Shown: positions 1 through 64,000 of the stretch, one piece after another
Layout of the letters: the number at the start of each line of letters is the position of its first letter
How positions within the stretch are numbered: position 1 is the first letter of the stretch
NCBI RefSeq assembly: GCF_006335005.1
Contig: NZ_VDMP01000019.1
Coordinates: 79,080-143,079, forward strand
Origin: Nocardioides albidus
GTDB taxonomy: Bacteria; Actinomycetota; Actinomycetes; Propionibacteriales; Nocardioidaceae
Reading direction: 5' to 3'
DNA length: 64,000 nucleotides
Translations under genes and position numbers: made by a program
The notes under the pieces: model-generated
Seen by the model: only the letters and a program-made list of their open reading frames with translations
Databases searched by the model: none
Told to the model about the DNA's origin: nothing

Positions 1-1487
1 GGGAGGCGCTCAACAACATCGCGATCCAGCACGACTCCAAGCTCGTGATCGTGGTCAACGACAACGGCCGCTCCTACACGCCCACGATCGGCGGTCTCGC
101 GACGGCGCTCACCACTCTGCGCACCAACCCGCGCTACGAGCACGTCCTCGACATCGTGAAGCGGCGCCTGACCGCCGTCCCCGGAGTCGGCGCGGCGGCC
201 TACGACGCGCTGCACGCGATGAAGAAGGGCATCAAGGACGCGCTGGCCCCGCAGGGCCTGTTCGAGGACCTCGGGCTCAAGTACGTCGGCCCGGTGGACG
301 GCCACGACCGGTCGGCCATGGAGCACGCGCTCGCGCAGGCCAAGCGGTTCGGTGGGCCCGTCATCGTGCACGCGATCACCCGCAAGGGCTTCGGCTACGA
401 CCCGGCCGAGCGGCACGAGGCCGACCAGTTCCACGCTCCGGGACCCTTCGACGTGCAGACCGGGGCGGAGAAGCCCAAGGGCAAGATCTGGACCGACCAC
501 TTCGCCGACCACGTCGTCGAGATCGGCGAGCGTCGCCCCGACGTCGTGGCGATCACGGCCGCGATGATGCACCCGGTCGGGCTCGACAAGTTCCAGGCCA
601 GGTTCCCCGAGCGGACCTTCGACGTCGGCATCGCCGAGCAGCACGCCGCGACCTCCGCGGCCGGCCTCGCGATGGGGGGCATGCACCCCGTGTTCGCCGT
701 CTACGCCACCTTCCTCAACCGCGCCTTCGACCAGGTGCTGATGGACGTCGCGCTCCACAAGTGCGGCGTCACCTTCGTGCTCGACCGCTCCGGCGTCACC
801 GGCGACGACGGCGCCAGCCACAACGGCATGTGGGACATGTCCCTCCTGCAGGTCGTCCCCGGGCTGCGCCTCGCCGCGCCCCGCGACGTCACCCGGATGC
901 GCGAGCTGCTCGACGAGGCGGTCGAGGTCGCCGACGCGCCGACCGTCGTCCGGTTCCCGAAGGGACCGCCGCCGGAGGACGTTCCGGCGATCGACACGGT
1001 CGGCGGCTGCGACGTCCTCGTGCGCAACGGCGCCCGCGACGTCCTCGTCGTGTCCGTCGGCTCGATGGCGACCGTCGCGGTCGACGTCGCCCAGCGCCTG
1101 ATCGACCAGGGCATCGGCGTCACCGTCGTCGACCCCCGCTGGGTCAAGCCGGTCGACCCCGCGCTGGTCGAGCTCGCCCGCACCCACCGCCGCGTCGTCA
1201 CGATCGAGGACAACGGCGTCGTCGGAGGCGTCGGTGCGGTGCTGCTGCAGACCCTCGCCGCCGCGGACGTCCGCACGCCGGTCCGGGTCCACGGGATCCC
1301 GCAGGAGTTCCTCGACCACGCCAAGCGAGCCGCGATCCTCGAGCGGATCGGGCTCACCCCTTCGGCCATCGCCCTCGAGGTGCTCGACGACATCGCCCGG
1401 GACAGTGCTGGGGACAGTGCTGGGGATGGTGCGGCCGAGCCCGCTCCGGAAGGACGGACGCTCCTCGATGTCGACGGCTCGCGCTAG
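1..1487 (+). CDS. dxs: 1-deoxy-D-xylulose-5-phosphate synthase, 5' truncated
   Basis: Dxs condenses pyruvate and glyceraldehyde 3-phosphate to DXP, the first step of the MEP isoprenoid pathway, in the cytoplasm with thiamine diphosphate. The frame is open from base 3; roughly the first quarter of the protein (start codon and most of the first ThDP-binding domain) lies outside the window, leaving about 494 codons. Visible landmarks are EALNNIA and VVNDNGRSY near the left edge, [15 protein letters not shown] with the conserved Glu of the pyrimidine-binding domain, and the [15 protein letters not shown] segment; the C-terminal transketolase domain is complete. A short tandem repeat (GACAGTGCTGGG units near 1410-1432) encodes the loose tail [11 protein letters not shown]. 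The last 20 bases overlap the next gene. Confidence 0.97.
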
Positions 1488-2733
1488 GGCCGTTCTCCCG
1501 GCCCTGGCCCTGCTCCTGCTGCCGCTCACCGCCTGCTCCGACGACCCGCCGCCGCCGACCTACTCCGGCACCGGGTACGACGACGTCGCGACCCTGATGC
1601 AGAGGACGCTCCACAAGCGGGCCCGCGGCCTGCGCACCCACGACGTCGCCCGCTTCCGCCGCGCGCTCGACCGCTCCGACGCGGGCCTGGCCGAGGAGCA
1701 GCAGACCTACTTCGACAACCTGGCGCAGCTCCCCGTCGGCGAGCTCAGCTACGAGGTCGCCGCCGACACGATCACGCCGGTCGAGGGCGGCCAGGACTAC
1801 TGGGCGGAGGTGGTGCTCAGCCTCGGACTCGACGGGTACGACGCCGCGCCGGCCCGCACCCGCGACCGGTTCCTGTTCACGCCCTCGCCCGACGGCCGCC
1901 GGCTCGTCATCACCTCGACCACCGACCACGCCTGGGAGAGCACCCACCCGGGCAACGTCCAGCCCTGGGACCTGGGCCCGGTCCACGTCGAGCAGGCCTT
2001 CGGCGTGCTCGGCATCTTCGACGACACCACCGTCGCGCGGGCCGACGCGGTCCTCGACGCCGCCGGCAGCGGCCGGTCCGACGTGCGCAGCGTGATCGGG
2101 GCGGCCGCGGACGGCTCCTCCCGGGGAGTCGTCGTCTACTCGCTGCGCGATCCGGCCTTCCTGCGCGGCCTCGCCGACCAGACGGTGGGCGACCCGGACC
2201 GCGCGGACGGGCTCACCATCGCCGTGCCCGTCGACGCGACGGACGCCGAGCAGGGCGTCGCGTCGTACCGGGTCTTCCTCAGCCCGCGGGTGCTCGACCA
2301 GCCTGCCGGCGTCCTGGGTCGCCTGGTGCGCCACGAGCTGACCCACGCCACCCTCGGCGCGCGCGGGCAGGGTGCGCCGCTGTGGCTGAGCGAGGGCTTC
2401 GCCGAGTACGTGTCGGTCCAGGCCATGGCGCCGACCCGGCGTCGGCTTCCGGCCCGTGCGCTCGATCTCGCCGCGAGCGTGACCCGGCTGCCCGGTCCGG
2501 CCGAGTTCGCCGGTCCCGACGCGGAGGCGTGGTACGCCGTCTCGTGGTGGGTGTGCGAGTACGTCGCGAACGTCTACGGCACCCCGATGCTCCTGCTGCT
2601 GCTCGACCGGCTCGCCGCGGGCGCGGACCAGCAGCAGGTTCTCCCCGATGTCCTCGGTGTCACTCCCGCACAGTTGGCGCAACGGGGTGTAGGACTGATG
2701 CAACGCACCTACTCGGGCCAGGAGACCTCATGA
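1468..2733 (+). CDS. Secreted zincin-type metalloprotease-like lipoprotein
   Basis: A 421-residue predicted lipoprotein, probably anchored to the outer face of the membrane. The N-terminus is a lipoprotein signal peptide with lipobox LTAC (Cys at about residue 23). The C-terminal half carries HELTH (H289, E290, H293) and, about 15 residues later, WLSEGFAEY with E309, the arrangement of gluzincin peptidases (peptidase MA-like families). The central part resembles no domain I can name. I chose ATG 1468, which follows a GGAAGGACGG ribosome site and starts inside the dxs end; a longer open frame upstream would have no signal peptide. The stop overlaps the permease start (ATGA at 2730). The substrate is unknown; peptidase activity is inferred from the motif alone. 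Confidence 0.8.
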
Positions 2734-4223
2734 GCCTCTTCCGCACGAAGTCCGTCGAGCAGTCGATCGCCGACACGGACGAGCCGGACCACCGGTTGCG
2801 CAAGGACCTATCCGCCTTGGACCTCACGGTCTTCGGCGTCGGTGTCATCATCGGCGCCGGCATCTTCGTGCTGACCGGCACGGTCGCGGCCAGCAACGCG
2901 GGTCCCGCCCTCGCGCTCAGCTTCATCATCGCGGCGGTCGCCTGTGGGCTCGCGGCGCTCTGCTACGCGGAGCTCGCCTCGACGGTCCCGGTCGCCGGCA
3001 GTGCCTACACGTTCAGCTACGCGACCCTCGGCGAGCTGGTGGCGTGGATCATCGGCTGGGACCTGGTGCTCGAGTTCACGGTCGGCGCGGCCGCGCTCTC
3101 CACCGGGTTCTCCGCCTACCTGCAGGAGGTCCTCGACATCGGCGGCGTCACGCTGCCCGCGCAGATCAGCTCCGCCGCGACCGGCGTGGTCGACCTCCCG
3201 GCTGTGGTGATCGCCCTTCTCGTCACCTTCCTGCTCATCCGAGGCACGAAGTTCTCCAGCCGCTTCAACCAGTTCGTCGTCGCCCTCAAGCTGGTCGTGG
3301 TCGCCGCGGTCATCGTGGTCGGCATCGGCCACATCGACGTCAGCAACTGGACGCCGTTCATCCCCGACGCCCAGCCCGCGCCGGAGGCCAGCGGCGGCTT
3401 CGCCGACGTTCCGCTGATCACCAGCCTGCTCGGCCTCGAGCCCGCCGTGTTCGGCCTCGCCGGCGTCATCTCGGGCGCCGCGATCGTCTTCTTCGCCTTC
3501 ATCGGCTTCGACATCGTCGCCACCACCGCCGAGGAGACCAAGAACCCGCAGCGCGACGTGCCGATCGGCATCCTCGGCTCGCTGGCCATCGTCACGGTCC
3601 TGTACGCCGCGGTCAGCCTGATCGTCACCGGCCTGCGCAGCTACAAGGACATCGACCCCGACAGCGCCGCGCCGCTGGCCGACGCGTTCGAGGCCTCCGG
3701 CGTCGACTGGATGCCGAACCTCATTTCGATCGGCGCCTGCATCGGCCTCGTCGTGGTGGCCATGATCCTCATGCTCGGGCAGTCCCGCGTGGGCTTCGCC
3801 ATGGCCCGTGACGGGCTGCTGCCGCGCGGGCTGGCGAAGGTGCACCCGACCTGGGGGACGCCGTACCGGATCACCATCCTGACCGGCATCGCCGTCGCCA
3901 CCATGGCCGGGCTCGTCGACCTCAGCACGCTCGCGCACCTGGTCAACATCGGCACGCTGTTCGCCTTCATGCTCGTGAGCGTCGGTGTCGTCGTGCTGCG
4001 GCGGAGCCGGCCCGACCTGCCGCGCGGCTTCCGCACGCCGCTCGCCCCGGTCGTCGCGGCCGTGTCGACGCTGATGTGCTTCTACCTCATGCTCAACCTG
4101 ACCGGCGACACCTGGATCCGGTTCGGGGTGTGGATGGCGATCGGGTTCGTCGTCTACTTCGTCTACGGGCGCAGTCACAGCCGCCTGCAGCCCGCGCCCG
4201 TCAGGACGACGACGGGGGAATAG
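2730..4223 (+). CDS. APC-superfamily amino acid permease (cationic amino acid transporter type)
   Basis: A 497-residue polytopic membrane protein with about twelve hydrophobic segments. The first, GVGVIIGAGIFVLTG, is the unwound helix 1 signature of APC amino acid transporters, and YAELASTVPVAGSAYTFSYA follows as in the CAT subfamily. Helix 6 holds FFAFIGFDIVATTAEE and the loop after it NPQRDVPIGI, both typical of CAT-like permeases. It most likely imports or exchanges amino acids using the proton or substrate gradient; the exact substrate cannot be read from sequence. ATG 2730 overlaps the stop of the lipoprotein gene, so the two are probably translationally coupled although no functional link is evident. 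Confidence 0.9.
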   Translation: MSLFRTKSVEQSIADTDEPDHRLRKDLSALDLTVFGVGVIIGAGIFVLTGTVAASNAGPALALSFIIAAVACGLAALCYAELASTVPVAGSAYTFSYATLGELVAWIIGWDLVLEFTVGAAALSTGFSAYLQEVLDIGGVTLPAQISSAATGVVDLPAVVIALLVTFLLIRGTKFSSRFNQFVVALKLVVVAAVIVVGIGHIDVSNWTPFIPDAQPAPEASGGFADVPLITSLLGLEPAVFGLAGVISGAAIVFFAFIGFDIVATTAEETKNPQRDVPIGILGSLAIVTVLYAAVSLIVTGLRSYKDIDPDSAAPLADAFEASGVDWMPNLISIGACIGLVVVAMILMLGQSRVGFAMARDGLLPRGLAKVHPTWGTPYRITILTGIAVATMAGLVDLSTLAHLVNIGTLFAFMLVSVGVVVLRRSRPDLPRGFRTPLAPVVAAVSTLMCFYLMLNLTGDTWIRFGVWMAIGFVVYFVYGRSHSRLQPAPVRTTTGE

Positions 4224-4232
4224 GCTCTGCGC

Positions 4233-5183
4233 GTGACCCCATCGCCCCGGCTCGTCCACATCGTCGACGAGGTTCCCGAGCTGGAGGAGGTCGACGGTCT
4301 CGCGATGGTGCTCGCGCTCGACGGCTTCCTCGACGCCGGCAACGCGGGCGCGCTCGCCTGCCGGCACCTGGTCCGCACCGGCGCGTTCTCGACGGACGGC
4401 GGGGGAGTCGTGGTGGCGACCTTCGATGTCGACCAGCTCCACGACTACCGCGCACGGCGGCCCCCGATGACCTTCGCCCGCGACCACTACGAGGGCTACG
4501 AGCCGCCGCGGCTCGTCGTGCGGCTGCTGCGCGACGCCGGCGGCACGCCGTACCTCCTGCTGCACGGGAGCGAGCCCGACATCCGGTGGGAGGCGTTCAG
4601 CCGCGGCGTCCGGGAGGTCGTCGAGCGCTTCGGCGTCGCCCTGGTCGTGTCGATGGGCTCGGTGCCGATGGCGGTGCCGCACACCCGGCCGATCGCGATC
4701 ACCCACCACGCCAACAACCCCGAGCTGCTGACCGGCTCCAGCCCGTGGCGCGGCGAGCTCCGGGTGCCCAGCAGCGCGCAGGCGCTGCTCGAGGTGCGCC
4801 TGGGCGACTGGGGCCACGACGCGCAGGGGTTCGTCGCCCATGTGCCGCACTACCTCGCGCAGCTCGACTACCCGCGCGCCTCGGTCTCCCTGCTCGAGCA
4901 CGTCGAGCTGGCCGCGCGGCTCACGATCGACCTCACCGACCTCCGCTCCGAGGCCGACGAGCGCGAGGAGGAGATCGACCGCTACCTCTCCGCCAACGAC
5001 GAGGTCCGTGATGTCGTGACCGCGCTCGAGCAGCAGTACGACACCTTCGCCCGGGCCGAGCAGGAGGGCAGCAGCCTGCTCGCCGAGGACGAGCCCCTCC
5101 CGACCGGCGAGGAGATCGGCCGTCAGTTCGAGCAGTTCCTGGCCGGCCTCGAGGGCCCCGACGAGACCGGAGGACCGGCATGA
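4233..5183 (+). CDS. PAC2 family protein (proteasome-assembly-chaperone-like)
   Basis: A 316-residue cytoplasmic protein of the PAC2 family, named after eukaryotic proteasome assembly chaperone 2 and common in actinobacteria. The family pattern is clear: a strand giving LAMVLALDGFLDAGNAG near residue 25, then DQLHDYRARRP, and SMGSVPMAVPHTRP in the middle. The C-terminal third is acidic and helical and probably extended (EEEIDRYL, then Glu-rich stretches). A GTG start follows the permease stop by nine bases. The stop overlaps the tesB start (ATGA, 5180-5183). The biochemical role in bacteria is not established; a link with the actinobacterial proteasome or ATP-grasp partners is often suggested but nothing here tests it. 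Confidence 0.85.
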   Translation: MTPSPRLVHIVDEVPELEEVDGLAMVLALDGFLDAGNAGALACRHLVRTGAFSTDGGGVVVATFDVDQLHDYRARRPPMTFARDHYEGYEPPRLVVRLLRDAGGTPYLLLHGSEPDIRWEAFSRGVREVVERFGVALVVSMGSVPMAVPHTRPIAITHHANNPELLTGSSPWRGELRVPSSAQALLEVRLGDWGHDAQGFVAHVPHYLAQLDYPRASVSLLEHVELAARLTIDLTDLRSEADEREEEIDRYLSANDEVRDVVTALEQQYDTFARAEQEGSSLLAEDEPLPTGEEIGRQFEQFLAGLEGPDETGGPA

Positions 5184-6043
5184 GCGACCGGGTGATGGGC
5201 GAGGCGACCCGCCGGCTCGTCGCCCTGCTGGACCTCGAGCGGCTCGACACCGACCTGTTCCGCGGCCAGCAGCCCGAGACCGTCCGCCAGCGCGTGTACG
5301 GCGGCCAGGTGGCCGCGCAGGCGCTGATCGCCGCGTCGCGCACCGTCGAGGAGGGGATGCACGTGCACTCCCTGCACTCGTACTTCCTGCTGCCCGGCGA
5401 CTACCAGGTGCCGATCATCTACGACGTCGAGCGGATCCGCGACGGCCGCTCCTTCGCCACGCGCCGGGTGCTCGCCCGCCAGCACGGCCGGCCGATCTAC
5501 TACCAGTCCCTCAGCTTCCAGCGCGCCGAGGAGGGTCTCGAGCACCAGGACGTGATGCCCGAGGTCCGGCCGCCCGAGCAGGGGGTGGACCTGATGACGC
5601 GGATGGCCGAGCGCGGCACCGACGACGGGCTGAGCAAGGAGTGGGCCGCGCTCGACGTGCGCTGGCTCGGCAACTCGTCCCACGGCCTGGAGCCGGACCC
5701 GATGCACCCCGCCCAGACCCAGGTGTGGATCCGGGTCGACGGCCGGCTCAGCGACGACCCGATCGAGCACCTCGCGACCTTCACCTACGCCAGTGACGTC
5801 TCGCTGCTCGGCGCGACCCTCGCCGCGCATCCCGACACCAGCCCGCGCAACATCCAGATGGCCTCGCTCGACCACACGATCTGGTTCCACCGGCCCTTCC
5901 GCGCCGACGAGTGGTGGCTCTACGACCAGTGGTCCCCGTCGGCCAGCGGCGGACGCGGCCTCGCCCTGGGCCGGATCTTCACCCAGGACGGCACCCTCGT
6001 CGCGACCGTCGCGCAGGAGGGCCTGATCCGTCCGTCCCGCTGA
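5180..6043 (+). CDS. tesB: Acyl-CoA thioesterase II (TesB family)
   Basis: A 287-residue double-hotdog enzyme that hydrolyses acyl-CoA to free acid and CoA. The N-terminal hotdog shows VYGGQVAAQALIAASRTV and HSLHSYFLLPGD, the C-terminal one YASDVSLLGA with the conserved Asp of the catalytic triad, then LDHTIWFHRPFRADEW and GRIFTQDGTLVATVAQEG at the end. Length matches the family (about 285-290). ATG 5180 overlaps the PAC2 stop. In a fatty-acid and sterol degrader it could recycle CoA from blocked intermediates; that is inference. Confidence 0.93.
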   Translation: MSDRVMGEATRRLVALLDLERLDTDLFRGQQPETVRQRVYGGQVAAQALIAASRTVEEGMHVHSLHSYFLLPGDYQVPIIYDVERIRDGRSFATRRVLARQHGRPIYYQSLSFQRAEEGLEHQDVMPEVRPPEQGVDLMTRMAERGTDDGLSKEWAALDVRWLGNSSHGLEPDPMHPAQTQVWIRVDGRLSDDPIEHLATFTYASDVSLLGATLAAHPDTSPRNIQMASLDHTIWFHRPFRADEWWLYDQWSPSASGGRGLALGRIFTQDGTLVATVAQEGLIRPSR

Positions 6044-6097
6044 CCTCTCCCGCACTCGGGGCTTGTCTCCGGCGTCCAGCAGGAGTTACGTGAACCC

Positions 6098-8194
6098 ATG
6101 GCGGACAAGCGCGCGGAGAGGCGGGGCGAGCACGACCTCGCGGTAGCCGGGCCCGAACAGGTGCGCAACGTGGCCCTGGTCGGGCCCTCCCACTCGGGCA
6201 AGACCTCCCTCGTGGAGGCCCTGCTCCTGCACGCCGGGGCGATCAACCGGGCAGGCAGCACAGCCGAGGGCACCACGGTGTGCGACACCGAGGACGCGGA
6301 GCGCAGCCACGGACGCTCCATCTCGCTCGCCGTCGCGCCGCTGATGCACCGGCGCGCGAAGGTGAACCTGATCGACACCCCCGGGTACGCCGACTTCGTC
6401 GGTGACGTGCGCGCGGGCCTCCGGGCCGCCGACTGCGCCCTCTTCGTGGTCGCGGCCAACGAGGAGGTCGACGAGAGCACCCGGCAACTGTGGCGCGAGT
6501 GCGACCAGGTCGCGATGCCCCGCGCGGTCGTGGTCACCAAGCTCGACCACCCCCGCGCGGACGTCGACGCCATCGTCGCCCAGGCCCGGGAGGCGTTCGG
6601 CGGCAAGGTGCTGCCGGTCTACCTCGCCGCCGACGACGGGCGCGGGCTGACCGGGCTGTTGAGCGGGGGCGGCGACATCGACGACCCGCGCCGCGGCGAG
6701 CTGATCGAGGCGATCATCGAGGAGTCCGAGGACGAGGACCTGATGGACCGCTACGTCGGCGGCGAGGAGGTCGGCCTCGACGTGCTGGTCGCGGATCTGG
6801 AGACCGCGGTCGCCCGGGCCAGCCTCCACCCGGTCGTTCCGGTCTGCGCCACCACGGGGGTCGGGCTCGGCGAGCTGTTGGACCTGTGCGTCGACGGCTT
6901 CCCGTCCCCGCTGGAGCACACGTCGCCGGAGGTCTTCACCCCCGCCGGCGCGGCCGTCGGCCGGGTGTCCTGCGACTCCACGGGTCCGCTGGTCGCCGAG
7001 GTGGTGAGGACCGCGAGCGACCCCTACGTCGGCCGGATCAGCCTGGTCCGGGTGTTCTCCGGGACCCTCGAGCCGGACACCGCGGTCCACGTGTCGGGCC
7101 ACTTCTCCTCCTTCTTCACCGCCGCCGCCGGCCACGAGGACCACGACGAGGACGAGCGGATCGGCGCGGTCGGACACCCGTTCGGCGCCGCGCAGGTGCC
7201 GGCCGCCCGGGTGCTGGCGGGCGACCTCGGCACCGTGGCGCGGCTCTCCCGCGCGGAGACCGGCGACACCCTGTCGGCGGTCGACCAGCCCCTCGTCCTG
7301 CGCCCTTGGTCGATGCCCGACCCGCTGCTGCCCGTCGCGATCGAGGCGGCCACCCGCTCCGACGAGGACAAGCTCTCCCAGGCGCTGGCCCGGCTGGCCG
7401 CCGAGGACCCGAGCCTGCGCGTCGAGCACAACGCCGAGACCGGCCAGCTCGTGCTGTGGGCGATGGGGGAGTCCCACGCCGACGTCCTGCTCGAGCGTCT
7501 CGCCGACCGGCACGGGGTCGCCGTCGAGCAGCGGGAGCTGCTGGTGCCCCTGCGTGAGTGCGTCACCGCGCCGGCGAAGGGGCACGGCCGGCACGTCAAG
7601 CAGTCCGGCGGGCACGGCCAGTACGCCATCTGCGACATCGAGATCGAGCCACTCCCCGAGGGCAGCGGCTTCGAGTTCGTCGACAAGGTGGTCGGAGGCT
7701 CCGTGCCGCGCAACTACATCCCCAGTGTCGAGAAGGGCGTGCGCGCGCAGATGGAGCGCGGGTTGCGGGCCGGCTACCCGGTCGTCGACCTGCGGGTCAC
7801 CCTGACCGACGGCAAGGCGCACAGCGTGGACTCGTCCGACATGGCCTTCCAGAGCGCCGGCGCGCTGGCGCTGCGCGACGCGGCCGAGGCGGCGGGCGTC
7901 TCGATGCTGGAGCCGTACGACGAGGTCGGCGTCCTGGTGCCCGACGACCTGGTCGGCCCGGTGATGAGCGACCTGAGCGCGCGACGGGCCCGGCTGCTCG
8001 GCAACGAGAACGTCGACGGCGGCCGGACCCTGGTGCGGGCGCACGTCCCGCAGCGCGAGCTGGTCCGCTACGCCGTCGACCTCCGGGCGGCGACGCGAGG
8101 CGCGGGCACCTTCACCCGCGCCTTCGCGCACTACGAGCCGATGCCGGAGGAGCAGGCGCGGCAGGTCGTGCCGCGCCTGCACCACCAGGGCTGA
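6098..8194 (+). CDS. EF-G-like translational GTPase (EF-G2 type)
   Basis: A 698-residue paralogue of elongation factor G. G1 is GPSHSGKTS at residues 29-37 and G3 is DTPGYADF. The G4 motif reads TKLD, where canonical EF-G has NKxD. Domains II to V follow, including the domain IV stretch HGQYAICDIEIEPL and the EF-G C-terminal fold ending in REL/RYAVDLRAATRGAGTF. Actinobacteria commonly carry such a second EF-G beside fusA; the mycobacterial FusA2/EF-G2 studied earlier binds GTP but lacks clear ribosome-dependent GTPase activity. AGGAG lies about twelve bases before ATG 6098. The gene is monocistronic and converges on the MaoC gene with only eight bases between stops. Confidence 0.9.
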   Translation: MADKRAERRGEHDLAVAGPEQVRNVALVGPSHSGKTSLVEALLLHAGAINRAGSTAEGTTVCDTEDAERSHGRSISLAVAPLMHRRAKVNLIDTPGYADFVGDVRAGLRAADCALFVVAANEEVDESTRQLWRECDQVAMPRAVVVTKLDHPRADVDAIVAQAREAFGGKVLPVYLAADDGRGLTGLLSGGGDIDDPRRGELIEAIIEESEDEDLMDRYVGGEEVGLDVLVADLETAVARASLHPVVPVCATTGVGLGELLDLCVDGFPSPLEHTSPEVFTPAGAAVGRVSCDSTGPLVAEVVRTASDPYVGRISLVRVFSGTLEPDTAVHVSGHFSSFFTAAAGHEDHDEDERIGAVGHPFGAAQVPAARVLAGDLGTVARLSRAETGDTLSAVDQPLVLRPWSMPDPLLPVAIEAATRSDEDKLSQALARLAAEDPSLRVEHNAETGQLVLWAMGESHADVLLERLADRHGVAVEQRELLVPLRECVTAPAKGHGRHVKQSGGHGQYAICDIEIEPLPEGSGFEFVDKVVGGSVPRNYIPSVEKGVRAQMERGLRAGYPVVDLRVTLTDGKAHSVDSSDMAFQSAGALALRDAAEAAGVSMLEPYDEVGVLVPDDLVGPVMSDLSARRARLLGNENVDGGRTLVRAHVPQRELVRYAVDLRAATRGAGTFTRAFAHYEPMPEEQARQVVPRLHHQG

Positions 8195-8202
8195 CCAGGT
8201 GG

Positions 8203-9069
8203 CTAGAGGGCGGTGGTGCGACCCAGCAGGTGGGGCGCGCCGCTCTTCGGGTTCACGAGCGTGAAGTCGTAGCCGGCCGCGTTGGCCTGGGCGCCGAACT
8301 GCGCCCTGCCCGGCAGGAAGATCGGCTTCTTGAACGCGACCTCGACCCTGACGGCGTCGGGCAGCCGGTTCTCCAGGGCCGCGATGCAGCGCGCCTTGCT
8401 CCACATGCCGTGGGCGATGTGGCGCGGGAAGCCCAGCGCCTTCGCGGTCAGCGGGTAGAGGTGGATCGGGTTCCGGTCGCCCGACACGGCGCCGTACCTG
8501 CGCCCGATGTTCTCCGGGACGCTCCAGACCGGGCCCTTGGCGTCGATCGGGGTGAGCGACATGCCGGGGTCGCCCTGCTCCTTGTCGCCCTTCCCGACCC
8601 GCAGGTAGGTCGACACCGACTCCCACACGACCTCGTCCGGGCCGCCCGATGTCCCGGCGACGGTTGCCTGGACTCGCATGTCCCAGGCGCGGCCCTTGGT
8701 GCTGGCCCGGAGGTTGTCGGCCTTCAGCGACAGCGACACGGTCTCGCCGATCGCGACCGGCCGATGCTGGACGATCGTGTTCTCCAGATGGACCGAGCCG
8801 ATGGCCGGGAAGGGGAACTTCGCATCGGTCATCAGCTGCATGTGCAGCGGGAACGCCAGCATGTGCAGATAGGGCACCGGCGCGACGTCGCGGTTCGGGA
8901 AGCCGCAGACCTCGGCGTACCGCTCCACGGCCGATCGCTCCACCACCACGTCGTTGCGCGACAGGGTGAGGTCCGGCAGCGCGCCACCGGTCTTCTTGAT
9001 GCCGGGGAGCTGGTTCACGCCGGGGACCGCGGGCAGCGCGGCCTTGAGCATCACCGGGAGGCCGGCCAC
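8203..9069 (-). CDS. htdX: MaoC-like (R)-specific enoyl hydratase, HtdX-like
   Basis: A 288-residue double-hotdog hydratase. The C-terminal hotdog carries the hydratase-2 signature: SGDRNPIHLYPLTAKALGF followed by HIAHGM, with the catalytic Asp and His. The N-terminal hotdog lacks it and probably shapes the substrate tunnel. It sits two bases downstream of a FabG4-type reductase and opposite a FadA2 thiolase, the arrangement of M. tuberculosis Rv0241c (HtdX)-Rv0242c-Rv0243, so hydration of enoyl thioesters or the reverse dehydration in fatty acid metabolism is the likely job. Whether CoA or ACP is the carrier cannot be decided here. Confidence 0.85.
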   Translation of the reverse strand: MAGLPVMLKAALPAVPGVNQLPGIKKTGGALPDLTLSRNDVVVERSAVERYAEVCGFPNRDVAPVPYLHMLAFPLHMQLMTDAKFPFPAIGSVHLENTIVQHRPVAIGETVSLSLKADNLRASTKGRAWDMRVQATVAGTSGGPDEVVWESVSTYLRVGKGDKEQGDPGMSLTPIDAKGPVWSVPENIGRRYGAVSGDRNPIHLYPLTAKALGFPRHIAHGMWSKARCIAALENRLPDAVRVEVAFKKPIFLPGRAQFGAQANAAGYDFTLVNPKSGAPHLLGRTTAL

Positions 9070-9071
9070 GG

Positions 9072-10406
9072 TCAGGCCCCCAGCATCATCTGGCCGCAGA
9101 CCCGAACGACGTTGCCGTTGACGGCGGTCGATGCGGGGGAGGCGTACCAGGCGATGGTCTCGGCGACGTCGACCGGAAGCCCGCCCTGGGACATCGCGTT
9201 GAGGCGCTGGCCGACCTCGCGGGTCGCGAACGGCACGGCCGCGGTCATCTGGGTGATGATGAAGCCCGGCGCGACGGCGTTGACGGTGATGCCGTCCTTC
9301 AGCTTGTCGGCGAGCGAGTCGACGAAGCCGATCACGCCGGCCTTCGACGCGGCGTAGCTGGTCTGGCCGAGGTTGCCGGCGATGCCCGCGATCGAGGCGA
9401 CGCCGATGATCCGGCCGTTGGCGTTGATCACGCCCTGCTCGAGGAGCTCGGCGGTGATCCGCTCGGGGGCCTCGAGGTTGATCTGAAGCACCTTGCCGAA
9501 GCGCTCGGGGGTCTGGTTGGCCAGCTTCTTGTCCATGGTGACGCCGGCGTTGTGCACGACGATGTCGACGCCGCCGTGCTTCTCCTTGAGGTGGTGCGCG
9601 ATCCGCTGCGGCGCGTCGGGTGCGGTGATGTCGAGGGTGAGCCAGTCGCCGTCGAGCTCGTTCATGACCTTGACCAGCTCGTCGGCGGCCTGCGGCACGT
9701 CGAGGCCGACGACCTTCGCGCCGTCGCGGTGCAGCACCCGGGCGATCTCCTCGCCGATGCCGCGGCTGGCGCCGGTGACGAAGGCGATCTTGCCGGCCAG
9801 CGGCGCCGTCCAGTCGGCGAGCGCCGAGCCGTGGGTCTCGTCGTGGGCGCCGATCCGGACGACCTGGCCCGAGACGTACGCCGACTTGGGGCTGAGCAGG
9901 AAGCCGAGCGTGGAGAGCACGGAGTCCTCGTAGCCGTCCGCGACGTAGACCAGCTGGACGGTGCCGCCCTTGCCGATCTCCTTGCCGAGGCTGCGGGTGA
10001 AGCCCTCGAGCGCGCGCTGGGCGATCTGCTCGCTGCCCTCGACCAGGCCCGGCGGGGTGCCCAGGACCACGACGCGCGCGCAGCTCTCGAGGCTGCGCAT
10101 CAGGGGGGTGAAGAACCCCTGCAGCTCCACGAGCTGCTCGACGGTGGTGATGCCGGTGGCGTCGAAGACCAGGCCCTTGTACTTCTCGCCCTCGGCCTGC
10201 TCGCCCACCGACGCGATGCCGAGGACGTCGAGCAGACCGGGCAGGGACTCGGCCAGCCGGCCGCGGCCACCGACCAGGACGGTGCCCTGCACCAGCGGGT
10301 CGCCGGCGGTGTAGCGGTCCAGCTTGGTGGGGTTGGGCAGTCCGAGGTTCTTGACGAGGAGCTTGCCGATCGGGGAGCTCACGAAGCCCTGGTACTTGTC
10401 AGTCAT
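9072..10406 (-). CDS. fabG4: High-molecular-weight 3-oxoacyl-thioester reductase (FabG4-like)
   Basis: A 444-residue SDR of the long FabG4 type: an N-terminal flavodoxin-like Rossmann domain of about 210 residues without an intact cofactor motif, then a functional SDR domain beginning FVTGASRGIGEEIAR with the catalytic Ser, Tyr and Lys in SIAGIAGNLGQTSYAASKAG. It reduces 3-oxoacyl thioesters with NAD(P)H. The C-terminal tail ends VRVCGQMMLGA as in the mycobacterial protein, where the tail shapes the active site. I chose ATG 10406 (MTDKYQGF); an upstream ATG at 10415 is less likely. The downstream MaoC gene follows after two bases, so both are one operon divergent from the thiolase. Confidence 0.9.
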   Translation of the reverse strand: MTDKYQGFVSSPIGKLLVKNLGLPNPTKLDRYTAGDPLVQGTVLVGGRGRLAESLPGLLDVLGIASVGEQAEGEKYKGLVFDATGITTVEQLVELQGFFTPLMRSLESCARVVVLGTPPGLVEGSEQIAQRALEGFTRSLGKEIGKGGTVQLVYVADGYEDSVLSTLGFLLSPKSAYVSGQVVRIGAHDETHGSALADWTAPLAGKIAFVTGASRGIGEEIARVLHRDGAKVVGLDVPQAADELVKVMNELDGDWLTLDITAPDAPQRIAHHLKEKHGGVDIVVHNAGVTMDKKLANQTPERFGKVLQINLEAPERITAELLEQGVINANGRIIGVASIAGIAGNLGQTSYAASKAGVIGFVDSLADKLKDGITVNAVAPGFIITQMTAAVPFATREVGQRLNAMSQGGLPVDVAETIAWYASPASTAVNGNVVRVCGQMMLGA

Positions 10407-10414
10407 GTGCACCA

Positions 10415-10433
10415 TGTAACTAGATGTGTAACT
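10415..10433. promoter_or_regulatory. Direct repeat TGTAACT in the fabG4/fadA2 divergent promoter region
   Basis: Two identical heptamers TGTAACT occur at 10415-10421 and 10427-10433, twelve bases apart, just upstream of the fabG4 start in a 97-base divergent intergenic region. The spacing of about one helical turn suggests a regulator site or part of the fabG4 promoter. No known consensus was recognised. Confidence 0.3.
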
Positions 10434-10503
10434 CTGAGTCCACATTTCGTGATCTCGCCCTCAAACGGTTCTCCGGAGGGCACCGCTGCGTGAGGATGGA
10501 ACC

Positions 10504-11784
10504 ATGACCGAGACTGTTCGCCGGGCCGCCGTACTGGGCGGTAACCGCATTCCGTTCGCCCGCTCCAACGGCGCCTACGCCACCGCCTCCAACCAGGAGA
10601 TGCTGACCGCCGCGCTCGACGGCCTCGTGGCTCGCTTCGGCCTGGAGGGCGAGCGCCTGGGCGAGGTCGCCGGAGGTGCGGTCCTCAAGCACAGCCGCGA
10701 CTTCAACCTGGTCCGGGAGTCGGTGCTCAGCACCCGGCTCGCCCCCGAGACCCCGGCCGTCGACCTGCAGCAGGCCTGCGGCACCGGCCTCCAGGCGATC
10801 AACTACATCGCCAACAAGATCAAGCTCGGCCAGATCGACTCCGGCATCGGCGGCGGCGTGGACACCACCTCCGACGCGCCCATCGCGATCTCCGAGAAGC
10901 TGCGCAAGAAGCTGATCCAGCTCAACAACGCGCGCTCCGCCAAGGACCGCCTCGCGATCCTCGCGACCATCCGCCCCGGCGACATCGGTCTCGCCGTCCC
11001 GTCCAACGGCGAGCCGCGCACCAAGCTCTCCATGGGCGAGCACCAGGCGCTGACGGCACTGGAGTGGCAGATCACCCGCGAGGCCCAGGACGAGCTGGCC
11101 GTCACCTCGCACCACAACCTCGCGGCGTCGTACGACGAGGGCTGGCAGGACGACCTGATCACGCCGTTCCGCGGCCTCGAGCGCGACAACAACCTGCGCG
11201 CCGACTCCTCGCTGGAGAAGCTCGCCACGCTCAAGCCGGTCTTCGGCAAGGGCGAGGCGGCCACGATGACCGCCGCCAACTCGACCCCGCTGACCGACGG
11301 CGCGTCCGCCGTCCTGCTCGGCTCCGACGAGTGGGCCGCCGCCCACGGCCTCGAGGTCCTCGCCTACTTCGTGGACTCCGAGGTCGCCGCCGTCGACTTC
11401 GTCAACGGTGCCGAGGGCCTGCTGATGGCGCCGGCGTACGCCGTGCCGCGGATGCTCGAGCGCAACGGCCTGAGCCTGCAGGACTTCGACTTCTACGAGA
11501 TCCACGAGGCCTTCGCCTCGCAGGTCCTCTCGACGCTGGCCGCGTGGGAGAGCCCGGTGTTCTGCAAGGAGCGCCTCGGCCTGGACGCGCCGCTCGGCTC
11601 GATCGACCGGGCCAAGCTCAACGTCAAGGGCTCCTCGCTCGCCGCCGGCCACCCGTTCTCGGCGACCGGCGGGCGGATCGTCGCCAACACGGCCAAGCTG
11701 CTCAAGGCCAACGGCGGCGGCCGGGCGCTGATCTCGGTCTGTGCGGCGGGCGGCCAGGGCGTCGTCGCGATCATGGAGCGCTGA
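10504..11784 (+). CDS. fadA2: Acetyl-CoA C-acyltransferase (FadA2-type thiolase)
   Basis: A 426-residue thiolase of the trifunctional-protein beta-subunit (FadI-like) branch. The nucleophilic Cys is C92 in QQACGTGLQ; the His motif appears as EIHEAFASQ where many thiolases have NEAF; the second Cys is in CAAGGQGVVAIMER at the very end. It catalyses thiolytic cleavage of 3-oxoacyl-CoA or the reverse condensation. AGGA precedes ATG 10504. It is transcribed away from fabG4-htdX, as fadA2 is in mycobacteria, and its transcript probably ends at the strong hairpin at 11802-11847. Confidence 0.93.
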   Translation: MTETVRRAAVLGGNRIPFARSNGAYATASNQEMLTAALDGLVARFGLEGERLGEVAGGAVLKHSRDFNLVRESVLSTRLAPETPAVDLQQACGTGLQAINYIANKIKLGQIDSGIGGGVDTTSDAPIAISEKLRKKLIQLNNARSAKDRLAILATIRPGDIGLAVPSNGEPRTKLSMGEHQALTALEWQITREAQDELAVTSHHNLAASYDEGWQDDLITPFRGLERDNNLRADSSLEKLATLKPVFGKGEAATMTAANSTPLTDGASAVLLGSDEWAAAHGLEVLAYFVDSEVAAVDFVNGAEGLLMAPAYAVPRMLERNGLSLQDFDFYEIHEAFASQVLSTLAAWESPVFCKERLGLDAPLGSIDRAKLNVKGSSLAAGHPFSATGGRIVANTAKLLKANGGGRALISVCAAGGQGVVAIMER

Positions 11785-11801
11785 CCGTCCCCGAGACGCA
11801 G

Positions 11802-11847
11802 CGAACGGCCCGTCCCCCTCGGCTGATTCCAGGGGACGGGCCGTTCG
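11802..11847. terminator. Strong hairpin between convergent genes, likely bidirectional terminator
   Basis: A perfect 16-base-pair stem, CGAACGGCCCGTCCCC at 11802-11817 pairing with 11832-11847, around a 14-base loop. It lies between the convergent fadA2 and TetR genes. There is no U-tract, which is usual for high-GC actinobacterial terminators. Confidence 0.8.
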
Positions 11848-11857
11848 TCGTACCAGG

Positions 11858-12544
11858 TCAGACGGTGACCAGCGCGAGCGCGGAGCGCACCAGGTAGGAG
11901 CGCACCTGCTGCGCGGAGATCTGCCCCACCGTCGGGATGCCGGGCGCGGCCTCGCTGACGAGGATGCCGAGCCGGGCCAGCTGCAGAGCGCCCAGGCCGC
12001 TGGCGTAGAGCGCGTTCGCGAGCAGGACGGGGTCGTCGCTGAGTGTGAAGGCGCCCTCGTCGACCCCCTGGGCGAGGGTGTCCGACAGCACGGTCAGGCA
12101 GGAGGTGATGCCGCGGCCGAGGCGGAACAGCGGGCCCTCCGCGATCTCGTCGAGCAGCTCCTCGCCGGGGCGCACCATGAGCGCCTGGGCACAGTCGACG
12201 AACGCCGGATGCGCGACGCCGTAGTCGACGAAGGCGCCGACGATCCGCTCCAGCCGGTCAGCCGGACTGCTCCCACTCGCGGCCGCGTCCGCCATGGCGT
12301 CGTGCAACTCGTCGAGGTAGCCGACGAGGGTGAGCGCGAAGAGCTCCTCCTTGCCGGTGAAGTGCCGGTAGACGATGGCCCGGTTGATCCCGACCGCGCT
12401 CGCGATCTCCTCGATCTGGACGTCGCGGACGCCCCGGGAGTCGAAGATCTCGCGGGTCGCCGCGATGATCGCCGCCTGGCGTGCCCTCCGGCGGGCAGCC
12501 GCGGCCTTGCGGCGGCCGTCGGTGGCCGGTGCGTTGGTCGCCAT
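11858..12544 (-). CDS. TetR family transcriptional regulator
   Basis: A 228-residue repressor-type regulator. The N-terminal HTH spans about residues 25-70 (IFDSRGVRDVQIEEIASAVG then NRAIVYRHFTGKEELFA). The C-terminal ligand-binding domain is helical with no family-defining motif that I recognise. I chose ATG 12544; an ATG at 12568 would put the start codon inside the palindrome at 12564-12580, which is better read as the operator. The neighbours are fadA2 (convergent) and a DNA ligase gene upstream. A role in fatty-acid control is possible from the location but not shown. Confidence 0.85.
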   Translation of the reverse strand: MATNAPATDGRRKAAAARRRARQAAIIAATREIFDSRGVRDVQIEEIASAVGINRAIVYRHFTGKEELFALTLVGYLDELHDAMADAAASGSSPADRLERIVGAFVDYGVAHPAFVDCAQALMVRPGEELLDEIAEGPLFRLGRGITSCLTVLSDTLAQGVDEGAFTLSDDPVLLANALYASGLGALQLARLGILVSEAAPGIPTVGQISAQQVRSYLVRSALALVTV

Positions 12545-12563
12545 GAGGCGAGTGTACGAGACG

Positions 12564-12580
12564 TGCAACTCGGTGTTGCA
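12564..12580. promoter_or_regulatory. Candidate TetR operator, TGCAAC-N5-GTTGCA
   Basis: A perfect inverted repeat, TGCAAC at 12564-12569 and GTTGCA at 12575-12580 with spacer TCGGT, sits 20 bases upstream of the TetR start. Size and position fit an autoregulatory operator. Confidence 0.55.
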
Positions 12581-12601
12581 ACATCTCCGACCGAGTGCTG
12601 G

Positions 12602-14128
12602 TCAGCCGTCGGCGAGCGCGCGGACGGTCTCGATGGTGTCCGCCTCCTCGGCGCTCTTGTCGTCGCGGTAGCGCACGACGCGGGCGAACCTCAGCGCCAG
12701 GCCGCCGGGGTAGCGGGTGGAGCGCTGGAGACCGTCGAAGGCGATCTCGACGACCTGCTCGGGACGCACGGTCACGACCCACCCGTCGTCTGCGACCTCC
12801 AGTTCGCGGAACCGTTCGGTCTGCCAGGCCAGCATCGCGTCGGTCATCCCCTTGAACGTCTTGCCCAGCATCACGAAGCCGGTGGGCGAGGAGGGGTCCC
12901 GAGCGCCCAGATGGATGTTGGAGAGCCAGCCACGGCGGCGTCCGGAGCCGTGCTCGACGGCGAGGACGACGAGGTCGAGGGTGTGGACGGGCTTGACCTT
13001 GACCCACGCCGAGCCGCGGCGTCCGGCGTCGTACGGCGCGTCGACGGACTTCACGACGACTCCCTCGTGACCGGAGGCGAGCACGTCCTCGGCGAAGGAG
13101 GTGGCCTCGGCGACGTCGGTGCCGACCCAGCGGCGCACCCGGTGCGCGGCGGGGACGAGGTCCTCCAGGACCTGCCAGCGCTCGCGGGCCGGGCGGTCGA
13201 TCAGGTCGGTGCCGTCGAGGTGGAGCACGTCGAAGAAGTACGGCGACACGACCGCCTCGCTCGCGGCCGGGCCGGCGGTGCGCGAGGCGGTCTCCTGGAA
13301 GGGCCGGGGTCGCCCGTCCGCGGCGAGCCACAGGGCCTCGCCGTCCAGGACCACGTCGGTCGCGGGCAGGGCGCGGACGATCGCGACCACCTCGGGGAGG
13401 CGGTGGGTGATGTCGTCGAGGCTGCGGGTCGCGACCACGACCTCCTCGCCCGAGCGGTGCACCTGGATCCGGATGCCGTCCAGCTTGGCGTCCACGCCGA
13501 CCTCGGGAAGCGCGCGGCCGCCGGCGGCCTTGGCCACGGCGGCGGCGACGTCCGGGGCTGAGGAGGCCAGCATCGGCAGGATCGGGCGTCCGACACTCAG
13601 GCCGACCCCGCCGAGCGCCTCGACGCCGGCGAACGCCTCGTCGACGACGTACGTCGCACCGCCGGCCAGCATCGCCGCCCGGCGCACCGCGGCCAGCGGC
13701 ACCTGTGCCGCGGCAGCGAGGGCCTCCGTGACGACTGCCTCGAGCGCGCCCTGGCGCACCTCGCCGACCGCGACCGCTCGCAGCCACGCCTGCTCGGGCG
13801 CGGTGGCCCGGCCGAACAGGTCGACGACCGCCGCGGATCGCAGCGCCGCGGAGCCGGATCCGGCCAGTCGCGACATGGCCTCGAACGAGGCGTCGACCTC
13901 GGCGACGTCGAGGGTGGGGGCGGGCGCTGGGGGAGGGAGGGCCTGGAGGCTGCGCCAGCCCAGGCCCGTGCGCCGCTGACGGAGCCGGCCGCCGAGGTAG
14001 TGGGCGACGAGCGCTCGCTCACCCGGCGCGGCCGCGAGCAGGAGGCCGCTGATCAGCCGGGTCTTCTCCTTGCGCGAGCGGGTCGCCGCCACCCGGCCGG
14101 AGACGTCGACGAGGTCGCGCAGCAGCAT
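12602..14128 (-). CDS. ligB: ATP-dependent DNA ligase (LigB-like)
   Basis: A 508-residue ATP-dependent DNA ligase, the size and layout of mycobacterial LigB: a helical N-terminal DNA-binding domain (about 1-200), nucleotidyltransferase domain and C-terminal OB domain. Motif I is DAKLDGIR with K215 as the lysine that forms the ligase-AMP adduct; motif III-like DGEALWL and the motif IV and V regions (EGVVVK, WVKVK) follow. It seals nicks in duplex DNA and is accessory to the NAD-dependent replicative ligase. The upstream TetR gene ends 14 bases before this start, so the two are probably cotranscribed. Confidence 0.92.
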   Translation of the reverse strand: MLLRDLVDVSGRVAATRSRKEKTRLISGLLLAAAPGERALVAHYLGGRLRQRRTGLGWRSLQALPPPAPAPTLDVAEVDASFEAMSRLAGSGSAALRSAAVVDLFGRATAPEQAWLRAVAVGEVRQGALEAVVTEALAAAAQVPLAAVRRAAMLAGGATYVVDEAFAGVEALGGVGLSVGRPILPMLASSAPDVAAAVAKAAGGRALPEVGVDAKLDGIRIQVHRSGEEVVVATRSLDDITHRLPEVVAIVRALPATDVVLDGEALWLAADGRPRPFQETASRTAGPAASEAVVSPYFFDVLHLDGTDLIDRPARERWQVLEDLVPAAHRVRRWVGTDVAEATSFAEDVLASGHEGVVVKSVDAPYDAGRRGSAWVKVKPVHTLDLVVLAVEHGSGRRRGWLSNIHLGARDPSSPTGFVMLGKTFKGMTDAMLAWQTERFRELEVADDGWVVTVRPEQVVEIAFDGLQRSTRYPGGLALRFARVVRYRDDKSAEEADTIETVRALADG

Positions 14129-14142
14129 GGTGGGCCCGGCGA

Positions 14143-14751
14143 TCAGCGGGTGGCTTCCACGGACGCGGCGGTCACCGCGCCGTCGATGACCTGCTCGTAG
14201 ACCCGGTCGAGGTCGAGCACCTCCGCGCTGGTGCCGGACAGGTCGCCGAAGTAGCCGGCGACCTCCAAGGACACGAACCCGTGCAGCGAGGCGAAGAGCG
14301 CCATCGCGCTCTGCAGGAGGCGGTCGTCGGGCAGGCCCGCGGAGCGGACCATCACGGCCAGCGCCTCGATCGCGTCGAGCGCCGCGGCGTAGAAGGCCTC
14401 TCGGTCGATCGGCGGTCGGGTCAGGGCGGCGTAGCGCTGGGGATGACTGCGGGCGAAGGCGCGCAGGGCGTGGCTGAGGGCGCGCAGCCCGGCGGTGCCG
14501 GCGTGCCCCATGGCGGCGCTGCGGACGTGCTCGCCGAGCAGTCGCATCGCCCGCACCTGGATGAGGGCACGAAGGTCCTCGAGGTTCGCGACGTGGTTGT
14601 AGAGGGAGGACACCCGGGCCTCGAGCTCGGCGGCGAGCGAGGTCATGGTGAGGGCGTCGTACCCGTCGCGGTCGACGAGCGCCTCCGCCGCCCGGAGCAC
14701 CGCCTCCTGGTCGAGACGGGCCCGGCGGGTGCGGGTCGTGTCGATGCTCAA
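14143..14751 (-). CDS. TetR/AcrR regulator with WHG-type C-terminal domain
   Basis: A 202-residue TetR-family protein. The HTH is visible in residues about 15-60 (ALTMTSLAAELEARVSSLYNHVANLEDLRA). The C-terminal part contains the LHGFVSLEVAGYFG segment, close to the WHG motif that names one TetR C-terminal family. It lies immediately upstream of the DNA ligase gene on the same strand and is divergent from the alkA-type gene, so it might control one or both; the link with DNA repair is only positional. Confidence 0.85.
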   Translation of the reverse strand: MSIDTTRTRRARLDQEAVLRAAEALVDRDGYDALTMTSLAAELEARVSSLYNHVANLEDLRALIQVRAMRLLGEHVRSAAMGHAGTAGLRALSHALRAFARSHPQRYAALTRPPIDREAFYAAALDAIEALAVMVRSAGLPDDRLLQSAMALFASLHGFVSLEVAGYFGDLSGTSAEVLDLDRVYEQVIDGAVTAASVEATR

Positions 14752-14785
14752 CTGCCCTCCGGAGCCTGAGGAAGATCAGGGACCA

Positions 14786-14800
14786 ACGAAAGATGTTCGT
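14786..14800. promoter_or_regulatory. Candidate operator, ACGAA-N5-TTCGT
   Basis: ACGAA (14786-14790) and TTCGT (14796-14800) form an inverted repeat with a five-base spacer, with partly matching flanks, in the divergent region between the WHG-type TetR gene and the alkA-type gene. Short, so it may be chance. Confidence 0.3.
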
Positions 14801-14869
14801 GGTTGTGTGACAGAGCCTAGTGTCTTCGGAGTCCTCATGCGGAGAGCGGTCTCGCCGTAGGGTGCTGGC

Positions 14870-15862
14870 GTGATGTCACCGGACGGCTCCCTCGCGGGCG
14901 GCTCCGACGCGGGCGGCTCCGACGCGGGCGACGCCCCGCAGGTCCGCTCCTGGTCGCCCGGACGCCCCGTCCCGGTCGGGGCGCTGCTGGGTCAGCAGCG
15001 CCACGGTGGCGGTGACCCGACCCACCGCCTGGCCGTGGCCGGGCGGCACTGGCGTGCCTGCCGCACGCCGGACGGCGTCGCGACGCTGGCCGTCTCCGAG
15101 CAGGACGCCGACGGCGCTGTCACCGCCCACGCCTGGGGTCCCGGCGCCGCGTGGGCGCTGGCCCAGCTGCCGGCCCTGCTCGGCGAGCTCGACGACTGGA
15201 CCGGCTTCGAGCCCCGCCATCCGGTGCTCGTCGAGGCGCGACGGCAGCATCCCCACCTGCGCCGCGGGCGCACCGGCCTGGTCCTCGAGGCCCTGGTGCC
15301 CGCGATCATCGAGCAGAAGGTCACCGGCCAGGAGGCGTTCGCCGGCTTCCGCGCGCTCGTCCGCCGCTACGGCAGGCCCGCGCCCGGGCCGGGGGCGGCC
15401 CTGGGCCTGATGGTCCCGCCCGACCCGGACACCCTGCGCGGGATCCCGTCGTGGGAGTGGCTGCGGCTGCACATCGACCCGGCTCGCAGCCGGGCCGTCG
15501 TCACCGCCGCGCGCCACGCGGAGTCCCTCGAGCGGGCCGCCGAGCTGCCGGGCGAGGAGGCCGAGCGACGCCTCCGCGCGCTGCCGGGGGTCGGGGTGTG
15601 GACCGCCGCCGAGGTGCGCCAGCGTGCGCTCGGCGACCCGGACGCGGTGTCCTTCGGTGACTACCACGTCGCCAAGGACGTCGGGTGGGCGTTGGAGGGA
15701 CGGCTGTTCGACGACGCCGAGCTGGCCCGCTACCTGCGCCCCTGGCAGGGGCACCGGGGCCGGGTGCCGCTCCTCCTCGGCGCGGCGGGGCTGCGGCGTC
15801 CGCGCCGCGGACCCAGGATGGCGCCCCGGGGGCATCTCGGCACTCGGGCCCGAAATGCGTGA
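14870..15862 (+). CDS. DNA-3-methyladenine glycosylase II (AlkA/HhH-GPD family)
   Basis: A 330-residue base-excision repair glycosylase that removes alkylated purines. The helix-hairpin-helix is LPGVGVWTA at residues 238-246, and the catalytic Asp of the HhH-GPD fold is D264 in SFGDYH. EQKVTGQEAF near residue 148 matches the helical core of the family. The N-terminus is low-complexity because of two tandem copies of a 15-base unit (14894-14923) giving AGGSDAGGSDAG. Start is GTG 14870 or the next codon ATG 14873. The C-terminal tail is unusually basic (RRPRRGPRMAPRG) and has no recognised function. Confidence 0.85.
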   Translation: MMSPDGSLAGGSDAGGSDAGDAPQVRSWSPGRPVPVGALLGQQRHGGGDPTHRLAVAGRHWRACRTPDGVATLAVSEQDADGAVTAHAWGPGAAWALAQLPALLGELDDWTGFEPRHPVLVEARRQHPHLRRGRTGLVLEALVPAIIEQKVTGQEAFAGFRALVRRYGRPAPGPGAALGLMVPPDPDTLRGIPSWEWLRLHIDPARSRAVVTAARHAESLERAAELPGEEAERRLRALPGVGVWTAAEVRQRALGDPDAVSFGDYHVAKDVGWALEGRLFDDAELARYLRPWQGHRGRVPLLLGAAGLRRPRRGPRMAPRGHLGTRARNA

Positions 15863-15878
15863 CCTCTGCGCGTGATTA

Positions 15879-15897
15879 CTGTTACACCTCGCAACAG
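15879..15897. promoter_or_regulatory. Imperfect palindrome upstream of the first mce operon
   Basis: CTGTTAC (15879-15885) and GCAACAG (15891-15897) form an inverted repeat with one mismatch and a five-base spacer, about 80 bases before yrbEA. It is a candidate operator or promoter element. It does not match the KstR consensus, so this operon is probably controlled separately from the mce4-like one. Confidence 0.4.
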
Positions 15898-15975
15898 GCA
15901 GTCCCGGGGGTCTGTCCGAGCCCGGTTCACCGGTGAAGAAGGCAGGGGTGGAATGGACGAGAGGCGGGTGCCCGG

Positions 15976-16800
15976 ATGAGCGCCGTGGTCGCTGGCGGAC
16001 GCTCCGTCCTCGACAGCTTGACGGGCCGGTTCAAGGCCGGTGTCGTCACCACCGGTGAGCTGGTGAAGCTGGCGGTGGAGTCCATCCAGTGGGGCTTCTC
16101 CGACATCGTCGCTCGCAGGTTCTCGTGGTCGGAGTTCCTGCTGCAGTGCTGGTTCATGACCCGGGTCTCGCTGCTGCCGACGATCCTGGTCGCCATCCCG
16201 TTCGGCGTCATCACCTCGGTCCAGATCGGCGCGGCGGCCAACCAGATCGGCGCCCAGTCGTTCATCGGCGCGGTCAACGGCATCGGCGTCCTCCGCCAGG
16301 GTGCGCCGCTCGTGACCTCGCTGATGATCGCGGGCGCCGTGGGGTCGGCCGTCTGCGCCGACCTGGGCGCGCGCACCGTGCGCGAGGAGATCGACGCGCT
16401 CAAGGTCATGGGCATCTCGCCCATCCAGCGCCTGGTCGCACCGCGCATCCTCGCCGCGCTCCTGGTCTCGGTCCTGCTGACGATCATCGTCGCGATGACC
16501 GCCATGACCACCGCCTTCGTCATCGTGGTCGGCGGCGGCCAGATCTCCTCGGGCACCTATCTCGACTCGTTCGTCGGCCTCGCCCAGCCCGGCGACCTCG
16601 CGCTCGCGGAGTTCAAGGGCCTGCTGTTCGGGTTCGTGGCGATCATCGTGTGCGCCCACAAGGGCCTCAGCGCCCACGGCGGCCCCAAGGCCGTCGCGGA
16701 CGCCGTCAACCAGGCCGTCGTCCTGAGCGTCATCCTGCTCGCCGTGATCAACGTCGGCCTGACCCAGGCCTACGTGATGCTCTTCCCCGGAGGTGCCTGA
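15976..16800 (+). CDS. yrbEA: MlaE/YrbE-family ABC permease subunit A of mce operon 1
   Basis: A 274-residue integral membrane permease of the MlaE family, which with an ATPase (MceG) and MCE proteins forms a lipid importer. The family signature is the cytoplasmic coupling segment DLGARTVREEIDALKVMGIS in the middle, followed by LVAPRILAALLV. About five hydrophobic segments are visible, and the loop KGLSAHGGPKAVADAVN near the end is characteristic. It heads an operon of at least nine genes; GAGAGG lies before the ATG. No ATPase gene is present in the window, as usual for actinobacteria, where MceG is encoded elsewhere. Confidence 0.93.
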   Translation: MSAVVAGGRSVLDSLTGRFKAGVVTTGELVKLAVESIQWGFSDIVARRFSWSEFLLQCWFMTRVSLLPTILVAIPFGVITSVQIGAAANQIGAQSFIGAVNGIGVLRQGAPLVTSLMIAGAVGSAVCADLGARTVREEIDALKVMGISPIQRLVAPRILAALLVSVLLTIIVAMTAMTTAFVIVVGGGQISSGTYLDSFVGLAQPGDLALAEFKGLLFGFVAIIVCAHKGLSAHGGPKAVADAVNQAVVLSVILLAVINVGLTQAYVMLFPGGA

Positions 16801-17669
16801 TGTCCGAGGTCCAACTCGGTCGCGGAGTCGGCGCCCGGTTCTCCGACGCCCTCGTCGGCGTCGCCGACTCGCTGATGAGCACGCTTGCGCTGCTCGGCTC
16901 CTTCGTCAGCTTCTCGGGCAAGGTCTTCCGCGAGGTCCCGGCCACGGTGGCCCTCTACCCCAAGGAGGTGCTGCGCCAGATCAAGGACATCGCCTGGGGC
17001 AGCGGCGCCCTCCTCGTGGGCGGCGGCACCGTCGGCGTCATGGTGCTGCTGTCCGTCGCCGCGGGTACGTCGATCGGCATCGAGGGCTTCAACGGGCTCG
17101 AGATCGTCGGCCTGGCCCCCCTGACCGGCTTCATCTCCGCGAGCGTCAACACCCGTGAGCTCGCTCCGCTGATCGCCGCGCTCGCCCTCGGCGCCCAGGT
17201 CGGCTGCCGGTTCACCGCGCAGATCGGCTCGATGAAGATCCACGAGGAGATCGACGCGCTCGAGGTGATGGCGGTCAGCGCCGTGCGCTACGTCTGCACC
17301 ACCCGCGTCATCGCCTGCATGGTCGCGATCCTGCCGCTCTACCTCATCGGCCTGATCGGCAGCTACATCGCCTCGCAGGCCTCGGTCGTCATCCTGTTCG
17401 GCCAGTCACCGGGCCAGTACGACCACTACTTCTCGACCTTCATCCAAGGCAGGGACATCGTCTTCTCGATCGTCAAGATCCTGATCTTCGCGCTGACCGT
17501 GGCCCTGATCCACTGCTGGTACGGCATGCGGGTCGGGGGCGGCCCGCAGGCGGTGGGCGAGGCGACCGGAACCGGCATCCGGGCCAGCATCGTGTCCATC
17601 GTCCTTCTCGACATGGTCCTCACCCTCGTGTTCTGGGGCGGCGACCCGGGCTTCCGGATCTCGGGGTGA
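16800..17669 (+). CDS. yrbEB: MlaE/YrbE-family ABC permease subunit B of mce operon 1
   Basis: A 289-residue partner of the preceding permease, with which it should form the heterodimeric transmembrane part of the Mce importer. The coupling helix region is GSMKIHEEIDALEVMAVSAV, and GQSPGQYDHYF and VGGGPQAVGEATG are typical of the B subunit. ATG 16800 overlaps the preceding stop by one base (TGATG). It is about fifteen residues longer than subunit A at the N-terminus, as in mycobacterial YrbEB proteins. Confidence 0.93.
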   Translation: MSEVQLGRGVGARFSDALVGVADSLMSTLALLGSFVSFSGKVFREVPATVALYPKEVLRQIKDIAWGSGALLVGGGTVGVMVLLSVAAGTSIGIEGFNGLEIVGLAPLTGFISASVNTRELAPLIAALALGAQVGCRFTAQIGSMKIHEEIDALEVMAVSAVRYVCTTRVIACMVAILPLYLIGLIGSYIASQASVVILFGQSPGQYDHYFSTFIQGRDIVFSIVKILIFALTVALIHCWYGMRVGGGPQAVGEATGTGIRASIVSIVLLDMVLTLVFWGGDPGFRISG

Positions 17670-17678
17670 GGTGAGGAC

Positions 17679-18737
17679 ATGGCACGCGAGATCTCCCGCA
17701 ACCAGTTGGCCCGGCGAGGCCTGATCGCGCTCGTCGCGCTCGCCGTCATCGGCACCTTCATCACCCTGCGCAGCAACGGCACCTTCGGCTCGAAGCCGCA
17801 CGTGACCGCCGAGGTCGCCAACGCCGGCGGCGCGCTGCGCGCCGGCTCCGACGTCAAGATGAACGGCGTCATCGTCGGCAAGGTCTCCGAGATCAGCCGC
17901 GCCGCCTCGGGCGGCGTCACGGTCGACATGGAGATGTCCCGCAAGGACATGGACGTCGTCCCCGGCAACGTCGTGGCCCGGATCCTGCCGGCCACCGTGT
18001 TCGGCACGACGTTCGTCGACCTGGTGGTCCACGGCGCTCCGTCCGGCGAGCTCAAGGCCGGCGCCAAGGTCCCGGCCGACAGCAGCCAGGAGACGCTCGA
18101 GCTCCAGCAGGCGCTCGACGACATCGACCGGCTCGTGAAGGCGCTCGGCCCGGCCGAGCTGGCCTCGGCCATCGGCTCGGCGGCCGAGGCGCTCGACGGG
18201 CGAGGCGGCCAGATCGGTGCCACGGTCCGCACCCTGAACAGCTACCTCGACCGGATCAACCCGCGGATGCCGCAGGTGCGCGCCGATCTTAAGGCGCTCG
18301 CCTCGACGACCCAGCTCGTCAACGAGATCGCCCCCGACCTGCTCGACGCGACCGACGACGTCCTCGTCACACTGCACACGATCGTCACCCAGGAGGCCGC
18401 GATCACCGCGCTGATCAGCGGCGGCACCAACCTGGCCAGGACGTCGCGTGCGTTCCTGAGGAAGAACGAGAAGAACCTGGTGGACTTCATCAACGGCTCG
18501 ACCGTGCTCCTCGACGCGGTCTACGACAACCGCAAGGCGGGCATCACCGACGCGTTCGCCGTCAACATCCTGCTCGGCGCCAACCTGCCGGCGGCCGTCC
18601 GGGGCGGATTCGTGAAGACCGACGGCACACTGCGGCTCTCGCCGCCGCCCTACTACAGCAGCGGCCAGCAGCCGGTGTACCGCACGGGCAGCGTCGACCC
18701 CGCCGGCTCCGGACGCCTGTGGGGGGACGGCCGATGA
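17679..18737 (+). CDS. mceA: MCE family protein, position A of mce operon 1
   Basis: A 352-residue MCE protein: one N-terminal membrane segment (about residues 13-30), an MlaD/MCE beta-barrel domain (about 37-115, with GALRAGSDVKMNGVIVGKV), then a long helical region that in known Mce complexes forms part of a periplasm-spanning tube, and a Pro/Gly-rich tail. It should contribute one of six subunits to the lipid conduit outside the membrane. The start follows the permease stop by nine bases; its stop overlaps the next start. Confidence 0.92.
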   Translation: MAREISRNQLARRGLIALVALAVIGTFITLRSNGTFGSKPHVTAEVANAGGALRAGSDVKMNGVIVGKVSEISRAASGGVTVDMEMSRKDMDVVPGNVVARILPATVFGTTFVDLVVHGAPSGELKAGAKVPADSSQETLELQQALDDIDRLVKALGPAELASAIGSAAEALDGRGGQIGATVRTLNSYLDRINPRMPQVRADLKALASTTQLVNEIAPDLLDATDDVLVTLHTIVTQEAAITALISGGTNLARTSRAFLRKNEKNLVDFINGSTVLLDAVYDNRKAGITDAFAVNILLGANLPAAVRGGFVKTDGTLRLSPPPYYSSGQQPVYRTGSVDPAGSGRLWGDGR

Positions 18738-19750
18738 CCGGGCTGCGCTCCATCGCGATCAAGTTCGCCGCGTTCGCCGCGGTGAGCGGCCTGATGCTGC
18801 TCCTGCTGGTCAACACCATGCAGAACGGCGTCAGCGGCGGCACGCACGAGTTCAAGGCGCAGTTCGCCGACGTCAGCGGCCTGCGCGTCGGCGACGACGT
18901 GAAGGCGGCCGGTGTCCGGGTCGGCCAGGTCAAGGACATCAAGGCGACCGCCGACGGTGCCGAGATCCAGGTGGAACTGGTCAAGGACCAGCCGCTGCTC
19001 GACACCACGAGGCTCGTCATGCGCTACCAGAACCTGCTCGGGCAGCGCTACATCTCGCTGGTCCAGGGCGCGCAGCGCGGGCCGGCCCTCAAGGACGGCG
19101 CCACCGTCCCCGTCACCCGCACCGACCCCGGCTTCGACCTCACCGGGCTGCTGAACGGGTTCCGCCCGCTGTTCAAGGTCCTCCAGCCCGGTGACGTCAA
19201 CAAGCTGGCCACCTCGCTGGTCAAGGTCCTGCAGGGCGAGGGCGGGACGGTCGAGCAGCTGCTCGCCCAGACCGGTCAGCTCAGCAACTTCCTCGCCGAC
19301 CGCGACGCCGTGATCGGCGAGGTGATGACCAACCTCAAGCCGGTGCTCGACAACATGGCCGGCCAGGGCGACGAGCTCTCCCAGACGGTCGTCGAGCTGC
19401 GCAAGCTGATGACCGGGCTGGCCGAGGACCGCAAGTCGATCGGCGCGTCCATCGACGGCGTCAGCCGGCTCGTCGGAGCGACCAGCTCGCTGCTCAAGGA
19501 GGTCAAGGTGCCCCTGACGAAGACCACGGACCGACTGGTCACCGTCGCGGACATGTTCGAGAGGTCCCGGTCGAGCCTGGTGGAGGCGATCCCCGCCTTC
19601 ACGACCGTGTTCGAGTCACTCGGCCGCGCGACGTCGTACGAGAACGCGCTCAACGTGTACGTCTGCTCGCTGTCGATCGCTCTGACGCCCAACGGCGCCG
19701 GCATCAACCCGGTCGGCAACAACGGTCCCTGGTCGGCGGCATGCCGATGA
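18734..19750 (+). CDS. mceB: MCE family protein, position B of mce operon 1
   Basis: A 338-residue MCE protein with an N-terminal membrane segment (about 8-26), MCE domain (VSGLRVGDDVKAAGVRVGQV at about 47-66) and a long helical stretch. The C-terminal region has two Cys (VYVCSLS and the terminal AACR), a pair also seen in the B protein of the second operon and in mycobacterial MceB. ATG 18734 forms an ATGA overlap with the preceding stop; the upstream GTG at 18719 would only add five residues. Confidence 0.92.
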   Translation: MTGLRSIAIKFAAFAAVSGLMLLLLVNTMQNGVSGGTHEFKAQFADVSGLRVGDDVKAAGVRVGQVKDIKATADGAEIQVELVKDQPLLDTTRLVMRYQNLLGQRYISLVQGAQRGPALKDGATVPVTRTDPGFDLTGLLNGFRPLFKVLQPGDVNKLATSLVKVLQGEGGTVEQLLAQTGQLSNFLADRDAVIGEVMTNLKPVLDNMAGQGDELSQTVVELRKLMTGLAEDRKSIGASIDGVSRLVGATSSLLKEVKVPLTKTTDRLVTVADMFERSRSSLVEAIPAFTTVFESLGRATSYENALNVYVCSLSIALTPNGAGINPVGNNGPWSAACR

Positions 19751-20730
19751 AGCCCATGAACGAGCGCAACCCGCTGCGCGTCGGCATCGTGACCCTGGTG
19801 ATCCTCGGCCTGATCGGGGCGGGCGTCGTGTACCTGTCCGTCGCCAACTTCGGCACGAAGAACTACACCGCGCTGCTCGAGCACACCGGTGGCCTGCGCA
19901 ACGGAGAGGACGTCCAGGTCCACGGCGTCATCTCCGGCAAGGTCACCGGCATCGAGATCCAGGACGACCACGTGCAGGTGTCCTTCGCCCTCGACTCCGA
20001 CATCTCCCTGGGCGACCGCTCCTCGGCGACCGTGAAGGTGGCCACGCTGCTGGGCACCCACTACCTCGAGGTCGACCCGCACGGCACGGGCAGCCTGGCC
20101 AGCGGCCAGATCCCGCTCGAGCGGACGTCGGTGCCCTACAACCTGCAGGACGTCATCGAGAAGGGCTCGGAGGCCCTCGACGAGCTCGACCCCGAGCTGC
20201 TCGCCAAGGCGCTGACCGCGATGGCCGGCACCCTCGGCGCGAGCCAGGACGAGATCGGGCCGGCGCTCGAGGGCGTCGCCCGCCTCTCCGAGGTCGTCTC
20301 GAAGCGCTCGGACCAGGTCGGCGGCCTGCTCGAGTCCACCCGCAAGGTCACCGACCAGCTCTCCGCCAGCAGCCAGGACATCGTCGGGCTGATGAAGCAG
20401 ACCAACCTGGTCGTCAGCGAGATCACCGCCCGACGCGAGGCGATCCACCGGCTCCTGGTCGAGACCACCGACCTGTCCAAGGCGCTCACCGCGATCGTGA
20501 AGTCCACCGACGGCAAGCTCAAGCCCGCGCTCAAGGACGTCAAGGCCGTGCTCGACACCCTCAACCGCCAGGACAAGCAGCTGACCAGGCTCCTGGAGAA
20601 CATGGCGCCCGCGGTCCGCTACGTCGCCAACGCGACCGGCAGCGGGCCCTACCTCCCGCTCTACCTCAAGCCGCCGGCGATCCCGGCCGACGACACCACC
20701 TGCAAGCTCGAAGGGACGTGCCAGCGATGA
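19747..20730 (+). CDS. mceC: MCE family protein, position C of mce operon 1
   Basis: A 327-residue MCE protein: membrane segment at about residues 11-31, MCE domain containing TGGLRNGEDVQVHGVISGKV, and a helical C-terminal half ending with a Cys pair (CKLEGTC). I chose ATG 19747 because it makes the ATGA overlap used throughout the operon; ATG 19741, two codons upstream, is equally possible. It is predicted to sit between the B and D subunits of the hexameric Mce assembly. Confidence 0.92.
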   Translation: MKPMNERNPLRVGIVTLVILGLIGAGVVYLSVANFGTKNYTALLEHTGGLRNGEDVQVHGVISGKVTGIEIQDDHVQVSFALDSDISLGDRSSATVKVATLLGTHYLEVDPHGTGSLASGQIPLERTSVPYNLQDVIEKGSEALDELDPELLAKALTAMAGTLGASQDEIGPALEGVARLSEVVSKRSDQVGGLLESTRKVTDQLSASSQDIVGLMKQTNLVVSEITARREAIHRLLVETTDLSKALTAIVKSTDGKLKPALKDVKAVLDTLNRQDKQLTRLLENMAPAVRYVANATGSGPYLPLYLKPPAIPADDTTCKLEGTCQR

Positions 20731-21791
20731 GCGCGGCATCCACGAAGCGGACCACCGGCGCCCGGTACGCCGTCCGCGCCGCCGCGGCGGTCGTCGCCAC
20801 CCTCGCCGTCCTGACCACCTCGGGGTGCGGCCTGGTCGGCGGGGGATCGGACCCGATCACCGTGAAGGCCTACTTCGCCGACTCCGCCGGCCTGTTCGTC
20901 GGCAACGACGTCGGCGTCCTGGGCGTGACGGTCGGGGAGATCACCGCGATCGAGCCGGCCGGGGACAAGGTGCTCGTGACCATGGAGATCGACTCCGACC
21001 AGCCCGTCCCGGCCGACGCCGGCGCGGTGGTCGTGGCCCGGTCGGTCGCCACCGACCGGTACGTCGAGCTCACGCCCGTCTTCCACGAGGGGGACGAGAA
21101 GATCGCCGACAACGCCACGATCGCGCTCGACAGGACGCAGACGCCGGTGGACTTCGACCAGGTGCTCGAGTCCCTCAACGACTTCGCCACCGGCATCGGC
21201 GGCAACGCGGAGACCACCAAGGCGGTCCAGCGGTTCATCGACGCCGGCACCCAGGCCCTGCAGGGTCGCGGGCCGCTGCTCAACCAGACCATCCACTCGC
21301 TGGCGGACGGCGTCGACGGGATCGCCGCGCATCGCGAGGACATCGCGGCGACGCTGAAGTCCCTCGACGTGCTGCTCACGACCATAGCGGCCAACGAGGA
21401 CACCGCGCGCACCTTCATCCAGCAGGTCTCCAGCGCCTCCCAGCTGCTCGCCGACGAGCGCGGCAACTTCCAGCAGGCGCTCCGCTCGCTCGACGAGGCG
21501 GTGACGACGGTCGCGAAGTTCGCCGTCGACAACCGGCAGTCGATCGTCGACAGCCTCGACGGGTCGACCACCCTGATGAAGACCCTGCTGAGCAAGCAGG
21601 ACCAGCTCGCCGAGATCCTGCGCGTGATGCCGCTGGCCCTGCAGAACCTGCAGCTGATCCAGGGCGACCGCCTCCCGGTCCGGATCGACCCGCTGATCCT
21701 CGACCCGCTCGGCGGTCTCCTGCAGCAGCTGTGCCAGGGCCTGCTCGGACCGCTGTGCAACACCATCAACGGCGTGCAGCCGGGATCGTGA
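20727..21791 (+). CDS. mceD: MCE family protein, position D of mce operon 1, possible lipoprotein
   Basis: A 354-residue MCE protein. The N-terminal hydrophobic segment ends LTTSGCG, a weak lipobox (Thr at -3), so it may be lipid-anchored, whereas D proteins elsewhere are usually held by a membrane helix. The MCE domain includes AGLFVGNDVGVLGVTVGEI; the helical region follows, and the C-terminus carries LCQGLLGPLC with a Cys pair. ATG 20727 forms ATGA with the previous stop. Confidence 0.9.
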   Translation: MSAASTKRTTGARYAVRAAAAVVATLAVLTTSGCGLVGGGSDPITVKAYFADSAGLFVGNDVGVLGVTVGEITAIEPAGDKVLVTMEIDSDQPVPADAGAVVVARSVATDRYVELTPVFHEGDEKIADNATIALDRTQTPVDFDQVLESLNDFATGIGGNAETTKAVQRFIDAGTQALQGRGPLLNQTIHSLADGVDGIAAHREDIAATLKSLDVLLTTIAANEDTARTFIQQVSSASQLLADERGNFQQALRSLDEAVTTVAKFAVDNRQSIVDSLDGSTTLMKTLLSKQDQLAEILRVMPLALQNLQLIQGDRLPVRIDPLILDPLGGLLQQLCQGLLGPLCNTINGVQPGS

Positions 21792-21799
21792 GGGAAGCG

Positions 21800-23017
21800 A
21801 TGACACTGACCCCTGCGAAAAGGACAGGCACGACCGCCGTACGCGCTGCGCTGGTCGCGCTGCTGGCCATCGTCCTCGGCGTGCTCTCGGCCTGCAGCAC
21901 CACGATGCGCGACCTCCCCATCCCGGGCACGGGCGTCTCCGGCGACACCATCGAGATCAAGGCGGAGTTCGACGACGCGCTCAACCTGGCCGTCGGCGCG
22001 CCCGTCAAGGTCAACGGCGTCGACATGGGCAAGGTCAAGTCGATCGAGGCCGACGACTTCACCGCCCGGGCCACCTTGACGGTGAAGAAGGACGCCGCGG
22101 TCCGCGAGGGAGCCCAGGCACGACTGCGCTACACCACGCCCCTCGGTGAGCTGTTCGTCGACGTGACCAACCCGGCCGCGGGCTCCGTGCTCGCCGACAA
22201 GGCGGTCCTGACCCGCGAGAGCACCCGCACGGCCCCGTCCGTCGAGGACGCCCTGTCGCAGGCGTCGCTGCTGATCAACGGCGGCGGGCTCGACCAGCTG
22301 CAGACGGTCACCGAGGAGCTCAACACGGCCCTCAACGGCAACGAGTCCGACTACCGGGCACTGCTCGACAAGGCCTCGGTCTTCCTGACCCAGGCCAACT
22401 CGACCACCCAGGCGATCGACGGGGTGCTCACCTCGCTGAGCTCGCTGTCGACCACGCTCAACGGACGCAAGAAGACCATCAACCGGGCGCTGAGGGAGAT
22501 CCGTCCCGCAGCGAAGGTGCTGCGGGAGAAGACGCCCGCCTTCACCGAGCTGCTCGCCGAGGTCGAGAAGTTCACGGGCGCGGCCAACGACACGGTCACC
22601 AAGACCCGCTCCCAGCTCCTCACCATGCTCAGCGAGCTCGAGCCCGTCCTCGCGGAGTTCGCGGCCAACAACGGGGTCTTCGAGAAGTCCCTGCAGGCCG
22701 TGATCAAGGCGGCCGGCGCCGCCGACGAGGTGATCGGCACCGACTACCTCAACATCGCCCTCGAGCTGCACCTCGACAACCTCAACGTCGCGGGCGCCCT
22801 CACCGGCGGCGTCACCGGGCTGGTCACCGACCTGCTCGACCTGATCGGGCTGGACAAGCTGATCCCGGGCGTCCCGCTCCTCGGCGGCGGCAAGACCGGC
22901 GCCAAGGCGGGCGCGAAGAGCGGGCCCGCGCCGGTGCCCGGCACCACGACCGGGACCACGTCGGACCCGCTGGGACTCAACGGCCTCCTGGGGGCCCTGT
23001 TCGGACGGGGGGCCTGA
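21800..23017 (+). CDS. mceE: MCE family lipoprotein, position E of mce operon 1
   Basis: A 405-residue MCE lipoprotein with a clear lipobox LSAC near residue 32, consistent with the E position (LprK-like) of mycobacterial operons. The MCE domain contains LAVGAPVKVNGVDMGKV; the helical region is long, and the tail is a flexible Gly/Ala/Thr-rich segment (residues about 360-405). ATG 21800 lies eight bases after the previous stop, with GGGAAG as ribosome site. Confidence 0.92.
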   Translation: MTLTPAKRTGTTAVRAALVALLAIVLGVLSACSTTMRDLPIPGTGVSGDTIEIKAEFDDALNLAVGAPVKVNGVDMGKVKSIEADDFTARATLTVKKDAAVREGAQARLRYTTPLGELFVDVTNPAAGSVLADKAVLTRESTRTAPSVEDALSQASLLINGGGLDQLQTVTEELNTALNGNESDYRALLDKASVFLTQANSTTQAIDGVLTSLSSLSTTLNGRKKTINRALREIRPAAKVLREKTPAFTELLAEVEKFTGAANDTVTKTRSQLLTMLSELEPVLAEFAANNGVFEKSLQAVIKAAGAADEVIGTDYLNIALELHLDNLNVAGALTGGVTGLVTDLLDLIGLDKLIPGVPLLGGGKTGAKAGAKSGPAPVPGTTTGTTSDPLGLNGLLGALFGRGA

Positions 23018-23018
23018 G

Positions 23019-24104
23019 ATGAAGCTCCTGGGCAATCGGCTCTACCTGAGCCTGGCCGGCATCATCGTCGTGCTCATCGTGACGACCGCCTACATCTTCG
23101 CCGCCGTCCTCGACCAGCCCCTGACCTCGCGTCCGGTGGAGGTCAAGGTGGAGCTCGCGCAGACCGGTGGCCTGTTCGAGGGCTCCGTGGTCACCTACCG
23201 CGGCATCAAGGTCGGCAAGGTCCGCTCGATCGTCCCCACCGCCGAGGGCGTCGAGGCGACCATCAGGATCACCTCCGGGACCGAGGTCCCGAAGGACTCG
23301 GTCGCGCGGGTGCGCAGCCTCTCGCCCGTCGGTGAGCAGTACCTCGACTTCCAGCCCAAGCAGACCAAGGGGCCCTTCCTGGCCACCGGCGACGTCGTGC
23401 CCGCCGAGTCCACCGACCTGCCCAAGAGCCTGAGCTCGACGGTCGTGGCGGTCAACAACGTGCTGCGCCAGATCGACGACAAGAAGCTGCGGATCGTCCT
23501 GAGCGAGCTGAGCACCGGACTCAAGGGCACCGGTGACGACCTCGGTCAGATCCTGGACCAGGGCACCGCGATCCTGCAGACCCTGGACGAGGTGTGGCCC
23601 GAGACCGACCGGATCATCAGCAACTCCGGCAGCGTGCTGTCCATCGCCACCGACAACGCCGACTCCCTGCGCCGGCTCGCCCGGTCCGCCAAGCAGTTCG
23701 CGGCCTTCCTGCGCGACTACGACCCCGAGCTGCGCGATCTCCTCAAGCGGGGCCCGGGGCAGCTCGACGAGCTCGTCAAGCTGATCGAGGACGCCAACCA
23801 GGTGCTGCCCGGCTTCTTGTCGACCGGGGTCAGCTTCACCGACGTGTTCCGCTCCTACGAGCCGCACCTGCGCGCCCTGCTGCAGAACTACTCGCCCGGT
23901 CTGCGGTCGCTGCTCTCGAAGGTCGTCGGCGGTGAGCTGCGCATCGAGCTCATCCCCGACATGGACCCGCGGTGCAGCTACGGCACGACCCGCCTCGACC
24001 CGAAGCGCACCGAGCGACGCGCGCTCCAGAAGGACGGACGCTGCGCCGCGTCGTTCGCCACGCTCCAGCGCGGGGCCGCCCACGCGCCCGGGCCGGTACG
24101 GTGA
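23019..24104 (+). CDS. mceF: MCE family protein, position F of mce operon 1
   Basis: A 361-residue MCE protein with an N-terminal membrane segment (about 9-29), MCE domain (TGGLFEGSVVTYRGIKVGKV) and helical region; the VTYRGIKVG variant is typical of F subunits and recurs in the F gene of the second operon. The C-terminal region has two Cys (RCSYG and RCAAS). Its stop overlaps the GTG of the following lipoprotein gene. Confidence 0.92.
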   Translation: MKLLGNRLYLSLAGIIVVLIVTTAYIFAAVLDQPLTSRPVEVKVELAQTGGLFEGSVVTYRGIKVGKVRSIVPTAEGVEATIRITSGTEVPKDSVARVRSLSPVGEQYLDFQPKQTKGPFLATGDVVPAESTDLPKSLSSTVVAVNNVLRQIDDKKLRIVLSELSTGLKGTGDDLGQILDQGTAILQTLDEVWPETDRIISNSGSVLSIATDNADSLRRLARSAKQFAAFLRDYDPELRDLLKRGPGQLDELVKLIEDANQVLPGFLSTGVSFTDVFRSYEPHLRALLQNYSPGLRSLLSKVVGGELRIELIPDMDPRCSYGTTRLDPKRTERRALQKDGRCAASFATLQRGAAHAPGPVR

Positions 24105-24664
24105 ACCGGGTGACACCACTCCTGCGCTCGCGCGGGCCCTGGGCGCTGCTGTGTGCCCTGCTGCTCGCGGTCGGTCTGCTCGCCACGGGCTGCGGCTCGG
24201 CCTCCGACGACAAGGCACTCGAGGACGCGCTCGCGAAGGTCGACGAGCTGTCCGCGCGCGACGACGCCGAGAAGGCGGCGGTCGCGGCCGCGAAGGAGGT
24301 GCTCGTCCAGGTCACGTCGTACTCGTGGAAGGACGGCGAGCACGACTTCGCCTGGCTCGACCGGCTGTCCAACGCGGAGCTCAAGGAGAAGCTGGCAGCC
24401 AACGTCGCCAAGCTCCAGGAGGCCATCGTCGACGGCAAGGTCACCGCGAAGGGACAGGTCGTGGACGCGGCGGGCCGCGTCGTCGACGAGACCCAGGTCG
24501 AGGTGCTGGCCTTCGTCGACCAGGTCATCACCGACGACCACAACCCCGACGTCAAGGTCGACCAGCAGCGGGTCAGCATGACCATGAAGCTCGTCAAGGG
24601 CGAGTGGCTCGTCGATCGCCTCGACGTGCTGACCGGGGACAACAGCACCGAGGGCACGCAGTAG
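24101..24664 (+). CDS. Mce-associated lipoprotein
   Basis: A 187-residue secreted lipoprotein with signal peptide and lipobox LATGC (Cys at about residue 28). The rest is a Mce-associated (Mam) type domain: a helical stalk (residues about 40-70), then a fold whose end, LVKGEWLVDRLDVL, is the hallmark of these proteins. Known Mam proteins stabilise or accompany Mce importers in the cell envelope. GTG 24101 overlaps the mceF stop (GTGA). Unlike the two Mce-associated proteins of the second operon, which have membrane helices, this one is lipid-anchored. Confidence 0.85.
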   Translation: MNRVTPLLRSRGPWALLCALLLAVGLLATGCGSASDDKALEDALAKVDELSARDDAEKAAVAAAKEVLVQVTSYSWKDGEHDFAWLDRLSNAELKEKLAANVAKLQEAIVDGKVTAKGQVVDAAGRVVDETQVEVLAFVDQVITDDHNPDVKVDQQRVSMTMKLVKGEWLVDRLDVLTGDNSTEGTQ

Positions 24665-24686
24665 CGGACTCTGCGCAACCATTACT

Positions 24687-25958
24687 GTGACGCGCGTGGG
24701 ACTCGACGACGGCGACGCTCTGGACGGCCTGCGGACCGTGCTGAGGCGTGTCCTGCTGGCCCTGGTCGGCATCCCGTTCGTGGTCGCCATCGCGATGTCC
24801 CTCGTCGACTCCTACCGGCGCCGCGGCAAGCGGCCCAAGCCCTTCCCGACGACGCCGCCCAGCACGGTGTCCGTCGGCGACGGTGCCGTGACGACGTACA
24901 CCTACGGCCGTGACCTGTACGACGACATGCTGGCGGCGATCGAGGGCGCGCAGCGGCAGATCCTCTTCGAGACCTACATCTGGAAGGGCGACGCCACGGG
25001 GGAGCGGTTCAAGAGCGCGCTCATCGCCGCCGCCGAGCGCGGTGTCGACGTCTACTGCATCTACGACGGGTTCGCGAACCTCGTGGTCTCGCCGGCCTTC
25101 CAGCACTTCCCGACGAGCGTCAAGGTGCTGCGCTATCCCGTCTACTCCGCCGGGTGGAGGTTCTTCGACCTGCGACGCTACGGGCGCGACCACCGCAAGA
25201 TCCTCGTCGTCGACGACAACGTCGGGTTCGTGGGCGGCTACAACATCGGCTCCGCCTACGAGTCGGAGTGGCGCGACACCCATGTCCGCATCACCGGCCC
25301 CGCGGTGTGGGACCTCAAGCGGGCCTTCGCCGACTTCTGGAACCTCAACCGGCGCCGGCGGCTGCGCCACTCCGAGCGGCCCCTGCTGCTGGAGACGGCC
25401 TCCACCTGGGAGCCGCGTGTGCGGGTGCAGCGCAACGTGCCGCGGCAGTGGATGTTCCCGATCCGCGCGATGTACATCGAGGCCATCAACCGCGCCAGCC
25501 GCAACGTCTGGATGACCCAGGCCTACTTCCTGCCCGACGAGGACTTCATCGACGCGATGAAGGCCGCGGCACGCCGCGGCGTCGACGTACGTCTCCTGCT
25601 CCCGCTGAAGTCCAACCACATCGTCGCCGACTGGATCTCCCGGGGCTACTTCGCCCAGCTGCTCGACGCGGGGGTGCGGATCCTGCGCTACCGCGACGCG
25701 ATGGTCCACGCGAAGACCGCGACCGTCGACGGCACCTGGGCGACCGTGGGGACGGCCAACATCGACCGGCTGAGCCTGTCGGGCAACTTCGAGATCAACG
25801 TGGAGATCATCGACGAGGGGTTCGCCCGCGAGCTCGAGGAGATCTTCGAGGTCGACCAGTCCAACTGCCTGGAGCTGACCAGCGGCGAGTGGGAGGCGCG
25901 CGACGTGCACCGCAAGTTCACCGAGGCGGTCCTGGCCCCGTTGCGTCCGCTGCTGTGA
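24687..25958 (+). CDS. Phospholipase D-fold protein (cardiolipin synthase-like)
   Basis: A 423-residue membrane-associated enzyme with one N-terminal hydrophobic helix (about residues 22-40) and two HKD motifs: H169-x-K in DHRKILVVDDNVGFVGG and H341-x-K in MVHAKTATVDGTWATVGTAN. The pair forms one active site that transfers or hydrolyses phosphatidyl groups, so it could make cardiolipin or remodel phospholipids. It starts 22 bases after the first mce operon, so cotranscription with a lipid importer is likely. GTG 24687 is the start chosen. Confidence 0.88.
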   Translation: MTRVGLDDGDALDGLRTVLRRVLLALVGIPFVVAIAMSLVDSYRRRGKRPKPFPTTPPSTVSVGDGAVTTYTYGRDLYDDMLAAIEGAQRQILFETYIWKGDATGERFKSALIAAAERGVDVYCIYDGFANLVVSPAFQHFPTSVKVLRYPVYSAGWRFFDLRRYGRDHRKILVVDDNVGFVGGYNIGSAYESEWRDTHVRITGPAVWDLKRAFADFWNLNRRRRLRHSERPLLLETASTWEPRVRVQRNVPRQWMFPIRAMYIEAINRASRNVWMTQAYFLPDEDFIDAMKAAARRGVDVRLLLPLKSNHIVADWISRGYFAQLLDAGVRILRYRDAMVHAKTATVDGTWATVGTANIDRLSLSGNFEINVEIIDEGFARELEEIFEVDQSNCLELTSGEWEARDVHRKFTEAVLAPLRPLL

Positions 25959-25970
25959 GGAGAGCACCCG

Positions 25971-26858
25971 ATGTGGCTGAGCGCTCCGGTCCGTGACCTC
26001 GCCGGGAGGAACGTCCTCGTCACCGGTGCCGCCAGCGGCATCGGCCGCGCGGTGGCAGAGCAGGCGGCCCAGCAGGGAGCCGTCCTGCACCTGACCGACG
26101 TGCGGGCCGACGCCCTGGCAGCGGTCGCCGACGGGATCCGCGCTCGTGGTGGGCGGGTCGGGACGGCTCGGGCTGCTGACGTCGCCGACCACGACCAGGT
26201 ACGCCGCCTCGCCGCGCACGTCACCGAGCAGGCCGGGGCGATGGACGTCGTGCTCAACGTCGCCGGGATCGCGATCTGGGGCACGGTCCGCAGCCTCGAG
26301 CCCGAGCACTGGCAGCGTCTGGTCGACGTCAACCTGATGGGCCCGATCCACGTGATCGAGGAGTTCCTGCCGCCGATGATCGACGCGGGGCGTGGAGGCC
26401 AGCTGGTCAACGTCTCCTCGGCGGCCGGCATCATCGCGATGCCCTGGCACGCGGCCTACAGCGCCAGCAAGTTCGGGCTGCGCGGCGTCTCCGAGGTGCT
26501 GCGCTACGACCTGCGCAAGCACCGGATCGGGGTCAGCCTGGTCTGCCCCGGCGGCGTCGACACCGGCCTGGTGGAGACGATCCGGATCGCGGGGATCGAC
26601 CAGCAGAGCAGGGCCTTCGTCCGTGCGCGACGGCACTTCCAGAAGCGCGCGGTCTCGCCCGAGCAGGCCGCCGAGGCCATCTGGCGGGGCGCGCTGCGCA
26701 ACCGGTACTGGGTCTACACCTCGCCCGACATCCGTCTCGCGCACTGGCTGCAGCGCTACTTCCCGCCCGGGTACGCCCTTGCGATGCGCGCGTTCAACTA
26801 CGGCGCCAACCGCGTGCTGCCGGCCGTCGAGCAGGCCCGACGCCCGGACCTCGGATGA
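25971..26858 (+). CDS. Short-chain dehydrogenase/reductase
   Basis: A 295-residue classical SDR: cofactor motif VTGAASGIGRAV, NVAG in the middle, and catalytic Ser, Tyr and Lys (VSSAAG, then YSASKFG). The long C-terminal extension (WVYTSPDIRLAHWLQRYFPP and onward) is amphipathic and resembles SDRs that act on membrane lipids or steroids. It follows the PLD gene by twelve bases and overlaps the next gene by an ATGA, so PLD, SDR and the CMD-like gene form one unit. Substrate unknown. Confidence 0.88.
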   Translation: MWLSAPVRDLAGRNVLVTGAASGIGRAVAEQAAQQGAVLHLTDVRADALAAVADGIRARGGRVGTARAADVADHDQVRRLAAHVTEQAGAMDVVLNVAGIAIWGTVRSLEPEHWQRLVDVNLMGPIHVIEEFLPPMIDAGRGGQLVNVSSAAGIIAMPWHAAYSASKFGLRGVSEVLRYDLRKHRIGVSLVCPGGVDTGLVETIRIAGIDQQSRAFVRARRHFQKRAVSPEQAAEAIWRGALRNRYWVYTSPDIRLAHWLQRYFPPGYALAMRAFNYGANRVLPAVEQARRPDLG

Positions 26859-27409
26859 GCCGGCCGGCGGGACAGCCGCGGATCGCGCCCGGCGGCTGGC
26901 GCGAGGTCGGACCCCTCGTCGCCGTCTTCGCGAGAGCCGCAGGCCGGGTGCAGGGCACCGAGCCCCCGGCGGTGTTCCTCACCCTGGGCCGGCATCGCCG
27001 ACTGTTCTGGGGATGGCTGCACTTCGCCGGCCGGCTGATGCCCGGCGGCCGACTGTCCCGCCGGGAGTCGGAACTGGTCATCCTGCGCGTCGCGAGCCGT
27101 CGCCGGTCGGCGTACGAGCTCGCCCAGCACCGCCGCCTGGCCCGCCGTGCGGGCCTGACCGGCGAGGAGATCGACGGCATCGAGACCGGGGGCGTCACGG
27201 GGGAGTCGCTCACCGCGCGGGAGCGGCTGCTCCTGCGCGCCGCCGACGAGCTCCTCGGGACCCACGACCTCTCCGATCCGCTGTGGGCCGAGCTGGGAGA
27301 GCGGTTCGACGACCGCGAGCGGATCGAGATCGTGATGCTCGTCGAGCACTACGCGATGCTCGCCACGACGCTGCAGGTGCTGCGGGTCCAGCCCGACAAG
27401 CCGCGATAG
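26855..27409 (+). CDS. Carboxymuconolactone decarboxylase-like (AhpD-fold) protein
   Basis: A 184-residue helical protein of the CMD/AhpD fold. [15 protein letters not shown] and [15 protein letters not shown] are the core signature with the conserved Glu and His. The AhpD redox pair CxxC is absent (residues there are RSAYELAQ), so it is unlikely to be a peroxidase partner. The C-terminal half repeats the fold weakly ([15 protein letters not shown]). Function unknown; cotranscribed with the SDR. Confidence 0.8.
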
Positions 27410-27443
27410 CCGGGCTGTCGGCGCCCCCTCGTACGCTGGAGCC

Positions 27444-29582
27444 ATGCGTCCGGTCACCGATCTCGAGCGTCGTGTCGCGCCGTTCCACGTGCAGTCCGAC
27501 TACCAGCCCTCCGGTGACCAGCCGGCGGCGATCGCGGAGATCACCCGGCGCCTGAACGACGGTGTCCAGGACGTCGTCCTGCTCGGCGCGACCGGCACCG
27601 GCAAGACCGCGACGGTGGCCTGGGTGGCCGAGCAGGTGCAGCGCCCGCTGCTGGTGCTGCAGCCCAACAAGACGCTGGCGGCCCAGTTCGCCAACGAGCT
27701 GCGCCAGCTGTTCCCCGACAACGCGATCGAGTACTTCGTCTCCTACTACGACTACTACCAGCCCGAGGCCTACGTCCCCCAGACCGACACCTACATCGAG
27801 AAGGACTCCTCGATCAACGAGGAGGTGGAGCGGCTGCGCCACTCGGCCACCAACAGCCTGCTCACGCGGCGCGACGTGATCGTGGTCTCGACGGTGTCGT
27901 GCATCTACGGCCTCGGCACCCCGCAGGAGTACGTCGACCGCATGGTCCGGCTGCGCGTGGGCGAGGAGCACGACCGCGACTCCGTCCTGCGCCGTCTCGT
28001 CGAGATCCAGTACACCCGCAACGACCTCGCCTTCACCCGCGGCACCTTCCGGGTCCGGGGAGACACCCTCGAGATCTTCCCGGTCTACGAGGAGATGGCG
28101 GTCCGCATCGAGTTCTTCGGCGACGAGATCGAGCGGTTGATGACCCTGCACCCGGTCACCGGGGAGGTCCTCACCGAGGACCAGGAGCTCTACGTCTTCC
28201 CCGCGAGCCACTACATCGCCGGCCCGGAGCGGATGGAGCGCGCGATCCGGGGGATCGAGGCCGAGCTCGCCGAGCAGCTCACGACCTTCGAGCGGCAGGG
28301 CAAGATGCTCGAGGCCCAGCGGCTGCGGATGCGCACCACCTACGACATCGAGATGATGCGGCAGGTCGGCTCCTGCTCGGGCATCGAGAACTACTCGATG
28401 CACATGGACGGCCGCAGCCGCGGCAGCGCCCCCAACACGCTGCTCGACTACTTCCCCGAGGACTTCGTGCTCGTCGTCGACGAGTCGCACGTCGCGGTCC
28501 CGCAGATCGGTGGCATGTACGAGGGCGACATGTCCCGCAAGCGCAACCTGGTCGAGCACGGCTTCCGCCTGCCGAGCGCCATGGACAACCGACCGCTGCG
28601 CTGGGAGGAGTTCCTCGAGCGGATCGGGCAGACCGTCTACCTCTCGGCGACGCCGGGCGACTACGAGCTCGACAAGGTGCAGGGCGACGTCGTCGAGCAG
28701 ATCATCCGCCCGACCGGCCTGGTCGACCCCGAGGTCGTGGTGAAGCCGACGAAGGGCCAGATCGACGACCTGATCCACGAGATCCGCCTCCGCACGGAGA
28801 AGGAGGAGCGGGTCCTGGTCACGACGCTGACCAAGAAGATGTCCGAGGACCTCACCGACTACCTCCTCGACGCCGGCATCCGCACCCGCTACCTCCACTC
28901 GGAGGTCGACACCCTCAAGCGGATCGAGCTGCTGCGCGACCTGCGCCTGGGCCTCTACGACGTGCTCGTCGGCATCAACCTGCTCCGCGAGGGGCTCGAC
29001 CTGCCCGAGGTGTCGCTGGTCGCGATCCTCGACGCCGACAAGGAGGGCTTCCTGCGCTCCGACAAGTCGCTCATCCAGACCATCGGCCGCGCCGCCCGCA
29101 ACGTGTCGGGCGAGGTGCACATGTACGCCGACCGGATCACCCCGTCGATGGCGTCGGCCATCGACGAGACCAACCGGCGCCGGGCCAAGCAGGTCGCCTA
29201 CAACGAGGCGCACGGGATCGACCCGCAGCCGCTGCGCAAGAAGATCGCCGACATCACCGAGATGCTGGCCCGCGAGGACGAGACCACCCAGGAGCTGCTC
29301 CAGACCTGGGCCGACGTCGGCCAGAAGGGCCGTGCCGGCGGCGTGAAGCCTGCGCGGTCGGGGAAGTCGCCGACGCCGCACCTGCGCAGCACCGACATCG
29401 GCGGGCACGCGGCCGAGCTGGCCGGCATGCCCAGCTCCGACCTGGCCCAGCTGATCCAGGACCTCACCGACCAGATGAAGGCGGCCGCCGCGGAGCTGCA
29501 GTTCGAGCTCGCGGCCCGCCTGCGCGACGAGATCGGCGAGCTGAAGAAGGAGTTGCGCCAGATGCTCGAAGCGACCAAGTGA
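27444..29582 (+). CDS. uvrB: Excinuclease ABC subunit B
   Basis: A 712-residue UvrB, the damage-verification helicase-like subunit of nucleotide excision repair. [10 protein letters not shown] and Walker A GATGTGKT (residues 48-55) open the protein; the beta-hairpin region has [12 protein letters not shown]; the DEAD-box-like motif is VVDESHV; motif VI lies in [10 protein letters not shown]; and the C-terminal UVR domain that contacts UvrC is [20 protein letters not shown]. The MFS gene begins inside its stop codon. Confidence 0.98.
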
Positions 29583-30883
29583 GCGTCTCGCGTCGCTACG
29601 TCGTCTGGACCGTCGGCCTCCTCGTCTACGCGCTCGCGGTCTTCCACCGCAGCAGCCTCGCCGTCGCGGGCCTGGCCGCGACGGAGCGCTTCGACATCTC
29701 GGCGAGCCAGCTGGCGTCGTTCACGGTCCTGCAGCTGCTGGTCTACGCCTCGATGCAGATCCCGGTCGGCCTGATGGTCGACCGGTTCGGCTCCCGGACG
29801 GTGCTGACGGTCGCCGTGATGGTGGTCAGCATCGGGCAGGCCGCCTTCGCGTTCGCCGACAGCTACGCCCTGGCCCTCGGCGCCCGGGTGCTCGTCGGCG
29901 CCGGGGACGCGATGACCTTCATCTGCGTGCTGCGCCTGGTCACCTCGTGGTTCCCGCGCGGGCAGGTGCCGCTGATCAGCCAGCTCACCGGCAACCTCGG
30001 CCAGATCGGTGCGCTCGCGGCCGCCGCACCCATGACCTGGGCGCTGGGCCAGGTCGGCTGGACCCGGGCCTACCTCGCCGGTGCCGTCGCGGGCCTCGGC
30101 GCTCTGGTCGTGCTCCGCCTCCCGCTCCACGACTCGCCGGAGCACCCCCACCTGCGCGGCGTCCCGATGAGCGCCCGCGACCTCGTCGCCAGCCTCGGCG
30201 CCTCCTGGGCCCAACCCGGCACCCGGCTCGGGCTGTGGGTCCACTTCTCGACGCCGTTCGCCACCACGATGATGTCCCTGCTGTGGGGCTATCCGTTCCT
30301 GGTCACCGCCGAGCACCTCTCGCCGGGCGCGGCGAGCGCGCTGCTGTCACTGCTCGTCGCGACCTCCGTCGCCTACGGCCCGCTGCTCGGCTGGCTGGTG
30401 GGCCGGCACCCGTGGCACCGGTCCACCACGGCGCTGGTGATCGTGGCTGCGCTCGCGACGGTGTGGGGGCTGGTGCTGCTCTGGCCGGGCGACGCTCCGA
30501 TGCCGCTGCTGGTCCTGCTGATCGTGGTGGTCGGCGCCGGCGGCCCGGGGTCGATGATCGGCTTCGACGTGGCCCGCACGAGCAACCCGGACCATCGGAC
30601 GGCGAGCGCGAGCGGGATCATCAACGTCGGCGGGTTCACCTCGGCCCTCCTGGCGGTCCTCGCCGTCGGTGCCGTGCTCGACCTGCTGACACCGGGGGAG
30701 GGCGGCTACACCGCCGAGGCCTTCCGGTGGGCGATGGCGACCCAGTACGTGCTCTGGGCGCTCGGCGTGATCCAGATCGTGCGCTACCGGCGCCGGATCC
30801 GCTCCCTGACGACCCGGGAGCAGGTGGCCTCGGGCTCGTCGATGATCGAGGGCGACGGCCTGCTCACCCGCGGCGTGCGCTGA
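29579..30883 (+). CDS. MFS transporter
   Basis: A 434-residue major facilitator with about twelve membrane segments. [14 protein letters not shown] between helices 2 and 3 is the MFS loop motif, and [16 protein letters not shown] follows in helix 4. The substrate cannot be assigned; the sequence is in the range of the hexuronate or nitrate/sugar-phosphate-like families. GTG 29579 overlaps the uvrB stop (GTGA). Its last 20 bases overlap, tail to tail, the ion-channel gene. Confidence 0.88.
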
Positions 30884-31550
30884 GACCGATGAGGCGGGCG
30901 ACGACCAGCGCGACGTAGAAGACGCCCGCGACCTGCTCCACCATCACGAACGAGCGCGCCTGGTCGACGACCGGGTAGACGTCGGAGAGACCGACGCTGG
31001 TCAGCGTGGTGAAGGAGAGGAAGAGCAGCTCGAACCAGCTCAGCGGAGTCTCGCCCTGAGGGCTGTTGAAGCCGACGAACGAGCCGGGCCACAGGAACTG
31101 GGTGGCGGCGTACAGGTAGGCGAACGCCCAGGCCACGACGGTGAACGCCGCTCCGGTCGCGTACAGCTCGTCCAGGGTGACCTTGTCGTCGTGGAAGAGG
31201 TACCTGATCATCGAGTACGACACGAACAGGTAGAACGGCACGTGGAAGGCCGCCGACGCCAGCACGACGGCCGCTACGTCGGGCTCGACCGCCTCGAGCA
31301 CGGCCAGGACGACGGCCGGGCCGCCCAGCAGAAGTCCCACCCAGGTCAGTGTCGGCGTGCGCCGTACCGCCCATACCGCGCTCAACACGACCGCCACCTG
31401 GAACACGCCGACCACCGCACGCCCGGCGGCCGTCCCGCCGAGTGCGGGGTAGGCGAGGACGACGACGAGCTGTGCGGCCAGGAGCACGGCCGAGGGGTGG
31501 CGCGCCACGGTCACCAGGAACCGGGGCAGCCGGGCGGCGTTGGTCTGCAC
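30864..31550 (-). CDS. Two-helix-pore ion channel family protein with unusual selectivity filter
   Basis: A 228-residue membrane protein with about six hydrophobic segments; the last two (about 133-155 and 200-222) frame a pore loop as in ion-transport-2 potassium channels. The loop reads SFTTLTSVGLSDVYP, so the filter position has TSVGLS (residues 184-189) where potassium channels have TxGYGD or TxGFGD. Ion selectivity is therefore uncertain. There is no RCK or cyclic-nucleotide domain. The gene converges on the MFS gene with a 20-base overlap and starts opposite to the mce4-like operon. Confidence 0.75.
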   Translation of the reverse strand: MQTNAARLPRFLVTVARHPSAVLLAAQLVVVLAYPALGGTAAGRAVVGVFQVAVVLSAVWAVRRTPTLTWVGLLLGGPAVVLAVLEAVEPDVAAVVLASAAFHVPFYLFVSYSMIRYLFHDDKVTLDELYATGAAFTVVAWAFAYLYAATQFLWPGSFVGFNSPQGETPLSWFELLFLSFTTLTSVGLSDVYPVVDQARSFVMVEQVAGVFYVALVVARLIGLSARRG

Positions 31551-31653
31551 CCGGCCGATCCTAGGGAAGACCGGGCCGCGAGCCCGGACGTGACCCCGCG
31601 CCCGGTGCTGCCGTTAGGGAGCAGGGGGGCCAACTCGGCCACGTGACGGTCAT

Positions 31654-31670
31654 GTTGTGTCGCTCACAAC
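31654..31670. promoter_or_regulatory. Palindrome abutting the KstR-like box of the mce4 promoter
   Basis: GTTGTG (31654-31659) and CACAAC (31665-31670), spacer TCGCT, form a perfect inverted repeat that ends exactly where the KstR-like site begins. It may be a second regulator's operator or an activator site at about -35. Confidence 0.4.
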
Positions 31671-31684
31671 GAGAACGTGTTCTA
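31671..31684. promoter_or_regulatory. KstR-like box upstream of the mce4-like operon
   Basis: GAGAACGTGTTCTA matches TNNAACNNGTTNNA except at the first position (G for T). The core AGAACGTGTTCT is a near-perfect palindrome. TAATAT (31683-31688) overlaps its right edge and could be a -10 element, which would let a bound repressor block RNA polymerase. The first gene starts about 60 bases downstream. Confidence 0.7.
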
Positions 31685-31743
31685 ATATCGCGGTGCCCGC
31701 AGTGCGGGCCGACGGGACAGACGGGCGCGAGAGGAGTCGGGGC

Positions 31744-32517
31744 GTGGCCTTCAATGCCATGGCGGTCGTACGCGGCCCCGGCGAGATCGCCCTGATGGTC
31801 GTCGAGGTGACCAAGCGCATCCTCACCCGGCCCTTCCAGACGAGGGAGTTCCTCGAGCAGGCCTGGTTCGTCACGAGCGTCACGCTCATGCCGACCATCA
31901 TGGTCTCGATCCCGTTCGGCGCGGTGATCTCGCTGCAGGTCGGCAACCTGACCGGTCAGCTCGGCGCCCAGTCGTTCGCCGGCGGCGCGGCGGTCCTCGC
32001 GACCGTGCGCGAGGCCGCGCCGATGGCGGCCGCGATGATCATCGCCGGCGCCGCCGGGTCCGCGATCTGCTCGGACCTGGGCGCGCGCAAGATCCGCGAG
32101 GAGATCGACGCGATGGAGGTGCTCGGCATCGACCCGCTCGAGCGTCTCGTCGCGCCCCGCGTGGTGGCCACCATGTTCGTGGCCTTCATGATCAACGGCA
32201 TCGTGATCGGCACCGGGATCGGCGGCGGCTACTTCTTCACCGTCATCGTGCAGGGCGGCTCCGCCGGCGCCTTCCTGTCGTCCTTCACCGCCCTCGCGTC
32301 CCTGCCCGACCTCTACATCGCCATGATCAAGGCGATCATCTTCGGCTGGCTCGCGGCCATCATCGGCGCCTACAAGGGTCTCAACGCGGGCGGCGGCCCG
32401 AGCGGCGTGGGCCGGGCGGTCAACGAGTCGGTGATCATCGCCTTCATGGCGCTGTTCTTCCTCAACGCCGTGATCACCGCCATCTACTTCCAGATCGCTC
32501 CTCCGGTGGGGTTGTGA
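31744..32517 (+). CDS. yrbE4A: MlaE/YrbE permease subunit A of the mce4-like operon
   Basis: A 257-residue MlaE-family permease. The coupling segment is DLGARKIREEIDAMEVLGID, followed by LVAPRVVATMFV, and the terminal loop is KGLNAGGGPSGVGRAVN. In mycobacteria the Mce4 system imports cholesterol; the KstR-like site upstream and the neighbouring steroid genes support that here. I chose GTG 31744, preceded by GAGAGGAG; open frame continues upstream to 31657, but that would run through the promoter elements. Confidence 0.93.
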   Translation: MAFNAMAVVRGPGEIALMVVEVTKRILTRPFQTREFLEQAWFVTSVTLMPTIMVSIPFGAVISLQVGNLTGQLGAQSFAGGAAVLATVREAAPMAAAMIIAGAAGSAICSDLGARKIREEIDAMEVLGIDPLERLVAPRVVATMFVAFMINGIVIGTGIGGGYFFTVIVQGGSAGAFLSSFTALASLPDLYIAMIKAIIFGWLAAIIGAYKGLNAGGGPSGVGRAVNESVIIAFMALFFLNAVITAIYFQIAPPVGL

Positions 32518-33353
32518 TGGCGGGCGTGAAGATGGTCCAGGACACGGTGCAGTCCGGCCGCTCCGGACTCGAGGCGTACGGCGACCAGCTGCTCTTCTAC
32601 GTCAAGGCGCTCGTCTGGGTGCCCCGTGCGATCAAGCGCTACCCCCGCGAGATCACCAAGACCCTGGCCGAGGTGGCGTTCGGAGCAGGCGGCCTCAGTG
32701 TGATCGCCGGCTCGGTCGGCGTGATCGCGTTCATGGCGTTCTTCGCCGGCACCGAGGTCGGGATCCAGGGCTACGCCCAGCTGAGCCAGCTCGGCGTCGC
32801 GAAGTTCAGCGCCTTCATCTCGGCGTACTTCAACACCCGCGAGGTCGCGCCGCTCGTCTCGTCGATCGCCCTCGCCGCGACGGTGGGCTGCGGATACACC
32901 GCCCGGCTCGGCGCCATGCGCATCTCGGAGGAGATCGACGCACTCGAGGTGATGGGCATCCCGTCGCTGCCGTTCCTCGTCACGACCCGGATGGTCGCCG
33001 CCTTCATCGCGGTCATCCCGCTCTACATCGTGGCCCTGTGCGCGTCCTTCCTCTCCCCGCGCCTGATCGTGGTCTACATCTACGGGCAGTCGCCGGGAAC
33101 CTACGACCACGCCTTCTTCCAGTTCCTGCCCCCCATCGACATCCTGTGGTCGTTCGCCAAGCTGCTCTTCCTGGCGGTCGCGGTCATCCTCATCCACTGC
33201 TACTACGGCTACACCGCCTCGGGCGGGCCCGCCGGCGTCGGCCGGGCCGTCGGCAAGGCGATCCGGACCAGCATCGTGACGATCGTGGCGGCGGACTTCT
33301 TCCTGAGCTTCGCGATCTGGGGCTCGACGACCACCGTGCGGATCACGGGGTAG
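32517..33353 (+). CDS. yrbE4B: MlaE/YrbE permease subunit B of the mce4-like operon
   Basis: A 278-residue second permease subunit. Signature segments are GAMRISEEIDALEVMGIPSL, YGQSPGTYDHAFF and TASGGPAGVGRAVG. ATG 32517 overlaps the previous stop by one base (TGATG), the same junction as in the first operon; GTG 32514 would add one residue. It should pair with YrbE4A to form the transmembrane channel energised by an MceG ATPase encoded outside the window. Confidence 0.93.
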   Translation: MAGVKMVQDTVQSGRSGLEAYGDQLLFYVKALVWVPRAIKRYPREITKTLAEVAFGAGGLSVIAGSVGVIAFMAFFAGTEVGIQGYAQLSQLGVAKFSAFISAYFNTREVAPLVSSIALAATVGCGYTARLGAMRISEEIDALEVMGIPSLPFLVTTRMVAAFIAVIPLYIVALCASFLSPRLIVVYIYGQSPGTYDHAFFQFLPPIDILWSFAKLLFLAVAVILIHCYYGYTASGGPAGVGRAVGKAIRTSIVTIVAADFFLSFAIWGSTTTVRITG

Positions 33354-33355
33354 CC

Positions 33356-34669
33356 ATGCTGGTCAACATCCACCACGACAGCGCCCGCGAGCACAACCGG
33401 CTCCTCGTCGCCGGCGTCGCCTTCCTGAGCGTGATCGCGCTGCTGGTCTGGCTCTCGATCGCGATCTACGACAAGACCTTCGACAACTCCACGATCGTCA
33501 CGGTGAAGGCCGACCGGGCCGGCCTCCAGCTGGCCAAGTTCGGCGACGTGCGGATGCACGGCGCCCTCGTGGGCCGCGTCGACAGGATCGATCAGGACGG
33601 CGAGCAGGCCGAGATCACCCTCGCGCTCGAGCCGGACGCCGCCAAGCGGATCCCCGCCAACGTGAGCGTCCGGATCCTGCCGACGACCCTCTTCGGCCAG
33701 AAGTTCGTCGCGCTGGTCCGTCCCGAGAGCGCCAGCGGCCACCTGAGCGACGGCGACGTGATCCCCTCGGATCGGGTCGAGACCAACGTCGAGCTCAGCC
33801 AGGTGCTCGCCGACCTCTTCCCGCTGCTGCGCGCCGTGCGGCCCGCGGACCTCAACGCGACCCTGCACGCCCTCGCCACCGCGCTCGAGGGCCGCGGTGA
33901 GCAGCTCGGCGCGACCATGGACCAGCTCGGCGACTACATCGGCGCCATCGACGACCACCTGCCGACCCTGCGCAAGGACCTCGTCGCCCTCGCCGACGTC
34001 GCCGACGCCTACGACGTCGCCGCCCCCGACCTGCTCGACGTCCTCGACAACGTCACCGTCACCAGCAAGACGGTCACCGAGAAGGCCGCCGAGCTCGACG
34101 TCTTCTTCTCCGATCTCACCGGGCTCGCCGACACCGCGACCCGCTTCCTCGCCGACAACGAGCAGAACCTCATCCGGATGGGCGAGGTCACCGCGCCGAT
34201 CCTCGACCTCCTCGCGGAGTACTCCCCGGAGTTCCCCTGCCTGATCCGGGGCGCCGCCAACTACGCGCCGATCCTGTCCAAGACCTTCGAAGGCAACGTG
34301 GTCAAGCAGTACATCGAGTTCTTCCAGCCGCAGTTCCGCCCCTACGACGAGCGCGACACCCCCACCTACGGCGAGGTCGGCCACGGACCGTGGTGTCTCG
34401 GCCTGCCCGACTTCACGGTGCCGGCGCCGGCCCACCCGCTGGACCAGGGCTCCGACATCGACGAGTTGGGCGGCTTCTCGCCACTGCCCCTCCAGGGCCT
34501 GCTGGGCCGGCCGGCCGCCATCGACAGCGGGTACGCCGGCAGCACGGCCGAGCAGAAGGTCGTCAACGCGATGCTCGCCGGTGAGAGCGGGCGCGACCCC
34601 TCGTCGTACGGCTCCCTCGGGTCGCTGCTCTACGGGCCGGTGGTCCGCGAGGGGAGGGCGGCCGGATGA
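33356..34669 (+). CDS. mce4A: MCE family protein Mce4A-like
   Basis: A 437-residue MCE protein, much longer than its counterpart in the first operon. Membrane segment about 16-36, MCE domain about 45-125 (LQLAKFGDVRMHGALVGRV), helical region to about residue 290, then a C-terminal domain of about 150 residues with two Cys (EFPCLIRG and GPWCLG) typical of mycobacterial MceA proteins. It starts two bases after yrbE4B and ends in an ATGA overlap. Confidence 0.92.
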   Translation: MLVNIHHDSAREHNRLLVAGVAFLSVIALLVWLSIAIYDKTFDNSTIVTVKADRAGLQLAKFGDVRMHGALVGRVDRIDQDGEQAEITLALEPDAAKRIPANVSVRILPTTLFGQKFVALVRPESASGHLSDGDVIPSDRVETNVELSQVLADLFPLLRAVRPADLNATLHALATALEGRGEQLGATMDQLGDYIGAIDDHLPTLRKDLVALADVADAYDVAAPDLLDVLDNVTVTSKTVTEKAAELDVFFSDLTGLADTATRFLADNEQNLIRMGEVTAPILDLLAEYSPEFPCLIRGAANYAPILSKTFEGNVVKQYIEFFQPQFRPYDERDTPTYGEVGHGPWCLGLPDFTVPAPAHPLDQGSDIDELGGFSPLPLQGLLGRPAAIDSGYAGSTAEQKVVNAMLAGESGRDPSSYGSLGSLLYGPVVREGRAAG

Positions 34670-35757
34670 GCCCCGGGGGCAACCAGCGCAACGCCGTGAC
34701 CAGGGCGGCCGCGATCAAGCTCGGCGTGTTCACGATCGTGTCGGTGTTCGTGACCGGCCTGCTGGCCGTGATCATGGGCAATGTCGGCTTCGGCGACCGC
34801 CACGAGTACCACGCGATCTTCACCAACGCCACGATGCTGGAGAAGGGCGACGACGTCCGGGTCGCCGGCGTCAACGTCGGCGAGGTCAAGAAGGTCGAGC
34901 ACCACAAGCGCTCGATGGCCGAGGTGACCTTCAAGGTCGACGCCGGCGTCAGGCTGACCACGGCGTCGAGGGCCAACATCCGCTTCCTCAACCTCGTCGG
35001 CGACCGCTACATGAGTCTGCAGCAGGGCACCGGCGCCGCCGATGCCGCGCCGCTCGCCGACGGAGCCACCATCCCGGTGCGCAACACCGAGCCGGCGCTC
35101 GACCTGACCGTGCTCTTCGACGGGTTCAAGCCGCTGTTCGCCGCGCTCACGCCCGACCAGGTCAACGAGCTCAGCCTGAACCTGGTCCAGGTGCTCCAGG
35201 GGGAGGGCGGCACCGTCAAGAGCCTGTTGGACCACACCGCGTCGCTGACCTCGGCTCTCGCCGACCGCGACCAGCTCATCGGCGACGTGATCACCAACCT
35301 CACCCAGACGCTGAACACCGTCGACGAGCGCCACCAGCAGCTCAGCTCGCTCATCGTCGAGCTCAAGGACTGGATGAGCGATCTCGCCAAGGACCGCGAC
35401 ACGATCGGCTCCTCGCTCGACAACATCTCCGAGCTGACCGTGGCCGTCGCCGACCTCCTGCGCCGCGGCCGTCCGCTGCTCAAGGAGGACATCGCCGCGT
35501 TGCGCTCGCTGTCCAAGCTGCTCAACAAGAAGGAGAACCGGGACAACCTGGCCAGCCTCCTCGACCGGATGCCGGAGATGATGACCGACCAGACCCGGAC
35601 CGGGACCTACGGGTCCTGGTACCAGTACTACGTCTGCGGCTTCTCCGGCCGGATCCGGCTCCCGGTCATCAAGGACCTGCCGATCCTCAAGGAGATCCAG
35701 GACTACCTGACCAATTTCTCCTTCAAGTCCAAGGCGCCGAGGTGTCAGGACCGATGA
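34666..35757 (+). CDS. mce4B: MCE family protein Mce4B-like
   Basis: A 363-residue MCE protein with N-terminal membrane segment (about 15-38), MCE domain (LEKGDDVRVAGVNVGEV) and helical region. The end carries YYVCGFSGRIRLP and a final RCQDR, the B-type Cys pair. ATGA overlaps join it to both neighbours, consistent with stoichiometric synthesis of the six subunits. Confidence 0.92.
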   Translation: MSPGGNQRNAVTRAAAIKLGVFTIVSVFVTGLLAVIMGNVGFGDRHEYHAIFTNATMLEKGDDVRVAGVNVGEVKKVEHHKRSMAEVTFKVDAGVRLTTASRANIRFLNLVGDRYMSLQQGTGAADAAPLADGATIPVRNTEPALDLTVLFDGFKPLFAALTPDQVNELSLNLVQVLQGEGGTVKSLLDHTASLTSALADRDQLIGDVITNLTQTLNTVDERHQQLSSLIVELKDWMSDLAKDRDTIGSSLDNISELTVAVADLLRRGRPLLKEDIAALRSLSKLLNKKENRDNLASLLDRMPEMMTDQTRTGTYGSWYQYYVCGFSGRIRLPVIKDLPILKEIQDYLTNFSFKSKAPRCQDR

Positions 35758-36755
35758 GACAGCCCGTCAACAAGCATCAGCGCGCCCGGGACGCGCGCGT
35801 CCTGCGCCTGGGCGTCATCACCCTCGTGGTCATGGCCGTGGTGTCCGCCGCGACCTTCAACCTCGGCAAGTTCCCCGGCTTCCGGGGCACGACCTACTAC
35901 GCCGAGTTCAGCGACGCCAGCGGCATCCACAAGGGCAACATCGTCCAGGTCGGCGGCATCCGCGTCGGCCGGGTCAGCGCCGTCACGCTCGACCGCGACC
36001 GGGTCAAGGTGAAGTTCGAGATCGACGGCGACGTCGAGTTCGGCAGGACCAGCAGCGCCTCCATCGAGGTGCTCAACCTGCTGGGCGAGAAGTTCCTCGA
36101 CGTCCAGCCCGGCGGGAACGGCCAGCTCGCCGAGGGCGGCACGATCCCGATGGAGCGCACCCAGGCGGCCTACGACATCGTCGGTGTCTTCGGCGACCTG
36201 ACCACCACGACGGAGGAGATCGACACCGACCAGCTGGCCCAGGCGCTGGAGACCGTGGCCGACACCCTGGACCAGTCGGCGCCCGAGATCCAGGCGTCCT
36301 TCGACGGCATCTCCCGGCTGTCGCAGACCATCGCCTCGCGCGACGCCGAGATCAAGTCGCTCTTCGACTCCTCCCAGCAGGTCACCAAGGTCCTCGCCGA
36401 CCGCAGCGACGACATCGTGGAGCTGATGAAGAACAGCGACCTGGTGTTCCAGGAGCTGACCAAGCGCAAGGACGCGGTGCACGCGCTGCTCGTCAACGCC
36501 CGCACCCTCGCCCGCGAGCTGCGCGGCGTGGTGAAGGACAACGAGAAGCAGATCGGTCCCGCTCTGAAGGAGGTCGACGGGCTGGTGTCCTTCCTGGTCT
36601 CGAAGAAGGACAAGCTCAAGGCGACCCTCGCCGCCCTCGGGCCCTATGTGTCCATCCTCAGCAACATCATCGGGACCGGCCCGTGGTTCGACGCCTACGC
36701 CGCCAACATGCTCGCCATCCCCACCGGCGAGTTCGTCCCGGGAACGGGGCTCTGA
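35754..36755 (+). CDS. mce4C: MCE family protein Mce4C-like
   Basis: A 333-residue MCE protein: membrane segment about 18-36, MCE domain (ASGIHKGNIVQVGGIRVGRV), helical region with ELTKRKDAVHALL and a short hydrophobic C-terminus (IIGTGPWFDAYAANML). Unlike the C protein of the first operon it has no C-terminal Cys pair. Start overlaps the preceding stop by ATGA. Confidence 0.92.
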   Translation: MRQPVNKHQRARDARVLRLGVITLVVMAVVSAATFNLGKFPGFRGTTYYAEFSDASGIHKGNIVQVGGIRVGRVSAVTLDRDRVKVKFEIDGDVEFGRTSSASIEVLNLLGEKFLDVQPGGNGQLAEGGTIPMERTQAAYDIVGVFGDLTTTTEEIDTDQLAQALETVADTLDQSAPEIQASFDGISRLSQTIASRDAEIKSLFDSSQQVTKVLADRSDDIVELMKNSDLVFQELTKRKDAVHALLVNARTLARELRGVVKDNEKQIGPALKEVDGLVSFLVSKKDKLKATLAALGPYVSILSNIIGTGPWFDAYAANMLAIPTGEFVPGTGL

Positions 36756-36760
36756 GCGCC

Positions 36761-37990
36761 ATGGTGTCCACCGTCCTCAAGCGCATCGACCGGCGCGTCA
36801 TCGCCGTCGTCGCGGTCGCGCTGCTGCTGGCCGTGACGATCAACCTGGTCCGCTCACCCGCCGAGACGAAGACCGTCACCGCCCACTTCCCCCGCGCCGT
36901 CAGTGTCTACGAGGGAACCGACGTCCGGATCCTCGGCGTCAACGTCGGCAACGTGACCGCCGTGATCCCCGAGGGCAACTCGGTGCGGGTCGAGATGGAG
37001 TACGACGCGTCGTACAAGATCCCGGCGAAGGCCCAGGCGGTCATCGTCACTCCCACGCTCGTCGCTGACCGCTTCGTCCAGCTGACCCCCGTCTTCCAGG
37101 GCGGCGACGTGATGGCCGACGGCGCGGACATCGCCCTGCCCGAGACGGCGGTGCCCGTCGAGCTCGACCGCATCTACGGCAGCCTCCAGGCGCTGACCCG
37201 GGCGCTGGGGCCCAACGGCGTCAATGCCGACGGCACCCTCGACCACCTGCTCCAGGCCGGAACCAAGGCGTTCGGGGGCCAGGGTGCCCAGGGCAACCAG
37301 ATGATCCAGGACCTCGCCGACGCCGCGCAGACCTTCGGCGACGGGGCCGGACCGCTCTTCGAGACGGTCACCCAGCTCGCGAAGTTCACCACCACGCTCG
37401 CCCAGAACGACACGCTCGTCCGAGCCTTCATGCAGGACCTCACCGGTGTCTCCTCGATGCTCGCCGAGGAGAGTGACGAGCTGCAGAAGGCCGTGGCGGC
37501 CGTCGCGAAGGCGGTCGGCAGTGTCAAGGGCTTCGTGAAGGACAACCGGGACGCCTTCGTCGCCGACATCCGCAAGCTCACCGAGGTGATGACGACCATC
37601 GCCTCCGAGCGCGACAACATCAAGACCGCCATCGAGGTGGCGCCGGTCGCGATGGGCAATCTCGCCATGGGCTTCGACCACGTCAGCGACAGCCAGAACT
37701 CCCGCTTCGCGATCGGCGGCAACGTCTGGGACGTCGACGGACTGATCTGCTCGTTCATCCAGCAGCACCCCTCGATGCCGCCGGCGCTCAAGGACACCGC
37801 GTGCGAGCTCGTCGAGAAGCTGATCGAGCCGATCGCGACGAAGCTGCCGTGGCTGCCGCCCGAGTACAAGTCCTCCCTGCCGAAGCAGACGGCCTCGAAG
37901 AACGACGTCATCGTGCCCCGGGTCTCCGAGGTGTCCTACTCGACCGGCGACGACACCTCCGTCCAGACCCTGCTGGGAGGTGCGTCGTGA
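36761..37990 (+). CDS. mce4D: MCE family protein Mce4D-like
   Basis: A 409-residue MCE protein with a membrane segment at about residues 12-28, MCE domain (VSVYEGTDVRILGVNVGNV) and a helical region. A C-terminal section of about 100 residues contains two Cys (LICSF and TACELVE) and a Pro-rich stretch. ATG 36761 follows the previous stop by five bases. Its N-terminus is a membrane helix with no lipobox, in contrast to the D protein of the first operon. Confidence 0.92.
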   Translation: MVSTVLKRIDRRVIAVVAVALLLAVTINLVRSPAETKTVTAHFPRAVSVYEGTDVRILGVNVGNVTAVIPEGNSVRVEMEYDASYKIPAKAQAVIVTPTLVADRFVQLTPVFQGGDVMADGADIALPETAVPVELDRIYGSLQALTRALGPNGVNADGTLDHLLQAGTKAFGGQGAQGNQMIQDLADAAQTFGDGAGPLFETVTQLAKFTTTLAQNDTLVRAFMQDLTGVSSMLAEESDELQKAVAAVAKAVGSVKGFVKDNRDAFVADIRKLTEVMTTIASERDNIKTAIEVAPVAMGNLAMGFDHVSDSQNSRFAIGGNVWDVDGLICSFIQQHPSMPPALKDTACELVEKLIEPIATKLPWLPPEYKSSLPKQTASKNDVIVPRVSEVSYSTGDDTSVQTLLGGAS

Positions 37991-39348
37991 GCCGAGGCCT
38001 CCGCCACCTCTCCGGCCGCTGGCGCGCTCTGGTCGCGCTGCTGCTCGGAACCGCCCTGCTCACCGGCTGCAGCAGCTTCGACGGCGCCTACGACCTGCCC
38101 CTGCCCGGACATCCGGTCGACGCGGACGAGGCCTACGAGGTCACGGCGTACTTCCGCGACGTCCTCAACGTCGTGCCGCGCTCGCCCGTGATGGTCGACG
38201 ACGTCGTCGTGGGGGAGGTCGTCGACGTCGAGCGCGCCGGCTGGAACGCCAAGGTCACCCTGCGGCTGCGCGACGAGGTCGAGCTGCCCGACAACTCGAT
38301 CGCCGACATCCGGCAGGTCTCCCTGCTCGGCGAGAAGTACGTCTCGCTCCAGGCCCCCGAGCGGGAGGCGCCCACCGGACGCCTGGGCCAGGGCGACGAG
38401 ATCGAGCTCGCCAGCACCGGCCGCAATCCCGAGGTGGAGGAGGTCCTCGGCGCGCTCTCGTTCCTGCTCAGCGGGGGCGGCGTCGCCCAGCTGGGGACCA
38501 TCACCCGGGAGGCGAACCTCGTCATGTCCGGGCGCGAGGACCGGCTGCGCGGCCTGCTGTCCTCGCTGGACTCGGTGGTGGGGACCATCGACCAGCAGAA
38601 GCTCGACATCATCCAGGCCCTCGAGTCCCTCAACAACCTCACCTCGACGCTCAACGCCGAGAAGAAGACGATCGGCGACGCGCTCGACGCCGTCGGCCCG
38701 GCCGTCGAGGTCCTGTCGGCCCAGCACGACGAGCTGATCGCGATGCTCGGCTCGCTCGACAGGCTCGGCAAGGTCGGCACCCGGGTGATCAACGCCAGCA
38801 AGGAGGACGTCCTCAAGATCCTCGAGGACCTCAGCCCGATCCTGCGTCGCCTGACCGAGGCCGACGAGCAGTTGGCCCCCGGCCTCAACCTGCTGGTGAG
38901 CTTCCCGTTCCCGCAGGCGGCCGCCAACATCATCCAGGGCGACTACGCCGACACGATCATCCGGGCCGACCTCAACATCGAGAACCTCTACAAGACCCTC
39001 GGCCTGCCCGAGATCGACCTGCCCGACCTGGGCCAGGTGCTGGATTCGGTGACCAAGTGCCTCAAGAGCGGCAGCCTCACCAGCGTGTCCTGCCTGAAGG
39101 TGCTCAGCGACGTCAACCTGCTCCAGGACCTGCAGACCAAGTGCAAGGACCCCAAGATCAGCACGAGCCCGGTCTGCAAGCTGCTCACGTCCCTGCCCGA
39201 CCTCGACCTCGGCGGACTGCTCGGCGGCGCCAACGGGCTGCTCGGCCCGGGCGGCGCGCTCGGGGGGCTGCTCAACGGCCTCACCGGGGCGAGTCCGTCG
39301 TCGTACCGAACCTCCACCGAGGGCCTCCTGGGCGGTGGTGTCGCATGA
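37987..39348 (+). CDS. mce4E: MCE family lipoprotein Mce4E-like
   Basis: A 453-residue MCE lipoprotein with lipobox LLTGC at about residue 28. The MCE domain has the E-type sequence VVPRSPVMVDDVVVGEV. A helical section follows, then a Cys-containing region (TKCLK, VSCLK, TKCKD, PVCKLL) and a Gly/Leu-rich tail. GTG 37987 overlaps the previous stop. Its stop codon is the left border of the 71-base inserted element described at 39345-39419. Confidence 0.92.
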   Translation: MSRGLRHLSGRWRALVALLLGTALLTGCSSFDGAYDLPLPGHPVDADEAYEVTAYFRDVLNVVPRSPVMVDDVVVGEVVDVERAGWNAKVTLRLRDEVELPDNSIADIRQVSLLGEKYVSLQAPEREAPTGRLGQGDEIELASTGRNPEVEEVLGALSFLLSGGGVAQLGTITREANLVMSGREDRLRGLLSSLDSVVGTIDQQKLDIIQALESLNNLTSTLNAEKKTIGDALDAVGPAVEVLSAQHDELIAMLGSLDRLGKVGTRVINASKEDVLKILEDLSPILRRLTEADEQLAPGLNLLVSFPFPQAAANIIQGDYADTIIRADLNIENLYKTLGLPEIDLPDLGQVLDSVTKCLKSGSLTSVSCLKVLSDVNLLQDLQTKCKDPKISTSPVCKLLTSLPDLDLGGLLGGANGLLGPGGALGGLLNGLTGASPSSYRTSTEGLLGGGVA

Positions 39349-39419
39349 ATCACCGCACGAGGTTCTTCGCTTCCCCCGCTTCGCTCCTCCGACTGACAAC
39401 CTCGCGGGGACCCCGATGA
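39345..39419 (+). repeat. Palindromic inserted element at the mce4E/mce4F junction
   Basis: The region between two ATGA tetranucleotides (39345-39348 and 39416-39419) holds an inverted repeat, CGAGGTT at 39358-39364 and AACCTCG at 39398-39404, with a pyrimidine-rich centre. Elsewhere in this operon one ATGA serves as both stop and start; here the two functions are separated by 71 bases. A 24-codon open frame starts in the first ATGA and stops in the second, so ribosomes could bridge the gap. It looks like a small mobile repeat inserted at the junction. Confidence 0.5.
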
Positions 39420-40687
39420 CCCGGGGCGTGCGGATCCGACTGATGGCCTTCGTCGTGCTCAGCGCCGTCGGCATCACCTACATCGCGGCGAGCTATCTCG
39501 GCATCGTCGACCGGGTCACCGGCCGGGGGATCACCGTCACCGCCAGCCTGCCCGGCTCCGGCGGCCTCTACGAGGGCAGCGAGGTGACCTATCGCGGGGT
39601 GAAGATCGGCCGGGTCTCGCGGATGGAGACGACCGAGGAGGGCGTCGACCTGACCCTCGACCTCGAGGAGGACACCCGCCTCCCGATCGAGTCGCGGCTG
39701 TTCGTGCACAACCTCTCGGCCGTGGGCGAGCAGTACCTCGACTTCCAGCCGGACGACGAGTCGGGCCCGTACGCCGAGGACGGCTCGAGGTTCACCGGTG
39801 ACGAGAAGTCCCTGCCGGTCGACGAGGGCGACCTCCTCGTCGACCTCAACCGCTTCGTGGGCTCGGTCGACAAGGACAGCCTCGCGAAGGTGGTCGAGGA
39901 GCTCGGCACGATGTTCACCGACACCGGCGACGACCTCCAGAGGCTGCTCGACGGCGGCTCGGCCTTCATCGCCGAGGCCAGCGCCCACACCGACGAGACG
40001 ATCCAGCTGCTCGACAGCGGCCTCGCGGTGCTCAAGACCCAGCAGGGCCAGAAGGAGAACATCCGGCGCTTCGCCGCGGACCTCGACACCCTCACCTCCG
40101 CGCTGCGGGCCAGCGACGGCGACCTGCGCACCGTGTTGAGCGCCACCCCCGGCGCCGCGAGGGCACTCACCCGCCTCCTCAAGGAGCTCGAGCCCACGAT
40201 CCCGGTGCTCCTCGGCGACCTGGTGACCGTCGGCCAGGTGCTCGTCACCGAGCTCGACGGCCTCGAGCAGCTCCTCGTCACCTACCCGGTGCTGATCTCC
40301 GGCGGACCGACCGGCAGCACGGCCGACGGCTGGGGCCACGTCAACCTGCAGTTCGACTACAGCATCCCGCCCTGCACGCAGGGCTACGTGCCCCCCTCGC
40401 AGTGGCGCTCGACGCAGGACCTGACCGACAAGAAGCCGGCCCAGGTCAGCTGCACGGCGGGGCCGCCGTACAACATGCGGGGCAGCAGGTACGCGCCGTC
40501 GAACCGCAAGAACCGCGCCTCGCCCGGTCGCGTCTACAGTGGCACCTACGACCCGTCCACCGGCCAGGTGCCCGGACTGGTCGATTCCGAGGGGAACCCG
40601 GTCGAGCTGCGGCAGCCGGAGGACCTTTCCGTCCTGGGAGGGGATGCGTGGAAGTGGCTGTTGGTCGGCCCGGTGGCGAGCAAGTGA
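39416..40687 (+). CDS. mce4F: MCE family protein Mce4F-like
   Basis: A 423-residue MCE protein with membrane segment about 6-26 and F-type MCE domain (GGLYEGSEVTYRGVKIGRV). After the helical region there is a C-terminal domain of about 120 residues with two Cys (PPCTQG, VSCTAG) and basic, low-hydrophobicity segments. I chose ATG 39416 because upstream sequence in this frame is the inserted palindromic element. The stop overlaps the GTG of the next gene. Confidence 0.92.
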   Translation: MTRGVRIRLMAFVVLSAVGITYIAASYLGIVDRVTGRGITVTASLPGSGGLYEGSEVTYRGVKIGRVSRMETTEEGVDLTLDLEEDTRLPIESRLFVHNLSAVGEQYLDFQPDDESGPYAEDGSRFTGDEKSLPVDEGDLLVDLNRFVGSVDKDSLAKVVEELGTMFTDTGDDLQRLLDGGSAFIAEASAHTDETIQLLDSGLAVLKTQQGQKENIRRFAADLDTLTSALRASDGDLRTVLSATPGAARALTRLLKELEPTIPVLLGDLVTVGQVLVTELDGLEQLLVTYPVLISGGPTGSTADGWGHVNLQFDYSIPPCTQGYVPPSQWRSTQDLTDKKPAQVSCTAGPPYNMRGSRYAPSNRKNRASPGRVYSGTYDPSTGQVPGLVDSEGNPVELRQPEDLSVLGGDAWKWLLVGPVASK

Positions 40688-41286
40688 CGGGGGAGTCGGA
40701 TCAGGACTCGACCCGCGTGCGCCTCAACATCGCGCTGTACGCCGCGACGGTGATCTGTGGCTGTGTGGCACTCCTGCTGCTCTACCTGCACGTCAGCACC
40801 TCGGACAACGAGGTCAACGGCACCGACCTCGTTCCGGGCGCGGGCCAGGACGTCGGTCGCGGCCTCGTCGAGGCGGTCCCGCTGGCCGACGAGACCGAGC
40901 AGAAGCGCACCGCCGAGCAGCTGGAGGCGGCGTCGAAGATGGTCACCGCGTTCGTGAACTTCGACTACGAAGACCCCGCGCGCACGATCGAGGCGGTCAA
41001 GTCGATGGCGACCGGGACCTTCCTCTCGCAGTACAGCAAGGGTGCGAAGGACCTGGAGAAGCTGGCGACCGAGGCGCAGTCGAGCATGGTCGCCGAGGTC
41101 GTCTGGGCCGGCCTGGTCGCCGGGGACGAGGACTCGGCGACGGCCATCGTCGCCACCAGCGGCACGGTCAAGAACAAGACGACGCAGTTCCAGCCGGAGG
41201 CCCGCAACTACCGCATCCAGCTCGAGCTCGTGCGGGAGGACGGTCGCTGGCTGACCAAGGACCTCCAGTACGTCGCGCTGGGCTGA
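40684..41286 (+). CDS. Mce-associated membrane protein (first)
   Basis: A 200-residue protein with one N-terminal membrane helix (about residues 15-35, NIALYAATVICGCVALLLLY) and an extracytoplasmic Mam-type domain whose end, DGRWLTKDLQYVALG, matches the family. In M. tuberculosis two such genes (Rv3493c, Rv3492c) follow mce4F in the same order. GTG 40684 overlaps the mce4F stop. Confidence 0.87.
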   Translation: MTGESDQDSTRVRLNIALYAATVICGCVALLLLYLHVSTSDNEVNGTDLVPGAGQDVGRGLVEAVPLADETEQKRTAEQLEAASKMVTAFVNFDYEDPARTIEAVKSMATGTFLSQYSKGAKDLEKLATEAQSSMVAEVVWAGLVAGDEDSATAIVATSGTVKNKTTQFQPEARNYRIQLELVREDGRWLTKDLQYVALG

Positions 41287-41308
41287 TGCAACGCAGGACG
41301 AGGAAGAC

Positions 41309-42178
41309 ATGACCCGCCCCACCCCCCGCAAGCCCGCCAGCTCCCGCGGCCAGACCCCGCGCCCCCGCCGGCTCGCCGGTCAGAGCTCCGCGGCGCGGAG
41401 CACGACCGACGAGACCCCGAGCCACGAGACCCCGACCGGGCCGGACGACGACACCGTGCTCGCGTCGCTGCCCGAGGAGCGGGAGGTCGACCGCGCGGGC
41501 GGGCCCGGCCTCCTGGCCCGTCCACGCACGACCCGGATCCTGATCGCCGTGCTCGCCCTGGTCACCCTCGCCCTCGTCGCCGAGTTCGGCCTGCTCGCCG
41601 CCGACCGCTTCGGCGACGAGGACGACGGCCCGGTCCGCGCCAGCGACGACAACGGCAGCCTGAGCGTCCCGAGGGGGCGCCCGGTCGTGGCCTCGGCGCT
41701 GCAGTGGCGCGACGGGGTCGAGGCCGCGGCCAAGGCGGCCCAGGAGCTGGTGTCGGTCGACTACAGCAAGTACGACGACGAGGTGGCCGCCGCGGTCGAG
41801 CTGACCACGGCGCGCTACGAGAAGGAATACCTCGAGGTCATCGGCGACGTGAAGGAGCAGGGGATCGCCCTGCAGCTCAAGGTGCAGGCCTCGGTCGTCG
41901 CCCAGGGCGTGGTGCGCGCCAACCGCACCCGGCTCGAGGCGCTGGTCTTCCTCAACCAGGTCGTCGAGCGGGTCCGCGAGGGCAAGAAGGAGACCGTGGT
42001 CACGCCCTACCGCGCGCTGCTGACGATGGTCCACACCGACCACGGCTGGCTGGTGGACCGCCTCGACACCGACAACCCGGCGACGGGGGCCTCGACGGAC
42101 TCGCCGAGCGACTCGCCGAGCGACTTGGCGAGCGATACGCCGACGGACGACGGCCCGACGCAAGACAAAGCCAACTAG
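41309..42178 (+). CDS. Mce-associated membrane protein (second)
   Basis: A 289-residue Mce-associated protein: a basic, disordered N-terminus of about 70 residues, one membrane helix (about 74-93, ILIAVLALVTLALVAEFGLL), then a Mam domain ending HGWLVDRLDTDNP. The tail is a Ser/Asp/Pro repeat (DSPSDSPSD) written by about three tandem 12-base units at 42097-42135. Its TAG stop lies inside the KstR box of the next operon. Confidence 0.87.
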   Translation: MTRPTPRKPASSRGQTPRPRRLAGQSSAARSTTDETPSHETPTGPDDDTVLASLPEEREVDRAGGPGLLARPRTTRILIAVLALVTLALVAEFGLLAADRFGDEDDGPVRASDDNGSLSVPRGRPVVASALQWRDGVEAAAKAAQELVSVDYSKYDDEVAAAVELTTARYEKEYLEVIGDVKEQGIALQLKVQASVVAQGVVRANRTRLEALVFLNQVVERVREGKKETVVTPYRALLTMVHTDHGWLVDRLDTDNPATGASTDSPSDSPSDLASDTPTDDGPTQDKAN

Positions 42179-42189
42179 AACACGTTACA
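42176..42189 (+). promoter_or_regulatory. KstR box and overlapping promoter of the ferredoxin/Hsd4A operon
   Basis: TAGAACACGTTACA matches TNNAACNNGTTNNA at every defined position. TACAGT at 42186-42191 fits the actinobacterial -10 pattern TANNNT, with AAGACA about 18 bases upstream as a weak -35. A start point seven bases past the -10 falls on the G of GTG 42198, which suggests a leaderless transcript. The box overlaps the preceding stop codon. Confidence 0.8.
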
Positions 42190-42197
42190 GTTCTGTC

Positions 42198-43196
42198 GTG
42201 GCCACCGAAGAGCGTGTCGTCGAGTGCGACCTGGCCGTGGTCGGCGCCGGACCGAGCGGCCTGTTCGCCACCTACTACGCGGGCTTCCGCGGGCTGAGCG
42301 TCGCGCTCGTCGACTCGCTGCCCGAGCTGGGCGGTCAGGTCACGGCCATGTATCCGGAGAAGGCGATCCTCGACGTCGCGGGCTTCCCCGACGTCAAGGG
42401 CCGCGACCTGGTCGAGGGCCTGGTCGCCCAGGCCCTGAGCGCGAAGCCCGAGCTGCTCCTCGGCCGGACCGCCGCCGGCCTGGAGTGCGACGACGACGGA
42501 CTCACGCTCACGCTCGACGACGGGACCGCCGTGCGCGCGAAGGCGATGGTGATCACCGCCGGGATCGGCAAGTTCAGCCCCCGCCCGCTTCCCGCCGCCG
42601 ACGGCTGGATCGGGCGCGGCGTCGAGTTCTTCGTGCCCGCGTTCGAGCCCTACCGCGACCAGGACGTCGTCATCGTCGGTGGCGGTGACAGCGCCTTCGA
42701 CTGGGCGATCCACCTCGAGCCGATCGCCCGCTCGGTCACCCTGGTCCACCGCCGCGACGCCTTCCGCGCCCACCAGCGCACCGTCGAGGAGGTCCTGGCC
42801 TCCTCGGTCCAGGTCGTCACCAGGGCCGAGGTCGCCGCGCTCCGCGATGCCGACGGGGGGACGACCGGCCCGCTCGCCGAGCTCGAGCTGGTCGTCGACG
42901 GCGAGCCCCGGGTGGTGCCGGCCCAGGCGGTCGTGGCGGCGCTCGGATTCGTCGCCGACCTCGGCCCGCTCCAGCAGTGGGGCCTCGAGACGCACCGGCG
43001 CCACGTGGTCGTCGACTCCTCGATGCGCACCTCGCTGCCCCGCGTCTTCGCGGCCGGGGACATCACCGAGTACCCCGGCAAGGTCCGGCTGATCGCGGTC
43101 GGCTTCGGCGAGGCCGCGACCGCCGTCAACAACGCCGCGGTCGTGATCGACCCGACCGCGCACGTGTTCCCCGGCCACTCCTCGGAAGGGAGCTGA
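42198..43196 (+). CDS. Ferredoxin-NADP+ reductase (thioredoxin-reductase-like type)
   Basis: A 332-residue flavoprotein of the YumC type. FAD binding: VVGAGPSGLFATYYA near the start and VFAAGDITEYPGKVRL near the end. NADP binding: VVIVGGGDSAFDWAIHL in the middle. There is no CxxC pair, so it is not a thioredoxin reductase. It should pass electrons from NAD(P)H to the ferredoxin encoded two genes downstream, for a steroid monooxygenase or cytochrome P450 not present in this window. GTG 42198 lies eight bases after a perfect KstR box, so it is probably induced by sterol-derived acyl-CoA. Confidence 0.9.
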   Translation: MATEERVVECDLAVVGAGPSGLFATYYAGFRGLSVALVDSLPELGGQVTAMYPEKAILDVAGFPDVKGRDLVEGLVAQALSAKPELLLGRTAAGLECDDDGLTLTLDDGTAVRAKAMVITAGIGKFSPRPLPAADGWIGRGVEFFVPAFEPYRDQDVVIVGGGDSAFDWAIHLEPIARSVTLVHRRDAFRAHQRTVEEVLASSVQVVTRAEVAALRDADGGTTGPLAELELVVDGEPRVVPAQAVVAALGFVADLGPLQQWGLETHRRHVVVDSSMRTSLPRVFAAGDITEYPGKVRLIAVGFGEAATAVNNAAVVIDPTAHVFPGHSSEGS

Positions 43197-43197
43197 G

Positions 43198-43665
43198 ATG
43201 AGCTCGGGGCGCGACCAGGTCAAGCTGAGCGACGAGGAGGTCCAGACGCTGCTGGGGGAGAACCTCAAGGTGCAGGTCGCGGCCAACGGCCGCGACGGCT
43301 TCCCGCACCTCACCACGCTGTTCTACGTCGTGCGCGACCAGCGGATCGCGTTCTGGACGTACGGCCGCAGCCAGAAGATCCTCAACCTCGACCGCGACCC
43401 GCGGGTGACCGCGCTCGTCGAGGACGGCACCGACTACTTCGAGCTGCGCGGCGTCTCGATCGAGGGACGCGCCGAGATCGTCCGGGACCCCGACACGATC
43501 TTCGAGATCGGCTCGGCCGTCGCGACCCGCATGGTCGGCGCCGACTCGTTCGAGTCGCTCGGGGAGATCGGCATGCAGGCGGTGCGGAAGCAGGCGACCA
43601 AGCGGGTGGGCGTGATCGTCCACCCCGAGCGGGTCGCGTCCTGGGACCACCGGAAGATGACCTGA
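43198..43665 (+). CDS. PPOX-class (split-barrel) flavin- or F420-dependent oxidoreductase
   Basis: A 155-residue pyridoxamine-5'-phosphate-oxidase-fold protein. HLTTLFYVVRDQRIAFWTYG and KILNLDRDPRVTALVEDG are the standard strands of the split barrel. Members use FMN or F420 as cofactor; which one applies here is undecided. It starts one base after the reductase stop and belongs to the KstR-controlled operon. Confidence 0.85.
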   Translation: MSSGRDQVKLSDEEVQTLLGENLKVQVAANGRDGFPHLTTLFYVVRDQRIAFWTYGRSQKILNLDRDPRVTALVEDGTDYFELRGVSIEGRAEIVRDPDTIFEIGSAVATRMVGADSFESLGEIGMQAVRKQATKRVGVIVHPERVASWDHRKMT

Positions 43666-43679
43666 CGAGAGGGCAACCG

Positions 43680-43880
43680 ATGAAGATCAAGGTCGACTTC
43701 GACCTGTGCGAGTCCAACGGCCTGTGCGAGGCGATGGCTCCCGAGGTGTTCGAGCTGGACGACGACGACTTCCTCCAGCTGCACACCGAGCACACCACCG
43801 ACGAGAGCATCGACAACGTCAAGCGCGCCGTCGCGGCCTGCCCGCGCGCCGCCATCACCCTCGTGGAGGACGACGCGTGA
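43680..43880 (+). CDS. fdxD: Single-cluster [3Fe-4S]-type ferredoxin
   Basis: A 66-residue ferredoxin with Cys at 10, 16 and 54 (CESNGLC and CP), the three-ligand pattern of [3Fe-4S] ferredoxins that serve cytochrome P450s. In M. tuberculosis fdxD (Rv3503c) sits beside hsd4A (Rv3502c) and mce4; the same pairing here supports the name. Ribosome site GAGGG precedes ATG 43680. Its stop overlaps the next start (GTGA). Confidence 0.88.
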   Translation: MKIKVDFDLCESNGLCEAMAPEVFELDDDDFLQLHTEHTTDESIDNVKRAVAACPRAAITLVEDDA

Positions 43881-44818
43881 CCAGCAGCACCACCAGCAGC
43901 ACCACCAGCAGCACCACCGGTAGCACCAGCCTCGACGGCAAGGTGGCCGTCGTCACCGGCGCCGGCGCCGGTCTCGGCCGGGCCGAGGCGATCGCCCTGG
44001 CCCGGGCCGGTGCCCGGGTCGTCGTCAACGACCTGCCGGGAGCCGGCGACGAGGCCGCGGAGGAGATCCGCGGGTTCGGTGGCGAGGCGGTCGTCGTACC
44101 CGGTGACGTGAGCCGGCGCGAGACGGCCGACGCCATGGTCGCCGCCGCGGTCGAGCAGCTCGGTGGCCTCGACATCGTCGTCAACAACGCGGGGATGACG
44201 CGCGACAAGATGCTCTTCAACCTCGGCGACGACGAGTGGGACGCGGTCATCGCGGTCCACCTGCGCGGCCACTTCCTGCTCTCGCGCAACGCCGCGGCGT
44301 ACTGGCGCGGCAAGGCCAAGGAGAGCGAGTCCGGGACGGTCTACGGCAGCATCGTCAACACGGCCTCCGAGGCCTTCCTCGGCGGCTCGCCGGGCCAGGC
44401 CAACTACGCCGCCGCCAAGGCCGGCATCGCGGCCCTGACCCTCTCGACCGCCCGCGGGCTCTCGCGCATCGGGGTGCGCGCCAACGCGATCTGCCCGCGC
44501 GCCCGCACCGCGATGACGGCGGCCGTCTTCGGCGAGGACGAGTCCGGGAAGGCCGTCGACCCCTACTCGCCGGAGCACGTCGCGCCGGTCGTGGCCTATC
44601 TCGCCTCGCCGGCCGCCGAGCGGATCACCGGCCAGGTCATGGTCGTCTACGGCGGCATGGTGGCCGTCGTCGCCGCGCCGGTCGTCGAGGAGCGCTTCGA
44701 CGCCTCCGGCGACCTGTGGACCGCCGAGGACCTCGACAAGCAGCTCGGCGGCTTCTTCGCCGACCGCGACCCCCACGTCGGCTTCGCCGCCGACTCGATC
44801 ATGAGGCTGAGTGTGTGA
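43877..44818 (+). CDS. hsd4A: Hsd4A-like 3-hydroxyacyl-CoA / 17-beta-hydroxysteroid dehydrogenase
   Basis: A 313-residue SDR. Cofactor motif VTGAGAGLGRAEAIA, NNAG, and catalytic YAAAKAG. The C-terminal extension (VVEERFDASGDLWTAEDLDK) is shared with the peroxisomal multifunctional enzyme-type dehydrogenases. The mycobacterial homologue oxidises 3-hydroxyacyl-CoA intermediates in sterol side-chain degradation and can act on 17-beta-hydroxysteroids. The first 17 codons are low complexity (Thr/Ser) and come from a 12-base tandem repeat. GTG 43877 overlaps the ferredoxin stop; a start after the repeat cannot be excluded, but no other start codon with a ribosome site is seen. Confidence 0.82.
   Translation: MTSSTTSSTTSSTTGSTSLDGKVAVVTGAGAGLGRAEAIALARAGARVVVNDLPGAGDEAAEEIRGFGGEAVVVPGDVSRRETADAMVAAAVEQLGGLDIVVNNAGMTRDKMLFNLGDDEWDAVIAVHLRGHFLLSRNAAAYWRGKAKESESGTVYGSIVNTASEAFLGGSPGQANYAAAKAGIAALTLSTARGLSRIGVRANAICPRARTAMTAAVFGEDESGKAVDPYSPEHVAPVVAYLASPAAERITGQVMVVYGGMVAVVAAPVVEERFDASGDLWTAEDLDKQLGGFFADRDPHVGFAADSIMRLSV
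43880..43915 (+). repeat. Tandem 12-base repeat in the hsd4A start region
   Basis: Three perfect copies of ACCAGCAGCACC encode TSST units at the N-terminus of the Hsd4A-like protein. A multiple of three, so copy-number change would alter length without shifting frame. Confidence 0.85.
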
Positions 44819-45573
44819 TGGGACGTCTGGACGACAAGGTCGCGATCGTGACCGGCGCCGCGATGGGCCAGGGCGCCGAGATCGCGCGCGCCTACGTCGC
44901 CGAGGGGGCGAGCGTCGTCATCGCCGACGTCGCCAAGGAGCAGGGCCAGGCGCTGGCCGACGAGCTCGGTGCGGCCGCTCACTTCGTGCACCACGACGTC
45001 AGCGACGCCGGGTCCTGGGCCAGCCTCGTCGAGGACGCCAACGGCCGCTTCGGCACGGTGAGCGTGCTCGCCAACAACGCCGGCATCCTGCGCTTCGGCG
45101 ACATCGAGCGGATGCCCGCGGACGAGGTCGAGCTGCTCTGGCGGGTCAACCAGCTCGGCTGCTTCCTCGGCATGCAGGCGGTGACCCGCACGATGCGCAA
45201 GGCAGGCGGCGGCTCGATCATCAACGCCTCGTCGGTCGAGGGCCTGGCCGGCATGGCGTCGTGCACGGCGTACGCCGCCACCAAGTGGGCGATCCGCGGC
45301 ATGACCAAGTGCGCGGCGATGGAGCTCGGGCCCAAGGGCATCCGGGTCAACTCCGTGCACCCCGGCATGATCGACACCCCGATGACGCGCGTCCACGGCG
45401 GCGACGCCGCGATGGAGTACGGCGCGAGCAAGGTGCCGCTGCGGCGCGTCGGCACGCCCGCGGACATCGCGCCGGTCTACGTGTTCCTGGCCAGCGACGA
45501 GTCGTCGTACGTCAACGGCGCCGAGATCGCCGTCGACGGTGGTGTCACCTCGACCCACGCGTTCGGGGCGTGA
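44818..45573 (+). CDS. Short-chain dehydrogenase (hydroxysteroid dehydrogenase-like)
   Basis: A 251-residue classical SDR close in pattern to 3-alpha(20-beta)-hydroxysteroid dehydrogenases: VTGAAMGQGAEIARAYV, NNAGILRFG, INASSVEGLAG, YAATKWA, and GIRVNSVHPGMIDTPMT. It oxidises or reduces a hydroxyl on a steroid or acyl substrate. ATG 44818 overlaps the previous stop by one base (TGATG). It is the last gene of the KstR-controlled operon and converges on kstR, with a hairpin in between. Confidence 0.87.
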   Translation: MGRLDDKVAIVTGAAMGQGAEIARAYVAEGASVVIADVAKEQGQALADELGAAAHFVHHDVSDAGSWASLVEDANGRFGTVSVLANNAGILRFGDIERMPADEVELLWRVNQLGCFLGMQAVTRTMRKAGGGSIINASSVEGLAGMASCTAYAATKWAIRGMTKCAAMELGPKGIRVNSVHPGMIDTPMTRVHGGDAAMEYGASKVPLRRVGTPADIAPVYVFLASDESSYVNGAEIAVDGGVTSTHAFGA

Positions 45574-45606
45574 CCAGCGCGAAGAGGCCGGCGGCGTCCG
45601 CGGCAA

Positions 45607-45636
45607 GGGCGGTCCGAGCGCAGCGAGCGACCGTCC
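45607..45636. terminator. Hairpin between convergent SDR and kstR genes
   Basis: GGGCGGTC (45607-45614) pairs with GACCGTCC (45629-45636), one G-U pair, loop of 14 bases containing the GAGCGCAGCGAGCG type of sequence found in actinobacterial small repeats. It may end both transcripts. Confidence 0.4.
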
Positions 45637-45665
45637 GCAGCCGTCGATGGAACGACGCGCTCGGC

Positions 45666-46277
45666 CTAGTCACGCAGAATGAGGTGCACGGCCTTCTCCA
45701 TGTGGGCCGCCGTCTCCTCGGCGGTGGAGCGGCCGGTCACCCACGCCACCAGGGCGGAGAGCCACACGTCGCCGATGACGCGCGCGATGGCGACGTCGTC
45801 CTCGGTGATCGCGCCCTCGTCGGGCGTGCCCCCGTGCATCGCGTGGGTCACGATCGTGGTCATCGCCATCCCCACCACGTGGATCTCGTTGCTCACGCTG
45901 CTGTCGGCGAACATGAAGGCGCGGGTGAGCGCCTCGGTGAGCTTGGGGTCGCCCTGCATGCCGCGGGCCATCCGCTTGAGGACGTAGAGCACGCGCTCGG
46001 CCTGCGTGTCGCCGGGGATCTCGCGCTCGTTCAGGCGCGCCGAGGCGTCCTCGAACTGGCGGCCCAGCGCGGAGACGAGCAGGTGGATCTTCGAGGGGAA
46101 GTAGCGGTAGAGCGTGCCGAGGGCCACGTCGGCACGCTCGGCGACCGCACGCATCTGGACGGCGTCGAACCCGCCGGACGTGGCCAGGTCGTAGGTCGCG
46201 TCGAGGATCCTCTTGCGACGCTCGCGCTGGGCGGCCGATCCGAGGTCCTCGGACGTGGACGGGTTCGCGATGCTCAC
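45666..46277 (-). CDS. kstR: TetR-family repressor of sterol catabolism KstR
   Basis: A 203-residue TetR protein whose DNA-binding half agrees closely with mycobacterial KstR as I remember it: GSAAQRERRKRILDAT, GGFDAVQMRAVAERADVALG, TLYRYFPSKIHLLVSALGR. The C-terminal half keeps LTEALTRAFMFAD and IARVIGDVWLSALVAW. KstR represses early sterol uptake and side-chain genes and is released by 3-oxo-cholestenoyl-CoA-type thioesters. A perfect KstR palindrome 81 bases upstream implies autoregulation. The divergent glycosyltransferase shares that site. Confidence 0.92.
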   Translation of the reverse strand: MSIANPSTSEDLGSAAQRERRKRILDATYDLATSGGFDAVQMRAVAERADVALGTLYRYFPSKIHLLVSALGRQFEDASARLNEREIPGDTQAERVLYVLKRMARGMQGDPKLTEALTRAFMFADSSVSNEIHVVGMAMTTIVTHAMHGGTPDEGAITEDDVAIARVIGDVWLSALVAWVTGRSTAEETAAHMEKAVHLILRD

Positions 46278-46357
46278 GAAGGGTCCCCCTGGAGTGGTGT
46301 GACGAGGCGGGTCGTTATGGACCCAGTCGATAGGCTACCGGGAAGTAGCGCATAATT

Positions 46358-46371
46358 TGGAACACGTTCCA
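46358..46371. promoter_or_regulatory. KstR box between kstR and the glycosyltransferase cassette
   Basis: TGGAACACGTTCCA, a perfect KstR-type site (TNNAACNNGTTNNA) with palindromic arms. CATAAT (46351-46356) just to its left could be the -10 for the glycosyltransferase gene, 56 bases before its start. The site lies between two divergent genes, so it can act on kstR, the cassette, or both. Confidence 0.8.
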
Positions 46372-46427
46372 CTACGTTCTCGTTTCGGCCTTGCTCCCCG
46401 GGAGCTCGACAAGGGGAGAAGCACCTG

Positions 46428-47765
46428 ATGCGAATCGCGATGCTGTCCTACCGCAGCAAGCCGCACGTCGGCGGGCAGGGGATCTACATCCGGCGGCTCA
46501 CGCGCGAGCTCGCCGCACTCGGCCACACCGTCGAGGTGTTCTCCGGGCAGCCCTACCCGGACCTCGACGAGGGAGTGACCCTCACGAAGGTGCCGAGTCT
46601 CGACCTCTACCGGCCCGGCGACGAGTTCCGCAACCCGAGCCCGGGGGAGTTCCGCGACCTCGTGGACGTCGAGGAGTGGCTGACCATGCGCAGCGGCGCC
46701 TTCCCCGAGCCCGTCACCTTCAGCAAGCGCGTGGTGAGGCTGCTGCGCGAGCGCCGTGACGACTTCGACGTCGTCTTCGACAACCAGACCCTGGCGACGC
46801 CGCTGCTCGCGATCGAGGATCCCGCGACGGTCGGTCTCCCGCTCGCGACGACGATCCACCACCCGATCACGATGGACCGCCGCATCGAGCTCGCCTCCGC
46901 TGCCTGGGCCAAGCTCAAGGACGGGTCCCGGTGGCGCCTCGAGCTGCCCAAGATCGGCGTGTGGCGCTGGTACTCCTTCCTGAGCCAGCAGAAGCGCACC
47001 GCTCCCCGCCTGCGCCGCGTCATCGTGCCGTCAGAGTCGTCCAAGCGCGACGTCGTCCGCGAGTTCAAGGTCGACCCGGCGCGGATCGAGACGATCCTGC
47101 TCGGTGTCGACGACCGGTTCACCCCGCCCGCCGCGCCCCGCGTGCCCGGGCGGATCCTCGCGATGGCCAGCGCCGACGCGCCCCTCAAGGGCATCTCCGT
47201 CCTCCTCGAGGCCTTCGCCAAGCTGGTCGTCGAGCGCGACCTCGAGCTGGTGCTCGTCACCAAGCCCAAGGAGGGCGGGGTGACCGAGAAGCTGATCGAC
47301 AAGCTCGGCATCGCCGAGCGCGTGTCCTTCGCCAACGGTCTCACCGACGACGAGCTGGTCGCCCTCATGGGCTCGGCCGAGCTGGCCTGCGTGCCCTCGC
47401 TCTACGAGGGCTTCTCGCTCCCGACCGCGGAGCTGATGGCGTGCGAGACCCCGCTCGTCGTCTCGCGGGCCGGAGCCATCCCGGAGGTCGTCGGTCCCGA
47501 CGGCCTGTGCGCCGACGTCGTGGAGCCCGGTGACGTCGGTGCGCTCACCACGGCGCTGGCCGCCCTGCTCGACGACCCCGCCCGCCGTGCCGAGATGGGT
47601 GCTGCGGGCCGGCGCCGGGTCAAGGAGCTGTTCAGCTGGACCGCGGTCGCGGCGAGCACCGCGGCCGTGCTGGAGGACGTGATCGCGGAGTACCGGGCCG
47701 AGAACGCCGAGCAGAAGGTTTCGAGGCTCGCTGGCGCTCGCACCTCAACCACCGAGAAGGACTGA
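46428..47765 (+). CDS. GT4-family glycosyltransferase
   Basis: A 445-residue GT-B retaining glycosyltransferase. N-terminal acceptor domain begins MRIAMLSYRSKPHVGGQGIY with the glycine loop; the donor domain has the E-x7-E motif, E327 and E335 in EGFSLPTAE. Sugar donor and acceptor are unknown. From memory, M. tuberculosis has a similar glycosyltransferase next to a methyltransferase (Rv0225, Rv0224c). The last 15 or so residues (VSRLAGARTSTTEKD) are encoded by a palindromic repeat and are probably not part of the ancestral enzyme. First gene of a KstR-box-linked cassette; four bases separate it from the methyltransferase. Confidence 0.88.
   Translation: MRIAMLSYRSKPHVGGQGIYIRRLTRELAALGHTVEVFSGQPYPDLDEGVTLTKVPSLDLYRPGDEFRNPSPGEFRDLVDVEEWLTMRSGAFPEPVTFSKRVVRLLRERRDDFDVVFDNQTLATPLLAIEDPATVGLPLATTIHHPITMDRRIELASAAWAKLKDGSRWRLELPKIGVWRWYSFLSQQKRTAPRLRRVIVPSESSKRDVVREFKVDPARIETILLGVDDRFTPPAAPRVPGRILAMASADAPLKGISVLLEAFAKLVVERDLELVLVTKPKEGGVTEKLIDKLGIAERVSFANGLTDDELVALMGSAELACVPSLYEGFSLPTAELMACETPLVVSRAGAIPEVVGPDGLCADVVEPGDVGALTTALAALLDDPARRAEMGAAGRRRVKELFSWTAVAASTAAVLEDVIAEYRAENAEQKVSRLAGARTSTTEKD
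47717..47753 (+). repeat. REP-like palindromic repeat inside the glycosyltransferase 3' end
   Basis: GGTTTCGAGGCTCGC reads into GCTCGCACCTCAACC as an imperfect palindrome, ending 12 bases before the stop codon. It has the look of short dispersed repeats common in Nocardioides-like genomes. It supplies the protein's C-terminal residues from about 430 on. Confidence 0.55.
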
Positions 47766-47769
47766 CGAC

Positions 47770-48519
47770 ATGCTGACCGTTGACTTCGACCGCCTCGGCC
47801 TGCGCGCCGGCGACCGCGTCCTCGACATGGGCGCCGGAGCCGGCCGGCACAGCTTCGAGATGTACCGCCGCGGCGCCGACGTGATCGCCTTCGACCTCGA
47901 CGCCGAGGAGCTCGAGAACGTCCGCAACCTGTTCGTGGCGATGAAGGAGGCCGGCGAGGTGCCCGAGGGCGCCGAGGCCGACGTCAAGCAGGGCGACGCC
48001 CTCGCGCTGCCCTTCGCCGACGGCGAGTTCGACCGGATCGTCTGCTCGGAGGTCCTCGAGCACATCCACGACGACGTCGCCGCGATCCGCGAGCTGATCC
48101 GCGTGCTGCGGCCGGGCGGGACCCTCGCCGTCACCGTGCCCCGCTGGCTGCCCGAGGTGATCAACTGGCGCCTCTCCGCCGACTACCACAACGCGGAGGG
48201 CGGTCACATCCGGATCTACACCGACCACGAGCTCGTCGACAAGGTCACCAAGGGTGGCCGCCTCAACGACGGCACCCCCGGCGAGGCCATGGTGTTCGAG
48301 GGCAAGAGCTACACCCACGGCCTGCACGCGCCGTACTGGTGGATCAAGTGCGCGGTCGGCGTCGACAACGACACCCACCCGCTCGCCAAGGCGTACCACA
48401 AGCTGCTGGTCTGGGAGATCATGAAGCAGCCCACGGCGCTCCGGCTCGCCGGCAAGGTGCTCGACCCGGTGATCGGCAAGAGCATGGTGCTGTACTTCCG
48501 GAAGCCGGAGGCGGCGTGA
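47770..48519 (+). CDS. Class I SAM-dependent methyltransferase
   Basis: A 249-residue methyltransferase. Motif I is RVLDMGAGAGRHSFE; the following acidic residue is in IAFDLDAEEL; ALPFADGEFDRIVCSEVLEH and VLRPGGTLAVTVPRWLPE are motifs II and III of Methyltransf_11 types. After the Rossmann fold there is an aromatic-rich part (HAPYWWIKCAVG) that may bind a lipid. It lies between the glycosyltransferase and the toroid-fold gene, with GTGA overlap to the latter, so the three probably act on one product. Confidence 0.87.
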   Translation: MLTVDFDRLGLRAGDRVLDMGAGAGRHSFEMYRRGADVIAFDLDAEELENVRNLFVAMKEAGEVPEGAEADVKQGDALALPFADGEFDRIVCSEVLEHIHDDVAAIRELIRVLRPGGTLAVTVPRWLPEVINWRLSADYHNAEGGHIRIYTDHELVDKVTKGGRLNDGTPGEAMVFEGKSYTHGLHAPYWWIKCAVGVDNDTHPLAKAYHKLLVWEIMKQPTALRLAGKVLDPVIGKSMVLYFRKPEAA

Positions 48520-49670
48520 GCGGGGCCGCCACGCCCGAGGTGCCGCTGAGCCGCCTGCCGTACGTCGACGGCGTGCTGTCCGCGCAGGAGGTGGCCGACA
48601 CCGCGGCGGCCATCGCCGCCATGCAGGAGCCGTGCGGGGCGGTGCCGTGGACCACGGGCGAGCACGTCGACATCTGGAACCACGTCGAGGCCGCCATGGC
48701 GATGCTGGTCGGCGGGCAGGTCGACGCGGCGGAGCGCGCCTATGCCTGGATCCCCACCCTGCAGCGCGCCGACGGCTCCTGGCCGATGAAGATCGTCGGC
48801 GGGGCGGCCGAGGACGAGCGGGGCGAGGTCAACATGTCGGCGTACTTCGCCGTCGGCCTGTGGCACCACTGGCTGGTGCGTCGCGACATCCGCTTCGTCG
48901 AGCGCTACTGGCCCTCCGTGCGCGCCGGGCTCGACTTCGTCGTGTCCCTGCAGGAGCCCTTCGGCGGCATCCGCTGGACGCCGGTCGACGACTTCTGCCT
49001 GCTCACGGGCAACTCCAGCATCTACCACTCCCTGCGTGCCGGCGTGGCGCTTGCCGACCTGATGGACGACCCCCAGCCCGAGTGGGAGCTCGCCGGCGGC
49101 CGCCTCGGACACGCGGTGCGCAGCCACGCCGACCGGTTCGCGGACAAGTCGACCTACTCGATGGACTGGTACTACCCGGTCCTCGGAGGGCCGGTCCGCG
49201 GCGACGCGGCCCGCGACCTGATCGCGCGCCGGTGGGACGACTTCGTCGTCCCGGGCCTCGGGATCCACTGCGTCGACACCAATCCCTGGGTCACCGGCGC
49301 GGAGACCTGCGAGCTCGCCATGGCGCTCGACGTCCTCGGCGACCCGGCTTCGAGCAGGCGGGCGCGGACACTGCTGGCCGACGTCCAGCACCTGCGCGAG
49401 GAGGACGGCCGGTACTGGACCGGATGGGTCTACGCCGACCCGACGCGTCCTGCGCCGGAAGGCGAGCCGCGTGACGTGCACTGGCCGCACGAGCACACGA
49501 CCTACACGGCCGCGGCGGTGATCCTGGCGGTCGACGCGCTCGGGGAGACCTACGGCCACGCCACGCCCGGCTCCGGGATCATGCGCGGGACCTCGCTGGC
49601 GCCGCACTTCGCCGAGATCGCCCTCGAGTGCGAATGCCCCTCAGTCGAGCGGGTCTCCGGCCGCGCCTGA
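48516..49670 (+). CDS. Terpenoid-cyclase/prenyltransferase-toroid-like protein
   Basis: A 384-residue helical protein that appears to have an alpha/alpha-barrel fold. LQRADGSWP near residue 90 resembles the QW motif of squalene-hopene cyclases and protein prenyltransferases, and repeating W/G/H-rich helices continue to HWPHEHTTYTAAAVILAV at the end. There is no DxDD or QxDDxxD catalytic motif, so cyclase activity is unsupported; a six-hairpin glycosidase-like role is equally open. Such proteins are often labelled prenyltransferase in databases. GTG 48516 overlaps the methyltransferase stop. The last 30 bases overlap the convergent methyltransferase gene. Confidence 0.7.
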   Translation: MSGAATPEVPLSRLPYVDGVLSAQEVADTAAAIAAMQEPCGAVPWTTGEHVDIWNHVEAAMAMLVGGQVDAAERAYAWIPTLQRADGSWPMKIVGGAAEDERGEVNMSAYFAVGLWHHWLVRRDIRFVERYWPSVRAGLDFVVSLQEPFGGIRWTPVDDFCLLTGNSSIYHSLRAGVALADLMDDPQPEWELAGGRLGHAVRSHADRFADKSTYSMDWYYPVLGGPVRGDAARDLIARRWDDFVVPGLGIHCVDTNPWVTGAETCELAMALDVLGDPASSRRARTLLADVQHLREEDGRYWTGWVYADPTRPAPEGEPRDVHWPHEHTTYTAAAVILAVDALGETYGHATPGSGIMRGTSLAPHFAEIALECECPSVERVSGRA

Positions 49671-50318
49671 GTCGCGCCGCAGCACGCGGAGCGAGCCCTG
49701 GTGGGCCACCTCCGTGAACGCGCCGCTCGCCAGTGCCGGCAGGTAGATCTGCTCGTACGGCGGCCGCCCGCCGTCGGCAGGGTCGGGGAAGACGTCGTGG
49801 ATGGCGAGGAAGCCGCCCGACCCGACCCAGTGCGCCCAGCCGCGGTAGTCGTCGCGGGCCGGCTCCTCGCCGTGCCCGCCGTCGATGAACAGCAGCGAGA
49901 GCGGCGTGCGCCAATGGGCGGCGACGGTCGTGGAGCGGCCCACGACGGCGATGACGTGGTCCTCGAGGCCGGCCCGCGCGATGTTCTTGCGGAACTGGCC
50001 CAGGGTGTCCATCAGTCCGAACTCCGGGTCGACGACGCTGGCGTCGTGGTGCTCCCAGCCGGCCTGGTTCTCCTCGGAGCCGCGGTGGTGGTCGACGGTG
50101 AACACGACCGCTGTCGTGCCCGTGTCGCGGGTGACCTGCTGCGCGGCGGCGCCGAGGTAGATCCCGGACTTGCCGCAGTAGGTGCCGACCTCGAGCACCG
50201 GCCCGTGGGGCAGTCGCTCGAGCGCGACCCGGTGGAGCAGGGCGCCCTCGTCCTCGGGCATGAAGCCCTTCGCGCGGCGGGCGTGGTCCAGGAGGTCGGA
50301 CGGCATGGTGTCGGTCAC
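49641..50318 (-). CDS. Class I SAM-dependent methyltransferase (Methyltransf_24-like)
   Basis: A 225-residue O- or N-methyltransferase-like protein: VLEVGTYCGKSGIYLG (motif I), LLFIDGGHGEEPARDDY and LAIHDVFP, the arrangement of Methyltransf_24, often found with glycan or natural-product genes. It converges on the toroid gene with a 30-base overlap and starts 20 bases from the KstR box at 50338-50351, so it can be under KstR control. It is a plausible fourth member of the cassette. Confidence 0.85.
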   Translation of the reverse strand: MTDTMPSDLLDHARRAKGFMPEDEGALLHRVALERLPHGPVLEVGTYCGKSGIYLGAAAQQVTRDTGTTAVVFTVDHHRGSEENQAGWEHHDASVVDPEFGLMDTLGQFRKNIARAGLEDHVIAVVGRSTTVAAHWRTPLSLLFIDGGHGEEPARDDYRGWAHWVGSGGFLAIHDVFPDPADGGRPPYEQIYLPALASGAFTEVAHQGSLRVLRRDSGAAGDPLD

Positions 50319-50337
50319 TCCCGCACTCTAGTAGAGT

Positions 50338-50351
50338 TAGAACGCGTTCTA
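50338..50351. promoter_or_regulatory. Perfect palindromic KstR box between methyltransferase and acyl-CoA dehydrogenase genes
   Basis: TAGAACGCGTTCTA is a perfect 14-base palindrome matching the KstR consensus fully. It lies 20 bases before the methyltransferase start on one side and 16 bases before the dehydrogenase start on the other, covering both promoter regions. Confidence 0.85.
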
Positions 50352-50367
50352 GTTCTTGAGGAGCATC

Positions 50368-52374
50368 ATGTCGATCGGCATCACCGACGAGCAGGTCGAG
50401 CTCGCCGACAGCCTGCGCAAGTGGGCGTCGAGCCTGTCCCCGATCGAGGCGGTCCGCGCCGCGGAGGGCGACGTGGCGGCGGACTTCGCACCGATCTGGG
50501 CTGCGATCGAGGAGATGGGGGTCCACGCGATCGCCGTACCCGAGGGCGACGGTGGTGGCGGCGGGACCGTGCTCGACCAAGCGGTCGCGCTGGAGGCCTG
50601 CGCCCACGAGCTGCTGCCGGGCGGACTGCTCGGCGCCGCGATCGGCAGCACACTGAGCCGGGAGCCCGGACGGCACGGCGTCCAGCTCGACGACGACGGC
50701 GTGATCTGGGACGGCGGTACGGCGGGCCGCGGCACCCCTGCGCCCGGCATCGACCTCTCGGCGCGCCACGCCCGCGGCACCGGTCCGGGACTCGCCGACC
50801 CCGCCGCGCGGCGCACCGCGATCACCTTCGCGGCCGCCGAGGCGGCGGGCGTGACCCGCTGGTGCCTGGAGACGGCGGTCGACTACGCAGGAGTCCGCGA
50901 GCAGTTCGGGCAGAGGATCGGCTCCTTCCAGGCGATCAAGCACCTGTGTGCCCAGATGCTCGAGACCGCCGAGGCCGTCACCGCGGCGGCCTGGGACGCG
51001 GCCGCGGCGGCGACGGCACGGGATTCGGGGCGGGCCGGCGAGGAGCAGTGGGCCTTCGCGGTCGACGTCGCCCTCGTCACCTGCTTCGACGGCGCCGTCG
51101 AGGTCGCCAAGTCCTGCATCCAGGTGCTCGGCGGCATCGGCTTCACCTACGAGCACGACGCCCACCTCTACCTGCGTCGCGCTCTGACCCTGCGTGCTCT
51201 CGTCGGCTCCGCCGACGATGCTGCCGAGCGGGTGACCGCCGCCGCCGTCGCCGGCGTACGACGCCGGGTCGACGTCGACCTCGAGGGCCGCGACGCGGCG
51301 GTCCGTCCGCAGGCTCGCGCCACCGCCGAGCGGATCGCGGCGCTGCCGGCGGGGGAGCAGCGGAGCGCACTCGTCGACGCGGGCTACCTGACGCCGCACT
51401 GGCCGCCGCCCTACGGCCTCGGCGCCGATCCCGCCACGCAGATCGTCATCGATCAGGAGCTCGGCCGCGCGGGCGTCGTACGACCGGACCTGGTGATCGC
51501 CGGGTGGGCCCTCCCGACGATCCTCGCCCACGGCACCGACGCGCAGCGCGAGCGGTTCGTGCGGCCCTCGCTGCTCGGCGAGCTCACCTGGTGCCAGCTG
51601 TTCTCCGAGCCCGGCTCCGGCTCCGACCTCGCCTCCCTGCGCACCCGCGCGGTGAGGGTCGAGGGCGGTTGGTCGCTGACGGGGCAGAAGGTGTGGACGT
51701 CGGTCGCCGAGCGGGCCGACTGGGGCATCTGCCTGGCGCGGACCGATCCCGACGTCCCGCAGCACAAGGGCATCACCTACTTCCTCGTCGACATGCGCGC
51801 CGCCGGCATCGAGGTGCGCCCGCTGCGCGAGATCACCGGCGAGGCGCTGTTCAACGAGGTCTTCCTCGACGACGTCCTCGTCCCGGACGAGTGCGTCGTC
51901 GCGGAGCCCGGCGACGGCTGGAGACTGGCGCGCACGACGCTGGCCAACGAGCGCGTCGCGATGGCCGGCACCCGGCTGACCAAGAGCGTCGAGCGCGCCG
52001 TCGAGCTCGCCGCCTCCCGCGACCTCGGCCCCGTCGAGCGCGTCGAGATCGGCCGCCAGGTGGCGCTCGCCACCGTGTGTGCCCTGCTCGGCGTCCGCAC
52101 CACCCTGCGCGCGCTCGGTGGCCACGGCCCCGGCGCGGAGTCGAGCGTCGCCAAGCTGCTCGGCGTCCGCAGCCGCCAGGACTCCTCCGAGCTCGTGGTC
52201 CGGCTCCAGGGCGACGCCCTCGCCCTGCTCGGTCCGCTCGGCAAGGAGTCCGACGACCCCCTCGCCGCCGACGTGTGGGAGCAGCTCAACACCCGCTGCC
52301 TGTCCATCGCCGGCGGCACCACGCAGATCCTGCGCAACGTCGCCGCCGAGCGGATCCTCGGCCTGCCTCGCTAG
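50368..52374 (+). CDS. fadE34: Tandem-domain acyl-CoA dehydrogenase, FadE34/ChsE3-like
   Basis: A 668-residue protein made of two acyl-CoA dehydrogenase units. The second unit (from about residue 325) is complete, with CQLFSEPGSGSDLASLRTRA and WSLTGQKVWTSVAERADWG around the flavin. The first keeps its C-terminal helical domain (YAGVREQFGQRIGSFQAIKH, QVLGGIGFTYEHDAHLYLRR) but the middle beta-domain is reduced to about 50 residues. The mycobacterial FadE34 (ChsE3, about 711 residues) dehydrogenates sterol side-chain acyl-CoA and is also next to kstR. TTGAGGAG precedes ATG 50368; a TTG at 50356 is less likely. Confidence 0.85.
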   Translation: MSIGITDEQVELADSLRKWASSLSPIEAVRAAEGDVAADFAPIWAAIEEMGVHAIAVPEGDGGGGGTVLDQAVALEACAHELLPGGLLGAAIGSTLSREPGRHGVQLDDDGVIWDGGTAGRGTPAPGIDLSARHARGTGPGLADPAARRTAITFAAAEAAGVTRWCLETAVDYAGVREQFGQRIGSFQAIKHLCAQMLETAEAVTAAAWDAAAAATARDSGRAGEEQWAFAVDVALVTCFDGAVEVAKSCIQVLGGIGFTYEHDAHLYLRRALTLRALVGSADDAAERVTAAAVAGVRRRVDVDLEGRDAAVRPQARATAERIAALPAGEQRSALVDAGYLTPHWPPPYGLGADPATQIVIDQELGRAGVVRPDLVIAGWALPTILAHGTDAQRERFVRPSLLGELTWCQLFSEPGSGSDLASLRTRAVRVEGGWSLTGQKVWTSVAERADWGICLARTDPDVPQHKGITYFLVDMRAAGIEVRPLREITGEALFNEVFLDDVLVPDECVVAEPGDGWRLARTTLANERVAMAGTRLTKSVERAVELAASRDLGPVERVEIGRQVALATVCALLGVRTTLRALGGHGPGAESSVAKLLGVRSRQDSSELVVRLQGDALALLGPLGKESDDPLAADVWEQLNTRCLSIAGGTTQILRNVAAERILGLPR

Positions 52375-52380
52375 GTTCCT

Positions 52381-52506
52381 TCAGCTGCTCCGGGGGCCTG
52401 TCGGGGGCTCGGGCAGGCGGCGCAGGATCTCGGCCAGGGTGCTGTCGATCTGATCGAACCGGGCGTCGTGCGCGTCGAACGGCTCCTCCGGTTGGTGGTC
52501 GTGCAC
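52381..52506 (-). CDS. Small hypothetical protein downstream of the LipC-like gene
   Basis: A 41-codon open frame starting GTG 52506, five bases after the esterase stop. Third codon positions are almost all G or C, as in real genes here. The product is polar with one amphipathic stretch, RFDQIDSTLAEILRRL, then a Pro-rich end. No ribosome site stands out. It may be a real small protein or a remnant. Confidence 0.4.
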   Translation of the reverse strand: MHDHQPEEPFDAHDARFDQIDSTLAEILRRLPEPPTGPRSS

Positions 52507-52511
52507 GGACC

Positions 52512-53795
52512 CTACGTCGCGTCGGCCGATGGATCCAGCGAGCCGTCCGGGCCTGTGGAGAGCTGCTCGCGGCGCCAGACGTTCCAGTGCCAGGTCAGGA
52601 ACCGGTCCGTGGCCCGCACCAGGTGCTGGGAGCGGATCGAGGGGAAGATGTCGAAGGCGTGCTGGGCTCCCGGCAGCTCGGCGTACACGACCGTGCGCTT
52701 CGAGGTGGCGCGCAGCGCCTCGACGAAGGAGCGGGCCTGAGCGGGATCGACGAGGGTGTCGCGCGATCCGTGGATCACGAAGAAGTCGGGGTCGTCGGGG
52801 GAGACCCGCAGCAGGGGCGAGGCCTGCTCGAAGACCTCCGGCGCGTCGCGGAAGCGCCGCCGGACCACGCGCGGGGCGAGGAAGGTGTCGCGCATCAGCT
52901 CGGCGGATCGCAGGCCGGTCGCACCCGCCCAGTCGTAGACGCCGTAGTAGGGGACCGCCGCCTGGACACTGGTGTCGGCGGTCTCGAAGCCCGGCTGGAA
53001 CTCCGGTGCGTTCGGGGTGACCGCGGCCAGTGCGGCCAGGTGACCGCCGGCGGAGCCACCCGTGATCGCGACGTACGACGGATCGCCCCCGAAGTCCGCG
53101 ATGTGCTCCTTGATCCACGCGATCGCCGCCTTGACGTCGACGATCTGCGCGGGCCACGGATCGCGGGGCGCGAGACGGTAGTTGATCGCGACGCAGACCC
53201 AGCCCTTCGCGGCGAGGTGCTGCATGAGGGGCAGACCCTGCTGCTCCTTGTCGCCGATCGTCCAAGCGCCGCCGTGCACCTGCAGCAGGACGGGTGCGCC
53301 CGCGGCCGGCGTGACCTCCGAGGTGTAGACGTCGAGCAGGCCCCGACGGCCGTACGGCGCGTACGGGATGTCGCGGTGCACCTCGATCCCCGCGCGGCGG
53401 GCCGCCCGGCGGAACGCGAACGGATTGGCGATCCGCCGCCAGGGCGTCGCCAGCTCCGCCGGCGTGGGCTTCGCGTCGAGCTGCTCGACGTAGTCGACGC
53501 CGAGCCCCTCGACCAGCGCGTCCTCCGCGTCGTCGACGGCCCGCCGGCTCTGACGGATCAGATAGGCGAGCCCCGCGGCCGACAGGCCGGCCAGGGCCAG
53601 CCCGCGCCGGTCCCGCCGGGATCCGCGCGCGTGGGCTGCGGCGTCGGCGACGGTCAGGCCGAGCACCTGGGGCGCGAGCTCGCCGGTCAGCCAGCCGGCG
53701 AAGAACGCCGGGATCCCCGCCCGGGAGCCGGGGAGGGGGCGGATGGCGTTGGCGGTCAGCGCCGCGGTCACCAACTGGCGCCGTACGAATCCCAT
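52512..53795 (-). CDS. Alpha/beta-hydrolase esterase (LipC-like)
   Basis: A 427-residue esterase of the hormone-sensitive-lipase-like group. Oxyanion motif HGGAW at 174-178; nucleophile S248 in GGSAGG; D346 (GSRDTLV) and H379 (GAQHAFD) complete the triad. The N-terminal 130 residues are a family-specific helical region with a hydrophobic segment near 65-80, perhaps for membrane contact. In M. tuberculosis, LipC (Rv0220) is adjacent to a WS/DGAT gene (Rv0221), as here in divergent orientation, so handling of wax or glycerol esters is likely. Confidence 0.88.
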   Translation of the reverse strand: MGFVRRQLVTAALTANAIRPLPGSRAGIPAFFAGWLTGELAPQVLGLTVADAAAHARGSRRDRRGLALAGLSAAGLAYLIRQSRRAVDDAEDALVEGLGVDYVEQLDAKPTPAELATPWRRIANPFAFRRAARRAGIEVHRDIPYAPYGRRGLLDVYTSEVTPAAGAPVLLQVHGGAWTIGDKEQQGLPLMQHLAAKGWVCVAINYRLAPRDPWPAQIVDVKAAIAWIKEHIADFGGDPSYVAITGGSAGGHLAALAAVTPNAPEFQPGFETADTSVQAAVPYYGVYDWAGATGLRSAELMRDTFLAPRVVRRRFRDAPEVFEQASPLLRVSPDDPDFFVIHGSRDTLVDPAQARSFVEALRATSKRTVVYAELPGAQHAFDIFPSIRSQHLVRATDRFLTWHWNVWRREQLSTGPDGSLDPSADAT

Positions 53796-53821
53796 GACCC
53801 GAGGATATCCGGATCGTTGTG

Positions 53822-53840
53822 AGAAACTGATACAGGTTCT
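53822..53840. promoter_or_regulatory. Imperfect palindrome upstream of the WS/DGAT gene
   Basis: AGAAACTG (53822-53829) and CAGGTTCT (53833-53840) with a three-base spacer pair at seven of eight positions. It lies 17 bases before the acyltransferase start and 26 bases from the divergent esterase start. It is not a KstR box, since AAC and GTT are too far apart. Confidence 0.4.
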
Positions 53841-53857
53841 ACTTCCAGGGGGTTTCC

Positions 53858-55282
53858 ATGGATCGGCTGTCCGGGCTCGATGCGAGCTTTCTCTATCTGG
53901 AGACGCCCGCGCAACTGATGCACGTCTGCGCCGTCATGGTGCTCGACCCCGCGACCATGACGACGCCGTACGCCTTCGCCGCGATGCAGGACGAGATCGC
54001 GGCCCGCGTGCGCGACGTGCCGGGCTTCACCCGCAAGGTCCGTGGTGTCCCGCTCGGCCTCGACCACCCGGTGTGGGTGCGCGACAGGAGCTTCGACATC
54101 GAGCGGCACGTGCACCGCCTCGCGCTGCCCACGCCGGGCGGCTATGCCGAGCTGATGGACCTGTGCGCTCACCTGGCCTCCCTTCCGCTCGACCGCTCCC
54201 GCCCGCTGTGGGAGATGTGGGTGATCGAGGGCTACCGGCCCGAGGAGGGGGCGGGGGAGAAGGTCGTCGTGTTCGCGAAGATGCACCATGCGACCGTCGA
54301 CGGCGTCTCCGGCGCGAACCTGATCTCCCACCTGTGCTCGCTGGAGCCGGACGCGCCGCCCCTCGTGCCGGAGAACGTCCCCCACCCCCGCGACCCCGGT
54401 CGCGGCGAACTGCTCGGCCGCGCCGTCATCGGCACGGCCACCCGGCCCGTCACCCTGGTCAAGGTGCTCAAGCCCTCGGCCGAGCTGATCACCAAGAGCA
54501 TCGGCCGCGCCCGGCAGGGGACCGCCATGGCCGCGCCGTTCTCCGCCCCGCGCACGTCGTTCAACGGCACCATCACGTCCCACCGCTCCATCGCCATGGC
54601 CGACCTCGATCTCGAGGAGATCCGCCGGGTCAAGAAGGTGACCGGTACGACGGTCAACGACGTCGTGCTCGCGATCTGCGGTGGCGCGCTGCGCGCCTAC
54701 CTCGCCGAGCGCGACGAGCTGCCGGAGTCCTCGCTGCTGGCCACGGTGCCTGTCAGCGTGCGCGACAGCTCGCGCCGCTCGACCGGCGCCAACAAGGTGT
54801 CCGCGCTGTTCACCAAGCTCGGCACCGACATCGACGACCCGCTGGAGCGCCTGCGGATGCTCGCCGAGCGCAACCGGCACGCCAAGGAGCACCACAACGC
54901 GATCAGCGCCGACGCCCTCCAGGACTGGGCGGAGTTCGCCGCGCCCCGCACCTTCGGCCTCGCCGTGCGCGCCTACGCGAACCTGCGCCTCGCCGAGCGG
55001 CACCCGGTGGTGCACAACCTGGTCATCTCGAACGTGCCCGGCCCGCCGATCCCGCTCTACTTCATGGGTGCCCGGATCGACGCGCTCTGCCCCCTCGGGC
55101 CGGTCTTCCACGGCGCCGGACTCAACATCACCGTGATGTCGAACGCCGGGCAGATGCACGTCGGCGCGATCGCCTGCCGCGAGTCCATGCCCGACACCGA
55201 CGCGCTGGTGCGCCACTTCCCGGCCGAGCTCGATCGCCTCAGCGCGGCGGTGGACGCCGGAAGTCCCGACGGCGCGCGTTGA
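53858..55282 (+). CDS. WS/DGAT wax ester synthase / diacylglycerol acyltransferase
   Basis: A 474-residue bifunctional-type acyltransferase that esterifies diacylglycerol or fatty alcohol with acyl-CoA. The active site HHxxxDG is HHATVDG at residues 143-149. The second half has the family's NDVVLAICGGALR and NLVISNVPGP segments. It allows storage of excess acyl groups as triacylglycerol or wax. It is divergent from the LipC-like esterase, and its 3' end overlaps the convergent hydrolase by 44 bases. Confidence 0.93.
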   Translation: MDRLSGLDASFLYLETPAQLMHVCAVMVLDPATMTTPYAFAAMQDEIAARVRDVPGFTRKVRGVPLGLDHPVWVRDRSFDIERHVHRLALPTPGGYAELMDLCAHLASLPLDRSRPLWEMWVIEGYRPEEGAGEKVVVFAKMHHATVDGVSGANLISHLCSLEPDAPPLVPENVPHPRDPGRGELLGRAVIGTATRPVTLVKVLKPSAELITKSIGRARQGTAMAAPFSAPRTSFNGTITSHRSIAMADLDLEEIRRVKKVTGTTVNDVVLAICGGALRAYLAERDELPESSLLATVPVSVRDSSRRSTGANKVSALFTKLGTDIDDPLERLRMLAERNRHAKEHHNAISADALQDWAEFAAPRTFGLAVRAYANLRLAERHPVVHNLVISNVPGPPIPLYFMGARIDALCPLGPVFHGAGLNITVMSNAGQMHVGAIACRESMPDTDALVRHFPAELDRLSAAVDAGSPDGAR

Positions 55283-56159
55283 CGGTCGCGGCCGCCTCCA
55301 CGAAGCGCGGCACGAATCTCTCGGCCCCGAGCACGCAGCCGGCGTGCCCGTCGTCGACCTCGTGCACGGTCGCGCCGGGGATCGCGCGGGCCAGTGCCAG
55401 CTGGCGGTCCGTGGGGATGACGCGGTCGCGCATCATGGCCACGACCGCGGTCGGCACGTCGATGCGCGCGAGCCACGGGCGCGAGTGGTGCCGGCCGAGC
55501 GCGGCGAGCGCCTGTCCGACCGCCCAGGGGCTGGTCGAGCGGAACTCGCGCAGCGCCCACTCGTGCAGGTCCGCGGGCTGGAGGTCGGCGGCTCCGGCGG
55601 CCGCCCGGGCTGCGCGCCGTGCGGTCCGCGAGCGGGAGATGCCCCGCAGCGCGAGCATCGTGCTGCCCATCCCGAGGAAGAAGGCACGCTCGGCCGGCGT
55701 CAGCTGGAAGCGGTCCGTCGTGGCGCCGAGCACCAGGCCCTGCACCAGCGACGGGTGCTGGCGCCACACCCGTTGCGCCACCACCGATCCCATCGAGTAG
55801 CCGCCGACGACCACGTCGCGCAGGTCCAGCACGTCGATCAGCGCGGCGACGTCGTCGGCGCAGTCGACGAGGCTGAACTCGTCGCTCCTGATGCCGCGTC
55901 CGTGCCAGCGCTGGTCGAGGGTGACCACGCGGAACCGTCGCGAGAGCGGCTCGATCGAGGGGAACCACGTGAGCAGGCCGGTCGTGCCCAGCGCGTGCAG
56001 CAGCACGAGCGTGGGAGACTCCGGGTGGGGCCCCGGGGTGTCGGTCACGTACGTCGCACCGCCGCGGCCCGGCAGCTCCACCATCCGCCCCGGGGGGATC
56101 CGGGTCGGTGGCAGCTCGACGCGACGGCGCGCGACGTCGATCAGTGAGACGGCACCCAT
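55239..56159 (-). CDS. Alpha/beta hydrolase
   Basis: A 306-residue alpha/beta hydrolase. VLLHALGTTG is the oxyanion loop (His-Ala for the more usual His-Gly), nucleophile elbow GGYSMGS, Asp in MMRDRVIP, and His in VDDGHAGCVLG. It resembles 3-oxoadipate enol-lactone hydrolases and meta-cleavage hydrolases in layout, but the substrate is undecided. ATG 56159 is only 11 bases from the KstR box at 56171-56184, so KstR may repress it together with the divergent ChsE operon. Confidence 0.82.
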   Translation of the reverse strand: MGAVSLIDVARRRVELPPTRIPPGRMVELPGRGGATYVTDTPGPHPESPTLVLLHALGTTGLLTWFPSIEPLSRRFRVVTLDQRWHGRGIRSDEFSLVDCADDVAALIDVLDLRDVVVGGYSMGSVVAQRVWRQHPSLVQGLVLGATTDRFQLTPAERAFFLGMGSTMLALRGISRSRTARRAARAAAGAADLQPADLHEWALREFRSTSPWAVGQALAALGRHHSRPWLARIDVPTAVVAMMRDRVIPTDRQLALARAIPGATVHEVDDGHAGCVLGAERFVPRFVEAAATVNARRRDFRRPPPR

Positions 56160-56170
56160 GCGGACCAGAT

Positions 56171-56184
56171 TAGAACACGTTACA
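56171..56184 (+). promoter_or_regulatory. KstR box and overlapping promoter of the ChsE-ChsH-Ltp2 operon
   Basis: TAGAACACGTTACA, identical to the site at 42176, with the same next three bases (GTT). TACAGT (56181-56186) fits the -10 pattern TANNNT, and seven bases further is the G of GTG 56193, so the transcript may be leaderless. Confidence 0.82.
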
Positions 56185-56192
56185 GTTTCCCT

Positions 56193-58373
56193 GTGGATGC
56201 AGAGGCGATCAACGCGGTCCGTGCCGTCGTCGGCGAGGTGCTCGAGCGGGACTCCGACGCCCGCGACTGGGCGGCGTGGGCCGCGGCCGGACTGACCTCC
56301 CTGCCCGTGCCCGAGGAGCATGGTGGCGAAGGACTGGGCCTCACCGAGGTCGCCGTCCTACTCCGCGAGACGGGCCGGGCCGGCATCCAGGTCCCGGTGT
56401 GGGAAACGCTGTGCTGCGGGGCCCTCGCCCTCGCCGAGCACGGCACCGACGCCCAGCGCAAGGAGCTGCTCCCCGGCATCGCGTCCGGCGAGCTGGTCGT
56501 CACGCCCGCGCTGCGCGGTGACGCGACGTACGTCGACGGCGTGGTCAGCGGCCGCAAGCTCGCCGTGACCAACGCCTCGCAGGCAGCCCGACTCCTCGTC
56601 GTCGCCGAGGACGGCGAGCGTGAGGTCGTGGTGCTGGTCGACCCCGCCGGCCCCGGCGTCACCCTGCTCCCCGCGAGCGCGTCCAGCGCCCTCCCGCGGC
56701 ACACCGTCGTCCTCGACGGGGCGCCGGCCGAGCCGCTCGCCGACGGCGGCACGGGAGCCGCCGCGCGGCTGCGGGACCTGGCCCGCGCCGGCCTCGCCGT
56801 CACGGCGGCCGGCGTGCTCGCCGGTGCCCGCGACCTGACGGCCGACTACGTCAAGGGCCGCCGGCAGTTCGGCCGCTCGCTCGCCGAGTTCCAGGCCGTG
56901 TCCTTGCAGATGGCCGACGTCTACGTCGCCTCGCGCACCCTCGACCTGGTCGCCGACAACGCCGTATGGCGGGTCGCCGAGGGCCTCCCGGCCGACGACG
57001 ACCTCGCGGTCGCCGGCTACTGGGCGAGCCAGGTCGCGCCCTACGCCCTGCGCACCTGCCACCACCTCCACGGCGGCATGGGCGTCGACATCACCTACCC
57101 GCTCGTCGCCATGACGACCTGGGGCACCGACCTCGCCCACGCCCTCGACACCACGGCCGCCGAGGTCCCCGTCGAGGCCGCCGCCACGAAGAACCTCGAG
57201 CTCACCGACGACCAGCGCGCCCTCAAGGCGCGGCTGCGCGACTACTTCGGCGGCGTCGCGGCCGAGTTCGCCGGCATCCACGACCCCGACCCGGTCGAGG
57301 GCGCCTGGAACCGGCACGGACCGACGTACGAGCGGATGATCCGCCGCCTCGGGGACGACGGCTGGATGGGCGTCGGCTGGCCGAAGGAGTACGGCGGCCA
57401 CGGGCTCGGCGAGGTCGAGCAGACGATCTTCGCCAACGAGGCGCAGTACGCCGACGTGCACCTGCCGTCCGTCACCCTGCAGACCGTCGGCCCGACCCTG
57501 ATCACGTACGGCACCGAGAAGCAGAAGGCGCTCTTCCTGGAGCGCATCCTCAAGGGCGACGTGCACTTCGCGATCGGCTACAGCGAGCCCGACGCCGGCA
57601 CCGACCTCGCCTCGCTGCGCACGACGGCGCGGTTGGTCGAAGGGGACGGCGACCCGTACTACCTGGTCAACGGCCAGAAGATGTGGACCACCGGCGGTCA
57701 CCAGGCCGACTACCTGTGGCTCGCGGTCCGCACCGACCCGGACGCACCCAAGCACCAGGGCATCTCGATCCTGATCGTGGACACGAAGGACCCCGGCTAC
57801 AGCTGGACACCGATCATCACAGCCGACGGATCCCACCACGTCAACGCGACGTACTTCAACGACGTCCGGGTCCCCGTCGACATGCTCGTCGGGGAGGAGA
57901 ACCAGGGCTGGAGGCTGATCACCACCCAGCTCAACCACGAGCGGGTCATGCTCGGCCCCGCCGGCCGGATCGAGGGCCTGCGCGACCGCGTCGTCCGGTG
58001 GGCCGACGCCGCCGGCGTGCGCGACCGGGCCGACGTGCGGGACGTGCTGGGCCGGGCGACCGCGGTCTTCCGGGTCAACGAGCTGCTCAACTGGGAGGTC
58101 GCCCGTGCCGCGGCCGCCGGCGAGATCAAGGTGGCGGACGCGTCGTCGTCGAAGGTGTTCGCCTCCGACCAGGTGCAGCACCTGTTGGCCGACCTGATCG
58201 CGCTCGTGCACCGCCACGGGGACGCCGGGGAGCCGGCGACCAGGGAGTTGCTCGACTACCTCGACGCGCAGGCCAAGCGGAACCTCGTGCTCACCTTCGG
58301 TGGCGGGGTCCAGGAGGTCCAGCGCGAGCTGATCTCGATGTTCGGCCTCGGCCTGCCGCGGGTGCCGCGATGA
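56193..58373 (+). CDS. Fused acyl-CoA dehydrogenase ChsE1-ChsE2 (FadE28-FadE29)
   Basis: A 726-residue protein of two acyl-CoA dehydrogenase units joined near residues 330-337. The first half ends with YWASQVAPYALRTCHHLHGGMGVD and TTWGTDLAH, as in FadE28 (ChsE1). The second starts LTDDQRALKARLRDYFGG and carries FAIGYSEPDAGTDLASLRTT, GYSWTPIITADGSHH and YFNDVRVPVDMLVG, as in FadE29 (ChsE2). In M. tuberculosis these are separate genes whose products form an alpha2-beta2 enzyme that dehydrogenates the three-carbon steroid side chain (3-OPC-CoA). Half lengths match the separate subunits as remembered (about 339 and 387). GTG 56193 lies eight bases after the KstR box. Its stop overlaps the next start. 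Confidence 0.9.
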   Translation: MDAEAINAVRAVVGEVLERDSDARDWAAWAAAGLTSLPVPEEHGGEGLGLTEVAVLLRETGRAGIQVPVWETLCCGALALAEHGTDAQRKELLPGIASGELVVTPALRGDATYVDGVVSGRKLAVTNASQAARLLVVAEDGEREVVVLVDPAGPGVTLLPASASSALPRHTVVLDGAPAEPLADGGTGAAARLRDLARAGLAVTAAGVLAGARDLTADYVKGRRQFGRSLAEFQAVSLQMADVYVASRTLDLVADNAVWRVAEGLPADDDLAVAGYWASQVAPYALRTCHHLHGGMGVDITYPLVAMTTWGTDLAHALDTTAAEVPVEAAATKNLELTDDQRALKARLRDYFGGVAAEFAGIHDPDPVEGAWNRHGPTYERMIRRLGDDGWMGVGWPKEYGGHGLGEVEQTIFANEAQYADVHLPSVTLQTVGPTLITYGTEKQKALFLERILKGDVHFAIGYSEPDAGTDLASLRTTARLVEGDGDPYYLVNGQKMWTTGGHQADYLWLAVRTDPDAPKHQGISILIVDTKDPGYSWTPIITADGSHHVNATYFNDVRVPVDMLVGEENQGWRLITTQLNHERVMLGPAGRIEGLRDRVVRWADAAGVRDRADVRDVLGRATAVFRVNELLNWEVARAAAAGEIKVADASSSKVFASDQVQHLLADLIALVHRHGDAGEPATRELLDYLDAQAKRNLVLTFGGGVQEVQRELISMFGLGLPRVPR

Positions 58374-58918
58374 CCGGCGACCCGGTGGTCGAGCTCGTCG
58401 AGGCCGACGTCCACGAGAGGATCATGGCCGAGGCGGAGCGGATCAAGGGCTGGGGCGAGGCCGCCGAGCGGGTCGCCCGCGACGAGGTCAACCAGCCGAC
58501 GATCAACAACTGGCTCGAGGCGATGGGCCTCGACAACCCGCGCTTCACGGCGGGCGAGGCGCCGCCCTCGATGGCCCAGGTGTGGACGATGTACGGCCTG
58601 GGCGGCAAGCCGTCCGAGGACGACCCGCTGCACTCGATGATGCGAGCGCTCACCGCCGCCGGCTTCACCGCCGTGCTCGGCACCAACTGCGAGCAGTCCT
58701 ACGACCGCTACCTGCGCGTGGGGGAGCGGGTGCGGGTGACCACCGCGCTCGACTCCGTCGTCGGGCCGAAGGCGACCGGCATGGGGGTCGGCTACTTCGT
58801 GACCTCGCGCAACACCTGGTACGTCGGCGACGAGCGGGTCGCGACCATGCTCTTCCGGGTCCTGAAGTTCGTCCCGAAGGCGACCGAGCGAGCGCAGGCA
58901 GACGAGGAGCAGGCATGA
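58370..58918 (+). CDS. ChsH2 MaoC-like domain as a separate protein
   Basis: A 182-residue hotdog protein matching the N-terminal part of ChsH2 (Rv3542c). Recognisable pieces are EVNQPTINNWLEAMG, RFTAGEAPPSMAQVWTM and YDRYLRVGERVRVTTALDSVVGPKATGMG. With ChsH1 it should form the hydratase that adds water to 3-OPDC-CoA in the last side-chain cycle. In M. tuberculosis ChsH2 continues into a DUF35 domain; here that part is a separate downstream gene, joined by an ATGA overlap at 58915. Confidence 0.87.
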   Translation: MTGDPVVELVEADVHERIMAEAERIKGWGEAAERVARDEVNQPTINNWLEAMGLDNPRFTAGEAPPSMAQVWTMYGLGGKPSEDDPLHSMMRALTAAGFTAVLGTNCEQSYDRYLRVGERVRVTTALDSVVGPKATGMGVGYFVTSRNTWYVGDERVATMLFRVLKFVPKATERAQADEEQA

Positions 58919-59304
58919 GCGGCCCGGTGCGCCCGGTCGTCAACCGGGACAACGCCTACTTCTTCGAAGGTACGGCGAGCCGCGAGCTGCGCATCCAGAG
59001 CTGCAACGCCTGCGGCGTGCTGCGCCACCCGCCCGGCCCGGCGTGCCCGGACTGCGGCGCCCTCGACCGCGGCCACGTCGTCGCAGCGGGCACGGGGACC
59101 GTCTTCTCCTATGTCATCCACCACGCCCCGCAGGTGCCCGGCAAGCAGCTGCCGCTGGTGATCGCGCTCGTGGACCTCGACGAGGGTGTGCGGATGGTGG
59201 CGGAGATGACCGGCCCGGTCGAGATCGGCGACCGCGTGCGCGTCGGCTGGAACGTGGTCGACGACGACCTGACCCTCCCGATCTGGACGAAGGCGGAGCG
59301 ATGA
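58915..59304 (+). CDS. ChsH2 DUF35 (zinc ribbon plus OB fold) domain as a separate protein
   Basis: A 129-residue DUF35 protein. Zinc ribbon Cys at 30, 33, 44 and 47 (CNACG and CPDCG), then an OB fold (GTGTVFSYVIHHAPQVPGK to the end). The DUF35 part of ChsH2 binds the Ltp2 aldolase and is needed for its activity in studied systems, so this protein should partner Ltp2 encoded two genes on. ATG overlaps the upstream stop and the TGA overlaps the ChsH1 start. Confidence 0.88.
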   Translation: MSGPVRPVVNRDNAYFFEGTASRELRIQSCNACGVLRHPPGPACPDCGALDRGHVVAAGTGTVFSYVIHHAPQVPGKQLPLVIALVDLDEGVRMVAEMTGPVEIGDRVRVGWNVVDDDLTLPIWTKAER

Positions 59305-59690
59305 GCGCTGAGCTGAACGTGGGCGACCGGCTCCCCGAGTGGAGCCTCCCGATCACCCCGACCCTGGTGGTCTCGACCGCGATCGCCACTCGCGACTTCC
59401 AAGACGTCCACCACGACCGCGACATCGCCCGGGCGGCCGGCTCGAAGGACATCTTCGTCAACATCCTCACCTCGACGGCGCTGTGCGAGCGCTATGTCAC
59501 CGACTGGGCGGGCCCCGACGTGCAGATCCGGGGGGTCGCGATCCGGCTCGGTGCGCCGGCGTACCCCTATGACACCCTCACCTTCTCCGGCGAGGTCACC
59601 GCGATCGAGGACGGCGTCGCCACCGTCGAGGTCGTCGGTGCGGTCTCGCTCGGCGACCACGTCGTCGGCACGGTCCGGATCGCGGCATGA
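59301..59690 (+). CDS. chsH1: MaoC-like hydratase subunit ChsH1
   Basis: A 129-residue single hotdog. HHDRDIARAAGSKDIFVNIL holds the hydratase Asp/His pair (DVHHD), and GVAIRLGAPAYPYDTLTFSGEV is the closing sheet. Size and position agree with ChsH1 (Rv3541c), the catalytic half of the ChsH1-ChsH2 hydratase acting on the propenoyl side chain. ATGA overlaps on both sides. Confidence 0.88.
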   Translation: MSAELNVGDRLPEWSLPITPTLVVSTAIATRDFQDVHHDRDIARAAGSKDIFVNILTSTALCERYVTDWAGPDVQIRGVAIRLGAPAYPYDTLTFSGEVTAIEDGVATVEVVGAVSLGDHVVGTVRIAA

Positions 59691-60856
59691 GCCGCACCCT
59701 CAGCGGCAGGGCCGCGATCGCCGGCATCGGCGCCACCGAGTTCTCCAAGGCATCCGGCCGCTCCGAGCTGCAGCTCTCCGTCGAGGCCGTCCGTCACGCC
59801 CTCGCCGACTGCGGCCTCGGCCCCGCCGACGTCGACGGCCTGGTCACCTTCACCATGGACACCTCCTCCGAGATCGCCGTGGCCCGCGAGCTCGGCATCG
59901 GTGAGCTGCGCTTCTTCAGCCGGATCAACTACGGCGGCGGCGCCGCCTGCGCCACCGTCCAGCAGGCCGCGATGGCCGTGGCCACCGGCGTCGCCGACGT
60001 CGTGGTCGCCTACCGCGGCTTCAACGAGCGCTCCGGCGACCGCTTCGGCCAGGTGTCGGCGTGGGCGGCGCAACAGGTCAACACCAACGGCCTCGACAAC
60101 GCCTGGACCTACCCCCTCGGCCTGTCCACCCCGGCCGCCACCGTCGCGATGCAGGCCCGCCGCTACATGCACGAGTACGGCGCCACCTCCGCGGACTTCG
60201 GCCACGTCGCCGTCGCCGACCGCAAGCACGCCGCCACCAACCCGGCCGCCTTCTTCTTCGGCAGGCCGATCACCCTCGAGGACCACCAGGCGTCCCGCAT
60301 GATCGCCGACCCGCTGCGCCTCCTCGACTGCTGCCAGGAGTCCGACGGGGCCGTCGCCCTCGTCATCGTCTCGGCCGAGCGTGCCCGGGACCTGGCCCAG
60401 CGGCCGGCGTACGTCGCCGCTGCCGCCCAGGGCTCGGGCAAGGACCAGTTCGTGATGACGTCCTACTACCGCGACGACATCGGCATCCCCGAGATCGGCG
60501 TCGTCGGTCGCGAGCTGTGGCGGCAGTCCGGCCTCACGCCCGCGGACCTGCCGACGGCGGTGCTCTACGACCACTTCACGCCCTACGTCCTCATGCAGCT
60601 CGAGGAGCTCGGCTTCTGCGGTCGTGGCGAGGCCAAGGACTTCGTCAGGGACGGTGCGATCGAGGTCGGCGGCCGGCTGCCGATCAACACCCACGGCGGC
60701 CAGCTCGGCGAGGCCTACATCCACGGCATGAACGGCATCGCCGAGGCCGTACGCCAGATCCGCGGCACCTCGGTCAACCCGGTCGCCGACGCCCACCACG
60801 TGCTGGTCACCGCCGGCACCGGCGTGCCGACGAGCGGGCTGATCCTGTCGGCCTGA
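59687..60856 (+). CDS. ltp2: Steroid side-chain aldolase Ltp2 (thiolase-fold lipid-transfer protein)
   Basis: A 389-residue thiolase-superfamily protein without the usual nucleophilic Cys: the corresponding area reads NYGGGAACATVQQAAMAV. SCP2-thiolase-type segments include RRYMHEYGATSADFGHVAVADRKHA, DHFTPYVLMQLEELGF and NTHGGQLGEAYIHGMNG. Ltp2 performs a retro-aldol cleavage of 17-hydroxy-3-OPC-CoA to androst-type 17-ketone and propionyl-CoA, ending side-chain removal. Last gene of the ChsE-ChsH-Ltp2 operon and converging on the cupin gene. Confidence 0.92.
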   Translation: MSRTLSGRAAIAGIGATEFSKASGRSELQLSVEAVRHALADCGLGPADVDGLVTFTMDTSSEIAVARELGIGELRFFSRINYGGGAACATVQQAAMAVATGVADVVVAYRGFNERSGDRFGQVSAWAAQQVNTNGLDNAWTYPLGLSTPAATVAMQARRYMHEYGATSADFGHVAVADRKHAATNPAAFFFGRPITLEDHQASRMIADPLRLLDCCQESDGAVALVIVSAERARDLAQRPAYVAAAAQGSGKDQFVMTSYYRDDIGIPEIGVVGRELWRQSGLTPADLPTAVLYDHFTPYVLMQLEELGFCGRGEAKDFVRDGAIEVGGRLPINTHGGQLGEAYIHGMNGIAEAVRQIRGTSVNPVADAHHVLVTAGTGVPTSGLILSA

Positions 60857-60880
60857 CTGGATCCAGCCCTGACCGGGCGC

Positions 60881-61372
60881 CTACTCCTCGACCCACACGT
60901 TGTCGTGCTCGCGCATGAACGCGTCGTACTCCGCCGGCGTCCACTCCTCGCCCCGGGCGAGCCGGTCCAGACCCTCGAAGTACGGCTCGCGCGGCGCACC
61001 CGGCGCGAAGTGCAGCAGCATCGAGGCCGGAGCGCCGGACTCGTTGCGGAAGCCGTGGATCCCGCCGGGCGGGACGTGCAGGAAGTCGCCCGACCGAGCG
61101 GTCGTCCACGCCGAGCCGGTGTGGATCCGCACCTCGCCCTCGAGGACGTAGAACGACTCGGAGATGCTGCGGTGGAAGTGGGGACTCGGTCCGCTGACCG
61201 CCTCGGAGAACTCCCAGCGGTAGAGACCGAACAGGCCGCCGGTCGCCTCGCCGCGCGCCAGGTAGTGGACCCGGTTGCCGTTGGGGTAGACGAGGTCGGG
61301 GCCGTCGGAGCCGGGACGGACCCAGGCCGAGACCTCGCCGTCGCCGTCGTACAGGGGTGGGGGATACGACAT
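60881..61372 (-). CDS. Cupin-domain protein
   Basis: A 163-residue single cupin. Motif 1 is SPHFHRSISESFYVLEGEV with His, His and Glu ligand candidates; motif 2 is DFLHVPPGGIHGFRN. It binds a metal and may act on small substrates or sense them; no substrate can be assigned. ATG 61372 faces away from the riboswitch. It converges on ltp2 with 24 bases between stops. Confidence 0.85.
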   Translation of the reverse strand: MSYPPPLYDGDGEVSAWVRPGSDGPDLVYPNGNRVHYLARGEATGGLFGLYRWEFSEAVSGPSPHFHRSISESFYVLEGEVRIHTGSAWTTARSGDFLHVPPGGIHGFRNESGAPASMLLHFAPGAPREPYFEGLDRLARGEEWTPAEYDAFMREHDNVWVEE

Positions 61373-61453
61373 GCCGCGACGGTACCGACTCCCAGTGACC
61401 GGACCCACGGCCCGCCGCGGGTCGGGTTGTGCCACCATGGATCCCAAGAGCTC

Positions 61454-61579
61454 GCGTGCTCTGGGGTCGGTGAGAGTCCGAACCGGCGGTGACAGTCCGC
61501 GACCCGATCGCAGCCAGCGGTCGGTTGACCAGGTGGAACTCCTGGACCGACGGTGAAAGTCCGGATGGGAAGTGCACGC
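61454..61579 (+). promoter_or_regulatory. FMN riboswitch (RFN element)
   Basis: The RFN core is clear: AACCGGCGGTGACAGTCCGCG, then GGTGGAACTCCTGGACC and CCGACGGTGAAAGTCCGGATGGGA. The closing P1 stem pairs GCGTGCTCT (61454-61462) with AGTGCACGC (61571-61579), one mismatch. It precedes riboflavin genes and should reduce their expression when FMN is abundant. Downstream, two exclusive hairpins are possible: CTCCCC/GGGGAG (61596-61601 with 61607-61612) and CGGACTCC/GGAGTCCG (61592-61599 with 61637-61644). Region 61373-61672 holds no gene; this element is its only recognised content. Confidence 0.95.
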
Positions 61580-61672
61580 ACGAGTGTCCGACGGACTCCC
61601 CGAACCGGGGAGGACGCCGCGCACCAGGCAAGCCCCGGAGTCCGCGTCCAGGACGACGAGAGGCGGTGGCCG

Positions 61673-62716
61673 GTGGCGGAGACGTTCACCCGTGAGTACG
61701 ACGCGATGCGTCGTGCCCTCGCGCTGGCAGCGACCCCCGGGGTGCCGCTGCACCCCAACCCGCGGGTGGGCTGCGTGCTGCTCGCCCCCGACGGTTCGAC
61801 CGTCGGCGAGGGCTACCACCACGGCGCGGGCACGCCGCACGCCGAGATCGAGGCGCTGACGGCCGCCGGTGACCGGGCTCGCGGCGCGACCGCGGTGGTG
61901 ACGCTCGAGCCGTGCAACCACACCGGCCGCACCGGCCCCTGTGCCCAGGCGCTCGTCGACGCCGGCGTCGCCCGCGTGGTGATCGCCCAGCGCGATCCCA
62001 ATCCGCAGGCCGCGGGCGGGATGGACACCCTGCTCGAGGCTGGTCTCGAGGTCGACGCCGGGCTGCTCGCCGACGAGGCCGCCGAGATCAACCGCGCCTG
62101 GACCTTCGCGCACCTCAACGGCCGGCCGTTCGTGACCTGGAAGCTCGCGACGACCGTGGACGGTCGCAGCGCGGCCGAGGACGGCACCTCGCGCTGGGTC
62201 TCCTCGTCCGCCGCGCGCCGCGACACCCACGTCCTGCGCGGCCTGTGCGACACCATGCTCGTCGGCACCAACACCGTCGAGGTCGACGACCCCCGGTTGA
62301 CCGTCCGCGGCGACGACGACGAGCCGGTCGGCGAGCAGCCGCTGCGTGTCGTCATGGGGGAGCGTGAGCTGTCCGCCGACCGCAAGGTCCTCGACGACTC
62401 CGCGCCGTCGGTGCACCTGCGCACCCACGACCCGGCCCAGGCCCTGCGCACCCTGTACGCCGACCACGGCCGCAGTCACGTCTTCCTCGAGGGCGGGCCG
62501 ACCCTGGCCGCCGCCTTCCTGCGGGCCGGCCTGGTCGACGAGGTGGTCGCCTATGTCGCCCCGATGCTCCTCGGCGCGGGCACCAGCGCCGTCGGGGACC
62601 TCGGAATCGGCACGATCGCCGACGCGTTGCACCTCGCACTCGTCGACACCACGGTCGTCGGCGAGGGAGCCGAGGCCAACGTGCGCATGATCATGCGTCC
62701 CACGAAGAGGAGCTGA
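61673..62716 (+). CDS. ribD: Bifunctional riboflavin deaminase-reductase RibD
   Basis: A 347-residue enzyme for steps two and three of riboflavin synthesis. Zinc deaminase domain: H56-A-E58 and C81/C90 in EPCNHTGRTGPC. Reductase domain: TWKLATTVDGRSAAEDG, then FLEGGPTLAAAFLRAGLVDE. The start GTG 61673 (MAETF) has GAGAGG upstream; open frame extends into the leader but overlaps the riboswitch there, so a later start is preferred. First gene of the rib operon under the FMN riboswitch. Confidence 0.93.
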   Translation: MAETFTREYDAMRRALALAATPGVPLHPNPRVGCVLLAPDGSTVGEGYHHGAGTPHAEIEALTAAGDRARGATAVVTLEPCNHTGRTGPCAQALVDAGVARVVIAQRDPNPQAAGGMDTLLEAGLEVDAGLLADEAAEINRAWTFAHLNGRPFVTWKLATTVDGRSAAEDGTSRWVSSSAARRDTHVLRGLCDTMLVGTNTVEVDDPRLTVRGDDDEPVGEQPLRVVMGERELSADRKVLDDSAPSVHLRTHDPAQALRTLYADHGRSHVFLEGGPTLAAAFLRAGLVDEVVAYVAPMLLGAGTSAVGDLGIGTIADALHLALVDTTVVGEGAEANVRMIMRPTKRS

Positions 62717-62720
62717 AGGA

Positions 62721-63335
62721 TTGTTCACCGGCATCGTCGAGGAGCTCGGCACCGTCACCGCCGTCGAGGACCAGGGGGACGCCATCCGGCTCACCATCGC
62801 CTCCGACGTGACCCTGTCCGACGCGGGCCTCGGTGACTCCATCGCCGTCAACGGGTGCTGCCTGACGGTCGCCGAGCGCACCGACAGCACCTGGACCGCG
62901 GACGTGATGGCCGAGACCCTCGCGAAGACGAGCATCGGACGCCTGGAGGTGGGCGACCGGGTCAACCTCGAGCGCGCGGTCACGGCCGAGAAGCGCCTCG
63001 GCGGTCACGTCGTCCAAGGACACGTCGACGCCGTCGGCGAGGTCGTCGCCCGCACCCCCAGCGAGCACTGGGAGGTCGTGGAGATCAAGATGCCCGACGA
63101 GCTGGGCCGCTATCTCGTCGACAAGGGCTCGATCACCGTCGACGGCACCTCGCTGACCGTCGTCGAGGCCGGCGACCACACGTTCACGGTCAGCCTCATC
63201 CCCGAGACCCTGGCCCGCACGACGCTCGGCTTCCGTGCCGTGGGCGACCAGGTCAACCTCGAGGTCGACGTCATCGCCAAGCACGTGGAGAAGCTCGTCC
63301 GCGCCTACACCGGCGCAAGCAACAAGGAGAACTGA
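62721..63335 (+). CDS. ribE: Riboflavin synthase, alpha subunit
   Basis: A 204-residue enzyme that converts two 6,7-dimethyl-8-ribityllumazine molecules to riboflavin. The duplicated lumazine-binding fold begins [10 protein letters not shown], has NGCCLTV in the first repeat and DGTSLTVV in the second, each followed by a PETL-like segment ([22 protein letters not shown]). Start codon is TTG 62721, four bases after ribD with AGGAG upstream, supported by the invariant MFTGIVEE. Confidence 0.95.
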
Positions 63336-63337
63336 CA

Positions 63338-64000
63338 ATGTCCGTGCGACTGGACCCGGTCGAGCGAGCGATCGCCGACATCGCTGCCGGCAAGGCCGTC
63401 GTCGTCGTCGACGACGAGGACCGCGAGAACGAGGGCGACATCATCTTCGCCGCCAGCAAGGCGACGCCGGAGCTGATGGCGTTCACGATCCGCTACTCCA
63501 GCGGCGTGATCTGCGCGCCGATGCCCGGCGCCATGCTCGACCGGCTCGAGATCCCGCTGATGACCCCGCACAACAAGGACGCCTACCGCACGGCGTACAC
63601 GATCTCGGTCGATGCCCGCGACGGCGTCAGCACCGGCATCTCCGCGGCCGACCGCGCCCACACCGTGCGCGTCCTCGCCGACTCGGCCACCGAGCCGTGG
63701 GAGCTCACCCGCCCGGGGCACGTGTTCCCGCTGCGCTACCGCGAGGGCGGCGTGCTGGTCCGACGCGGCCACACCGAGGCCGCGGTCGACCTGTGCCGCC
63801 TGGCCGGGCTCACGCCGACCGGCGTGCTGGTCGAGGTCGTCAACGACGACGGGACCATGAAGCGCGCCCCCGAGCTGCGCGCGTTCGCCGACGAGCACGG
63901 CCTGGCGATGATCTCGATCGAGGACCTGGTCCGCTACCGGCGTCGCGTCGAGACCCACGTGGTGCGCGAGGCCGAGACCCGGCTCCCCACCACGCACGGC
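63338..64000 (+). CDS. ribBA: 3,4-dihydroxy-2-butanone-4-phosphate synthase / GTP cyclohydrolase II, 3' truncated
   Basis: 221 codons are visible and the frame is still open at the right edge. The DHBP synthase domain is complete: [19 protein letters not shown] with the acidic Mg-binding cluster, [25 protein letters not shown], and [12 protein letters not shown]. The last residues, ETRLPTTHG, are the start of a GTP cyclohydrolase II domain, so the gene is the fused RibBA form. ATG 63338 follows ribE by two bases. Confidence 0.95.

Follow-up and report, generated by a model that had tools for sequence, protein, structure and literature searches.

The window analysed here is the whole stretch of 64,000 nucleotides from Nocardioides albidus. 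Within it, four genes and two operators lie between a repressor gene and an acyl-CoA dehydrogenase gene:

45666..46277, minus strand: kstR-type TetR repressor (NF033703, 266.9 bits; TetR_N and TetR_C_20)
46358..46371: left KstR operator, between kstR and manT (exact TNNAACNNGTTNNA)
46428..47765, plus strand: manT, alpha-(1->4)-mannosyltransferase of GT4 (7QSG, 456 bits; five key residues kept)
47770..48519, plus strand: meT3, putative 3-O-methyltransferase in the pMeT3 position (class I methyltransferase; gene position)
48516..49670, plus strand: mmpH, MMP endomannosidase, (alpha/alpha)6 barrel of 384 aa (7QSJ, 383 bits; predicted model)
49641..50318, minus strand: meT1, reducing-end 1-O-methyltransferase (6G7D, 249 bits)
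50338..50351: right KstR operator, that of fadE34, 19 bases upstream of meT1 (exact pattern match)
50368..52374, plus strand: fadE34-like acyl-CoA dehydrogenase, a neighbour outside the MMP set (acyl-CoA dehydrogenase domains; ORF)

The open reading frames confirmed the coordinates and strands given in an earlier note on this DNA, together with the spacing described there: manT and meT3 are separated by a gap of 4 bases, meT3 and mmpH share a GTGA overlap, and the convergent mmpH and meT1 reading frames overlap by 30 bases. kstR lies directly left of the cassette and is divergent from manT.

The best PDB match of ManT was 7QSG, the next match reaching 83 bits, and Gly15, His142, Lys240, Glu313 and Glu321 were found in 161 of 161 rows as well as in the window protein. 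MeT1 gave a sole PDB match over residues 1-224 of 225 to 6G7D, which we take to be MeT1. MmpH shared 52-54% identity with 7QSJ. Both 7QSG and 7QSJ are Mycolicibacterium hassiacum enzymes, ManT and MmpH, respectively (PMC9883506). In meT3 a methyltransferase domain was found and no orthologue with a solved structure was matched; in other groups the gene is flanked by manT and mmpH at 39 of 40 loci, and the order manT-meT3-mmpH-meT1 was seen in all 76 complete Nocardioidaceae loci.

The earlier note had raised the possibility that the 384-residue protein was a terpenoid-cyclase toroid; a cassette with such an enzyme would produce a methylated or glycosylated isoprenoid. The QW-like motif on which this was based is present (QRADGSW), and the more distant Foldseek matches include drimenyl diphosphate synthase and squalene-hopene cyclase, with E values around 1e-8 to 1e-6. 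However, the MMP hydrolase 7QSJ bears QRPDGSW at the equivalent place, and the stretch is thus no sign of a cyclase. Structure prediction gave an endomannosidase barrel (pLDDT 90.3) with a Z of 52.6 to 7QSJ in structure comparison, the next structural rows being glycosidases with Z of about 25-33, and no cyclase family was found in Pfam or NCBIfam at E 0.001. The toroid is thus ruled out by sequence and by fold, and we give an isoprenoid product practically no chance. A GH15 glucoamylase identity was also rejected for MmpH, which matched 0 Pfam families and, in NCBIfam, only two weak amylase-type families, the best at 2.8e-6.

Because of the matches to 7QSG, 7QSJ and 6G7D, the fold of MmpH and a gene order equal to that of M. 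hassiacum, the cassette was identified as an MMP cluster. It is an already known set, predicted to make a rare methylated sugar chain, methylmannose polysaccharide (MMP). Its enzymes having been described in PMC9883506, it is not the undescribed system that had been proposed; the idea of a methylated glycan product is supported, that of a glycolipid, isoprenoid or sterol glycoside is not.

In the window MmpH the catalytic acid and base are kept, Asp52 corresponding to Asp47 and Glu263 to Glu262. The position of the other acid candidate, Asp50, is occupied by Asn55, and Trp315 is replaced by Tyr. Asp50 to Asn is paired with Trp315 to Tyr or Phe in most rows of the MmpH alignment (172 rows, 165 distinct), the counts at residue 50 taking in genera g1 and g3 and 80 loci; genus g2, which belongs to the same family, has three rows that retain Asp there. 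The published mutants of M. hassiacum MmpH, among which the Asp50 Ala variant lost most activity, left undecided whether Asp47 or Asp50 is the catalytic acid (PMC9883506); our comparison favours Asp47 as the probable acid. The joint replacement at 50 and 315, further pocket changes at 102 and 163, and an acetylated form noted in Streptomyces griseus (PMC9883506) could indicate that MmpH of the Asn50/Tyr315 class works on a related glycan, with methylation or linkage unlike mycobacterial MMP. We consider this unlikely, since Asp47 (Glu in 3 rows), Glu262, Glu265, Met215, Tyr219 and Trp49 are conserved and the ManT residues are intact in every row.

The pattern TNNAACNNGTTNNA occurs exactly at 46358-46371 (letters TGGAACACGTTCCA), 57 bases before manT, and at 50338-50351 (letters TAGAACGCGTTCTA), with other sites within the window at 42176 and 56171. 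The whole genome contains 41 such sites as against 2 for a reversed-pattern control, and their number is therefore beyond chance. While boxes at both outer ends are indeed perfect, they are not equivalent and do not both belong to the cassette: the left box tracks KstR and manT, whereas the right box is found with fadE34 and is missing without it. The right box was thus discarded as an operator of meT1. The window KstR scored just below the curated NF033703 cut-off of 280 bits, as did most Nocardioides KstR proteins; in PMC7807495 and PMC7593942, KR76_12270 of N. simplex is named KstR.

Across Nocardioidaceae, operator and KstR were repeatedly present or absent together. Among rows with KstR, 18 of 19 have a box upstream of manT; among those without KstR, 0 of 23 do. 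One genome is counted twice, as L100 and L246, whose rows are identical and whose KstR lies at the same place; removal of the duplicate gave 17 of 18 versus 0 of 23. Fisher's test on the box and KstR table returned a p of 5e-11, a value that ignores kinship. Boxes were scored by our own measure, with a cut of 9.4 chosen after a first reading of the loci; no row without KstR scored above 8.4 and, apart from G232, none with KstR scored below 9.4, so that any cut between these two values leaves the table unchanged. G232 has KstR and the MMP genes and is without the box. KstR status underwent at least nine changes on the tree.

It could be envisaged that the MMP genes simply lie between kstR and fadE34, with the left box serving kstR autoregulation, the right box serving fadE34, and no response to sterol. 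The divergent arrangement of kstR and manT, in which a single box could serve kstR alone, would allow this, as would the association of the right box with fadE34 and the manT loci of group f5, which are boxless despite KstR (5 of the 6 loci read are from genomes with KstR above the cut-off, and none of the 6 shows a box in the 250 bp next to manT). In kstR-adjacent loci the manT box was present in 54 of 57, the remaining three having near-matches. However, the box was kept in genomes with kstR elsewhere, all 5 tested genomes with a manT box and a distant kstR possessing KstR, and all 10 tested genomes without a manT box were without KstR (19 loci were chosen for this test, of which L098 and L090 were dropped; L074, L091, L093 and L096 were left out). 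Together with the overall split by KstR status (18 of 19 against 0 of 23), this makes mere neighbourhood quite improbable. The comparative data support the predicted action of KstR on the manT promoter. Since box and KstR were lost together in Nocardioidaceae, the regulatory half of the earlier idea, a KstR-regulated cassette, is favoured; its two cassette-owned boxes are not.

Of 296 genomes sampled across the class, 149 carried mmpH, and the MMP set is therefore old and not tied to sterols. A class-wide link between the cassette and true KstR was not found among these 296 genomes, where the set is widespread without KstR, an outcome that the earlier note had named as counting against its idea; nor was any other constant partner gene found among the gene neighbours in other groups. 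In six f16 loci a TetR gene with 31-36% identity is transcribed away from manT, and no box was found within 250 bp. In f18, a Streptomyces-like family in which KshA is mostly absent, a KstR-like TetR with an identical operator adjoins manT; it is at most a possible orthologue of KstR, because long branches meet in the tree. KshA was counted from a table, both within the genus and in f18. Here f5, f16 and f18 are group labels without taxonomy, and 'Streptomyces-like' and 'mycobacterial-like' are labels inferred from KstR, FAS-I and family matches, among other signs.

Given the counts in adjacent loci, in distant-kstR and boxless genomes and across the family, the changes on the tree and the f18 parallel, we consider it probable that the cassette is an MMP biosynthesis and recycling cluster whose manT-meT3-mmpH operon is repressed by KstR through the 46358-46371 operator in this lineage. 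Counted against this are G232, the f5 and f16 loci, the sub-cut-off KstR score and Asp50 to Asn. By analogy, ManT would add alpha-(1->4) mannose from GDP-mannose onto oligomannosides, MeT3 would be the likely 3-O-methyltransferase, MeT1 would cap the reducing end and MmpH would cleave finished MMP to primers. As sterol-derived CoA thioesters build up, the operon would be derepressed; meT1 may feel only an incidental effect from the fadE34 operator. The purpose of MMP would then most likely be the binding of bulky acyl- or steroyl-CoA in catabolism.

In older work the role of MMP was linked to FAS-I. A FAS-I match was absent from our own genus and from 120 of the 149 sampled mmpH genomes, and a FAS-I-tied role is therefore not general; Pfam FAS_I_H was too insensitive as a marker (2 of 296 genomes), and a 1054-residue fragment of one of its two matches was used instead (37 of 296). 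MMP has been proposed to sequester fatty acyl-CoAs, and an MMP mutant showed slower growth at 15 C only (PMC9883506). The present pattern points to a sterol-CoA sensor as a possible switch of MMP in one lineage; the KstR wiring offers a fresh lead on the purpose of MMP. Tentatively, and with more doubt than belief, MMP might serve as a tool of catabolism: a sugar chain in the cytosol, able to hold long or bulky acyl-CoAs and made on demand through acyl-CoA-sensing repressors of the KstR type. In Nocardioides the acyl-CoAs so bound may be CoA thioesters derived from sterols, the same compounds that relieve repression by KstR. KstR-like control of MMP may have arisen before sterol catabolism and independently of it, a reading suggested by the pairing of manT with a TetR in the Streptomyces-like family. 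If so, the FAS-I-tied role would be a side case. Nocardioides simplex is in use for steroid conversion, and the MMP genes may matter there.

Among the open-access papers searched, none was found that joins methylmannose with KstR or with Nocardioides. The KstR regulon (PMC1995591; for N. simplex, PMC7807495 and PMC7593942) has the operator, the adjoining fadE34 and the cluster in common with our locus, and in the available parts of these papers no MMP gene was found by name. The N. simplex numbering in PMC7807495 and PMC7593942, with kstR as KR76_12270 and fadE34 as KR76_12295, leaves room for four locus tags, which we infer from this numbering and from L031 (Pimelobacter simplex) to be the MMP genes. 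MmpH shares its fold with GH15 and related (alpha/alpha)6 glycosidases at the Z noted above, with only 11-16% identity to GH15-type enzymes, and is an endomannosidase of a separate group (PMC9883506). The closest known system is MHAS_04402-04405 of M. hassiacum, in nontuberculous mycobacteria (PMC9883506), with the identical order manT, pmeT3, mmpH, meT1; our ManT, MmpH and MeT1 are homologous to the known MMP-cluster proteins over nearly their full length, and the two MmpH proteins differ at positions 50, 102 and 315. In contrast to the nontuberculous mycobacterial system, Nocardioides lacks a FAS-I match, and unlike the M. hassiacum cluster the N. albidus set has kstR on one side and fadE34 on the other, manT being preceded by a KstR operator. 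In N. albidus and many related bacteria the MMP genes appear to be turned on and off by KstR, the repressor of sterol degradation, and what is new here is the regulatory wiring of the MMP genes, not the gene set.

On re-reading of the window, every gene call, gap and overlap given in the earlier note proved exact, and the cassette and its surroundings are laid out as follows.

45666-46277, minus strand: kstR, left neighbour of the cassette
46358-46371: left KstR box
46428-47765, plus strand: GT4 glycosyltransferase gene, manT
47770-48519, plus strand: class I methyltransferase gene, meT3
48516-49670, plus strand: gene of a 384-residue protein, mmpH
49641-50318, minus strand: second methyltransferase gene, convergent to the other three, meT1
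50338-50351: right KstR box
50368-52374, plus strand: fadE34-like gene, right neighbour of the cassette

The 384-residue protein had no Pfam match and only two weak amylase-type matches in NCBIfam, and for this reason looked undescribed. Among solved structures, the methyltransferase at the meT3 position had no orthologue, while the convergent one matched 6G7D alone (249 bits), which we take to be MeT1. The glycosyltransferase matched 7QSG at 456 bits (next match 83 bits) and the 384-residue protein matched only 7QSJ, at 383 bits, entries that PMC9883506 assigns to ManT and to MmpH of M. hassiacum, respectively. That paper describes these four genes as a set, whose M. hassiacum tags run in identical order, and puts forward a mechanism: MmpH cleaves old methylmannose polysaccharide (MMP) to yield primers, ManT extends these and MeT1 caps them. 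The four genes thus belong to a set already known, and the claim that they are an undescribed system fails; the class I methyltransferase between manT and mmpH, occupying the position expected of pMeT3, is putatively that enzyme. Based on 31 sequences of Nocardioidaceae, a structure model of MmpH with a mean pLDDT of 90.3 matched 7QSJ with a Z of 52.6 and an rmsd of 1.3 over 342 residues, followed by glycosidases at Z 33 and below, which contradicts the terpenoid-cyclase toroid that the earlier note had weighed against a glycosidase barrel.

Across 172 aligned MmpH rows (165 distinct; M. hassiacum numbering), Trp49, Met215, Tyr219, Glu262 (the base) and Glu265 were invariant, and ManT Gly15, His142, Lys240, Glu313 and Glu321 were conserved in 161/161 rows. 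Position 47 was Asp, with Glu in three rows. Position 50 was Asp in every row of groups f5 (mycobacterial-like), f17 and f18 (Streptomyces-like) and in three g2 rows, g2 being a genus in the family of g1 (the own genus) and g3; it was Asn in 100/100 rows from g1, g3 and the 80 Nocardioidaceae loci, in 5/14 rows of group f16 and in 4/14 other rows. Position 315 shifted from Trp to Tyr/Phe together with position 50, with five discordant rows. Because position 50 varies while position 47 stays Asp or Glu, the residue pattern favours Asp47 rather than Asp50 as the catalytic acid, a choice left undecided in PMC9883506. The changed pocket would leave room for a somewhat different substrate.

The exact KstR palindrome TNNAACNNGTTNNA, which is the motif given in PMC1995591, was found by scanning at 46358 and 50338, and twice more in the window, at 42176 and 56171; the whole genome holds 41 exact sites versus 2 for a reversed-pattern control. 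Both outer boxes are thus perfect, as first noted, but the right one is best read as the predicted operator of fadE34, since it precedes meT1 in 52/52 loci with an adjacent fadE34 versus 1/25 scorable others, and in that one (L051) fadE34 is cut by the contig end. Two mce-type transporter gene sets also lie in the window (17679-24661 and 31657-40684), the right-hand one with MlaE permease and Mce4_CUP1 domains; the AGAACGTGTTCT half of a KstR-type site stands at 31672. Within the KstR neighbourhood there is a wax ester synthase/diacylglycerol acyltransferase gene (53858-55279), whose product is a possible sink for sterol-ester fatty acids.

kstR was divergent from manT in 57 of the 80 Nocardioidaceae loci, and a box (called at 9.4 or more of a maximum of 10.4) preceded manT in 54 of these, with a near match (8.7) in the other three. 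manT was absent from two loci; the remaining 21 comprised 7 with a box, 13 without and one lacking upstream sequence. Whole-genome searches, covering 15 of these 20 non-adjacent loci (the kstR-adjacent L068 and L100 not counted), found KstR elsewhere in 5/5 genomes with a box and in none of 10 without. In an enlarged family table (one genome entered twice), 18/19 rows with KstR had the box, the exception being G232, versus 0/23 without. On the joined ManT-MeT3-MmpH protein tree the KstR label required 10 changes, at least 9 of these forced by well-supported branches, and the association is therefore no single inherited accident. In G164 a divergent KstR (203 bits) still lies beside manT, where the box scores 9.4.

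Outside the family, the wiring of MMP genes to KstR appears to depend on lineage, because no box lay within 250 bp of manT in any of six f5 loci, five of whose genomes carry KstR above cut-off, or in six f16 loci (L118, L119, L120, L145, L148, L149) in which manT is divergent from a TetR of 31-36% identity. L118 has a box about 340 bp upstream, and three further f16 loci (L115-L117) have one before manT. The paper on the M. smegmatis regulon does not name MSMEG_6481-6484 in its main text. In f5, second KstR-like TetR copies (L201-L208, about 159-205 bits) form a long branch within the f5 KstR clade of the tree; none of the four MMP genes occurred in the stretches read.

A second pairing was seen in f18 (genomes of 5.8-11 Mb), where 27 of 30 genomes with mmpH carry one TetR (188-204 bits), called KstR-like because it forms a separate clade on a long branch. 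In 26 of the 27 its distance from mmpH is 2.9-3.8 kb and in the last (L209) it adjoins manT on a contig fragment; its recognition-helix region is close to identical with that of KstR. An exact operator preceded manT in 20/20 loci read with this regulator; of three read without it, L189 had the operator and L192 and L195 did not. KshA was matched at E 1e-20 in 2 of the 30 genomes, with G125 giving the sole strong match. Near the MMP cluster of L182, a gene for an aldehyde dehydrogenase (10694-12262, minus strand) starts directly at a KstR-type box at 12263, a hint that the KstR-like regulator may govern a small regulon devoid of sterol genes. In L189 (G143), which retains the operator, the place of the regulator is taken by a protein (about 4300-6350, minus strand) with QQCADGGF/QQNKDGGWG repeats, which resemble those of prenyltransferase type.

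Among 296 sampled genomes of the class, mmpH homologues occurred in 149 versus KstR matches (NF033703, E up to 1e-40) in 92, above cut-off in 26; the suggested co-occurrence with kstR held for the box in Nocardioidaceae but not for the genes across the class. FAS-I was matched in 37 genomes, 29 of them with mmpH, and 120 of the 149 mmpH genomes had no FAS-I match. Since mmpH commonly occurs without either, the cassette is independent of both sterols and FAS-I and represents an ancient module of the actinobacteria. Of 40 loci taken from other groups and genera, 39 kept the order manT-meT3-mmpH on one strand. The exception, L150 (G049:C8:299000-316000), has a second mmpH homologue (8146-9087) with a FadE34-like acyl-CoA dehydrogenase about 3 kb off and no manT, meT3 or meT1 within the 17 kb read. 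meT1 was less constant in those 39 loci: 26 had it downstream in convergent orientation (13 of them within 1.5 kb), six had it downstream but on the strand of the other genes, one had it upstream, and in six it was absent from the stretch read. In the own genus mmpH was present in 16/16 genomes and KstR in 11, nine of which also had KshA (PF19298; the others being G264 and G164), and the five without KstR all lacked KshA. From these counts, kstR largely tracks sterol catabolism and is in turn tracked by the operator, whereas MMP shows no such link. FAS-I, matched within the family in 8/8 g2, 1/2 g3 and 1/1 g4 genomes versus 0/16 of g1, appears to have been gained or lost inside it.

KstR is released by sterol-derived acids or CoA thioesters. 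In Nocardioides, such release, reported in PMC7807495, would derepress the manT operon together with fadE34, and MMP would rise as bulky CoA thioesters appear. MMP, proposed in PMC9883506 to sequester acyl-CoA, may then buffer steroyl-CoA. The open-access literature searched contained nothing linking MMP with KstR or with Nocardioides. Likewise absent from it were the predicted placement of the cassette under KstR, the recurrent loss of operator together with repressor, the parallel f18 pairing and the changed MmpH pocket. N. simplex VKM Ac-2033D has kstR as KR76_12270 and fadE34 as KR76_12295 (PMC7807495); the main texts searched do not name the four genes expected between them, and in cluster B of that strain (KR76_12190-12345) 12 genes rose more than 3-fold on phytosterol.
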